38,727 nt of DNA from positions 1 to 38,727 of the forward strand of contig NZ_JAESVB010000026.1 in the NCBI RefSeq assembly GCF_020618775.1, in the 5' to 3' direction. Below are positions 1-38,727 of the stretch, piece by piece; position 1 is the stretch's first letter, and each line of letters starts with the position of its first letter. The DNA comes from Acidisoma silvae (GTDB taxonomy: Bacteria > Pseudomonadota > Alphaproteobacteria > Acetobacterales > Acetobacteraceae). Under the pieces are notes generated by a model, which saw only the letters and a program-made list of their open reading frames with translations, was not told where the DNA came from and made no database searches. The translations under genes were made by a program, and so were the position numbers.

Positions 1-1014
1 CAAAGCAAGGACGCCCTCCTGCAATCGTTGAAGCGCGGCGTTAGGGACCATGTGGCCCGGCCCGGCCGCGTGGTGGGTGTTGATGATTGGAGTTGGCGAA
101 AGGGCCGCACTTATGGGACGATCATGGTCGGTCTTGAGCGACGCGCGGTTTTGGACGTCCTGCCGGGGCCGCTCAGCCCAATGAACAGCATCCTGGCTTA
201 TGTGCCGCCCTGAGATTGAAATCGTGAGCCGAGATCGGTGTGGTCTCTATACCCAAGCCGCTTCTCACGGCGCACCACAGGCGGCCCAGGTCGCCGATCG
301 CTTCCATCTTCTGCAGAATTTTCGCCACGTAATCGAACGGCAGCTCACGCGAGCCCTAGGCCAACCGTTGAAACTGGGACCACAACAGAACGCGGCCCTC
401 CAGGAACCACCCAAGCTTACCTGGCCCAACGAAGGAACGAAGAATGCACAATGGGACGGCAGCTATTCGCCGAGATCCGGCCGCTTTGCTACACAGGCAG
501 CCTAACCCAACTTCAACGGCTCCTCAACGGCTGGCGGCGTGCCCACTTCGCCGCGGTGATCACATCTTCACCCCCAGAATGGGCTAGGTTGCCTGATGGC
601 AAAACAAGGATACATGTTCCACCGATTGTCGCGTCAGCGTTTTGCATCAAACCACGCGGGTTGCTGACTAAAGTCCAATGCGAAAAAGTGGATGACTTGA
701 AGGAGGCGTCCACTGAGTTCGCCGCAATGCGTGCCCTCGCCATGCGTTTTCGTGGGCTTCTGAGGCGCGGCAATATCGAATTGCTGGATACTTGGCTACA
801 GAACGCAGCCAGCTCCGGCATTCATGCGATGCGACGGATTGCAGCGACGCTTCGCCGAGACACTGGTGCCGTCCGGAACGCCAACGTGAAGCCTTGGAGC
901 AATGGCTAGACAAAGGGACAAATCAACAACCTAAAAACACTCAAGCGTGCAATGTATGGTCGTGCTAGCGCCGAGTTGCTTCGTGCTAGCATGCTTCCCC
1001 TCTATACTACTTGA
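1..1014 (+). pseudogene. ISL3-family transposase remnant (frameshifted, internal stop, 5' end outside window)
   Basis: A broken DDE transposase of the ISL3 (COG3464) type. Frame 1 opens at the window edge and carries the first catalytic-Asp block (VVGVDDWSWRKGRTYGTI). Near position 170-210 the reading moves to frame 2, which holds EIEIVSRDRCGLYTQA and VADRFHLLQNFRHVIERQL, typical of the second part of the catalytic core. Somewhere between about 360 and 440 it returns to frame 1, where the C-terminal part runs to WSNG. A TAG at 907-909 stands where the family normally has Gln. The same frame then continues with a perfectly family-like tail (GQIN, LKTLKRAMYGRA, LLRASMLPL) up to a TGA at 1012-1014. 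Two frameshifts plus a stop make an active enzyme very unlikely. I could not find the terminal inverted repeats; roughly 1015-1110 is probably the rest of the element. Confidence 0.85.
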
Positions 1015-1136
1015 CGCCACATCATTTGAGCCAGACGCCATTATGCGCAGCTCGCATTGGGAACGCCGAAAACTCTCTTATACTCCTTAGTCATAACAAA
1101 ATGGAGAAGGGTTTTCCGACGCTTGGTGGAGGTGGG

Positions 1137-1859
1137 CTAATATTCTTGAGCCGTTGGCGTGATGACAAGTTCCTGAACAATCACATCCTGAGGCATCTGG
1201 TAGGAAAAAAGCATGGCGTGTGCAACATGCTGTGCCTCGATGCCACCCCCAATATCAGCGCCGCGTTCCGCCCAGATCTGATGGGCTTCAGAGTTGAGCA
1301 TCGTGCTTTCGATCTCGCTTTTCGTAAGACCAGGAGAGATCACCATCACGCGCACACCGAAGCCGGAGACGCTGCGCCGGGCCGCCTCGGTCAGCGCATG
1401 GACATAGGCTTTCGAAGCCCCATAGGCATCGTGATACGGATAGGACTTGATGCCGGCGATCGAACTCACATTGATGATCGTGCCATGGCGCCGCTCCTTC
1501 ATGCCCGGCATTACCGCCTGCATGCCGTTCATCACGCCAAGGCAGTTGATGTCGAGCAGGTCACGCCACTCGGCCGGGTTTTGATCCTCGATCCGTGCCA
1601 AAGGTGCCACGCCGGCATTGTTGATGAGACAGTCGACAGGCCCGTGCACCGCTTCTGCTGTTGCAATCGCGGCCGCCACGGCGTCCCCCTCGCGCACATC
1701 GGCTGTGCAGCAAAGCACATTCAGCAGCCCCAATGCCTCCAGCCGTTCGATCCGGCGACCGAGAAGCAGCAGCGGATGTCCGGCAGCGGAAAATGCACGG
1801 GCCGCCGCGGCGCCGATGCCGCTGCCGGCGCCCGTGATCACAACAAGCGGCTTGCTCAT
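1137..1859 (-). CDS. SDR-family NAD(P)-dependent oxidoreductase
   Basis: A 240-aa classical short-chain dehydrogenase. The cofactor loop GAGSGIG is at residues 10-16, NNAG at 80-83, catalytic Ser at about 132 and the YxxxK pair at Tyr146/Lys150. It is the last gene of the sugar operon: its ATG overlaps the TGA of the upstream ABC ATPase gene by 4 bp (1856-1859), which implies translational coupling. By context it probably oxidises an imported polyol, or reduces a keto-sugar, before or after the FGGY kinase step. The fold is certain; the substrate cannot be read from sequence. Confidence 0.9.
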   Translation of the reverse strand: MSKPLVVITGAGSGIGAAAARAFSAAGHPLLLLGRRIERLEALGLLNVLCCTADVREGDAVAAAIATAEAVHGPVDCLINNAGVAPLARIEDQNPAEWRDLLDINCLGVMNGMQAVMPGMKERRHGTIINVSSIAGIKSYPYHDAYGASKAYVHALTEAARRSVSGFGVRVMVISPGLTKSEIESTMLNSEAHQIWAERGADIGGGIEAQHVAHAMLFSYQMPQDVIVQELVITPTAQEY

Positions 1860-3415
1860 TTAACAGTCTCCATGGCGTTTCCAAATCTGGTATCAGGCCG
1901 CGGGGGCGCCAGCGCAAGGCGACGCAGCGTGCCGCTATCAAGCGCCACCACCTCATGCCGTTCGCCGGAACAATGGCCGCCATTCATAATGATGATGTCA
2001 TCACAAACGGTCAGCAGCTCTTCTTCCTCCGTCGAGACCACAAGAACAGCCACACCTGATTCTTTGGCCATTCTCCGAATGAAGGCGTGAATTTCCGATT
2101 TCGTTCCGACGTCGATGCCCTTTGTCGGTTCATCCAGCAGCAGGATCGAGGGCTTTTGCAGCACCGCTTTGGCCAACAGCGCTTTCTGCTGGTTGCCACC
2201 GGACAGGCGCCCAAGCGGAGCGCGAATATTGCCACGTATCCGCAGGCTGCGCAGCACGACCAGCGCTTCCTGCTCCGCCTCGTGTTTGCGTATCATGCCA
2301 AGCCAGGCGTGCCGCCCCAGAACCGGCAGCATGCAGTTGCGCACGGCATCGAATTCGGGAATGAAGCCATTAGCCTTGCGTTCCTCGGACAGGTAGGTCA
2401 AGCCGGACTTCATAGCGTTGCGCGGGCTGGCCGGATGGTAGACCTGCCCACGCAATGTCATTCTGCCCCATTCGAAAGGTTCAAGCCCATAGAGCGTGCG
2501 GAGCAGCCGGCTGCGGCCCGAGCCTGCGAGACCATAAAGCCCGAGAATTTCTCCAGGTGCGAGGTCGAAGCTGACCGACTTCAGGCCACGCGGTGCGCCG
2601 ATGCCTTCGACAGTCAAGGCCGGTAGCGCCTTAACATCCGCCGCGAGCCGGGGCGAAGATGGCCGGTTACCGTGCGAAGCCGCGGCCTCATCCTTGCCGA
2701 CGATGGATTCCACAACATCAGCATGCGTCAAACTGGCGATGGGTCCGTTCAGGACCACGCGCCCGTCGGTCAAGGCCGTGACATGATCGCAGACAGCGAA
2801 AATCTCGTCGAGTTTATGATCGACAATGACAATCGCAACCTGCCGCTCCCGCGCGATGCGCCGCAGCGTATGCACAAGCTGGTCAATCTGTCTTCGTTCC
2901 AACGCTGTTGTCGGTTCATCCAGAAGAATGACCCGCGCGTTGCGGGCCAGCGCACTGATGATCTCGATCATCTGCCGCTGCGCGACCGGTAGGGATGCCA
3001 CTTTCTCCTGACCGGTGAGAGGCAGCCCGTAAGTTCGAAGCAAATCGCTGGCCTGCGCCTGCATAGCTTTCTTGTCTAGGACACCGGCTGTGCCGAGTTC
3101 TCGTGCCAGGAACAGATTCTGCGTAACGGTCAGGTTCTCCAGCAGCGACAATTCCTGGAAGACACTGGCCACACCCGCGCTCGCAGCCGCAGAAGGGCTA
3201 GAGAAGGAGACTGGCTGACCCTCCAGGCGCACTGTGCCGCCGTCAGGCACCACGGCTCCAGCGATTATCTTCAGCAGCGTGGACTTCCCTGCGCCATTAT
3301 GGCCAATCAAACCATGCACCTCACCGGCGCGGAACGTCACAGTCACGCCATGCAGAACCGTCGCATTGCCGTAGCGTTTGACGATACCTTCAGCGACAAG
3401 AAGATCCGCGCCCAT
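1856..3415 (-). CDS. Sugar ABC transporter, double ATP-binding protein (RbsA/XylG/MglA type)
   Basis: A 519-aa cytoplasmic ATPase with two fused nucleotide-binding domains, the usual size and layout for carbohydrate CUT2 importers. The N-terminal half has Walker A (GHNGAGKST, about residues 38-46), the family-typical weak signature LPVAQRQM and Walker B VILLDEPTTAL. The C-terminal half has the degenerate Walker A typical of this family (GLAGSGRSRLL), a strong signature LSGGNQQKALLAK and Walker B ILLLDEPTKGID. It sits directly downstream of the binding-protein gene (21 bp gap) and overlaps the SDR by 4 bp. It energises the RbsC-like permease encoded at 4506-5534. Confidence 0.95.
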   Translation of the reverse strand: MGADLLVAEGIVKRYGNATVLHGVTVTFRAGEVHGLIGHNGAGKSTLLKIIAGAVVPDGGTVRLEGQPVSFSSPSAAASAGVASVFQELSLLENLTVTQNLFLARELGTAGVLDKKAMQAQASDLLRTYGLPLTGQEKVASLPVAQRQMIEIISALARNARVILLDEPTTALERRQIDQLVHTLRRIARERQVAIVIVDHKLDEIFAVCDHVTALTDGRVVLNGPIASLTHADVVESIVGKDEAAASHGNRPSSPRLAADVKALPALTVEGIGAPRGLKSVSFDLAPGEILGLYGLAGSGRSRLLRTLYGLEPFEWGRMTLRGQVYHPASPRNAMKSGLTYLSEERKANGFIPEFDAVRNCMLPVLGRHAWLGMIRKHEAEQEALVVLRSLRIRGNIRAPLGRLSGGNQQKALLAKAVLQKPSILLLDEPTKGIDVGTKSEIHAFIRRMAKESGVAVLVVSTEEEELLTVCDDIIIMNGGHCSGERHEVVALDSGTLRRLALAPPRPDTRFGNAMETVK

Positions 3416-3436
3416 GAGTAGTCGTTGCTCCTCGCG

Positions 3437-4447
3437 TCAGCCGAGTTCGCCGGGTGGGGGCGTCTGCCCATAAGTAAAGACCGCAACGGGCAGGAAGACA
3501 TTCGCCTTCACGTCCTTGCCGTCGATATAGCCGCGAATACTCTGCACTGAAATCTGCGCGTAGGTTGCAGGTTGTTGCGCTGAGCATCCTTTATACGGGC
3601 CCTCCAGCTTGGTATCCGCGGCACAAAAGGCAAATATGCTGACCTTATCGGCCTTGCCGAGCGCCTTCACGGCCTGGATGGCGCCGACCGCACCAGGCCC
3701 GGTGTCAGCGAAGATGACATTCATCTCCGGATTGCCCTGCAGCATTTCCATCGCAACCTTGAGGCTCACGTCCGGCTGCACCAACCCATTGACCACGCGC
3801 GTGACCGTGGCGTTGGAATCGGCGGAAAGTGCCTGCTTGAAACCGGTATCGCGCTCATTCGTAGGCAGCTGCTGCGGATCACCTACAATGCCGGCAATAA
3901 TTTTTGCGGTCTTGCCGAGTGAAGCGAGGGTCGCATCACCCATTACCTTGCCGCCTTCAACCTGATCGGGCCCGACATACTGGACAATCTGGCCGCCCTG
4001 AGCCTTGAGATCTGCTTCATCGACCGAGACGTTGAGGGTGAAGACCGGAATGCCCGCTTTCGACAAGGCCGTGGCCATGGCGGCGCCCGGACCGGAGTCC
4101 ACGGCGTTCAGCGCCACCGCACAAACCTTCTGCTGGATGAAGGCGTCAATCTGCGACAGCTGCCGGGAATCGCTGTTATCCGCGATGGACACAACAACGT
4201 TAAAGCCCGCTGCCTTGCCGTGATCAAGGAAACTTTGGCGCATTGCGATGTAGTAGGGATTGGACGTATTGGGCAGTGCGACACCTATGAGCGGGTTTGG
4301 TTGTTTGCAGCTTTCCGGAAGCAGTTTCGCACCTTGCGCGAAAGCGCCTGTGGTGCCGAAGGCCAGCAAGGCCGCCGGCACTGTCAGGCCCAGAACAGGG
4401 CGCATGGCTTTCGCCGCATGCCACCCGAGATTTCCCGTCAAACCCAT
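3437..4447 (-). CDS. Sugar ABC transporter periplasmic substrate-binding protein (RbsB-like)
   Basis: A 336-aa type-1 periplasmic binding protein (Peripla_BP_4 type). I chose the ATG at 4447 rather than the upstream one at 4576. It follows a good Shine-Dalgarno (GAGGGGA) and immediately gives a Sec signal peptide: short basic N-region, hydrophobic stretch LGLTVPAALLAFG, likely cleavage after AFA near residue 37. The mature part has the family pattern: GVALPNTSNPYY at its start, then DSRQLSQIDAFIQQKV and FADTGPGAVGAI. Upstream is the permease gene, downstream the ATPase gene, so this protein captures the sugar for that importer. The closest characterised relatives bind pentoses, hexoses or polyols; which one applies here is unknown. 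Confidence 0.93.
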   Translation of the reverse strand: MGLTGNLGWHAAKAMRPVLGLTVPAALLAFGTTGAFAQGAKLLPESCKQPNPLIGVALPNTSNPYYIAMRQSFLDHGKAAGFNVVVSIADNSDSRQLSQIDAFIQQKVCAVALNAVDSGPGAAMATALSKAGIPVFTLNVSVDEADLKAQGGQIVQYVGPDQVEGGKVMGDATLASLGKTAKIIAGIVGDPQQLPTNERDTGFKQALSADSNATVTRVVNGLVQPDVSLKVAMEMLQGNPEMNVIFADTGPGAVGAIQAVKALGKADKVSIFAFCAADTKLEGPYKGCSAQQPATYAQISVQSIRGYIDGKDVKANVFLPVAVFTYGQTPPPGELG

Positions 4448-4505
4448 GGATAGTTCCCCTCTTTTTGTTTTTATTAATCCACCAGGCCGTTTTGCCCCGG
4501 CGGTA

Positions 4506-5534
4506 TCAAGATAGGCGTCGTGAACCGTGCCGTCTGAGGAAAGCGCGTAGCGTCTCGCTGATCGGCGTGCCGGCATGACGCCGGCGGTAGGTATCGAAAA
4601 TAACGGCGACGAGGACGATCAGGCCGATGACCAAAGACTGCCAGTAGCTACTGACATTCAGCACGTTCATGCCATCGCTGACGACCGCAATCAGTACCGC
4701 ACCGATCATGGCGCCTTGCACGCGGCCCACACCACCGAACAGGCTGACACCGCCGATGACGGCCGCCGCTATCGAGAAGAACAATTCGTCACCGAGACCG
4801 GTCGTCGGGAAGCCGACCATCAACCGTGCGGTATCGATCACGCCACCCAGGCTCGCGCAGAAGCCGCTTATGGCATAAACGGTGATGGTGGTGAGCGTGA
4901 GATTTACGCCCGCCAGGCGCGCCGCCTCGCGGTTACCGCCGGTGGCGTAGATATGTGTGCCAAGGATGGTCTTGGACAAAAGCAGACCCGCCAGGATCGC
5001 GAAAATGGCTAGAACCACAACGGGCACCGGCACACCCGCGATGGCTCCCTGGCCAATGACAGCGAAGCCGCTCTGCGTCACCGAGATGGAATTGGCACCC
5101 GTGATGATCAGTGCCATGGATGAGGCGACGCCCATGGTTGAAAAGGTTACGATGAAGGGCGGTACGCGGAAGATCTGAATAATGAGGCCGTTAATCGTGC
5201 CCATCACCGCGCCGGCAGCAAGCGTCATTGCGATCGCCAGGGGCCAGACCACGCCATGCGCCATGAGCAGCGACACGAGCACGCCCATGAAAGCGATATT
5301 CGCGCCGGTCGATAAATCAATGCCGCCGATGAGCAGGACAAAGGTTTGCCCCAAGGCAAGCAAACCGATCACCGCACCATTCAGAAGCAACACAAGCCCG
5401 TTCGACACGGTGCGCATGTTAGGCGACATGGCACAGAACAACGCGAAAACCACGATAAGCATGCCGAGAATTCCGGCTTCGTCGGGCACGCTCCAGCGGC
5501 GCGGCATGACCGGCGTCTTGGCAGCACTGCTCAT
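4506..5534 (-). CDS. Sugar ABC transporter permease (RbsC/XylH type)
   Basis: A 342-aa polytopic inner-membrane protein of the BPD_transp_2 family. Hydrophobic segments start near residue 20 and recur to about residue 320. The family landmark following GQTFVLLIGGIDLS is present around residues 62-75, and VIGGVSLFGGVG marks the cytoplasmic coupling region near residue 260. The size is normal for CUT2 permeases, which work as homodimers. The gene starts 27 bp after the kinase gene and is preceded by AGGA with about 8 nt spacing. It is followed after 58 bp by the binding-protein gene. Confidence 0.94.
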   Translation of the reverse strand: MSSAAKTPVMPRRWSVPDEAGILGMLIVVFALFCAMSPNMRTVSNGLVLLLNGAVIGLLALGQTFVLLIGGIDLSTGANIAFMGVLVSLLMAHGVVWPLAIAMTLAAGAVMGTINGLIIQIFRVPPFIVTFSTMGVASSMALIITGANSISVTQSGFAVIGQGAIAGVPVPVVVLAIFAILAGLLLSKTILGTHIYATGGNREAARLAGVNLTLTTITVYAISGFCASLGGVIDTARLMVGFPTTGLGDELFFSIAAAVIGGVSLFGGVGRVQGAMIGAVLIAVVSDGMNVLNVSSYWQSLVIGLIVLVAVIFDTYRRRHAGTPISETLRAFLRRHGSRRLS

Positions 5535-5561
5535 GATCCGTTTCCTATTGATGCGCTCATG

Positions 5562-7016
5562 CTACGCTGCTTGCTTCCGGACCCGCGCCGCTGCCTGTTG
5601 ATAGGCGGAGCGCACGGCCACCGCGTCGATGCCGGATTGCGGTGTCGCGACTAAGCTCAGTTCGGGTGCCCAATCCGTTGCCACCGCCTCTGTGGACCGG
5701 CCCGTGAGCGCCGCTGTGGCCTGCACAGCGGCGCCGGCGGCGGCAGCTTCATCCAGCCGACTGAGATAGACCGGCTGTCCGGTCAAGTCGGCCAGAACCT
5801 GCTGATAGGCACGGGACCGTGCCGCTCCACCGGTAAGGATCAGGCGGCCCGTCATCCGCGTGCCGGCGGCCCGCAACAAATCCTGCCCGTCCAGCAGGCT
5901 GCAAAGCACGCCCTCCACAGCCGCGCGGGCAATTTGACCCGGACTGGTATTGCTGCGAAGGCCCTGGACCTGACCAGTGGCTCCCGGCAAGTTCGGCGTG
6001 CGCTCGCCATCGAGGTAGGGCACGACGACCACGCCAGCGCTGCCAGGCTCGGCTGCCAGCGCCAAAGCGTCGAAACGGCCGGTGTCCACGCCCATCATCC
6101 GGCGGAAGAAATCCGTTACTTTCGCGGCGTTCAAAGTGGTAATCATAGGCAAGAAGCGTCCGGTCGCATCGGCATAGCCATTGATGGCACCGGTTGCGTC
6201 TTTCACTCCGATATCCGTCACAGCATAGATCGTACCGCTCGTACCGAGAGAGATGACGGTATCGCCCTCCCGAATGCCCAAGCCAAGGGCGGCCGTCATA
6301 TTATCCCCGCTTCCTGCGCCGACAACGGCTCCCGAGAGCGATTCCAGATTCCGCAGCCGACCAACCGTGCCAGCGACGGCATCGGATGTAATGATCTTCG
6401 GTAAAACCCTGTCCCAGGCCAAGCCCGGTGCAGCCAGCTCAGCCAGTTCGTGGTCCCAGGTATTCAGGAAGGGATTGAAATAGCCTGTGCCGGATGACCC
6501 TCCCCGCTCCGTCACCGCATGCCGGCTCAAGCGGTAGCCCAGATAATCGGCAGGCAGCATGATGTGCTCGGCGCGGCGCAGCGCGTCCGGCACATGCGCG
6601 CGGGTCCACGCGATTTTCGAAATCGTCAGGGCTGGCGCAGGCACAGAGCCAGTGCGCGTGGCCCATTCCGCAGCACTGAGCTGCTCACACAGCAGAGCGG
6701 CATCGGCTGCCGACTCGGTGTCATTCCAGAGTTTCGCCGGACGGATTGGCTCATCATCGCCATCAAGAATGACGAGTCCATGGCCTTGGCCGCCCACTGA
6801 AATGGCGGCGACGGAGGGAAGATGAGACGCGATCTGCCCGAGTGCCTCCGTCAGGGCCTGCCACCAATCCCGTGGGTCCTGCTCACTTCTGGGCGGCGTG
6901 GTGGCGGGGTGTGGTGCGCGGCCTTGCGCCACGAAGGCACCATCCTCTAGGCGTCGCAACACGACCGTACAGGATTGCGTGGATGTATCAATGCCTGCGA
7001 CGAGATGGCGCTCCAT
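5562..7016 (-). CDS. FGGY-family carbohydrate kinase (xylulokinase-like)
   Basis: A 484-aa sugar kinase. N-terminal ATPase-fold motif GIDTSTQSCTVVL is at residues 8-20. GQGHGLV around residue 76-82 corresponds to the GQMHG substrate-loop motif of XylB. The catalytic Asp is most likely Asp238 in GAGSGDNMTAALG, and the C-terminal FGGY signature region reads LTGGAARSRAYQQVLADL. It would phosphorylate a ketose, such as a ketopentose, using ATP. It lies 6 bp downstream of the SIS-domain gene. The FGGY family spans xylulose, ribulose, erythritol and related substrates, so the exact sugar is open. Confidence 0.92.
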   Translation of the reverse strand: MERHLVAGIDTSTQSCTVVLRRLEDGAFVAQGRAPHPATTPPRSEQDPRDWWQALTEALGQIASHLPSVAAISVGGQGHGLVILDGDDEPIRPAKLWNDTESAADAALLCEQLSAAEWATRTGSVPAPALTISKIAWTRAHVPDALRRAEHIMLPADYLGYRLSRHAVTERGGSSGTGYFNPFLNTWDHELAELAAPGLAWDRVLPKIITSDAVAGTVGRLRNLESLSGAVVGAGSGDNMTAALGLGIREGDTVISLGTSGTIYAVTDIGVKDATGAINGYADATGRFLPMITTLNAAKVTDFFRRMMGVDTGRFDALALAAEPGSAGVVVVPYLDGERTPNLPGATGQVQGLRSNTSPGQIARAAVEGVLCSLLDGQDLLRAAGTRMTGRLILTGGAARSRAYQQVLADLTGQPVYLSRLDEAAAAGAAVQATAALTGRSTEAVATDWAPELSLVATPQSGIDAVAVRSAYQQAAARVRKQAA

Positions 7017-7022
7017 GATGCG

Positions 7023-7643
7023 CTACTCCTCGTCCAGAAGCGTGGCAATCGCCGGGCCGTCGCGCCCGACCGCGCCTGCGGGGTGCGTATAGATCACCTG
7101 GTCCCAGCGGTAGCCGCGCATCATGCGCGTCACTTCCGTGATGGCATCAAGCAATGCTGCGGTAGACAGCGAACTTCCAGTGGCAATGATCGCGCCGAGA
7201 TCGGCATCTGCAGGCAAAGTCAGCGGCAATATATGATCGGCCAAGCTAGCGAGCTCGGAGTCATGCGACGCAGTAATAACGATCAGGCAATGCGCCAAGC
7301 TGCGCGCTCGGCGTGAAAACTCGTTTAATTCCGCCGAGCTGCCGCCTTTTGAAATGGCAATAACGCTATCTTCCGCCCGCAAGACGCCCAATCCACCATG
7401 CACGCCATCCGTCGGCGACAGGTAAAAGGCTGGCGTTCCCGCGACTGACAACAAATGTGCGGCGCGGCTGGCAATGGCGCCCGACGTTCCACTGCCTGTG
7501 ACGAGGACCTTGCCCTTGCTTTCCACAAGCACATGACAGGCCCGCAGGAAGGCATCACCAAGAGCACTTTCAGCGGCCAGGACGGCAGCGCCATTCGCAC
7601 GAATGACACGCCTCGCAACTGCGAGAATGTCGAGATCGTCCAA
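7023..7643 (-). CDS. SIS-domain sugar-phosphate isomerase, KpsF/GutQ-like, without CBS domains
   Basis: A 206-aa single SIS-domain protein resembling the catalytic domain of D-arabinose-5-phosphate isomerases. It has VLVTGSGTSGAIASRAA (residues 47-63), a HGGLG block with His82 and the terminal HPAGAVGR block with His187. The two C-terminal CBS domains of KdsD/GutQ are absent. From memory of KdsD, the catalytic Lys of the GxGKSG loop is Thr53 here and a conserved Glu is missing, so another phosphosugar substrate is plausible. The start is TTG at 7643 with Shine-Dalgarno GAGGAA about 8 nt away; no ATG suits the family length better. It is the first structural gene behind the promoter at 7682-7710. 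Confidence 0.87.
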   Translation of the reverse strand: MDDLDILAVARRVIRANGAAVLAAESALGDAFLRACHVLVESKGKVLVTGSGTSGAIASRAAHLLSVAGTPAFYLSPTDGVHGGLGVLRAEDSVIAISKGGSSAELNEFSRRARSLAHCLIVITASHDSELASLADHILPLTLPADADLGAIIATGSSLSTAALLDAITEVTRMMRGYRWDQVIYTHPAGAVGRDGPAIATLLDEE

Positions 7644-7681
7644 AGAGATTTCCTCTGCAGCTGAGCTGCCTTGTTTTGAGA

Positions 7682-7710
7682 ATAGTATGCGTGTAGCGCA
7701 TTATCGTCAA
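7682..7710 (-). promoter_or_regulatory. Sigma70-type promoter of the sugar operon
   Basis: Read on the minus strand: -35 TTGACG (7705-7710), exactly 17 nt spacer, -10 TACTAT (7682-7687). Transcription should start near 7675 and give a leader of about 30 nt before the TTG start of the SIS gene. The operator array at 7712-7736 abuts the -35 on its upstream side, a position often used by activators. Confidence 0.75.
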
Positions 7711-7711
7711 G

Positions 7712-7736
7712 TGAGCAATATATGCTCATTTGAGCG
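7712..7736. promoter_or_regulatory. Putative SorC-type operator array in front of the sugar operon
   Basis: Two overlapping perfect inverted repeats share one half-site: TGAGCA-ATATA-TGCTCA (7712-7728) and GCTCA-TT-TGAGC (7724-7735). The second, extended to GCTCATTTGAGCG, recurs exactly at 8707-8719 upstream of the regulator gene. The array overlaps the last codons and stop of the regulator gene (stop at 7726-7728). Two identical palindromes flanking a SorC gene strongly suggest that they are its binding sites. Confidence 0.7.
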
Positions 7737-8673
7737 AAAGTCCCAACAGCCTTTGCCCGACGGTTGCGTCAGTGATCAAAGTCGTGAGCCATCGGCCACG
7801 CAGAACTGCGCTAATAGCCTCGGCTTTCTCGATGCCCCCGGCCACACCAATCACGGTCGGAGCCGCGCGAATCTGCTCCACCGTCATACCGATGAGATTT
7901 TCTGCCAGGGGCGTCACCACCGGCCGCCCATCGGCATCGAGCAGGACAGAGCAGAGGTCGGCGGAAGTGCCAGCCACCTGGGCCTGTTCCTGCCAAGCCA
8001 ACGGCAATGTCGCGAAGAGCGTCGATTGCGGGGGATTCCAGGCGCCGATCCCCGAGACCAATACGTCGACATGAGCGAACCGAGCCGTTGCGCGGGCAAT
8101 GCTCGGTTCGTTGCGCAGACGTTCAACAAGGCTCGGATCTTCAAGCCACATCGGTAGATAAAGTGGATAGGCTTGGCCTCGGCTGAGTGCTGCTAGCCGA
8201 TGGACGAGTTCAACAGAACTTTGGACATACTCGCCGCCCGCCATGCTGCCGATGGCCTGCACCACGTCCACCGCAGGTAGTTTTGTGAGCGCTTGCGCAC
8301 AGGCAGACAGCGTTCTTCCCCAAGCCACCGCGAGGGTTTGGCCATCCACCAAAGTTTCCTCGAGCAGCGCCGCAGCAGCCCGGCCCAAAGCTTCAGTCAT
8401 CTGTCCAGCCGAGAGATTGGGACCGCGCAAGACGACCGCATGGCGCAAGCCAAAACGCGCGCTCAGTGCTTCCGCCAATTCCGTGTCGTATTCATCAAGC
8501 TCGGCAATAGTGAAACGGACGACACCACTAGCGATCGCTTCCTCGATCAGCCGAGCAACCTTGAAACGCGAAACGCCGAGACTGTCGGCGATATCCGATT
8601 TAGTCTGACGCCCGACGAAATGGCGGTGTGCCACTGTCGTCATCATAAGCCTTGCCAATGGACGTCGCGCCAT
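7726..8673 (-). CDS. SorC/DeoR-type sugar-responsive transcriptional regulator
   Basis: A 315-aa regulator. The N-terminal helix-turn-helix is around residues 20-50 (TKSDIADSLGVSRFKVARLI), and the rest is the SorC sugar-binding domain, which normally senses a phosphosugar. I chose the ATG at 8673 (MARRPLARL) over the one at 8730. The longer reading would run through a TTGACA -35 and the operator at 8707-8719, and the 8673 start has an AGGGAG Shine-Dalgarno. The gene is first in the sugar cluster; 82 bp separate it from the SIS gene. It probably controls both its own promoter and the operon promoter through the repeated GCTCATTTGAGC site, with an operon intermediate as effector. Confidence 0.92.
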   Translation of the reverse strand: MARRPLARLMMTTVAHRHFVGRQTKSDIADSLGVSRFKVARLIEEAIASGVVRFTIAELDEYDTELAEALSARFGLRHAVVLRGPNLSAGQMTEALGRAAAALLEETLVDGQTLAVAWGRTLSACAQALTKLPAVDVVQAIGSMAGGEYVQSSVELVHRLAALSRGQAYPLYLPMWLEDPSLVERLRNEPSIARATARFAHVDVLVSGIGAWNPPQSTLFATLPLAWQEQAQVAGTSADLCSVLLDADGRPVVTPLAENLIGMTVEQIRAAPTVIGVAGGIEKAEAISAVLRGRWLTTLITDATVGQRLLGLSLK

Positions 8674-8706
8674 GAATCCGGTCTCCCTTTCCGTGACCCA
8701 GGACAC

Positions 8707-8730
8707 GCTCATTTGAGCGCAAAATGTCAA
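8707..8730 (-). promoter_or_regulatory. Regulator promoter region: consensus -35 with embedded operator
   Basis: On the minus strand a perfect TTGACA (8725-8730) is followed within the normal spacer by CGCTCAAATGAGC (8707-8719), the same palindrome found before the SIS gene. No good -10 is evident at 16-18 nt (CGTGTC at 17). An operator inside the promoter spacer fits autorepression. Confidence 0.6.
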
Positions 8731-9177
8731 GTGGGAGGATTGTGTCTCTCGATTGTCGGCTATTCCTCACTTTGTATCAGAAGCCGCGAAATATCGTAAA
8801 AGCCTTCGGCACGGAGAAGTTATACGTCAGGGACATGCACTAAACGCGGAACCTGGCGTAAAGTAGGAATGATTGCATCGCGCAGAGGGCCGGGCAGTCG
8901 TGGCAAAAACTGTCCTGCGACGAATTGTGGAGCGAGGTTATCCTTGCTTTCAGCAATTAATTACTTGAATCCACACCTATATGCCCAGAAGCGCCGGCTC
9001 ACACAAAGTGAAAAAGTCCTCATTTAAGGAATTTCGACGACCGTTGTGGCCACGTTCAAAGGACACGACAAGCGGTCATTCCTCATCGCTCACACCAAAC
9101 TAATATGCATTGCTCATTGTTCGATGGAGCCTTGCCCGCTCCAAAAGTAATTAGTTGGCTCCGGTCCCCCAACTGCA
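8731..9177. other. Intergenic stretch without a recognisable gene
   Basis: About 450 bp between the SorC promoter and the GNAT gene end. The base composition is visibly less GC-rich than the flanking genes. I see no open frame with family character and no tRNA. The only structure is a short inverted repeat GGCTCCG (9157-9163) / CGGAGCC (9183-9189) that straddles the GNAT stop codon. It could be a weak terminator for that gene. Confidence 0.5.
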
Positions 9178-9657
9178 TTATTCGGAGCCGGATGTCATCG
9201 CTTCGGGCAGAAGTCGAGGGCTTCGTTCCATTGTCATCCATTTTCCGTCTGGCACGCTTGGATGGAAACCATATCGAGCGTAAAGCCCCTGGGCATCAGC
9301 CGTGGTCAGCGTCCAGTGCGTGACAGTAAGGAGTTCCGGATGCGTCAAGATGCGTTCGATCAAGGCTTTGCCAAGGCCGCAGCCGCGCAGGGCAGGTTCG
9401 ATAAATACATCCGCAAGATGAGCACGAAGGGCATAATCCGTCAGTACACGCGCGAAGCCAACCTGCTCACCCGGCGGAGCATAGATGCCAAAGCAGAGGC
9501 AATTAGCCATGCTGCGTTCCGTCACCGCAGGTGGCCGGTTCATGGCCCAATATGCGGTCGCGAGTGACCTGTGGACGAATGCCATGTCGATTTTTGCGCG
9601 GTCATCGCTGATCACATAGCCGTTCGTAAGGAGCACAGCATGAACTTTCATAAGCAT
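9178..9657 (-). CDS. GNAT-family N-acetyltransferase
   Basis: About 159 aa with the GNAT fold. Motif A is clear: VGFARVLTDYALRAHLADVF, then the acetyl-CoA loop RGCGLGKALIERIL, and the C-terminal LYARYGFHPS. The frame is open to an ATG at 9711. Family proteins usually begin close to the GYVISDD block, so a start at 9657 or 9651 is more natural; no convincing Shine-Dalgarno decides between them. The acceptor amine cannot be predicted. The gene stands alone, divergent from the dpp operon across the GGCTA repeat. Confidence 0.82.
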   Translation of the reverse strand: MLMKVHAVLLTNGYVISDDRAKIDMAFVHRSLATAYWAMNRPPAVTERSMANCLCFGIYAPPGEQVGFARVLTDYALRAHLADVFIEPALRGCGLGKALIERILTHPELLTVTHWTLTTADAQGLYARYGFHPSVPDGKWMTMERSPRLLPEAMTSGSE

Positions 9658-9861
9658 TATTCTGGCGAGAAATCCTGGCCTGTCCAAGTGACTAAGGCAA
9701 TCAAAAGCCATTCCGATAAGAATATTGGCTATGTGAGGCCGATATCGCGCGCCGCCAATCTTGCCCGGCCCGGTTTCGTGTCGTCAGCGGCCAGGGGTCG
9801 GCGCTCTATTGCACACCCGGCCGAGCAGCCCGAAGCGCGAAAGTAATGAAACCATAGTCCC

Positions 9862-9941
9862 GGCTAGGCTAGGCTAGGCTAGGCTAGGCTAGGCTAGGCT
9901 AGGCTAGGCTAGGCTAGGCTAGGCTAGGCTAGGCTAGGCTA
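9862..9941. repeat. Pentanucleotide tandem array, (GGCTA) x 16
   Basis: Sixteen perfect head-to-tail copies of the 5-mer GGCTA cover exactly 80 bp with no sequence variation. Perfect short arrays expand and contract by slipped-strand mispairing. This one lies in the divergent spacer between the GNAT gene and the dpp operon, about 200 bp upstream of the leader-ORF Shine-Dalgarno. Length changes could move regulatory sites relative to one another. Each unit junction creates CTAG, a tetranucleotide usually scarce in bacterial genomes. Confidence 0.97.
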
Positions 9942-10140
9942 AGCCCACCCCGAATTTAGGCGCAGCTCGAAACGACGCGCGACAGGGGCTGCAATCGCCT
10001 CATATGTTGACAATTGCGACCTTTTCATTCTTTTCGTACGGCCCGATAGCAGGGTAGACTCTCGCGCTCACGGCTGATTTTTGCCTTACCTACTGCCTAC
10101 CCGCGTTGCAAACAGAATCCCCGGCTACGGAGAGCACAAG
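9942..10140 (+). promoter_or_regulatory. Likely promoter and leader region of the dpp operon
   Basis: About 200 bp with no gene between the repeat array and the leader ORF. A perfect -35 TTGACA is at 10007-10012, but the hexamers 16-18 nt downstream are poor -10 matches. The promoter call is therefore tentative. A Shine-Dalgarno GGAGAG at 10129-10134 precedes the ATG at 10141. Confidence 0.35.
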
Positions 10141-10203
10141 ATGACTGGGCCCAAACGGCCAGGCTTGCCAGGCACGTTGGCAAAACCTCCGTCAACATTA
10201 TGA
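10141..10203 (+). CDS. Putative 20-aa leader peptide coupled to dppB
   Basis: A short ORF with ATG at 10141 and Shine-Dalgarno GGAGAG 6 nt upstream. It encodes MTGPKRPGLPGTLAKPPSTL and stops with TGA at 10201-10203. The stop overlaps the dppB ATG (10200-10202) in an ATGA junction. DppB has no Shine-Dalgarno of its own (the preceding bases are CCTCCGTCAACATT). The leader therefore probably delivers ribosomes to dppB by translational coupling. It is Pro-rich (five of 20 residues), which could cause ribosome pausing. Whether the peptide itself has a function is unknown. Confidence 0.5.
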   Translation: MTGPKRPGLPGTLAKPPSTL

Positions 10204-11204
10204 CGCGCTATCTTGCCAGCCGCGTCGGCCAGCTTGTGCTTGTGCTAATCGGCGTCAGTGTCATCGTCTTTTTCACGATGCACGTCCTTCCCGGTGATGT
10301 GGCAACGCTTTTGCTCGGCGAGCGGGCGACGGCCGCCCAGCTGACGCAGCTACGCCATCAGCTCGGTCTCGACCAATCGCTTCCCGTCCAATATGCTGAC
10401 TTTTTCTGGCAGGTGCTCCAAGGGAATTTCGGCACATCGCTGCGAAGCAATCATGCGGCGCTGGCCGACGTCTTAACCGCGTTCCCGGTGACGCTCCAAC
10501 TGGCGCTCGCGGCCCTCGCCTTGGCCATCGCGGTCGGCGTGCCCATCGGTATCGTCGCCGGCACCCGTCCCGGCAGCGTCTGGGACAATCTGCTGATGAC
10601 GGCAACGCTGTTCGGCGTGTCGATGCCGATCTTCTGGCTCGGCCTCATGCTGCTGCTCCTGTTCGGCGATTTGCTCGACTGGCTGCCGATCGGCGGCCTC
10701 ATGCCGACCGGGTTGGACGTACCGCGCGTGACCGGCATGACGGTGATCGACAGTATCATCAGCGGACGGCCATTGCTGATCTGGGCCAGCCTGCGCTATC
10801 TGGCGCTTCCCGCCGTGACGCTCGCGACCATTCCGCTCGCGATGATCGCACGCATCACGCGGTCCGAAATGCTCGCCATGGCAAGCCTGGACCATGTCCG
10901 CACCGCCCGCGCCAAGGGCATGCCGGAAGGCCGCGTCATCATCCGCCATGTGCTGCGCAACGCCATGACACCGGTTATCACCGTTATCGGCCTGCAACTC
11001 GGCCTGCTGCTGTCGGGTGCCGTGCTGACGGAGACGATCTTTTCCCTGCCTGGGCTCGGCCGGCTCATGGTCGACAGCATCCTGTCCCGCGACTACCCGG
11101 TGGTGCAGGCCGGCGCCTTGTTCATCGCCTTCGTCTTCGTACTCGTGAATCTGATCGTCGATCTCACCTACGGTCTGCTCGATCCCAGGATTCGCCGCTC
11201 ATGA
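10200..11204 (+). CDS. dppB: Dipeptide/oligopeptide ABC transporter permease DppB-like
   Basis: A 334-aa inner-membrane permease of the BPD_transp_1 family. The N-terminal transmembrane helix (LVLVLIGVSVIVFFTMHVLPGD) and the following periplasmic loop are typical of DppB/OppB/NikB. The EAA-type coupling loop is RTARAKGMPEGRVIIRHVLR near residues 235-255. The ATG at 10200 is the first start in frame and matches the family N-terminus. It overlaps the leader ORF upstream and the dppC gene downstream (11201-11204), so this is a tightly coupled operon. The family imports peptides, nickel chelates, opines or glutathione; neighbouring hydrolases favour a peptide- or amide-like substrate. Confidence 0.94.
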   Translation: MTRYLASRVGQLVLVLIGVSVIVFFTMHVLPGDVATLLLGERATAAQLTQLRHQLGLDQSLPVQYADFFWQVLQGNFGTSLRSNHAALADVLTAFPVTLQLALAALALAIAVGVPIGIVAGTRPGSVWDNLLMTATLFGVSMPIFWLGLMLLLLFGDLLDWLPIGGLMPTGLDVPRVTGMTVIDSIISGRPLLIWASLRYLALPAVTLATIPLAMIARITRSEMLAMASLDHVRTARAKGMPEGRVIIRHVLRNAMTPVITVIGLQLGLLLSGAVLTETIFSLPGLGRLMVDSILSRDYPVVQAGALFIAFVFVLVNLIVDLTYGLLDPRIRRS

Positions 11205-12070
11205 CGACTGAGATCGTCGACCCCCTGCCCGCCACCCGCAGGCCAAAAGGCATCCGGCGCGTGCTGCGCCGCGTCTCGGCCTCGGTCGGGCTCGCCATCA
11301 CGGTCATATTCCTGCTGCTGACGGTGTTGGCGCCGCTCGTGGCACCCTACGATCCCTATGACCAGGACCTGTCGAGCGCGCTGTCGCCGCCGTCCTGGAT
11401 CCATCTCCTAGGCGCGGACCAATATGGCCGCGACATGCTCAGCCGCGTGCTTTACGGCACGCGAACGGCGCTTCTCGCCGTCGTCGTGGCCGATGGCCTG
11501 GCGTTGGCCGTCGGTTGCACCCTGGGCCTGCTGTCGGGCTTCTTCGGCGGCTGGGTGGAAGCCGTCATCATGCGCATCGTCGATATGGTGCTGGCCTTCC
11601 CCTATCTGCTGCTGGCCTTGATCATTGTCGCGGCCCTCGGGCCGGGTCTGACCCATTCCATGATCGCCATCGGCATCGTCTATACGCCGCAATATGCGCG
11701 GCTTCTGCGCGGGCAGGTTTTGTCCGTCCGGCAGTCGGACTATGTGCGCGCCTCCCGCGCGCTCGGCGCGTCGCGCCTTCGTCTCATGCTGCGCCATGTG
11801 CTGCCCAATAGCGTGACGCCGATCCTGGTGATGGCGACGCTGCAGGCCGGTTCCGTCGTCGTGGAAACGGCCGGCCTCTCCTTCCTCGGCCTGGGCGCGC
11901 AGCCGCCCTCGCCGGATTGGGGCGCGCTTCTGGCCGATGGCCAAAGCTATTTCCTCACCGCCTGGTGGATCGCGACCTTCCCCGGCCTTGCCATCTTCCT
12001 CGTCGTGCTTGGCTTCAATCTCCTGGGTGACGCATTGCGCGACCATTTCGATCCGCGGCGGTCGGCATGA
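11201..12070 (+). CDS. dppC: Dipeptide/oligopeptide ABC transporter permease DppC-like
   Basis: A 289-aa partner permease. It has the N-terminal helix (VGLAITVIFLLLTVLAPLVA), the conserved LGADQYGRDMLSRVLYGTRT block after the first loop, which is characteristic of DppC/OppC, and the EAA loop YVRASRALGASRLRLMLRHV. Start and stop codons overlap dppB and dppD by 4 bp each. It forms the translocation pore with DppB. Confidence 0.94.
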   Translation: MTTEIVDPLPATRRPKGIRRVLRRVSASVGLAITVIFLLLTVLAPLVAPYDPYDQDLSSALSPPSWIHLLGADQYGRDMLSRVLYGTRTALLAVVVADGLALAVGCTLGLLSGFFGGWVEAVIMRIVDMVLAFPYLLLALIIVAALGPGLTHSMIAIGIVYTPQYARLLRGQVLSVRQSDYVRASRALGASRLRLMLRHVLPNSVTPILVMATLQAGSVVVETAGLSFLGLGAQPPSPDWGALLADGQSYFLTAWWIATFPGLAIFLVVLGFNLLGDALRDHFDPRRSA

Positions 12071-13080
12071 CCCAACCCCTGCTTGAGGTCCGCGACCTGC
12101 GCGTCGATTTCCGTGGCGAGATGGGAACGGTCTCCGCCGTTTCCGGCATCTCCTTCACCGTGCAGAAGGGAGAAACGCTGGTCATCGTCGGGGAATCCGG
12201 TTCGGGCAAATCCGTCACCAGTCTTGCCGTCATGGGCCTGATACCGCAGCCGCCCGGCCGCATCGCCGGTGGCGAAATCCTGTTCCATGCGCGCGACGGC
12301 CAGACGCATGATCTCGCCAAGGCCGATGCCCGCACCATGCAGCATCTGCGCGGGGCTGAGATCGCGATGATCTTCCAGGAACCTATGACCGCGCTGAACC
12401 CGGTCTATACAATCGGGGCGCAGATCGTGGAGACGATCCGCCTGCATGAGCCGCTCAGCCGGCGCGCCGCGCGGCTGCGGGCGATCGACATGCTGGCGCT
12501 GCTCGGCGTGCCGGAGCCGCAGCGCCGTTTCGATGCCTATCCGCACGAATTGTCAGGTGGGCTGCGCCAGCGCGCCATGATTGCCATGGCACTCGCCTGC
12601 AGCCCTTCGCTGCTGATTGCGGATGAGCCGACGACCGCGCTGGACGTCACCGTCCAGGCGCAGATTTTGGACATGATCGCCAGGCTCCAGAAGGAGCTGT
12701 CCATGGGCGTTATCTTCATCACCCATAATCTGGGCGTGGCGGCCGAGATCGCGGACCGGGTGTTGGTCATGTATGCCGGGCAGACGGTGGAAGCGGCACC
12801 GGCTGCCGACATCTTCCAGGATCCACGGATGCCTTATACGCGCGGACTGCTGAAATCCATTCCGCGCCTGGGCATGGATCGTGACGCCGGCCCGCTGCCG
12901 ACCATTCCCGGCACTGTGCCCAATCTGGGCGAGATGCCGCGGGGCTGCGCCTTTCATCCGCGCTGTACCCATGCCCTGCCGGATCCGTGCATGGCGCGGC
13001 GACCGGACCTGGAGCCGGTTACGGAGCGACACGTCGTACGCTGCGCCCGCTGGCGCGACATTGCGGGGCAGCCCGCATGA
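12067..13080 (+). CDS. dppD: Dipeptide ABC transporter ATP-binding protein DppD-like
   Basis: A 337-aa ATPase. Walker [10 protein letters not shown] is at residues 43-50 or so, the signature reads [15 protein letters not shown], Walker B is [12 protein letters not shown] and the H-loop follows in VIFITHNLG. The C-terminus has the oligopeptide-transporter extension with the Cys-containing block [17 protein letters not shown], as in DppD/OppD. It is joined to both neighbours by 4-bp overlaps. It works as a heterodimer with the next gene product. Confidence 0.94.
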
Positions 13081-14048
13081 CCGCCCTGCTCGCCGTCACC
13101 GATCTGGTGAAGCATTTTCCGACCAAGGGGCGCGTGTTCCGCGCCGGCGCGCCCTTACAGGCGGTCGCCGGCGTTTCCTTCACGGTCCAGCCTGGCGAAG
13201 TACTGGGCCTGGTCGGCGAATCCGGCTCCGGCAAAAGCACGATCGGCAATATGGTGCTGCGGCTGGACCAGCCGACCGCCGGGCAGATCGTTTTCGACGG
13301 GCAGGATATCACACGTCTGTCTGACGTGTCCCTGCAGGCTTTCCGTCGGCGGGCGCAGCCGATCTTTCAGGATCCGTTCAGCTCACTTGATCCGCGCATG
13401 ACGGTGGAGCAGATCGTCGCCGAGGCGCTGGTCATCCACCGGCTGGCCAGCAGCCGCGGGGACTTGCAGGCGCAGGTCGTGTCCCTGCTGGAACTGGTCG
13501 GGCTGAATGCCAGCCATCTGCGGCGCTATCCGCATCAATTTTCCGGCGGCCAGCGTCAGCGTATCGGCATCGCGCGCGCGATGGCCGTGAAGCCTGACCT
13601 GATCGTCGCCGACGAAGCCGTCTCGGCGCTGGATGTCTCCATTCAGGCGCAGATCGTCAATCTGCTGCGCGACCTGCAGAAGCGGCTGGGTCTGGCGATG
13701 ATCTTCATTTCCCATGATCTGGCGGTCGTCGAATATATCGCGGACCGCGTGGCGGTTCTCTATCTCGGCCGCATCATGGAAATCGCGCCGGCCCGCGACA
13801 TCGTGCGGGCGCCGAAGCATCCCTATACGGAAGCGCTGCTCTCCGCCGTGCCAGAACCCGATGCCAGCCGCACCCGCAAACGGATCGTGCTGCAGGGCGA
13901 ATTGCCTAGCCCCACCGCCCCGCCGTCGGGCTGCGTGTTTCGTACCCGCTGCCCCTATGCAATTGCGGATTGCGCGGCGATCGTGCCGGTGCTTCAGCCC
14001 GTCGGCCCCGGACATGAGGCCGCCTGCATTCGAACCGGAATCATTTGA
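13077..14048 (+). CDS. dppF: Dipeptide ABC transporter ATP-binding protein DppF-like
   Basis: A 323-aa ATPase. I chose the ATG at 13077, which overlaps the dppD stop (ATGA); the frame is open to 12987, but that would add 30 residues without family character. Walker [10 protein letters not shown] is at residues 47-55, the signature reads FSGGQRQRIGIARAM and Walker B is LIVADEAVSALD. The C-terminal block GCVFRTRCPYAIADC matches the Cys-rich tail of OppF/DppF. In Walker B the usual Pro after Glu is Ala (DEAVSALD), which is common in OppF-type subunits. It is the last gene of the plus-strand operon. Confidence 0.94.
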   Translation: MTALLAVTDLVKHFPTKGRVFRAGAPLQAVAGVSFTVQPGEVLGLVGESGSGKSTIGNMVLRLDQPTAGQIVFDGQDITRLSDVSLQAFRRRAQPIFQDPFSSLDPRMTVEQIVAEALVIHRLASSRGDLQAQVVSLLELVGLNASHLRRYPHQFSGGQRQRIGIARAMAVKPDLIVADEAVSALDVSIQAQIVNLLRDLQKRLGLAMIFISHDLAVVEYIADRVAVLYLGRIMEIAPARDIVRAPKHPYTEALLSAVPEPDASRTRKRIVLQGELPSPTAPPSGCVFRTRCPYAIADCAAIVPVLQPVGPGHEAACIRTGII

Positions 14049-14051
14049 TAG

Positions 14052-14090
14052 GTGCGCAGATCCACCAGCTTGTCCTGCGGATCTGCGCAC
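14052..14090. terminator. Bidirectional hairpin between dppF and its convergent binding-protein gene
   Basis: A perfect 12-bp inverted repeat: GTGCGCAGATCC (14052-14063) and GGATCTGCGCAC (14079-14090), with a 15-nt loop. It lies in the 55-bp space between two convergent stop codons. There is no clear T-tract on either side. It is best read as a shared terminator or mRNA-stabilising hairpin. Confidence 0.7.
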
Positions 14091-14103
14091 TGAACCAGAC
14101 AGC

Positions 14104-15663
14104 CTACTTCAGCGACACATTCTCCATGCCGAAGAACATCTGCGTCGGGTTCAGCTGATAGCCTTCGACATTGTTGCGGATCGCGCGGATCTGCAGGGTC
14201 GAGTTCACAAAAATCCAGGGCGCATCATCCAGGATGGTCTTCTGGGCTTGATCATACAGCGCCGTGCGCTTGGCGGGGTCGGAGACGACAAGTGCCTGCG
14301 ACAGCAGCGATTCGACCTTAGGGTTATTGTAGCGCGACCAATTGACGATAGGAATATTGGCCGCGCCCCACAGCTCGGACAGGAAGTTGTCCGGGTCGCC
14401 GTTATCGCCGGTCCAGCCTTCCATCATCAGGCCCTTATAGGTGCCGGACCGGACGAGGGAGAAATAGGCACCGATCTCAAGCTGACGGACGCTTGCGACG
14501 ATGCCGACCTTTTTGAGAAAGCCCTGAATGGCGATAGCGAGGTTCGGACCGGCAGGGTTGTAGCCGCGCGGCGAGTTATAGGTCAGCAGCTCGACCTGCG
14601 TTCCGGGTTTGACGCCCGCTTCCTTCAGCAGCGCTTTTGCCTTGGCGACGTCGTAGGGATAGCCCGGAAGCGATTTGTCGAAACCCCATTGTGCCTGCGG
14701 CAAGGGCGATGTCATCGGCACGGCCAGGTCGGCATAAAGCGCCTTGTTGATGACGGTCTTGTCGACCGCATAGTTCAGGGCCTGGCGCACGCGCGGGTCA
14801 TTGAAGGGCGGCACGTCGACCGGAATCGCGACACCGGACACAGCCAAACCCGGCTGCGTCAGCAGCGTGATCGTCGGGTCATGCTTGATGACAGGCACGG
14901 ACTGGGTGCTGAGATCGGCCAGGATCTGGATATCGCCTTGCTTCAGCGCCAGCACGGCCGCTTGCGGATCAGGCAATTCCTTGAAGATCAGGTGATCGAC
15001 CTTTGGCTTGCCGCCCCAGTAATTGGGATTGGCGTCGAGAATGATTTCGTCGCGCTGACGCCATTCTCGGAAGATGAAGGGGCCGCTGCCGACGGGATGG
15101 TTGCGATAATCCTTACCCCATTTCGCGGCGGCGGCGGGGCTGACCAATCCGTTCCAGACCATCGCAAGGCTATTAAGGAAAGGCGCCGATGGTTTCTTGA
15201 ACTTGAATTCGACGGTGTTGTCATCAACGGCGCGATAGCTTGCGACATCGCCGTAGGTGAAGTCGATATAGCCTTCAACCGGACCGGTATTATAGATATA
15301 TTGCGGGTTTGCCTTATTGAGCAGGCGGTCGACGTTCCAGATGACGGCCTTGGCATCAAGCGGCGTGCCGTCGCTGAACTTCACGCCCCTCTTCAGATGA
15401 AAGGTATAGGTCAGTCCATCGGGCGACACGTCCCAACTTTCGGCGATACCAGGTGCTACCGCCGTCGTGCCCGGCTTGTAGCGCAGCAGGCTGTCGTAAA
15501 CGGTCGACATGACAAAGCCCGACGTATTGTTTTCGACGGCTTCGGCATCGAAGCCCGTGGGGTCGGCGGCAATTCCGATGACCAGCGTGCTATCGGCCCG
15601 CGCAGCGGCCGCTCCTCCGGCGACCGCCAAAGCGGCTGCGAAGGCAAGTGTCTTGAACCTCAT
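14104..15663 (-). CDS. ABC transporter substrate-binding protein, DppA/OppA-like (SBP_bac_5)
   Basis: A 519-aa exported binding protein. I chose the ATG at 15663 (MRFKTLAFA) rather than 15684: it has an AAGGAG Shine-Dalgarno directly upstream and starts a textbook Sec signal peptide with cleavage near ARA|DS (residues 23-25). The body is typical of family 5: LAESWD-like block (IAESWDVSPDGLTYTFHLK), GVKFSDGTPLDAKAV, and NDPRVRQALNYAVDK. It is convergent with the dppBCDF operon and by location is that transporter's binding protein. It is read from the divergent region shared with the P1 peptidase gene. The unusual opposite orientation means its expression can differ from the membrane components. 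Confidence 0.94.
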   Translation of the reverse strand: MRFKTLAFAAALAVAGGAAAARADSTLVIGIAADPTGFDAEAVENNTSGFVMSTVYDSLLRYKPGTTAVAPGIAESWDVSPDGLTYTFHLKRGVKFSDGTPLDAKAVIWNVDRLLNKANPQYIYNTGPVEGYIDFTYGDVASYRAVDDNTVEFKFKKPSAPFLNSLAMVWNGLVSPAAAAKWGKDYRNHPVGSGPFIFREWRQRDEIILDANPNYWGGKPKVDHLIFKELPDPQAAVLALKQGDIQILADLSTQSVPVIKHDPTITLLTQPGLAVSGVAIPVDVPPFNDPRVRQALNYAVDKTVINKALYADLAVPMTSPLPQAQWGFDKSLPGYPYDVAKAKALLKEAGVKPGTQVELLTYNSPRGYNPAGPNLAIAIQGFLKKVGIVASVRQLEIGAYFSLVRSGTYKGLMMEGWTGDNGDPDNFLSELWGAANIPIVNWSRYNNPKVESLLSQALVVSDPAKRTALYDQAQKTILDDAPWIFVNSTLQIRAIRNNVEGYQLNPTQMFFGMENVSLK

Positions 15664-15852
15664 CTTAGCTCCTTCACGTAACATTTCAGAACCTGCTTCA
15701 CAGGCCTGCGGCGCGGTATGCAGCCGAGACCAGCCGGAGGATCCGGGCGGCTATGCCTCACCCAGCCCTCTCTCGAACGGGGCCTCACGATAGTGCGAGG
15801 CATGCGGCTGTCAACGCGCTATAAGTCTGTCGCGCAAGATCAGGGACCAAGG

Positions 15853-16980
15853 ATGGTTGACGAAAGGTCAGAAAGCGCGTGCGGCCTTCGCGCGCGCGAC
15901 ATCGGCATAGCACCCGGAATTTTTCACCCGGGTGCCATGAACGCCATCACGGATGTCGCTCTTGTCTCGGTCGGTCATAGGACAGTCATTGCTGGGGAAG
16001 GCGTGCGCAGCGGCGTCACCGCTATCTTGCCGCATGGCGGCAATCTTTTTCAGCGGAAAGTGCCGGCCGGCTTCGCCTGCGGCAACGGTTACGGTAAATT
16101 CGCGGGATCGACCCAGATCGCGGAACTAGGTGAGATTGAAACGCCCATCGTCTTGACCAATACCTTGTCCGTCGCGGAAGGCATCGCCGGCGTCGTGCAA
16201 TGGACGCTCGCCCAGCCCGGCAATGAGGCGGTGGTCTCGGTCAATGCCGTGGTCGGTGAAACCAATGACGGCTATCTGAATGACATCAGGGCGCGGCAGG
16301 TGACCGTGCCGCATGTGCTGGACGCGATCGCAAGCGCAACGAACGGCCCTGTCGCAGAAGGATGCGTCGGTGCCGGCACCGGGACCCAGGCCTTCGGCTG
16401 GAAGGGCGGCATTGGTACCAGTTCTCGCGTGCTGCCAGCCAAGTGCGGCGCCTATGCGATCGGCATTCTTGTGCAGACAAACTACGGCGGCATTCTGACG
16501 GTTGCGGGCAGAGAGATTGGGCAGGCGCTCGGGCAGTTCTACCTTTCGGAGGAAAAGAGCGAGCCGCGGGGAGACGGTTCCGTCGTCATCATCATCGCGA
16601 CCGATGCGCCTGTCAGCGACCGCAATCTCAAGCGCATGGCGCAGCGCGCCTTCCTGGGCATTGCCTGTACGGGATCATGCATGGCGAACGGGTCCGGAGA
16701 TTACGCCATTGCCTTTTCGACCCATGAGGCCGTCCGACGTGACCATGAGGCGGATGGGGAGACGCCGTCACGGCCGGATCTGTCGAACAGCGCCATGTCA
16801 CCCTTGTTTCAGGCCGTGAAAGAGGCGACGGAGGAGGCCGTCTATAACGCGATGCTACAGGCCCATACCGTTGCCGGCCATCTTGGCCGCGTGCTGAAGC
16901 GACTGGAGCCATCCGTGTTGATGGCGCTGCTCGACAGGTCCGGTTTCAACGAGAACGACCCGGAGACCACCCCGCTTTAA
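15853..16980 (+). CDS. P1/S58-family aminopeptidase (DmpA/BapA-like)
   Basis: A 375-aa N-terminal-nucleophile hydrolase. The start at 15853 has AGGGA 6 nt upstream; the frame is open to 15718. Family landmarks: GVTAILP and FACGNGYGKFAGSTQI, TPIVLTNTLSVAEG around residue 97-110, NAVVGETNDGYLND at 131-144 and the autoprocessing site GDG|SVVIIIATDAP with the nucleophile Ser243. The family self-cleaves before this Ser into alpha and beta chains. Characterised members release D-amino, amide or beta-amino N-terminal residues. It lacks a signal peptide, so it would act in the cytoplasm on compounds imported by the neighbouring Dpp system. Its stop overlaps the convergent deacetylase-fold gene by 4 bp. 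Confidence 0.9.
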   Translation: MVDERSESACGLRARDIGIAPGIFHPGAMNAITDVALVSVGHRTVIAGEGVRSGVTAILPHGGNLFQRKVPAGFACGNGYGKFAGSTQIAELGEIETPIVLTNTLSVAEGIAGVVQWTLAQPGNEAVVSVNAVVGETNDGYLNDIRARQVTVPHVLDAIASATNGPVAEGCVGAGTGTQAFGWKGGIGTSSRVLPAKCGAYAIGILVQTNYGGILTVAGREIGQALGQFYLSEEKSEPRGDGSVVIIIATDAPVSDRNLKRMAQRAFLGIACTGSCMANGSGDYAIAFSTHEAVRRDHEADGETPSRPDLSNSAMSPLFQAVKEATEEAVYNAMLQAHTVAGHLGRVLKRLEPSVLMALLDRSGFNENDPETTPL

Positions 16981-17891
16981 AGCGGGGGCACTGCCTGATC
17001 GCGACACCAGGCTGCAACCTGGGCATGGGTCGCGAACCAGCACCCGCCTTTTTGCTTCATATGCTCGACCAGTCGCGCCAGCAGCGGCATGCGGCTGCGA
17101 TGACCGATTACATGCGGGTGCATCGTCAGCAGAAATAGGCCGCCCTCTTCCCAGGCGCCGTCGAATTCGGCGCGAAAAATCTCCTCTACGGCTGAAGGAG
17201 CCGTATAGGGCCGCAGCGCTGAAAAGCGCAGCATGTTGAAATAGACGGCGTCATCCCTGATCCATTCCGGCGGCAGTTCCACAATGCCCGTCGGCTCGCC
17301 GTCCGCAATGATCTCATAGGGCTCGTCATCGGCCATCAGGCTGCTGTCGTACAGCAAGCCCATCTCACGAATGATGCGCAGCGTATTGACGGAAAAATCC
17401 CAGCTCGCGGTCCGCATCCCGACAGGGCGCACGCCCGTGAGCCCTGTCAGCGTATCCGCCGCGCGCAGGCTCAATTCGCGTTCGTTCTCATAAGGCAGAT
17501 CGGTATTCTTTTCGTGAATCCAGGAATGGATTCCGATCTCGTTGCCGTCCTGCGCGATGCCGCGCACTTCGTCGGGATGCAGCAGGGCCGAGACGGCCGG
17601 ATAGAAGAAGGTCGCGGGAATTGAATGTGTTTCAAGAAGCTTGCGAATGCGGGGAATGCCCTGCCGGTTGCCGTATTGGCCCTGGCTGATGCGCATGGGA
17701 CTTTCGTCATTGTCGCGCAAGGGAATCGTCTCATGATCGGCGTCGAAAGACAGCGCCACGGCGCATCTGGCGCCGTTCGGCCAATGCGTCGGTTTCAGGC
17801 TGCGTCCGGCCCGCGCGCGGCCCACGATCTCGCGCCATTGGTCTTCCTCCCAGCGCCAGGGTTCCAAGCCGTCCGCGACGGAAATGCTCAT
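16977..17891 (-). CDS. Polysaccharide-deacetylase-fold amidohydrolase
   Basis: A 304-aa NodB-fold protein. The start at 17891 has AGGA 8 nt upstream; the ATG at 17906 and the frame start at 17954 are less well placed. Motif 1 reads SFDADHETIPL and motif 2 is HSWIH, giving the metal-binding Asp and two His. There is no signal peptide or membrane anchor, unlike cell-wall deacetylases. The cytosolic form resembles the branch with HP0310-like proteins and cyclic-imide or allantoin hydrolases. With the hydrolase neighbours, an amide or imide of a small molecule is a likelier substrate than a polysaccharide. It is divergent from the deacylase gene at 18043. Confidence 0.83.
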   Translation of the reverse strand: MSISVADGLEPWRWEEDQWREIVGRARAGRSLKPTHWPNGARCAVALSFDADHETIPLRDNDESPMRISQGQYGNRQGIPRIRKLLETHSIPATFFYPAVSALLHPDEVRGIAQDGNEIGIHSWIHEKNTDLPYENERELSLRAADTLTGLTGVRPVGMRTASWDFSVNTLRIIREMGLLYDSSLMADDEPYEIIADGEPTGIVELPPEWIRDDAVYFNMLRFSALRPYTAPSAVEEIFRAEFDGAWEEGGLFLLTMHPHVIGHRSRMPLLARLVEHMKQKGGCWFATHAQVAAWCRDQAVPPL

Positions 17892-18042
17892 GCCTGAATT
17901 CCTCATTCTGACGTCAGCCCACGCCCGCTGACGCAGGCTTCGGCAGAGGTCCATTGTCGACCCGTTTCACAAAGATGCTATACTTCGCGGTCAATGCGGT
18001 TGGCTGGGCGCCGAGGTCATCGAAGTTCAAGAGGATTGTCAA

Positions 18043-19023
18043 TTGTCTGACTGGAGATTCGCTCTGGTTTCGCCGCCGGCGCCCGGTGTCAGGGCGCAAG
18101 GATTCCTTTCCTTCGACGACCCGGTCCTTACCGGCCGGGATTGGCCCTATGTCGCCATTCGCGGTGCTGCGCCCGGTCCCGCCGTTCTCATCACCGCAGG
18201 CATTCACGGATCGGAATACCCGGCGATCGACGCCGCCGTGCGGCTGGGCGCGCTGTTGAATCCACAGTCCATGCATGGCCAGGTTCTGGTGCTACCGCTG
18301 ATGAATCCCGGCGCCTTCTGGCAGCGGGCCGCCTATGTCGTGCCAGAGGACGGCCAGAACCTCAATCGGGTCTTCCCAGGCAAGGCCGATGGCAGCTTTT
18401 CGGAACGGCTGGCCTGGCAGCTTGTGCAGAAAGCCATCCGCCACGCGGATGCCTATATCGACATGCATGGCGGCGACATGCCCGAAGCACTAGTGCCGTT
18501 TTCCATCTACCAGGAAAGCGGCGACGCGGCGGTCGATGCCAAAAGCGACGCCCTGGCTCGCGCCTTCGGATCGCCGTCCCTTCTGATCCAGCGCCGCCGG
18601 ACGGACAGCCTATCGGGCATGACGATCGGCGCGGCGGCCGATTTTGGGGTTCCAGGCATTATCGCGGAAGACGGTGGGGCCGGCCTTTATGACGCGGCCA
18701 TCGCCAAGACGATGCTGGCCGGGGCGGAAAATGTGTTGCGCAGTCTCGGCGTTTTGGCGGATGCGACCGCGACCTTCATCTCTCCCGACCGCTACGCGGG
18801 CTTCCTGTGGCCGCGGTCCCGTCACGCCGGGTTTTTCCGCCCATCCGTCTGCGTCGGCGACAGCGTCGCGGTTGGCGATACGATCGGCATCCTCAAGGAT
18901 TTCTTCGACCAGACGACCGAGACGATCATCGCGGAAGCCTCCGGCCGCATCCTGTTCCTTGTGACCAGCCCGGCCATCGCCGAAAACGGGCTCATCTGCG
19001 GCATCGGCCTGCCCGCGGCTTAG
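18043..19023 (+). CDS. Succinylglutamate desuccinylase/aspartoacylase-family deacylase (M14-like)
   Basis: A 326-aa zinc carboxypeptidase-fold deacylase. Zinc ligands are visible as His55 and Glu58 in GIHGSEYP and His142 in DMHGGD. QNLNRVFPG at 105-113 is the usual substrate-binding block. The C-terminal part has the biotinyl-like beta domain typical of AspA/AstE relatives (VCVGDSVAVGDTIG). The start is TTG at 18043 with GAGGA 7 nt upstream; no ATG fits the family N-terminus. It would remove an acyl group from an N-acylated amino compound. Its stop is only 9 bp from the convergent M20 peptidase stop. Confidence 0.9.
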   Translation: MSDWRFALVSPPAPGVRAQGFLSFDDPVLTGRDWPYVAIRGAAPGPAVLITAGIHGSEYPAIDAAVRLGALLNPQSMHGQVLVLPLMNPGAFWQRAAYVVPEDGQNLNRVFPGKADGSFSERLAWQLVQKAIRHADAYIDMHGGDMPEALVPFSIYQESGDAAVDAKSDALARAFGSPSLLIQRRRTDSLSGMTIGAAADFGVPGIIAEDGGAGLYDAAIAKTMLAGAENVLRSLGVLADATATFISPDRYAGFLWPRSRHAGFFRPSVCVGDSVAVGDTIGILKDFFDQTTETIIAEASGRILFLVTSPAIAENGLICGIGLPAA

Positions 19024-19032
19024 CGGCAGGAC

Positions 19033-20412
19033 TCACGCGGCTTGGCCAAGCAAGGTCAGATAGCGGATCCAGGCGCGGAGGCCGTCATGCAGGCGGGAGA
19101 TACGAAAAAATTCGTTGGGCGCGTGATAGTCCTCGTCCGCCGTCGAGAAGGAGAAAAAGACCGTATCCAGCCCAAGCCGGTGCTTGAAGATGCCGCCGAT
19201 CGGGATCGTCGCGCCCATGCGCACCTGCAGCGCAGGCTCCCCATAGATCTCTTCCAGAACCTGCATGGCAAGATGCAAACCGGAATGGTCAGACGCGATC
19301 GCCGAGGGTTGCGCGCCACCCGGCTCCTGCGTGACCTTCAACGTCACGCCCGGCGGGCAATGCCGCCGCAGATGGGTTTCGACGCAATCGCGAATAGACC
19401 CAGGCGCCTGATCCGGCACTAGACGGCAGGTGATCTTGGCATGGGCCTCGGACGGGATGACGGTCTTGGAGCCAGGACCGCTATAGCCACCCCAAATACC
19501 GTTCAGTTCCAGCGTCGGCCGCAGCCAGTTGCGCTCCAGCGTCGACCATCCCACCTCACCGGCCGCCTCCGACGCGCCGACGGCCTGCAGATAGGCCGGC
19601 TCATCGAAGGGAATGGCCTGCACGGTCGCCCGTTCCGCCGCAGACGGCACAAGCACCTGATCATAAAATCCCGCGACCGCGACAGCGCCCGTCTCGTCAT
19701 GCAGGCTCGCCAGCAAACGGCTCAGCGCCTGCAGGGGATTGGCGACCGACCCGCCATGGCGTCCAGAATGCAGGTCCTTCGCGGCGCCCGTGACGGTCAC
19801 TTCCAAAGCACAGAGACCACGGCTCGCGACCGTCACGGTCGGCAGGTCGACGCGCCACATGGCACCATCGGCCGAGAGCACGAAATCAGCGCCCAGGGCC
19901 GCCGCGTGTTCGGCCACGAAAGCATCCAGATGCGCGCTGCCGATTTCCTCCTCGCCTTCGATCAGGAATTTAACATTGACCGGCAGTTTGCCCGCGCCGC
20001 GCAGAAAGGCCGCGATAGCGGACAGCGCTACGATGACAGGGCCTTTATCGTCCGAAACACCACGGCCATACAGCCTGCCGTCGCGCAGCATAGGCTCGAA
20101 AGGCGGGCTTTGCCATTTTTCGACCGGGTCCGGCGGCTGCACGTCGTAATGGCCGTAGATCAGGATGGTCTTCTGGCCTTCCGCATGCAGCCAGTCGCCC
20201 ATGACGACCGGATGGCCCGCCGTCGGCGCCACAACCACATTCTCAAGCCCGCACCATGCCATGTGATCCGCAAGGAAAGCTGCGCCCTCTGCCATGCCGG
20301 CGGCATAGGCGGGATCGGTGCTGACGCTTGATATGGCAGCAAACTGGCACAGCGTTTCAAGAATGCCGTCGTGTTGCGCTGCCACCCAGTCCAGCGGGGT
20401 CAGCCCCGTCAT
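19033..20412 (-). CDS. M20-family dipeptidase (carnosinase/CNDP-like)
   Basis: A 459-aa metallopeptidase. The zinc-site pattern is complete: GHYDVQP with His88 and Asp90, RGVSDDKGP with bridging Asp121 and the general-base Glu pair in EGEEEIGS (about 154-155). YGHYDVQP plus the long lid domain is typical of the M20 branch holding nonspecific dipeptidases and carnosinases. It is the last gene of a four-gene operon (creatininase, PanE-like, SDR, M20) and its ATG overlaps the SDR stop by 4 bp. It probably cleaves a dipeptide or N-acyl amino acid produced upstream. Confidence 0.92.
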   Translation of the reverse strand: MTGLTPLDWVAAQHDGILETLCQFAAISSVSTDPAYAAGMAEGAAFLADHMAWCGLENVVVAPTAGHPVVMGDWLHAEGQKTILIYGHYDVQPPDPVEKWQSPPFEPMLRDGRLYGRGVSDDKGPVIVALSAIAAFLRGAGKLPVNVKFLIEGEEEIGSAHLDAFVAEHAAALGADFVLSADGAMWRVDLPTVTVASRGLCALEVTVTGAAKDLHSGRHGGSVANPLQALSRLLASLHDETGAVAVAGFYDQVLVPSAAERATVQAIPFDEPAYLQAVGASEAAGEVGWSTLERNWLRPTLELNGIWGGYSGPGSKTVIPSEAHAKITCRLVPDQAPGSIRDCVETHLRRHCPPGVTLKVTQEPGGAQPSAIASDHSGLHLAMQVLEEIYGEPALQVRMGATIPIGGIFKHRLGLDTVFFSFSTADEDYHAPNEFFRISRLHDGLRAWIRYLTLLGQAA

Positions 20413-21155
20413 TTGCCACCGTCCACGCTCAGGGTCTGACCACTGATCCAGCCGGATTGCTCACGGGCGAAAAACAGAACGGCGTTGACGATATCCTCCA
20501 CGCGTCCCAGCCGGCGCGTGGCGATTGTTTCGACCAGACGCTTCTGGCCTTCGGGCCCATAGGCTTCCCACTGCCGCTCGGTCGCCGGGTTGGAGCGCAC
20601 GAAACCGGGCGCGACACTGTTGACGGTAATGCCGAAGGGGCCGAGTTCATGCGCCAGCTGCCTCGTCAATCCAATCTCACCGGCCTTGGCAGCGGCATAG
20701 GCCTGGATACCCGTCAGGCTGACACCGATACCGGCCCCGCTGGAAATGGTAACGATGCGGCCATAGCCCGCGGCCTTCATGGCGGGCGTCACCGCCTGCG
20801 CCATCAGAAAGGCACCGGTCAGATTGACGGAGAGGATCGCCTGCCACTCGGGCAAGGTCACGTCTTCCACCGGCTTGCCGGCCTGGCCGCAAACGCCGCC
20901 GGCACTATGAACCAGGATATCGGCACGACCGAAGGCAGTGGTGGTTGACTGCACAGCCATCGCATCCGTCACGTCTAGCACGGCGACCGCGAGCCTTTCC
21001 TGTCCATCCGCCGTCTCTCGTAAGCCGGCGTCATTGATATCAACGGCCAGTGTCTCGGCCCCGAGCGCTGCAAAAGCGCGCGCAATGCCGCGCCCTATGC
21101 CATGACCGCCACCCGTCACCAGAACCCGGCGGCCCGCGAACCCCTGCTGCATCAC
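20409..21155 (-). CDS. SDR-family oxidoreductase
   Basis: A 248-aa short-chain dehydrogenase. The cofactor loop GGGHGIG is at residues 15-21, DV at 61-62, and YxxxK gives Tyr153/Lys157. The usual NNAG is HSAG (83-86). The C-terminal ISGQTLSVDGGK is complete. The ATG overlaps the PanE-like gene stop by 4 bp (21152-21155) and the gene overlaps M20 at its own end. By operon logic it oxidises or reduces a hydroxyl/keto group in the same pathway. Confidence 0.92.
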   Translation of the reverse strand: MMQQGFAGRRVLVTGGGHGIGRGIARAFAALGAETLAVDINDAGLRETADGQERLAVAVLDVTDAMAVQSTTTAFGRADILVHSAGGVCGQAGKPVEDVTLPEWQAILSVNLTGAFLMAQAVTPAMKAAGYGRIVTISSGAGIGVSLTGIQAYAAAKAGEIGLTRQLAHELGPFGITVNSVAPGFVRSNPATERQWEAYGPEGQKRLVETIATRRLGRVEDIVNAVLFFAREQSGWISGQTLSVDGGK

Positions 21156-22180
21156 GCGTCCCCTGCCATGCTTAGCGCCAGATCGTCCAGATTGTCCCAG
21201 GCCAAGGAACGCGAACCATTCTCGATCTCATGGATCATCGCGATCAGTTGCGTCATCACGGGCACGGCCAGGCCGAGCGCAGCGGCCTCGGTCAGAATCG
21301 GCCCCAGTTGCGCGTCCACTTCCGTCTTGCGCTTGCGCACTGCAAGATCGCGCCAGATGCCGCTGTGGGATTTCGCGGAGCGCCGGTTATGCACGACCAT
21401 TTCAGACATCGAAGCGTCGATCGCGGCTTCCGTGCCATCCTGCCCGAAAGCGGCGGGGTCAAAACCGTTGAAGCCCCTCGGCTTTATGCCTTTAGTGCCG
21501 GCCACCGCCATCACTTCCCGCGCCAGCGCGGCCAGAACAGGCCGATGCCGTTCCGATGCCAGCACATCGGCGATCGAGGCATCGGTCAATGCCGTCGCAA
21601 AGAGCAAGGCGCCGTAGCCGAGCTTGCCCCAGAGATAGCCGAGGATATCCTCAGTCAACATGGCATCCGGCTCGAAGCTTGTCAGCACAGCATGCAGCGC
21701 CGTCACGCGCGGGCTGATCCGTCCGTCCAGTTCGCCCAGAACGCAGGCGCCCTTGCCGCCATACAGGATGCGGCCCGGCGCGATATAATCAGCGCCGAAA
21801 TTGATGAAGGCACCGATGACATTGTCGATGCCCAGCACCCGCCCGATGACGAATTCATTGAGACCGTTCTGGAAGGACGCGACATAGCCGCCTGCCGCCA
21901 GATGCGGCGCCAACGCCACCGAGGCCGACTCGGTATGATGCGCCTTCACGCAAAGCAGAATGCGGGAGAAGGTTCCCGATAGATCCTGCGGCAGAACGGC
22001 CTGCACCGGCACAGTGAGGGTCTCAATCGGCCCTTCGATCGTCAGCCCGTCGCGCTGCATGGCCGCGACATGGTCGGCCGCGGTATCGACGAATTGCACG
22101 TCTTCACCCACTCGTACCAGATAGGCGCCGATCGTGCCGCCGATGGCGCCCGCACCCCAGATCAGGATAGGACCGCTCAT
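21152..22180 (-). CDS. 2-dehydropantoate 2-reductase family protein (PanE/ApbA-like)
   Basis: A 342-aa ketopantoate-reductase-fold dehydrogenase. The Rossmann loop GAGAIGGTIGAYL is at residues 9-21. VKAHHTESA carries the Lys-containing block of the family, and WGKLGYGALLFATALTD carries the conserved Lys/Asn-type helix. It is somewhat longer than E. coli PanE (about 300 aa), and its place inside a hydrolase operon argues against a housekeeping pantothenate role. It would act on a 2-oxo or 2-hydroxy acid. It has 4-bp overlaps with both neighbouring genes. Confidence 0.88.
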   Translation of the reverse strand: MSGPILIWGAGAIGGTIGAYLVRVGEDVQFVDTAADHVAAMQRDGLTIEGPIETLTVPVQAVLPQDLSGTFSRILLCVKAHHTESASVALAPHLAAGGYVASFQNGLNEFVIGRVLGIDNVIGAFINFGADYIAPGRILYGGKGACVLGELDGRISPRVTALHAVLTSFEPDAMLTEDILGYLWGKLGYGALLFATALTDASIADVLASERHRPVLAALAREVMAVAGTKGIKPRGFNGFDPAAFGQDGTEAAIDASMSEMVVHNRRSAKSHSGIWRDLAVRKRKTEVDAQLGPILTEAAALGLAVPVMTQLIAMIHEIENGSRSLAWDNLDDLALSMAGDA

Positions 22181-22878
22181 GCCCAGGGACCTTCCAGAAG
22201 CGCGCGGGTTTCCGCCACCGCGACAGACCAGATCGCCAGCATTTCGGCATCGTCGCGCTGATAAAAGCCGCCGTAATTGCCGTCGCCCAGCATGCGGCGA
22301 ACGCCCGCCGGGTTCTGCAGGCGCAAAAGCTCAAGATCGGTCATAGGCTTTTGTACCTCGGGCGCGGTAACATGCGCGAGCCGCGTCCAAGGGAAATTCT
22401 CCATCCAGGACGCGTGGGACGCGACTTTGTCCGTAACCTGCACGGCCGCCCAGGTCTTGGGCGCACTCCACCAATTGTGAAAGCGCACGCTCGCATCCGG
22501 ATGATCGGCCATCCATTCCATAGCGAAGGCACCTGCGGGCGCATTGCCGCCATGGCCGTTGCACAGCAGGATGCGGCGGAAGCCGCTGCGGTAAACACTG
22601 TCCAGCATATCCTGCAGGATGTGGAGATAGGTCTCCATCCGCAGGGAAATTGTGCCCGGAAAGTCCTTGAAATAGGGCGTCAGCCCATAGCTTAGCGCCG
22701 GAAAGACCGGAACGCCCAGGGGTTCGGCCGCTTCCGCCGCCACGCGCTCGCTGAGGATGCTGTCGACCGAGAGGCTCAGATACGCATGCTGCTCGGTGCT
22801 GCCCAGAGGTAACACACAGCGATCATCAACCTGCAGGTAGGATTCCACCTGCATCCAATTCATCTCGCCTATACGCAT
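22177..22878 (-). CDS. Creatininase-family amidohydrolase
   Basis: A 233-aa metal-dependent amidohydrolase. Ligand positions match the family: Glu29 and His31 in GSTEQH, Asp39 and His109 in NGHGGN. A Glu appears in the later SHASWMEN block. The gene begins the four-gene operon and has a near-perfect Shine-Dalgarno (AGGAGG, 5 nt spacing). The family includes creatininase, FAPy deformylase and MftE, so opening a cyclic amide or cleaving a formamide are both possible. Neither creatinase nor creatinine deaminase is present nearby. Confidence 0.9.
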   Translation of the reverse strand: MRIGEMNWMQVESYLQVDDRCVLPLGSTEQHAYLSLSVDSILSERVAAEAAEPLGVPVFPALSYGLTPYFKDFPGTISLRMETYLHILQDMLDSVYRSGFRRILLCNGHGGNAPAGAFAMEWMADHPDASVRFHNWWSAPKTWAAVQVTDKVASHASWMENFPWTRLAHVTAPEVQKPMTDLELLRLQNPAGVRRMLGDGNYGGFYQRDDAEMLAIWSVAVAETRALLEGPWA

Positions 22879-23012
22879 GATACCTCCTATGGCGTCTTTG
22901 CCACCGCGGCCGCGATCGGCAAAGAGCTGTGCCAGACGCTATTCCACTAGAAATCGCGAGGCAAGGCACCAAAAGTTCAAACGGCTCGACCTTCGAGCTA
23001 CGCCAGCAAGCT

Positions 23013-23041
23013 GGCCACTCCCGGGGAAAGCGGGAGTGGCC
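23013..23041 (-). terminator. Hairpin after the SDR gene
   Basis: A perfect 11-bp stem: GGCCACTCCCG (23013-23023) and CGGGAGTGGCC (23031-23041), with a 7-nt loop. It starts 8 nt beyond the SDR stop at 23049. There is no strong T-tract, so it is a terminator or 3' stabiliser. It separates the AraC/SDR pair from the creatininase operon. Confidence 0.7.
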
Positions 23042-23048
23042 TCCGGTA

Positions 23049-23795
23049 TTACCAACCTTGTTCGGTCGGCAATACGAAGAGTTCGGCGACATCCATGTGT
23101 TTGGGCGCGTTCAACGCGAACAGTATTGTATCCGCGATATCTCCGCCTTCCAGGAAGGTCATGCGTTTTGCCAGGTCGTCCATTTGCTGACGGTAGGTAG
23201 GGTCAGTAATCTGATCATAGAGTTCGGACCTCACGGCGCCTGGCTGAATGCAGGTCACACGGATATTGTGCTTGGGCGCAATTTCCATGCGAAGGCCGTC
23301 CGAGAACGCCGCGACAGCAGCTTTTGTCGCGCAATATACTGTCAGGCCAGTGAAGACCTTGCGGCCAGCGATCGAGGACATGTTAAAAATATGTCCCCTG
23401 TGCTGCCTGATCATGTGCGGCAAAACAGATGCGGTTGTATTCAGGACGCCATTGATATTGACGTCGATCATGCGCTTCCATTCGTTGATCTTTAGCGCGT
23501 CGACGTCCGATAGCGGCATAAGCCCCGCGTTGTTAACCAGCACATCAATACGTCCGTATCGCTCGATAAGAATGTGGGTTGCCGCTTCAATAGAGGCTGG
23601 TTCCACCACGTCCATTTCGAGCGCTATCGCTTCTCCACCTGACAATTCGATGTCAGCAACAAGCGCATCAAGTCGGTCCTTTCGTCGGGCAGCCAGCCCA
23701 ACAATCATCCCCTGGGCCGCCAGCTTTTTCGCGGTAGCCGCACCAATGCCGCTTGAAGCCCCCGTGACAAGGGCGATTTTCGCTTCGGTATTCAT
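23049..23795 (-). CDS. SDR-family oxidoreductase
   Basis: A 248-aa short-chain dehydrogenase. I chose the ATG at 23795 (MNTEAKIAL) because GGAGGA lies 5 nt upstream; the frame is open to 23855. TGASSGIG is at 11-18, NNAG at 88-91, catalytic Ser at 140 or 141 and Tyr154/Lys158 in YCATK. It lies 135 bp downstream of the AraC gene on the same strand and is probably its target. The substrate is unknown. Confidence 0.92.
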   Translation of the reverse strand: MNTEAKIALVTGASSGIGAATAKKLAAQGMIVGLAARRKDRLDALVADIELSGGEAIALEMDVVEPASIEAATHILIERYGRIDVLVNNAGLMPLSDVDALKINEWKRMIDVNINGVLNTTASVLPHMIRQHRGHIFNMSSIAGRKVFTGLTVYCATKAAVAAFSDGLRMEIAPKHNIRVTCIQPGAVRSELYDQITDPTYRQQMDDLAKRMTFLEGGDIADTILFALNAPKHMDVAELFVLPTEQGW

Positions 23796-23930
23796 GTCAA
23801 TCCTCCGTAATTGGACCTCGGTTAAACGAGGTGTCCCTAGGACGGACAAAGACATAGTGGTAAGATTCAGGACGTTCGCTTGTGGGATTGCGGAAACTGT
23901 CGTAGTCTTGCGGCAATCAGATCCAGTCGG

Positions 23931-24770
23931 CTAACCGGTGCGATATTGGTTTGGGGACACGCCGGTTTCACGCCGAAAAACCTGAGCAAAATGGCTTGGG
24001 CTTTCGTAGCCGACCGTCATGGCAATTTCGATTATGGGCAAGTCGGTTTCTCTCAAAAGCTCTTGCGCACGCGTGATCCTCTGGCGAATAAACCACTGGG
24101 AAGGCGATTGGGACATACTGCTCCTAAAGCCACGGCTGAAATGAAACCGGCTCATTCCTGCAGCTTGAGCGACCTTCTCCAGATTGAATTCCTCTGCAAG
24201 GTTTTCCTCCATAAAGTCGACAGCGCGCCTTAGCTTATACCTCGGAAGCTGGTCGAGTTTTCTTGCAGGTTCATCGCTTGTTTCTCCATAACTCCGCACA
24301 AGATGAATTGTGAGACTTTGCGCTATTCCTTGCACGAAGATGGAGGATGCCGCGGAAGATGCCTGCATTTCTTTGTGCAACACAGTCAGCAAACTGGAGA
24401 TGACATCGTCTTGTGCGCCTGAAACGTCACGGAGTCGGACACCTGACTTTTGGCCGGCCACTTCTGCAATCATACGAGAAAGAAGCGAGAGCCCAAGATA
24501 AAGGTGGAGCACTTCAAAACTCGCGCCATTGTCGCTTTTCCACCGCATCATATAAGGGGCTGTTGCGTGTGTAAGGAAAAAGTCACACTTTGATACCTTG
24601 CGTCCATGCCATTCACCATTCAATTCGCGCTCTTCGACAAAAGCAGAGCCCGCAATTATCCAGACGAGGAGAGGTTCGGCGACGGCTGGGACGAGAAGAC
24701 CGTCTTCTGTCGGCGATCTTGCGAAGATCTGGATTTCGACCTCGCGCCAAGCATCGCCCTCGCTTTGCAT
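23931..24770 (-). CDS. AraC-family transcriptional regulator
   Basis: A 279-aa regulator with an N-terminal cupin-like effector domain and a C-terminal double helix-turn-helix from about residue 175. The HTH blocks are FNLEKVAQAAGMSRFHFSR and IIEIAMTVGYESPSHFAQVF, both complete. The ATG at 24770 has Shine-Dalgarno GGGAAG with 7 nt spacing. The longer reading starts at a GTG (24803) without one. It probably controls the SDR gene downstream. Two short palindromes lie just upstream of it. Confidence 0.9.
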   Translation of the reverse strand: MQSEGDAWREVEIQIFARSPTEDGLLVPAVAEPLLVWIIAGSAFVEERELNGEWHGRKVSKCDFFLTHATAPYMMRWKSDNGASFEVLHLYLGLSLLSRMIAEVAGQKSGVRLRDVSGAQDDVISSLLTVLHKEMQASSAASSIFVQGIAQSLTIHLVRSYGETSDEPARKLDQLPRYKLRRAVDFMEENLAEEFNLEKVAQAAGMSRFHFSRGFRSSMSQSPSQWFIRQRITRAQELLRETDLPIIEIAMTVGYESPSHFAQVFRRETGVSPNQYRTG

Positions 24771-24796
24771 TATTAAACTTCCCATTATAGATGCCA

Positions 24797-24825
24797 TTCG
24801 CACTTACGAATGTAAGAGCTACATT
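24797..24825. promoter_or_regulatory. Paired short palindromes upstream of the AraC gene
   Basis: TTCG-CACTTA-CGAA (24797-24810) is followed directly by AATGTA-AGAGC-TACATT (24809-24825), a perfect 6-5-6 repeat. They lie 27-55 bp upstream of the chosen AraC start. They could bind a regulator. AraC proteins usually prefer direct repeats, so the binder is uncertain. Confidence 0.35.
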
Positions 24826-25339
24826 AATCCTGAAGTAACTCGACCACGAAAGGAAACTTCCAGATTAACCATCTAACACAACACGTCCTATGATGGCAGC
24901 TACAACGGGAACCTTAATAACTTACGGCCGCTGATGTGTCGCTCCAGCGCGGACCCTGACGTTCGAGAGGTTGCTGGACGTGTTCTGCTCAAATCACTCT
25001 GTTCCGACACGGTCCTCACATGAACTTAGAGACGTCATCTATCTAGACATCTTATTATGGATGAAAAAGAAAGTGATAGCTATTGTCACGCTGTAGTGAC
25101 GGTGAGACTCAAAAATGGCGGATTAGTGCCAAATTCTCACACCAGACTCTTCCTCAATTTGTGGGCAAAGACGTCCTTGGTAGACCCGCCAAGCATTAAA
25201 AGTATTCAGCTAAAATGCCCTTTGCCGGTCGCGTTCCACAACTAACTTACCAGCCGCCTGTGAAACCGAATTGTTCAACTCAAAACACGCATTAGATCCC
25301 GAATACCTTGCCTTGATGCCCAAAGATAGAAGAAGACCT
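24826..25339. other. Gene-free, less GC-rich stretch
   Basis: About 510 bp between the AraC gene and the end of the flavin monooxygenase gene. The composition is clearly richer in A and T than the flanks. The only open frame of any size (25057-25245, plus) encodes 61 residues that match no family I recognise and has no good Shine-Dalgarno. A gapped inverted repeat GTGAGA (25102-25107) / TCTCAC (25135-25140) is visible. The stretch may be residue of a mobile element, but nothing proves it. Confidence 0.4.
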
Positions 25340-26638
25340 TTAAGGGCGCGCTAATCCGAGATGGTCTCTCAAAGTCCTGCCGCTATATTCCTGACGAAAA
25401 AGACCACGATGCTGCAATTCGGGAACGACCTCATCCACGAACTCCGCAAGTCCGCCTGGATGGAAGGGTGCCAGGATATTAAATCCATCACAGGCATTGT
25501 TGGTAAACCATTCTGCCATGAAGTTCGCGATCGTTCGCGCCGTTCCAACGACGCGAAGATGGCCTCGGTTCTGAACCATCTGCACGGCGAGTGAACGGAT
25601 CGTGGCACCAGGCAGACGGGCCTGATCCAGAATAATTTGGCGCCTGCCCATCTCGCCATTGCTCTCGGGCAGTTCCGGCAGCTGACCGTCGATTGGGTAG
25701 CGTGACAGGTCGTGCTGCACAACGTCGGAAAGATAGGAGACTGCCAAAGATTCAGGCACGAGGTCTTGCAGTGCGCGATCCTTTGACTCTGCCTCTTCCT
25801 GGGTACGGCCGATAATCGGCAAAAGACCTGGCATGACCTTCATGACCCCGGGGATGCGCCCTGCCGCCGTTACGCGGGTCTGCGCAGCGGCATAGAAGGC
25901 TTGCGCTGAAGCAAGCGAGCGTTCGACGCTGAAGACGACATCAGCGACATGGGCTGCGAAGTCCTGCCCATCTGCCGAGACCCCGGCCTGGATTATGACC
26001 GGATGCCCTTGTGGCGGCCGCGGCATATTCAGCGGCCCACGCACAGAGAGATACTTCCCCTTATAATGGATGGCCTGAATAAGTGCGGGGTCGGCGACCT
26101 GTCCGCTCACCTTATCAAAGCTGAGCGCCTTGTCGTCCCAACTGTCCCAAAGTAGCCGAAGGATGTCGATGAATTCGCGAGCGCGTTCGTAGCGTGCGCC
26201 ATGGGCCAGATGATGACTCAGGCCAAAATTTTGCGCCTCCTGATCCGTGCTGGATGTGACGAGGTTGAGCGCAGCGCGGCCATTGCTAAGAAAGTCCAGC
26301 ATGCCAAGCTTGCGGGCAATGTGGTAAGGCTCGTTATAGGTCGTCGAGATGGTGGCCGCAAGGCCAACGCGCTGCGTCACCACGGCCAGAGCCGAAAGCA
26401 AGGTCAGCGGCTCAGGCCTGATCGTTACGGTGTGGCGTAGTACAGCGTCGTAAGTGTCGTTAATGCCAAGCCCGTCAGAATGAAAGACAAGGTCGAATTT
26501 TCCGCGCTCTGCCGTTTCAGCGAGGTTACGGTAGAAGTCGAAGGCCATAAGCCCCTCAGTCGGAACATCCGGCATGCGCCAGCCGGCGGCATGATTTCCA
26601 AGATTGAATAGGAATGCGCCGAGGTGCATTTGCCGCAT
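25340..26638 (-). CDS. NtaA/SnaA/DszA-family FMN-dependent monooxygenase
   Basis: A 432-aa bacterial luciferase-like (LLM) flavin monooxygenase, the normal length for the NtaA/DszA branch. Landmarks are the N-terminal MHLGAFLFNLGNHAAGWR, TTYNEPYHIARKL, GRAALNLVTSS and HPVIIQAGVSADGQDFAA. It uses FMNH2 supplied by a separate reductase, which is not in this window. Relatives cleave C-N, C-S or amide bonds by oxygenation (nitrilotriacetate, EDTA, dibenzothiophene sulfone). It is the last gene of the long minus-strand block, 142 bp after the carbamoylase gene, with a hairpin in the gap. Confidence 0.92.
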   Translation of the reverse strand: MRQMHLGAFLFNLGNHAAGWRMPDVPTEGLMAFDFYRNLAETAERGKFDLVFHSDGLGINDTYDAVLRHTVTIRPEPLTLLSALAVVTQRVGLAATISTTYNEPYHIARKLGMLDFLSNGRAALNLVTSSTDQEAQNFGLSHHLAHGARYERAREFIDILRLLWDSWDDKALSFDKVSGQVADPALIQAIHYKGKYLSVRGPLNMPRPPQGHPVIIQAGVSADGQDFAAHVADVVFSVERSLASAQAFYAAAQTRVTAAGRIPGVMKVMPGLLPIIGRTQEEAESKDRALQDLVPESLAVSYLSDVVQHDLSRYPIDGQLPELPESNGEMGRRQIILDQARLPGATIRSLAVQMVQNRGHLRVVGTARTIANFMAEWFTNNACDGFNILAPFHPGGLAEFVDEVVPELQHRGLFRQEYSGRTLRDHLGLARP

Positions 26639-26722
26639 AGGTCCAACTTTCTAAAACGCGATTTTTCCCGTGGCATTAGTACTGAAAACTTGCATCGCGT
26701 CGGGAATTTGCCCTTCATGAAA

Positions 26723-26765
26723 GAGAACGCCAGGTCCACTCGCATCCTCCAACATGGGCGTTCTC
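26723..26765 (-). terminator. Hairpin between the carbamoylase and monooxygenase genes
   Basis: A perfect 9-bp inverted repeat: GAGAACGCC (26723-26731) and GGCGTTCTC (26757-26765), with a 25-nt loop. It begins 15 nt after the carbamoylase stop and lies about 85 nt before the next start. It may attenuate read-through or stabilise the upstream transcript. Confidence 0.45.
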
Positions 26766-26780
26766 ATGCGAGAAAGGCTG

Positions 26781-27692
26781 TTACGCCTCGGCGATGCGAC
26801 GATACTGGTCCGGGCGGCGATACCGCGCGAAGTCGAAATTGACCCGACGACACGCCGCGATGAGGTCGAGATCGGCGCAATGAACGATCACCTCATCCTG
26901 CAGTGATATGGCAAGGGCGGCCATCTCTCCGCTTGGCGCGATGATGCAGGACCCGCCGATCAATGCCTGCCCGTCTTCGAGACCGGCTTTGGCGGCAGCG
27001 GCTACCCAAAGCGTATTCTGATAGGCGCCAGCCTGCATGGGCAGGTGATTATGAAACATGCGGAGATGCGCGAGCGCCGGTGCCTCATCCAGATACAGCG
27101 GTGTATTGTAGCCGATCAGCACCACCTCGGCACCGTTCAAGCACAGCATGCGATAGGTCTCGGGCCAACGGCGGTCATTGCACAGCGCCAGCCCAACACG
27201 AACGCCATCCAAATCGAAGACGGGAAAACCGAGATCACCGGGCGCGAAATAGCGCCGTTCCAGATGCACGGTCACACCCGGTTCCGGCGCTTCCGACCCC
27301 GGCACATGGATTTTGCGATACAGGCCGCGCAGCGTGCCGCTACGGTCAACAAGCGCCATGCTATTGAAGCGCCTTGCTTCTCCACCATCCCGGATCAGCT
27401 CGGCGAAACCAATGGCGAATCCAATGTTGAGACGGCGCGCCGCATAGAGCAGCGGTGCCGTCTCCACATTCGGAAAGCCGTCCTCATAGAAACTGTCGAG
27501 CAGGGTCTCGTCCGCAATTTCCGACCGTGGAAAGAAGGTCGAAAAAGCCAGTTCGGGGAAGACCGCAAGGGCAGCGCCGCCGGCCGCCGCCCTCTCCAGC
27601 ATAGCGATCAGCCGTCCGACAACCTCGGCACGGCTGGTGCCGGACTGCACCGGGCCCATCTGACAGGCAGCAAGCCCGATGCGACGGGTCAA
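26781..27692 (-). CDS. N-carbamoyl-D-amino acid hydrolase (D-carbamoylase), nitrilase superfamily
   Basis: A 303-aa C-N hydrolase, almost exactly the length of characterised D-carbamoylases (about 304). The catalytic triad is Glu47 (FPELAF), Lys127 (YRKIHVPG) and Cys171 (LALCNDRRWPE). The extended blocks HLERRYFAPGDLGFPV, CNDRRWPETYRM and GYNTP are specific to this subgroup rather than generic nitrilases. It hydrolyses N-carbamoyl-D-amino acids to the D-amino acid, CO2 and ammonia, the last step of the D-hydantoin route. The ATG overlaps the binding-protein gene stop by 4 bp (27689-27692). Confidence 0.93.
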   Translation of the reverse strand: MTRRIGLAACQMGPVQSGTSRAEVVGRLIAMLERAAAGGAALAVFPELAFSTFFPRSEIADETLLDSFYEDGFPNVETAPLLYAARRLNIGFAIGFAELIRDGGEARRFNSMALVDRSGTLRGLYRKIHVPGSEAPEPGVTVHLERRYFAPGDLGFPVFDLDGVRVGLALCNDRRWPETYRMLCLNGAEVVLIGYNTPLYLDEAPALAHLRMFHNHLPMQAGAYQNTLWVAAAAKAGLEDGQALIGGSCIIAPSGEMAALAISLQDEVIVHCADLDLIAACRRVNFDFARYRRPDQYRRIAEA

Positions 27693-29347
27693 GATAGTGA
27701 AACTCCGCCCAGGAACAAGCGGTTTGCGACCGGCGGCAGACCCGCCAAACCTTTCTTGGTCGGCACCAGATAATCGTAAAAATAGGAGAAAATGACGGGC
27801 GTCTCATCCAGAAGCAATTCCTGGATCTGTTTCGCATAGCTGCGCTGGCTGCCGAGATCAGTAGCCTTGCTGTAGCTGTTAACCAGCCCGTCATAGGTCG
27901 GGTTCTTGAAATGCGCCGCGTTCCAAGTACCGCTGCTCAGCAAAGGCGCACGCAAGAATACGTTCGGCACGCCGCGATGGCCGTAATCGGTAATGCCGAG
28001 GGTGGAATCCAGCCAATCCGACTGACCGAACACCGCCTTGCCATAATAGGCATCCTGGCTTTCGATATGCAGCTTTATATCGATGCCGATCTTCTTGGCG
28101 AAGCTTTGCAGCAGAATGGCATAGTCCGGGATTTCGATGTAATCCTCGGTCGTCAGTGTGACGCTCAATCCCTTGCCATAACCGGCAGCCTCCAGAAGCT
28201 GCTTCGCCTTGCGCAGATCCTGCTCGCGCTGCGGCACGCTTGGATCCGCCATCGGAAAGACGGAGGCGAAGGGACTGTCATTGCCCACTTCCGCCATGCC
28301 GGCGAACAGCCCGCGCACGAGTGCGGTGCGGTTAAGCGACAGAGCCAGCGCCTGACGCACGCGCTTATCCACGAAAGGCCCCGTGTCGCAGCGCATATGG
28401 ACCTGCTCATGGCCGGAGCTGCGTTCCCGCACGATGGTAAAGCGCGGGTCATGCAGCAGGGCGCGACCTTCCGCTACCGTCATCTGCGCCAGCAGGTCAA
28501 CCTCGCCGCCTTGCATCGCCAAAATCTGCGGCTGCATATCCGTGTAGAAGGTGAATTCTGTGCGATCCGCCAGTGCCTTAGGACCCCAGTAATCGTCGTT
28601 GCGCACAAAGGATGCACCAACCTTCGGCGTGTATTTCTCAAGCTTGAAAGGCCCTGTACCGTCCCAGTTCTTTTCGAAGTCACCGGCATAGGAAGCAGGC
28701 AGGATCACGCAATTATAGTTATCGGATGATAGAACATAGGGAAAAGTGCCGTAGGGCGCATCGAGATGGAACTCAACCGTCAGTTCATCCACCTTCTTGG
28801 AATTGCCCGGCGACAGAATGCCCTTGAACGCGGACAGCGCGTTGGAAGAATTTTTCGGATCGCACAGCCGGTCAATGCTGGCGATGACGTCATCCGCCTT
28901 CAACGTGCCGCCGCTATGGAATTTCACGCCTGAGCGCAGCTTGAAGGTCCAGACGGAACCGTCGGCATTATGCGACCAGCTTTCCGCCAGAACCGGCTTC
29001 AGCGTGAAATCCCGGTTGAGGATGCAAAGAAATTCGCCGGTCTGGATCAGAATTTCCAACCCGCCATTATCGGCAATAGTCACGGGGTCAATGGCGGCCG
29101 CCGGCACGGTAACGCCGACGCGGATGGTACCGCCAGGGGTGCCAGCATGAGCCTGGCGGATCTCGCCCGGCAGGCCGAACAGGCCGGCAATGCCGCCCAG
29201 CAACGGCAAGGACAGGCCGAGCAGGCTGCCATGCCGCATGAAGGCGCGGCGATCGAGCCGGCCTGCGGCCAGTTCGTCGATCAGATCATTGTCGATAGCG
29301 TCCAGACGGCGGCGGAGAGCATCAAGCGATGTCCTGCTCGGGGGCAT
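27689..29347 (-). CDS. Tat-exported ABC substrate-binding protein, family 5, without adjacent permease genes
   Basis: A 552-aa binding protein of the DppA/OppA type. The ATG at 29347 has GGAAAGAG just upstream and is preferred to 29362. The N-terminus is unusual: about 35 residues with a helical charged stretch precede a twin-arginine motif (DRRAFMRHG) and a hydrophobic run, as in Tat-exported binding proteins of Rhizobiales and Rhodobacterales. Family blocks LAESWSHNADGSVWTFKLR, GVKFHSGGTLKADDV and VDKRVRQALALSLNR are present. No membrane or ATPase subunit is encoded in this block, so it probably docks on a permease made elsewhere, possibly the Dpp system at 10200-14048. It is coupled to the D-carbamoylase gene. 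Confidence 0.92.
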   Translation of the reverse strand: MPPSRTSLDALRRRLDAIDNDLIDELAAGRLDRRAFMRHGSLLGLSLPLLGGIAGLFGLPGEIRQAHAGTPGGTIRVGVTVPAAAIDPVTIADNGGLEILIQTGEFLCILNRDFTLKPVLAESWSHNADGSVWTFKLRSGVKFHSGGTLKADDVIASIDRLCDPKNSSNALSAFKGILSPGNSKKVDELTVEFHLDAPYGTFPYVLSSDNYNCVILPASYAGDFEKNWDGTGPFKLEKYTPKVGASFVRNDDYWGPKALADRTEFTFYTDMQPQILAMQGGEVDLLAQMTVAEGRALLHDPRFTIVRERSSGHEQVHMRCDTGPFVDKRVRQALALSLNRTALVRGLFAGMAEVGNDSPFASVFPMADPSVPQREQDLRKAKQLLEAAGYGKGLSVTLTTEDYIEIPDYAILLQSFAKKIGIDIKLHIESQDAYYGKAVFGQSDWLDSTLGITDYGHRGVPNVFLRAPLLSSGTWNAAHFKNPTYDGLVNSYSKATDLGSQRSYAKQIQELLLDETPVIFSYFYDYLVPTKKGLAGLPPVANRLFLGGVSLS

Positions 29348-29452
29348 GGTGTCTCTTTCCATTGGGCGTGAAGGGAGGATGGGCGCTGAGGCTAGGCGAC
29401 AGGCGCGGCAGGCTGGCAGTCCGGCGGCAGCGGGCTCCAGCCGTCATGAAAC

Positions 29453-30622
29453 CTATGCAAGAAACGGCGCAGTCTCTGGCGGCCGTGCGCGCCAGCCCTG
29501 TATTTCTGCCCAGTCGCTTTCCAGATTGCGAAACCGGGCCAGCGCAAAACTTGACAGGTCAGCGAACTGGCAGCGCCCCTCCGTCACTATTTGCGCAATG
29601 GCATGGCCGGTGGCGGGGGAAAGGCCGAAACCGATACTGGAAAGGGTTGCGATGACAAGATTGCCCGGATCGGCCGGCCGATCGATGACGGGACGTCCGT
29701 CCGGCGTATTCTCAATGACGCCGGCCCAACTGCGAATGATCTTGGCATGAGCGACGCGCGGGAACAGTGTCGCCAGCCGCCCCGCCAGAAAAGGCATCAA
29801 TGGCGTGCTGGAGGGCGTATTGAAAACGGCGTCATCCTCTAGCCATTCATGCGGACCGCCGCCATACGCCAGATTGCCGCGCAGCGTTTGCCGACCGTAG
29901 AGACCGTTGCCGTCCACGCCGCCGATGGGCATCAACGGCAGCGGTTCCGTCACCAGCACCTCAGCGCGCGCCGGCACCATCGGCACAGGCACATCCACCA
30001 TGGCGGCGAGTTTCTGCGTGCCGGGACCGGCCGCGAGCACGACCTGCTGGCAGATGATCTCGCCCCGCTCCGTCACCACCGCCGCGATCCGCCCACCAAC
30101 GCGCCGAAATCCGGTGACTTTGGTTTCCTGCAGAATCTGGCCGCCATGATCCTGCATCGCCCAGGCGAAGGCCTGCACCGTGCGATGCGGATTGGCGTGA
30201 CCGCCGAAATCATAGAAATAGCCGCCACAGACATTCTCGCCCGCCAGCGGCACTAATTCCCGCGCCTCTTTCGCGTCCAGCAGCCGCGCGCCGAAGCCCT
30301 GATGTGCTGCGTTTCGCGCGGCGGCACCGTACAGCTCCAACTGATGTGCGTCGAAGGCGAGACGAATGCGCTTGGGCCGAAATTCAGTGGGATAGCCGAG
30401 CAAATCATCCAACTGCGGCCAAAGCCGCTGTTCCTCCACAAAAAGCGGACTGAAATGATGCGAACAGCCGCCGCCATTGCGGCCCGACGCCCCCCACCCG
30501 ACCAATCCGCTATCGATGACGATGACGGAGATACCGGCACGCGCCAGCCACCAGCCCGTGCTGAGGCCGGTCGCACCCGCACCGATGACAACGACATCCG
30601 CGCCGCGTGGCATCTCCATCAT
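29453..30622 (-). CDS. FAD-dependent amine/amino acid oxidoreductase (DAO family, HcnC/PuuB-like)
   Basis: A 389-aa flavoprotein. The FAD loop VVVIGAGATGLSTGWWLA begins near residue 10, and the C-terminal FAD block GIIENTPDGRPVI-type sequence (VIENTPDGRPVIDRPAD) and LSSIGFGLSPATGHAIA are complete. The ATG at 30622 overlaps the stop of the preceding gene (ATGATG); the frame is open far upstream, but the start here matches the family. Relatives oxidise sarcosine, glycine, gamma-glutamylputrescine, D-amino acids or opines. Coupling to an HcnB-type protein suggests the two form a membrane- or quinone-linked dehydrogenase complex. Confidence 0.9.
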   Translation of the reverse strand: MMEMPRGADVVVIGAGATGLSTGWWLARAGISVIVIDSGLVGWGASGRNGGGCSHHFSPLFVEEQRLWPQLDDLLGYPTEFRPKRIRLAFDAHQLELYGAAARNAAHQGFGARLLDAKEARELVPLAGENVCGGYFYDFGGHANPHRTVQAFAWAMQDHGGQILQETKVTGFRRVGGRIAAVVTERGEIICQQVVLAAGPGTQKLAAMVDVPVPMVPARAEVLVTEPLPLMPIGGVDGNGLYGRQTLRGNLAYGGGPHEWLEDDAVFNTPSSTPLMPFLAGRLATLFPRVAHAKIIRSWAGVIENTPDGRPVIDRPADPGNLVIATLSSIGFGLSPATGHAIAQIVTEGRCQFADLSSFALARFRNLESDWAEIQGWRARPPETAPFLA

Positions 30623-32229
30623 TCGCTGGCGTCCGAACTGTGCCTGGGCCGGCTGGAGGCCGTGTATTCGTCTGCCACGGCCCAGAAGGGCACATATTGC
30701 GCGGGCATGCCAAACCAAGTGTCCCAATGCGCAGCCATGGCTGGCGTCTCTGTAACCGCCTGGGCGGCGAGCGCCACGGGGATCGGCCGCACCGGCGCGC
30801 GGTGAGAGGCCGGGCGCACCGCGCCGTAATCCTGACCGGAGCCGAGGGCCAGCAGTGCCGCCACCTGTTCCCGGCAGCGCCGCCCTTGGCACTGTCCCAT
30901 ACCGGCGCGGGTCAGACGTTTGACTTGATCGGGATGCGGACGATCCCCAAGCAGCCCGCGCAGATCGCGCCGGTTTGGCCGCAGCGCTTCATTGTCGGGC
31001 GTCTCGGCGCCCAGATAGCGGGGCGGTCGCACTTCCAAAATGTCGCGTGCCGTCACTTCCTCGCATTGGCAGACATGGCAGGCATCGCCACTGTCCAGCA
31101 CCGTGGCGCGCACCCAGGCCATTCTTTCTTCGGCCAGATCGCTGGAAGCCAAGTGAGGATCAACGCCACAGCCCGGTTCGGCCATAGCGGCGCGCTGTCC
31201 CTCGGCCTCCGCAATGGTCGTATCTGCCGATTTTTCCGGCCAGATGCCTGCGCAATCTCCGGCGGCGTAGATGCCGGGCCGCGTCGTCATCTGCCGATCA
31301 TCCAGAAATGGCACGATGCCGCCGCGCGCGGCATCAAAACTCATCCGGCATCCGGCGGCATCCAGCAGATCCACCACCGGCACGGAACCCACGCCGAGCA
31401 GCACGCCATCGCAATCCAGTCGAATCTCGGCCCCCTCACCCGCTTGGCCGTCGGGCATCACCGGACGCAGCGTCAGCGCTGACACCGCCGCCTGCCCTTC
31501 GGCGCGCGCGGGCGCATGGCCCAGAAGAACCCGCGTGCCATCGGCTTCGAGTTCCGCCGCGAGTGCCGCAGGTCCGCGCAGAACCGAACCCGGATCGACC
31601 ACCGCCAAAACCATGCAGCCCTTGGTCTGAATGTCGCGTGCCACCCGCAGGGTATCCGCGCTGCTGCCAAGCACGACAACGCGGCGTGGCAGCAAAGCAT
31701 CGTAGAGGCCGGCGAGGCGCTGTGCGGCAGTGATGCCCATAACGCCTTCCTTCTCCCAGCCAGGAAAAGCCAGCCCCATATCGCGCCTTCCGGCCGTAAC
31801 GATGATGCGGCCTGCGCGAACCATCCAGGAGCGCTCACCATCCATCAGCCCGGCGACCGGGCCGTCTAGCCAGCCGATATCCGGTCCAGGCGTGTAGATA
31901 CCCCAGCAGGCGGTGCCGAGCCGCACATCCACGCCGTCCTCCAAAGCGGCCTCAAGCGCCGGCATGCCCAAGGCCACTGCTTCCAGCATGGCATTGCGGT
32001 TGCGCACCGCGCCTGTCATGCCGCCGCCGAAATGCAGCGGCACATTCTCCCCCATCGTCTCGGCGCTGACCGGGTTCTCATCCACCAGCATAACCGAACG
32101 GCCATCGCCTGCGGCCTGCCGCGCCGCCGCCATGCCGGCGGCGCCCGCCCCGATAACAAGCACATCCACCTGTTCGGTCGGCGCCAGTTCCGCACTGGCT
32201 GTGGATCTGGGGTCAGGCTGAAAGGACAT
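30619..32229 (-). CDS. NAD(P)/FAD-dependent oxidoreductase with BFD-like [2Fe-2S] domain (HcnB/OoxA type)
   Basis: A 536-aa flavoprotein. Start at 32229 (MSFQPDPRST); the longer frame to 32418 overlaps the regulator gene deeply and looks non-coding. The FAD loop is VIGAGAAGMAAARQAA (residues 25-40). A second dinucleotide fold follows (VVVLGSSADTLRVARDI). The C-terminal Fe-S domain has Cys384-x2-Cys387-x-Cys389 and Cys447-x4-Cys452 (CHVCQCEEVT ... GMGQCQGRRC), as in the BFD domain of HcnB, SoxA and opine oxidase alpha subunits. A tail of about 70 residues after this domain is unusual in length. HcnA-like small ferredoxin subunit genes, normally part of such complexes, are not seen here. Confidence 0.9.
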   Translation of the reverse strand: MSFQPDPRSTASAELAPTEQVDVLVIGAGAAGMAAARQAAGDGRSVMLVDENPVSAETMGENVPLHFGGGMTGAVRNRNAMLEAVALGMPALEAALEDGVDVRLGTACWGIYTPGPDIGWLDGPVAGLMDGERSWMVRAGRIIVTAGRRDMGLAFPGWEKEGVMGITAAQRLAGLYDALLPRRVVVLGSSADTLRVARDIQTKGCMVLAVVDPGSVLRGPAALAAELEADGTRVLLGHAPARAEGQAAVSALTLRPVMPDGQAGEGAEIRLDCDGVLLGVGSVPVVDLLDAAGCRMSFDAARGGIVPFLDDRQMTTRPGIYAAGDCAGIWPEKSADTTIAEAEGQRAAMAEPGCGVDPHLASSDLAEERMAWVRATVLDSGDACHVCQCEEVTARDILEVRPPRYLGAETPDNEALRPNRRDLRGLLGDRPHPDQVKRLTRAGMGQCQGRRCREQVAALLALGSGQDYGAVRPASHRAPVRPIPVALAAQAVTETPAMAAHWDTWFGMPAQYVPFWAVADEYTASSRPRHSSDASE

Positions 32230-33250
32230 GACGCTCCGTTGCCTTTCGTGCGGTGGTGAATCCGGCGCCGGACAGCACGGCGTGCATCGTGTCCGAACGC
32301 GGCGTGCAGCCGAAACGGCTGCGATAGGCATGGGCGAAATGGCTGGCATTGGCGAAGCCGGTCGCAAGCGCCACTTCCATGACTGACAACTCAGTCTGCC
32401 GCAGCAAAGTACGGGCATGATCCAGCCTCAGCTTCAGCTGGAAGGTATTCGGCGTCTGGCCCAGATGCAGTTGAAACAGCCGTTCCAGCTGGCGCTGGGA
32501 AATGCCGGCAAGTTCGGCGAGGTCTGGCCCACGCGCCGGGCGGTCGAGATTGGCTTCCATATGCGCGATGATGCGCAGGACAGTTGCGTTCCGCACGCCA
32601 AAGCGCATGACGGGCGACATGCGCTGCGGATGTTCACCCTCTCGCACGGCGGTTTGCAAGAACCAGTCACTGACGGCCACTGCCAGCGCGCCGCCATGCT
32701 CACGCGCGATCAGTGCATGCATCATGTCCAGTGGCGCCGCACCGCCCGAGCAGGTCAGGCGGTCACGGTCAATCTCAAACAAACAGCGCTGCACATCGAG
32801 ATCGGGGAACTCCTCCTGAAAGCTCGGCGCCAATTCCCAATGCAGCGTGAAGCGGTAGCCGTGCAGCAGCCCGGCCCGGGCCAGCAGATAGGCGCCGGCG
32901 GACACACCCCCCATGCGCACCCCCTGCCGCGCCAGCACAGCCAGCCGCCGCAAAATGGCAGAGTCACGAAAACCAACGGCTGCAACACCGGCGCAAATGA
33001 TGAGCAGATCAAGCGATGCCGCGCCCTGCCAATCCATATCCGGCGCAAGCGCGATATTATTGGAAGCCTGAACCGGCGCTCCGTCTGGCGTCAGATGATG
33101 CCAGGAATAGAGTTTCTGTCCGGTGATTTCATTAGCCGCGCGCAGCGGCTCTACCGCCGAAGCATAGGGCAGCAGCGCGAAGCCCGGCGTCAGCAGAAAT
33201 CCGACGCGCCGGCCTTGCAGGGGCGCGGCCTGAGGCGCGCGGGGGGTTAT
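32213..33250 (-). CDS. GlxA/GbdR-like AraC regulator with DJ-1/PfpI domain; apparent ATA start
   Basis: About 345 aa. The frame is open up to a stop at 33299-33301 but contains no ATG, GTG or TTG before the internal ATG at 33037, which would remove about 71 residues of conserved domain. The upstream sequence is unmistakably family-like: RRVGFLLTPGFALLPYASAV, then EPLRAANEITGQKLYSW. The only well-placed codon is ATA at 33250, six nt after GGGAGG and overlapping the Rieske stop as ATAA. The N-terminal domain is the inactive glutamine-amidotransferase fold, and the C-terminal double HTH (LAELAGISQRQLERLF, VMEVALATGFANASHFAHAY) is complete. GbdR-type members activate betaine, dimethylglycine or carnitine catabolism, which fits its place between the Rieske and amine-oxidase genes. 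Confidence 0.8.
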   Translation of the reverse strand: MTPRAPQAAPLQGRRVGFLLTPGFALLPYASAVEPLRAANEITGQKLYSWHHLTPDGAPVQASNNIALAPDMDWQGAASLDLLIICAGVAAVGFRDSAILRRLAVLARQGVRMGGVSAGAYLLARAGLLHGYRFTLHWELAPSFQEEFPDLDVQRCLFEIDRDRLTCSGGAAPLDMMHALIAREHGGALAVAVSDWFLQTAVREGEHPQRMSPVMRFGVRNATVLRIIAHMEANLDRPARGPDLAELAGISQRQLERLFQLHLGQTPNTFQLKLRLDHARTLLRQTELSVMEVALATGFANASHFAHAYRSRFGCTPRSDTMHAVLSGAGFTTARKATERHVLSA

Positions 33251-34512
33251 GACCGGCCTCCCGCATGCGTGGGCTGCGAGAGATAGGCTTGGATCTTGTC
33301 ACAATACCAGTCGGTGAATTTCAGCACACCGGCTTCCGCCGACGGGGAATATGGCCCGGGCCTATAGCCTGCCGAGCGCACGCCCGCCTGATTACGTTCG
33401 ACCAGCGCCTTGTCCTGATCATTGGTGACGCGCCAGACATGGGTGAGATTATCGATGGTGTAATCGACACCTTCGATCGCCTCGGCATTGACCAGCCATT
33501 TTGTCGTCACCAGCGTCTCTTCCCGCCCGATCGGCAGCATGCGGACCAGGACGGTATAGTCATTGATGCAATGGTTGAAGGTCGATGGGTAATGCACCCA
33601 GCGCAGCGACCCATAAGCACCGGGCGGCGACAGGCCCAGCGGCTTTGCGACGGCAGGCTTGCCATCCATGGTGATGGATTGCGCATCCTTCGTGAAAGGC
33701 AGGCGCGTCGCGCGGTAATGCGGGCCTTCCGTGATATGGGTGGTGAAGCCCGCCGCTTCCCACTTGTCCCAATATCCCTGGATCATCGCATTCTGTTCAG
33801 GGTTTGCGAAATCGTAGAGATCGAGAAACGTGACCATCAACTCACTATGGCCGCCTGCGCAGTGATAGCATTCGCGGGAATTTTCCACCACCGTCTTCCA
33901 GTTGCCGTATTCGATGAGGTGATCCTCATGCGCCAGCTTGGCATTCTCCAGCCCATGCGGCGCAAGCTGCTCGGTCATCGCTTCGCCATAGGGCGTGAAA
34001 TCCGGTGGATCATCGGCAAGACAGATATAGATGGTGCCGGCCACAGTTCGCAGATTCACGGGCACCAACGCATAATCCTCCGGCCTGAAATTGTCCGGCA
34101 TCAGCTTGGCATGAACGAGCGATCCATCCAGCCGGTAGGTCCAGCGATGGTAGGGACAGACGACGGAGGGGATCTGCCCGCGCTCGGCCTCACACAGTTT
34201 GAAACCACGATGGCGGCAGGAATTATAGAAGGCGCGCAGCCTGCTGTCCCGGTCACGCAGGATCAAAATGGAGCTGCGGCCGATGGAAACCGTGATGAAA
34301 CTACCGCGCTTCGGCAATTCGCAGGTCGCACCGACGAAAATCCATTCCCGGCCGAAAATGACATCAAGGTCGAGCGCATAGATATCAGCGGCGGTGTAGA
34401 AATCCCCGGGCAAGGCATGGCCCGGCTGACGCTTGGCCAGCAGTTCGCGCAGCCGCGCATGATTCGCCATGCCAGGATCGTATGCGCTTACTTTTTCGGC
34501 AATAGACTGCAT
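33247..34512 (-). CDS. Rieske non-heme iron oxygenase, GbcA/stachydrine-demethylase-like
   Basis: A 421-aa alpha-subunit-type oxygenase. Start at 34512 (MQSIAEK); the frame is open to 34593. The Rieske cluster ligands are Cys99-x-His101 (SCRHRG) and Cys119-x2-His122 (CPYHRWTY). The mononuclear iron site has His217 and His222 in RECYHCAGGH, preceded by NWKTVVEN. Spacing and the ENSRECYHC block resemble oxygenases that demethylate or cleave quaternary ammonium compounds (glycine betaine GbcA, proline betaine Stc2) rather than aromatic dioxygenases. The matching flavin/ferredoxin reductase (GbcB type) is not in the window. Its TAA stop overlaps the regulator's ATA start codon. Confidence 0.9.
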   Translation of the reverse strand: MQSIAEKVSAYDPGMANHARLRELLAKRQPGHALPGDFYTAADIYALDLDVIFGREWIFVGATCELPKRGSFITVSIGRSSILILRDRDSRLRAFYNSCRHRGFKLCEAERGQIPSVVCPYHRWTYRLDGSLVHAKLMPDNFRPEDYALVPVNLRTVAGTIYICLADDPPDFTPYGEAMTEQLAPHGLENAKLAHEDHLIEYGNWKTVVENSRECYHCAGGHSELMVTFLDLYDFANPEQNAMIQGYWDKWEAAGFTTHITEGPHYRATRLPFTKDAQSITMDGKPAVAKPLGLSPPGAYGSLRWVHYPSTFNHCINDYTVLVRMLPIGREETLVTTKWLVNAEAIEGVDYTIDNLTHVWRVTNDQDKALVERNQAGVRSAGYRPGPYSPSAEAGVLKFTDWYCDKIQAYLSQPTHAGGRS

Positions 34513-34614
34513 CAGAAGCACACCTTTCCTCTTGGCATACCTTGGCGCACAGAATAGCGGCATGCTGTCGTATATTCGACATTGAACTGCCAAAAAACGA
34601 CAAAAAAGCGCCTG

Positions 34615-35526
34615 CTAGCATGGTGGATGCCGGGCGATCCAGTGGCGGGCGATGGCATCCCGCCCTGTCAACCAGACGCCCTCATGCCGCTGAATGTGAT
34701 CGAGCAGGCGGGCAAGACCGCCAATGCGCCCCGGCCGCCCGATCAGGCGGCTATGCAAGCCTATGGACATCATGCGTGGCCGCCCGTCGCCACCCTCGCG
34801 ATGCAGGTAGTCGAAAGCGTCCCGGCAATAGGCGAAGAAATCGTCACTGCCTGCGAAGTCTCCTCCGCGATTGAGCCGCGCGTCATTATTGTCCAAGGAA
34901 TAGGGCAGGATCAGATGCGGCTTATCCGCCACCTCGGTCCAATAAGGCAAATCGTCGTCATAGGCGTCGCAGTCGTATAGAAAGCCGCCATGCTCCACGA
35001 CCAGCCGACGCGTGTTGGGACTGGGGCGGCCCGTGTACCAACCTATGGGCGCACGACCGACGGCCGCGGTGACCGCCGCGACATTCTGCGCGATATGCGC
35101 ACGCTCCACCGCCTCCGGCACGCCATGATAGTCAATCCAGCGATAGCCGTGGCAAACCACGTCGAAGCCACTGCCGCGGATTTCTGCAGCCGCGCGCGGG
35201 TTACGCTCCAGCGCCATGCCGACGGCATAGATCGTGGCCTGCACACTGCGTTGCCGCAGCAGGCGCATGACATTCCAGAAGCCTGTACGGCTGCCGTAAT
35301 TGAATGCCGACTCAACGTTGAGGTCACGCGCACCCATCAGCGGCGTGCTGACGCCGCTATCTGTCAGCACATATTCCGCATGATCGTCGCCATGCAGAAT
35401 GCTGTATTCGCCCCCCTCCTCCACATTCAGCACGATGGAGACGGCAATGCGCGCATCACCCGGCCAAGCTGGGTTGGGCGGATGGCCGGCATAGCCGATG
35501 AGGTCGCGCGGATAAGTGCCGCTCAT
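34615..35526 (-). CDS. puuE: PuuE-type allantoinase-like hydrolase (polysaccharide-deacetylase fold)
   Basis: A 303-aa cytosolic hydrolase, matching the usual PuuE length. The start at 35526 overlaps the epimerase stop (ATGA). The N-terminus YPRDLIGYAGHPPNPAWPGD, VLNVEEGGEYSILHGD, ESAFNYGSRTGFW, CHGYRWIDYHGV and GWYTGRPSPNTRRLVVEHG are the diagnostic blocks of metal-independent bacterial allantoinase. PuuE opens the hydantoin ring of allantoin to allantoate. Here it lies between an NAD epimerase and a Rieske oxygenase, near an AllC-type amidohydrolase but without uricase or urate-oxidation genes. The real substrate may therefore be allantoin or another hydantoin or cyclic ureide. Confidence 0.88.
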   Translation of the reverse strand: MSGTYPRDLIGYAGHPPNPAWPGDARIAVSIVLNVEEGGEYSILHGDDHAEYVLTDSGVSTPLMGARDLNVESAFNYGSRTGFWNVMRLLRQRSVQATIYAVGMALERNPRAAAEIRGSGFDVVCHGYRWIDYHGVPEAVERAHIAQNVAAVTAAVGRAPIGWYTGRPSPNTRRLVVEHGGFLYDCDAYDDDLPYWTEVADKPHLILPYSLDNNDARLNRGGDFAGSDDFFAYCRDAFDYLHREGGDGRPRMMSIGLHSRLIGRPGRIGGLARLLDHIQRHEGVWLTGRDAIARHWIARHPPC

Positions 35527-36551
35527 GCGTCCATGCCTTCCGCCAGCCAATCGATATAGGCGTGGAATGCCTCCCGCGTCGGGCGCGGACGCCAGCCTGT
35601 CTCCTGAGTGATGCGGGCGATATCATAGGCCCCCCACATGCCGCCCGTGAGGCTCGCATTCTCGATCATCTCGGCCTCGCTCTCCGGCACCGTTTCAGCC
35701 GTAAAGCCAGCCACCTTCTCGGCCGCCCATTCGACCAGCTGGCCGATGGTCGCGGTCTCCCCAGCGGCAACATTATAGACGCCATAGCGCAGGATGTCGG
35801 CTTTGGCGAGAGCATGAATGGCCCGCGCCGCATCCTCAGCATGGATGTAATCGCCGACCGCCTCCAGCGTATTCACCCGCAAAGCTCCACTTCGCGCCAA
35901 TGCCTTATGGGCGATGCGATTGGGTATATGGCGGAAATCGCGGCTGGCCGTGACGCGATCCATCGTGCCGTAAACAGAAGACATGCGGACCGACGCGACG
36001 GACAGACCGAACAATTCGCCATAGCGCTCTGCAATCAGTTCCGAACTCAATTTGGAAATGCCGTAGAGCCGGCGCGGCGCGACGTAGCCATCTTCCGGCA
36101 GCGGCTCGCCGGGCCGATCCGGCCCGTGATGGCGATAGACGGCACCGGAACTGACATAGATGAAGCGCTGAATGCCTGGCTGCGCTCGCGCCCACTCCAG
36201 CAGCGCCACGGTTCCCATGGTATTGACGGCGATGATGCGTGCGGGTTCCGCTGCTTCGGGCTCGCGCCCGATATCGGCCGCCGTGCCGCGCGCCAGCGGC
36301 GTGACCGTCGCGCCATGCACGATATGGGTGATACCGAAACTTTCCAGTTGCGGCGCCCAACTCTCAGGCACAGTGATATCGCCGACAATAACGCGCAAAC
36401 GGTCCGCTACCGGCGCGAAATAGCGCATGGCGGCGGTATCCGGCTTTGCCGCGTCCAGCACCACTACCCTCTCATCGGGCGAGAATTCCGCCCAGGTTCG
36501 CGCCAGTACGCTCATGGCAAAGCCAGTGGCGCCCGTTATCAGAACCGTCAT
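35523..36551 (-). CDS. NAD-dependent epimerase/dehydratase (extended SDR)
   Basis: A 342-aa extended SDR. Start at 36551 (MTVLITGATG) with AAGGA 9 nt upstream; the frame is open to 36665. Tyr163/Lys167 in YGISK and Ser135-136 in YVSSGA are the catalytic residues. The cofactor loop reads GATGFAM (residues 7-13), so the third Gly of GxxGxxG is Met. Members of this broad group act on nucleotide sugars but also on small hydroxy compounds in catabolic operons (denD-like). It is 19 bp after the amidohydrolase gene and overlaps the PuuE-like gene. Confidence 0.9.
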   Translation of the reverse strand: MTVLITGATGFAMSVLARTWAEFSPDERVVVLDAAKPDTAAMRYFAPVADRLRVIVGDITVPESWAPQLESFGITHIVHGATVTPLARGTAADIGREPEAAEPARIIAVNTMGTVALLEWARAQPGIQRFIYVSSGAVYRHHGPDRPGEPLPEDGYVAPRRLYGISKLSSELIAERYGELFGLSVASVRMSSVYGTMDRVTASRDFRHIPNRIAHKALARSGALRVNTLEAVGDYIHAEDAARAIHALAKADILRYGVYNVAAGETATIGQLVEWAAEKVAGFTAETVPESEAEMIENASLTGGMWGAYDIARITQETGWRPRPTREAFHAYIDWLAEGMDA

Positions 36552-36570
36552 ACGTCTACGTCCTTCGGAT

Positions 36571-37839
36571 TCAAGATGGAAAATCCAGCAGCAGCCGGAC
36601 AAGCAAGTCTTCCGCCACCGCGAAATCCGCCATGGCCATGGCTTCATCGGGATTGTGGCTGCCATTGCGGTTGCGGATAAAGATCATGGCGCTTCGAATG
36701 CCAACTTTGGCGAAAATCGCGGCGTCATGCCCGGCGCCGCTCGCCATCTCGAACGGTTGGCCACTCAAGGACAGCAAACGCTGCCGCAAGCCTGCATCCA
36801 TCATCGCGGGCGGCGAATAACTGCCGACACCTAGATCGAAGGTTACGCGATATTCCGTCGCGATATGCGCGGCCGCCCGGCGGAATTCCGCCGCCACGTC
36901 CTGCATAACGGTATCCGACGTACTGCGGATATCGAGCACGAATTGCACATCACCCGCGACACGGCTGGCACCATGCATGGCGGGATCGGTGAAGAATTCT
37001 CCGCTGGTCATCACGAGATCGTCACCGCGTGCTTCGGCCTTATCCCAATGGAGCTGCATGTGATGCAGCAGGGCAACGGTCGCCGCCACAGCATCTGACC
37101 GGTAGCGGCGCGGTACGGCGCCGGAATGCGCATAGACGCCGTGGCAGCGTGCGGCGCGAAAGCGTAGGCAGCCGCGTATACCGCTGACGACTGCGATGGG
37201 CAGCGCTTCCTCAACCAGAACCGGCCCTTGCTCAATGTGCACTTCCAGATAGGCAGCGATACTGGCCGGCTCGAGTAGGGAGCGCTGCATTGCCAAAGTA
37301 TCACGATCGAAACCGGCTGCGCGGAGGCTATCCGCCAGCATGACGCCATTATCCGAACGCCGCACCTCAAGCACCGCCGGGTCAAGTAAGCCGAAAGCCC
37401 CGGCGCTGCCGAGATAGGGAATATCGAACCACACGGATTCTTCGGCGCGAATGGCCATCACGGTAATATCGCAGGACGGCACAAAACCCATGTTCCGCAG
37501 TCGTGCGAGCGCCGCAAGACCTGCTGCGACACCTGCCGCACCGTCGAAATTGCCCCCCTGCGGCACGCTGTCGAGATGGGAACCGATAATGATGCCGGGC
37601 GCCGATCTGTCCCGCCCCGGAAGAGTCATCATCAGATTGCCGATCGGATCCACCCGGCAGGCAAGACCCAGTTCCAAGGCCGCCGCGTGCATGATGTCAT
37701 GCGCTGCCTGCTCGCCCGGGCCGTAGCTGGCCCGCACGATGCCGCGCCCTTCCCGCGTCGCGCGATCCAGGGCATCGAACAGACTTGCGGCGAATGCGGT
37801 ATTTGGCAACAAAGCGTCGATAATTGTATAATTCCTCAA
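36571..37839 (-). CDS. Zn-dependent amidohydrolase, AllC/HyuC/L-carbamoylase-like (M20)
   Basis: A 422-aa M20-type hydrolase. The zinc-site blocks are SHLDSV (His88, Asp90), NFDGAAGV (Asp99), AEES (Glu133-134) and EVHIEQGP. GAGHDA near residue 385 is typical of allantoate amidohydrolases, ureidoglycolate hydrolases and N-carbamoyl-L-amino acid hydrolases. The start shown is a TTG at 37839; other TTG codons at 37812 and 37809 are possible and there is no clear Shine-Dalgarno. It is the first gene of the minus-strand block and would hydrolyse the linear ureide released by the PuuE-like enzyme. Confidence 0.9.
   Translation of the reverse strand: MRNYTIIDALLPNTAFAASLFDALDRATREGRGIVRASYGPGEQAAHDIMHAAALELGLACRVDPIGNLMMTLPGRDRSAPGIIIGSHLDSVPQGGNFDGAAGVAAGLAALARLRNMGFVPSCDITVMAIRAEESVWFDIPYLGSAGAFGLLDPAVLEVRRSDNGVMLADSLRAAGFDRDTLAMQRSLLEPASIAAYLEVHIEQGPVLVEEALPIAVVSGIRGCLRFRAARCHGVYAHSGAVPRRYRSDAVAATVALLHHMQLHWDKAEARGDDLVMTSGEFFTDPAMHGASRVAGDVQFVLDIRSTSDTVMQDVAAEFRRAAAHIATEYRVTFDLGVGSYSPPAMMDAGLRQRLLSLSGQPFEMASGAGHDAAIFAKVGIRSAMIFIRNRNGSHNPDEAMAMADFAVAEDLLVRLLLDFPS
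37803..37832 (+). promoter_or_regulatory. Candidate promoter for the 37902 SDR gene
   Basis: On the plus strand TTGGCA (37803-37808) and a perfect TATAAT (37827-37832) are 18 nt apart. Transcription would begin about 60 nt before the ATG at 37902. The site overlaps the first codons of the divergent amidohydrolase gene. This would be unusual if the TTG at 37839 is its true start, and slightly favours a later start for that gene. Confidence 0.4.
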
Positions 37840-37901
37840 GACTGGTGTGATTACTCTATTTTGGTCTGATCTATATTTTAGCCAAACAGGAAAAACTTGC
37901 G

Positions 37902-38678
37902 ATGTCCAGCCTATTGGCCGGTAAGATAACGGCGATTACAGGCGCCAGTTCCGGGATTGGCCGCGCCATGGCGCTGGCCTTCGCCGCCGAGGGCGCCATC
38001 GTGGCGCTGGCCGATATCACCACACGACCGAAGGAAGGCGGCGCACCGACGCTCGACCTGATTCAGGAGATGGGTGCCACGGGCGATTATGCTCAGATCA
38101 ATGTCGCCGCCTGGGATGATGTCGACCGCTGGATCGGCCATATCGTGGCGCGCTTCGGCCGCCTTGATGTCATGGTCAATAATGCCGCGACCTTTTCCGG
38201 CACCGCGCTGACTGAGACCTCCAGCGCGCAATGGGAAGACGTCATGGGCGTGAACATGACGGGCATGTTCAACGGCTGCAAACGCGCCGTGCAGCAGATG
38301 CTGACACAAGAGCCGCGCCATGAAGCGCGCGGCCGGATCATCAATCTCGGATCACAACAGGGGATCGTCAATTCACCGCATGACACGGCCTATGGCGTCA
38401 GCAAGGCTGGAGCGATCTACATCACGCGGCAGGTCGCCGTTGACTACGCGAAAGACCTCATCATCTGTAACAGCATTTCGCCCGGCAAGGTCGTGACCGG
38501 CAAGCCCGGTTTGCCGATGGACCCTGCATTGATGGAAAATGCCCAGCGGCGAACTCCGTGGCCACGTCTGGGAAAACCTGAAGATATCGCGAATGCTGCC
38601 GTGTTCCTGGCCAGCGACCGCGCCACTTTCATGACGGGGTCCAATCTCGTGGTCGATGGTGGATGGCTGGCGGCCTAG
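37902..38678 (+). CDS. SDR-family oxidoreductase
   Basis: A 258-aa short-chain dehydrogenase. TGASSGIG is at residues 13-20, NNAA at 93-96, Ser151 and Tyr164/Lys168 in YGVSK, and the C-terminal FMTGSNLVVDGGW is complete. The ATG at 37902 has CAGGA upstream, about 13 nt away (AAACAGGAAAAACTTGCG). It is divergent from the long minus-strand block across about 60 bp of AT-rich spacer and may be co-regulated with it. The substrate is unknown. Confidence 0.92.
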   Translation: MSSLLAGKITAITGASSGIGRAMALAFAAEGAIVALADITTRPKEGGAPTLDLIQEMGATGDYAQINVAAWDDVDRWIGHIVARFGRLDVMVNNAATFSGTALTETSSAQWEDVMGVNMTGMFNGCKRAVQQMLTQEPRHEARGRIINLGSQQGIVNSPHDTAYGVSKAGAIYITRQVAVDYAKDLIICNSISPGKVVTGKPGLPMDPALMENAQRRTPWPRLGKPEDIANAAVFLASDRATFMTGSNLVVDGGWLAA

Positions 38679-38727
38679 CGAGCGCGTGTGCCGCCGCAAG
38701 TTGGCTCCGCTTCACTTGAGCGGGTCT

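Follow-up and report, generated by a model that had tools for sequence, protein, structure and literature searches.

A conserved Acidisoma locus that joins ureide-hydrolase-type genes to N-demethylation-type genes

The window analyzed here, i.e., the whole 38,727-nucleotide stretch of the Acidisoma silvae contig NZ_JAESVB010000026.1, carries ten genes as long open reading frames on the minus strand between positions 25340 and 37839 (Table 1). The genes placed on this strand by the preliminary description were all present, and their families were backed by profile scans; its list lacked the extended SDR gene (Epim), which belongs to the block and is included in the ten. The contig of the window ends on the SDR side of the block. 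Hereafter, the AllC-like, Epim and PuuE genes are designated module U, and the genes of the Rieske oxygenase, the GbdR-like regulator and the HcnB- and HcnC-like subunits are designated module Q.

Table 1. Genes of the Acidisoma silvae locus, with positions in the window
Feature	Position	Strand	Basis or remark
SDRd, divergent SDR dehydrogenase	37902..38678	+	beside block in relatives
AllC/HyuC-like hydantoinase/carbamoylase-family amidase, module U	36571..37839	-	TIGR01879 above cut-off
Epim, extended SDR (NAD-dependent epimerase/dehydratase family), module U	35523..36551	-	PF01370
PuuE-type allantoinase homologue, module U	34615..35550	-	TIGR03212 405 bits; 3cl6/1z7a; start possibly 35526
Rieske oxygenase, group-V (quaternary ammonium) type, module Q	33247..34593	-	start probably ATG 34512 or later
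GbdR/GlxA-like AraC regulator, module Q	32213..33247	-	NF052371 match; homologous upstream region
HcnB-like FAD oxidoreductase subunit, module Q	30619..32229	-	PF07992; TIGR01372 family
HcnC-like FAD amine dehydrogenase subunit (DAO family), module Q	29453..30619	-	PF01266 229 bits; alignment
SBP2, solute-binding protein family 5	27689..29362	-	PF00496; Tat-like signal
N-carbamoyl-D-amino-acid hydrolase homologue, accessory	26781..27692	-	CN-hydrolase; solved relatives
NtaA/DmoA-family FMN monooxygenase, accessory	25340..26638	-	TIGR03860 above cut-off

The eight genes from the AllC-like amidase to the solute-binding protein, together with the divergent SDR gene, are kept in Acidisoma cellulosilyticum and Acidisoma sp. 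L85 with 60-89% protein identity, and because of this conservation the block is more than a chance assembly. Its flanks on the side of the binding protein are different in all three genomes, and those on the SDR side differ between A. cellulosilyticum and L85, in both of which SDRd adjoins the block (78-81% identity). The adjacency of genes for amide or ureide hydrolysis to those for Rieske N-demethylation and amine oxidation, pointed out in the preliminary description, is real and conserved in Acidisoma. To our knowledge, these three functions together match no standard gene set, and no published description of the combination was found in the open-licence literature.

Judging by its sequence, the PuuE of module U is a close homologue of allantoinase: its residues 9-309 align with residues 1-302 of the solved PuuE allantoinase 3cl6 (E 5.5e-109, 367 bits), and it scores 405.1 bits (404.8 in a second scan) with TIGR03212, below the cut-off of 424.6, which is exceeded by its L85 orthologue (437.5 bits). 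In the tree, the PuuE of the block forms its own clade beside uraD-linked PuuE, and in four of the five Acidisoma genomes no other PuuE scores above 160 bits. The AllC-like amidase, with 3n5f and 1z2l as solved relatives, lies above the cut-off of TIGR01879 (250.3 vs. 204 bits) and below that of the AllC model TIGR03176 (178 vs. 597.75 bits). Epim was found in three of 150 genomes of the family, all of them Acidisoma. Within the class sample, a PuuE neighbour was present in one of the eight fetched neighbourhoods of Epim homologues and absent from that of the closest one (G204, 57%), and this scarcity suggests that U is a loose grouping in genera other than Acidisoma, Rhizobium and Paracoccus.

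The best named model for the Rieske protein is GbcA (NF058607, 447.7 bits vs. a cut-off of 670). Aligned to 3vca, 4qup and 6y8j, the protein displays the features given for group V Rieske oxygenases in PMC7948474 and PMC10952381, namely the CxH...CxxH motif of the [2Fe-2S] cluster, the bridging Glu and the C-Y-H-C site with a second His, the ECYHCxxxH site being kept. At the position of CntA Tyr203, where group Vb (GbcA/Stc2) has Asn, the enzyme of the window possesses Ser, as do those of the other four Acidisoma genomes. The equivalent residue is Asn in all 25 OpuC-linked Rieske sequences compared and Ala or Gly in eight of the nine PLP- or dipeptide-transporter-linked ones. The clade of the enzyme from the window appeared beside the latter in a weak grouping (92/86, not starred) and separately from the OpuC-linked and hpbD-neighbour sequences. 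Other genera (e.g., G034 and G064) possess Ser-type Rieske genes as well, and since such genes stand beside dipeptide transporters in G064, G058 and G134, there is no one-to-one match between the pocket residue and the kind of transporter.

The regulator matched the GbdR model NF052371 from position 33037 downwards with 249.4 bits (cut-off 480), the scanned reading frame lacking about 70 N-terminal residues; its coding sequence reaches approximately 33250, where there is no ATG, GTG or TTG start. The best NCBIfam matches of the FAD pair were the sarcosine oxidase alpha and beta families, far below their cut-offs; HcnB and HcnC models were absent from the matches at E 1e-5. In A. cellulosilyticum and G532, the regulator, HcnB and HcnC genes meet at junctions of -17 and -4 nt, too tight for an HcnA gene in between, and the 4-nt overlap of the latter two recurs in G053. 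Of the hallmarks of HcnABC, matches to the HcnB/HcnC models are lacking at this E value and an HcnA gene is lacking between these genes, and of the "HcnB/HcnC-type dehydrogenase pair" named earlier the FAD pair is present under a rather loose name. An HcnB gene lies directly upstream of the HcnC gene in 79 of 80 HcnC-centred loci; a Rieske gene is present in 35 of the 80, and PuuE, AllC or Epim genes in two, both from Acidisoma.

SBP2 (SBP_bac_5) has a twin-arginine-like N-terminus, as judged by eye, and no permease genes beside it, while its paralogue (68% identity) at G000:C7 has its own DppBCDF. As SBP2 accompanies module U in G532, and its relatives accompany Rieske and HcnBC genes in other genera, its module membership is ambiguous. 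Among solved structures, the CN-hydrolase is most closely related to N-carbamoyl-D-amino-acid hydrolases (E 4e-98); it aligns with 6lei over residues 1-301 of both proteins (331 bits) and keeps the FPELA, YRKIH and CNDRRW segments with the conserved Glu, Lys and Cys, presumably the catalytic ones of N-carbamoyl-D-amino-acid hydrolase; full-length match and conserved segments together predict such an enzyme. Its gene is present in two of the three linked blocks (81% in A. cellulosilyticum, missing from L85). The NtaA-like gene (TIGR03860, 504.1 bits vs. a cut-off of 279.7) is present in one of the three, and its homologue (72%), along with SBP2, lies near module U in G532. These two genes, central to the scheme proposed earlier, are variable accessories.

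Both modules were present in all five Acidisoma genomes examined, being adjacent in three of them and unlinked in two: in G053 they occupy separate contigs, and in G532 a single contig carries both at a distance of about 1.86 Mb. In L85 an opposite-strand gene is inserted between them, with 1143 nt from PuuE to Rieske. Each module is closely packed, with junctions of -4 to 32 nt within U and -17 to 23 nt within Q (A. cellulosilyticum and G532), and a wider gap separates U from Q: 192 nt between PuuE and Rieske in A. cellulosilyticum and about 102 nt in the window with the ATG 34512 start (21 nt with TTG 34593). The spacing from HcnC to the binding protein is 90-291 nt. SDRd accompanies U in G532 and Q in G053. 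The trees of the two modules agree for the Acidisoma genomes, and the U-Q adjacency looks ancestral in the genus. The occurrence of both modules in all five genomes, the agreeing trees and the apparent ancestral adjacency would also be expected of one functional unit. Outside Acidisoma, Q occurs widely without U, the modules being separate there.

We regard the locus as a nitrogen-scavenging one composed of two separable modules, N-demethylating Q and ureide-hydrolyzing U, with a probability of about 0.55. From the gene content, linkage pattern, spacing, trees and site motifs observed, we infer all substrates and reaction steps as follows. Module Q would remove N-methyl groups: the Rieske enzyme may oxidize a methyl group on a quaternary ammonium compound that bears a carboxylate, probably bulkier and betaine-like rather than glycine betaine itself, its GbcB-like reductase being encoded elsewhere (perhaps at G000:C5), and the HcnB-HcnC FAD pair would then dehydrogenate the N-methyl amine so formed, be it tertiary or secondary. 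Module U, with SDRd, would open an allantoin- or hydantoin-type ring and then remove the carbamoyl group, its SDRs presumably oxidizing a downstream hydroxy intermediate. SBP2 could serve as an extra scoop, probably using the DppBCDF permease whose genes lie at G000:C7. U and Q would act on different or only loosely connected substrates, being kept together in three of the five species.

The alternative which survives best, and which we find doubtful, is the single pathway of the preliminary description, where one N-methylated or quaternary-amine hydantoin or ureide would be imported via SBP2, opened by PuuE, hydrolyzed by L- and D-carbamoylases and demethylated by the Rieske and HcnBC enzymes. 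While the co-inheritance of U and Q in Acidisoma and their apparently ancestral adjacency would suit it, the modules are unlinked in two of the five genomes and interrupted by the opposite-strand gene in a third, and neither D-carbamoylase nor NtaA is constant. It is favored by the maintenance of the block between differing flanks, the unusual pocket Ser, the linkage of SDRd now to U and now to Q, and a GbdR-like regulator (42%) beside a hydantoinase operon of Rhizobium WYJ-E13; yet U and Q were side by side in no locus examined outside the genus. Of the earlier claim, the association of the genes is supported and the one pathway is not; the refuting condition set there, that the genes fail to co-occur elsewhere, applies by half, since they occur together in all five Acidisoma genomes. 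A form of the claim in which one undescribed pathway serves a quaternary-ammonium compound with a ureide or hydantoin moiety, in an arrangement inherited from the ancestor of Acidisoma and broken up later in a single lineage, seems unlikely; the atypical Ser-type group-V Rieske enzyme and the HcnBC-like pair would there demethylate the amine, and PuuE and the AllC-like enzyme would dismantle the ring.

It is also improbable that the locus is wholly ordinary, with Q as a second betaine operon (for glycine betaine or a common betaine), U as an allantoin operon, and their adjacency due to chance or shared nitrogen control. The PuuE scores around the allantoinase cut-off agree with such an explanation, as do UraD, found in four of four Acidisoma genomes tested, and the lack of AllB-type matches above the cut-off in the five genomes (four to seven below it in each, the best with 269 vs. 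357.85 bits). A. cellulosilyticum, however, possesses another PuuE, whose gene adjoins one of the ureidoglycolate-lyase family, and the block PuuE may therefore not be an ordinary allantoinase. The Rieske enzyme belongs to the GbcA/Stc2 family, but falls far below the GbcA cut-off, bears Ser instead of Asn and branches apart from the OpuC-linked and hpbD-neighbour genes, and the AllC-like enzyme is far under the AllC cut-off. Finally, a role for HcnB-HcnC as a dehydrogenase of the amino-acid or opine type, acting on the amino acid released by the U carbamoylases while the Rieske enzyme alone handles an unrelated betaine, is highly unlikely, for the pair overlaps the regulator gene following Rieske, and methyl-amine genes (Rieske, GbcB-like, sarcosine-oxidase or MttB-like) are present in 59 of the 80 HcnC-centred loci. 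However, the HcnBC sequence family is broad, and the remaining 21 loci, with none of these genes seen and a further DAO-family oxidase in 12, indicate that the pair may have other substrates.

If the two-module reading is right, the widespread HcnB-HcnC-like pair can be assigned a role, open to testing, in N-demethylation after a Rieske enzyme, and the quaternary-ammonium oxygenases gain a Rieske subclade with an altered substrate-pocket residue. Acidisoma, with three linked and two unlinked genomes, offers a genus-level test case for one pathway versus two.

Among known systems, GbcAB/Stc2 demethylation shares with module Q a GbdR-like regulator and a Rieske enzyme of the quaternary-ammonium group, in which the E-C-Y-H-C-x3-H site is found. 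The Acidisoma block differs from it in Ser at the clade Vb Asn position, in lacking the adjacent GbcB-like reductase gene that accompanies many Rieske relatives, in a family-5 binding protein instead of OpuC, and apparently in a second step performed by the HcnBC-like FAD pair; other bacteria use DgcAB, perhaps at this same step. The glycine dehydrogenase HcnABC has a two-subunit FAD amine dehydrogenase architecture, which the Acidisoma pair shares with it and with heteromeric SoxAB, but the pair has no room for HcnA and lies far below the SoxA/SoxB family cut-offs. A Rieske gene beside HcnB-HcnC and a GlxA-family regulator recur in the cluster on plasmid 1 of Paracoccus denitrificans PD1222 (Rieske-GbcB-like-MmgE-HcnBC-OpuC), which differs in its betaine-type OpuC transporter, MmgE/PrpD, CN hydrolase and Asn-type Rieske, and module U is absent from the part of it that was seen. 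With allantoin catabolism (PuuE, AllC) module U shares the near-full-length match to a solved allantoinase and an amidase of the AllC superfamily, whereas its amidase scores below the AllC equivalog, urate genes are absent, two SDR enzymes are present and PuuE forms its own clade. Similar in composition to U and SDRd are operons on pRL12 of Rhizobium and pAMI1 of Paracoccus aminophilus: Epim homologues (58-59% identity) adjoin a PuuE-like gene in these genera, SDRd homologues (55-57%) occur in three such operons, and a dipeptide-type ABC transporter is shared. The pRL12 and pAMI1 operons, however, carry dihydropyrimidinase, beside Epim and the PuuE-like gene, AllB-like and ThDP enzymes; the loci inspected in Rhizobium and Paracoccus contained no Rieske gene and, in the stretch seen, no HcnBC, and their PuuE-like protein is only 37-39% identical to the Acidisoma PuuE.

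The genes placed at 25340-37839 by a preliminary description are all present on the minus strand (Table), together with one that it had not listed, the extended SDR termed here Epim. To our knowledge, the block matches no standard gene set, and no relevant paper on its combination of genes or on related ideas was found in the part of the literature available. The block had been proposed to encode one pathway for an N-methylated or quaternary-amine ureide or hydantoin. The gene set proved real and conserved; the single pathway was weakened, as linkage of the genes is inconstant. The block is best read as two modules with a probably ancestral linkage, rather than as one demonstrated pathway: module U, comprising the AllC-like amidase, Epim and PuuE, and module Q, comprising the Rieske oxygenase, the GbdR-like regulator and the HcnB-like and HcnC-like subunits (the FAD pair). 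The main value of the locus lies in a Ser-type Rieske subclade and in the partnership of Rieske and HcnBC proteins.

Table. Genes of the block and the divergent neighbouring gene
Feature	Coordinates	Strand	Basis
AllC/HyuC-like amidase	37839-36571	minus	ORF and family scan
Extended SDR (Epim)	36551-35523	minus	ORF and family scan
PuuE	35550-34615	minus	ORF and family scan
Rieske oxygenase	34593-33247	minus	ORF and family scan
GbdR/GlxA-like regulator	about 33250-32213	minus	ORF and family scan
HcnB-like FAD subunit	32229-30619	minus	ORF and family scan
HcnC-like FAD subunit	30619-29453	minus	ORF and family scan
Family-5 binding protein (SBP2)	29362-27689	minus	ORF and family scan
N-carbamoyl-D-amino-acid hydrolase homologue	27692-26781	minus	ORF and family scan
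NtaA/DmoA monooxygenase	26638-25340	minus	ORF and family scan
Short-chain dehydrogenase (SDRd)	37902-38678	divergent from block	ORF and family scan

Gene counts were taken from a codon-based caller, since long antisense ORFs had misled earlier calls. The window comprises all of contig 26 of its genome (G000), which runs for another 49 bases beyond SDRd. The widest gaps of the block lie at the U/Q and Q/SBP borders, as indicated by the distances in A. cellulosilyticum and by an intervening gene in Acidisoma sp. L85. In A. cellulosilyticum, AllC-Epim and Epim-PuuE are spaced by 22 and 15 nt, and Rieske-regulator, regulator-HcnB and HcnB-HcnC by 23, -17 and -4 nt, with 192 nt between PuuE and Rieske and 125 nt between HcnC and the SBP gene. 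In L85, an opposite-strand gene of 300 residues, named by eye as D-2-hydroxyacid-dehydrogenase-like, separates PuuE from Rieske; distances inside its module Q (35-92 nt) are upper bounds, since start sites were poorly called. The PuuE-Rieske gap of the window is 21 or about 102 nt, depending on the start chosen. The N-terminal coding sequence of the GbdR-like frame is conserved in the window (33037-33250, minus strand) and L85 (L039), where reading by eye found no ATG, GTG or TTG start and an in-frame ATA overlapping the Rieske stop in both; the gene has an ATG start in A. cellulosilyticum and in the fifth Acidisoma genome, G532 (also by eye). Across 25000-38000, neither promoter nor terminator matches clearly outnumbered those in shuffled sequence (7 vs a mean of 5.1, and 8 vs 11.0, respectively).

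Epim and a Q-type HcnC occur in all five Acidisoma genomes, with AllC, PuuE, Rieske and HcnB seen alongside; the Q regulator is missing from module Q of isolate G5_19. The modules are adjacent in three genomes, namely the window's, A. cellulosilyticum (L065/L192) and L85 (L039/L067), and unlinked in G5_19 and G532. In G5_19, U is found on contig 132 next to LysR and LarA-like genes, and Q on contig 9 with SDRd nearby; its HcnC is a called gene of 386 residues, the TGA within the match being located at the gene's own end. On contig 1 of G532, U lies at 1.53 Mb, accompanied by SDRd and by homologues of SBP2 (77%) and NtaA (72%), and Q at 3.39 Mb with an SMP-30-like gene. A fixed ten-gene pathway was rejected or weakened, as linkage varies across Acidisoma and so does the presence of two of the ten genes. 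The joined Rieske-HcnB-HcnC tree paired the window with A. cellulosilyticum (100/100) and G5_19 with G532 (93/93), its base being unresolved; the PuuE tree gave the same pairs (100/98 and 88/91) and put L85 next to the latter (81/86). Given this agreement, U-Q adjacency would most simply be ancestral, with one split in the G5_19/G532 lineage, although these two genomes now differ in arrangement. By itself, adjacency inside the genus is weak evidence, as the UraD gene neighbourhood is likewise syntenic in three of the four Acidisoma genomes examined.

For a wider comparison, the HcnC alignment was scanned against named genomes by two peptide patterns, the best 80 of 299 relatives being kept. 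PuuE, Epim and AllC accompany HcnC in only two of these best 80 loci, both from Acidisoma. Such absences are weak, since only the best 80 of 299 were covered, flanks were at most 10 kb and some contigs were short. The labels GbcB, MttB, MmgE, OpuC, DAO1 and MSOX were given to clusters by eye, some being supported by record annotation or Pfam, and MttB by neither. Among the best 80 of 299, HcnB directly precedes HcnC in 79 loci, a Rieske gene lies within the flanks of 35, a sarcosine-oxidase-like (Sox) subunit is nearby in 26 and an MttB-like gene in 6; at least one of Rieske, GbcB-like, Sox or MttB-like genes was found in 59.

The HcnC-like subunit belongs to the DAO family, its nearest solved chains being 'sarcosine oxidase' 1y56_B and sarcosine oxidase beta subunits, and its nearest NCBIfam families SoxB and ThiO; the HcnB-like subunit is closest to the middle part of SoxA. 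As the neighbours across genera are often methyl-amine catabolism genes, the FAD pair is assigned, on sequence and context, to a putative next demethylation step after the Rieske oxygenase. The pair is apparently not limited to such catabolism, since 21 of the best 80 (of 299) loci lack methyl-amine genes, 11 of them in Pseudomonas and 12 with another DAO oxidase. The HcnABC cyanide-synthase reading was rejected or weakened, there being no match to the HcnB or HcnC models and no space left between the block's genes for HcnA.

Several other HcnBC arrangements were observed. Twelve loci (L112, L119, L123, L126-L130, L132, L133, L140 and L142; 11 from Pseudomonas and one from Paraburkholderia) usually show the order LysR, DAO-family oxidase, HcnB-HcnC and amino-acid-type binding protein; they lack Rieske and Sox genes and possibly serve an opine-like substrate. 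A recurrent cluster of Rieske, GbcB-like, MmgE/PrpD, HcnB-HcnC, CN hydrolase, OpuC-type transporter and GlxA regulator genes, in varying subsets, is represented by L197 and 27 OpuC-type loci among L065-L144 in Paracoccus, Bosea, Caballeronia, Ancylobacter and others. All five Acidisoma genomes carry a second HcnC (58-61%). On another contig of the window's genome (G000:C5, about 230994-238360; L055), a second operon contains Rieske, GbcB-like reductase, Cys/Met-type PLP enzyme, HcnB-like, HcnC-like and another DAO oxidase genes; our guess is that it would remove all N-methyl groups from an N-trimethyl amino acid, e.g., the betaine-lipid (DGTS) head group, before a gamma-elimination step.

The nearest solved relatives of the Rieske protein are 3n0q, 4qup and 3vca (Stc2), at about 400 bits, with CntA far lower at 119 bits; the Rieske ligands and the site E-C-Y-H-C-x3-H are retained in the alignment. 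According to PMC7948474, CntA position 203 is Tyr or Phe in group Va, and Asn in the group Vb demethylases GbcA, BmoA and Stc2. This position is occupied by Ser in all five Acidisoma genomes, the window's included, and by Asn in 25/25 OpuC-linked rows and two others (L068 and L121). Nine rows have a PLP gamma-lyase-like gene or a dipeptide transporter as linked context; eight of these carry Ala or Gly and one carries Ser (L108, on the contig of G058). The match between pocket residue and transporter context is imperfect, because two further dipeptide-transporter-linked rows have Ser (G064 and G134) and two rows without OpuC have Asn (G027 and G084). In the Rieske tree of 47 rows, which omits four duplicate loci (L039, L041, L045 and L047) and covers neither G532 nor the Rieske genes of G034, G064, G134, G049 and others, the four Acidisoma rows group together (100/100), adjoining the PLP/dipeptide-transporter group (92/86, not starred) and separate from both the OpuC group and a plasmid group, one member of which is a Rieske gene next to hpbD. 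Simple glycine-betaine catabolism is rejected or weakened by the Rieske score, pocket residue and place in the tree; we infer that the enzyme would act on another, perhaps bulkier, substrate. Outside Acidisoma, Ser-type Rieske proteins were found in G034 (57% identical), G064 (56%), and G058 and G134 (45-46%). A PuuE-family gene is present in G034 (554 bits) and G064 (342 bits), on a contig other than that of the Rieske gene; none above 116 bits was detected in G058 and G134.

No permease gene stands beside SBP2. The window's own DppBCDF set (10200-14048) is disfavoured as its partner, since its subunits are 30-48% identical to the sets beside SBP2-like proteins (L044 and L045), compared with 60-66% identity to the L044 set, which adjoins SBP2-like, Rieske and HcnBC genes, for a DppBCDF set on G000:C7 accompanied by an SBP 68% identical to SBP2. 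SBP2 probably shares this latter permease. The stretch 10200-24803 encodes a second amide/peptide set (names from Pfam for four genes, the remainder by eye): DppBCDF, SBP, S58 peptidase, a distant PuuE-like paralogue (94.7 bits), AstE-like, M20 peptidase, SDRs, ketopantoate-reductase-like, creatininase-family and AraC-regulator proteins. A sugar-type set at 1137-8730 (by eye) includes an RbsA/B/C-like ABC transporter, xylulokinase-like kinase, SIS protein, DeoR-like regulator and SDR.

The PuuE of module U matches the solved PuuE allantoinase along almost its entire sequence and scores 405, below the cut-off of 424.6 (437.5 for the L85 orthologue); the amidase is a member of the hydantoinase/carbamoylase family scoring outside the AllC equivalog. 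Acidisoma PuuE proteins form their own starred clade beside urate-linked PuuE, in a tree whose uraD-linked group has three rows rather than four, none having been recovered from L219. The block PuuE is the sole copy above 160 bits in the window's genome, L85, G5_19 and G532; A. cellulosilyticum has a second one (405.5 bits, 47% identical to the window's) adjoining a ureidoglycolate-lyase-family gene. UraD was found in 4/4 Acidisoma genomes tested, and a weak ureidoglycolate-lyase-family match in the window's genome (39.5 bits) and G5_19, with none in L85 and G532. No AllB-type match in the five genomes exceeded the cut-off; the four to seven matches per genome below it make another allantoinase possible. 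Judging from this survey, U may serve most Acidisoma genomes as their ordinary allantoin module.

Epim (E 1e-60) was detected in 3/150 family-sample genomes, all Acidisoma, and in 6/385 class-sample genomes, the window's among them. The 150 family genomes are presumed identical to those in which the Rieske relatives were sought. The other five class-sample genomes yielded eight Epim neighbourhoods, one of which (G234) has PuuE (54%) beside Epim (41%); the closest Epim (G204, 57%) has no PuuE neighbour. Plasmid Epim (57-59%) occurs in 16 records, 14 from Rhizobium, of which three neighbourhoods were examined. Plasmid loci L194, L195 and L196 (Rhizobium/Paracoccus) carry an operon of dipeptide-type transporter, MFS, dihydropyrimidinase, SDR, Epim, PuuE-like, ThDP enzyme, AllB-like and SDRd genes. 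In Bosea F3-2 and Rhizobium WYJ-E13, PuuE (51-52%) lies near Epim-like (31-33%) and SDRd-like (50-51%) genes, with an annotated ureidoglycolate lyase also at the Bosea locus. These contexts in Rhizobium, Paracoccus and Bosea support a putative cyclic-ureide role for module U. In the operons of Rhizobium johnstonii pRL12 and Paracoccus aminophilus pAMI1, the partners of Epim are a dipeptide-type ABC transporter, a dihydropyrimidinase (678 bits in pRL12, above the cut-off), a ThDP enzyme and an AllB-like protein (301 bits in pRL12, below the cut-off of 357.85), along with a PuuE-like protein (37-39%) and an SDRd homologue (55-56%).
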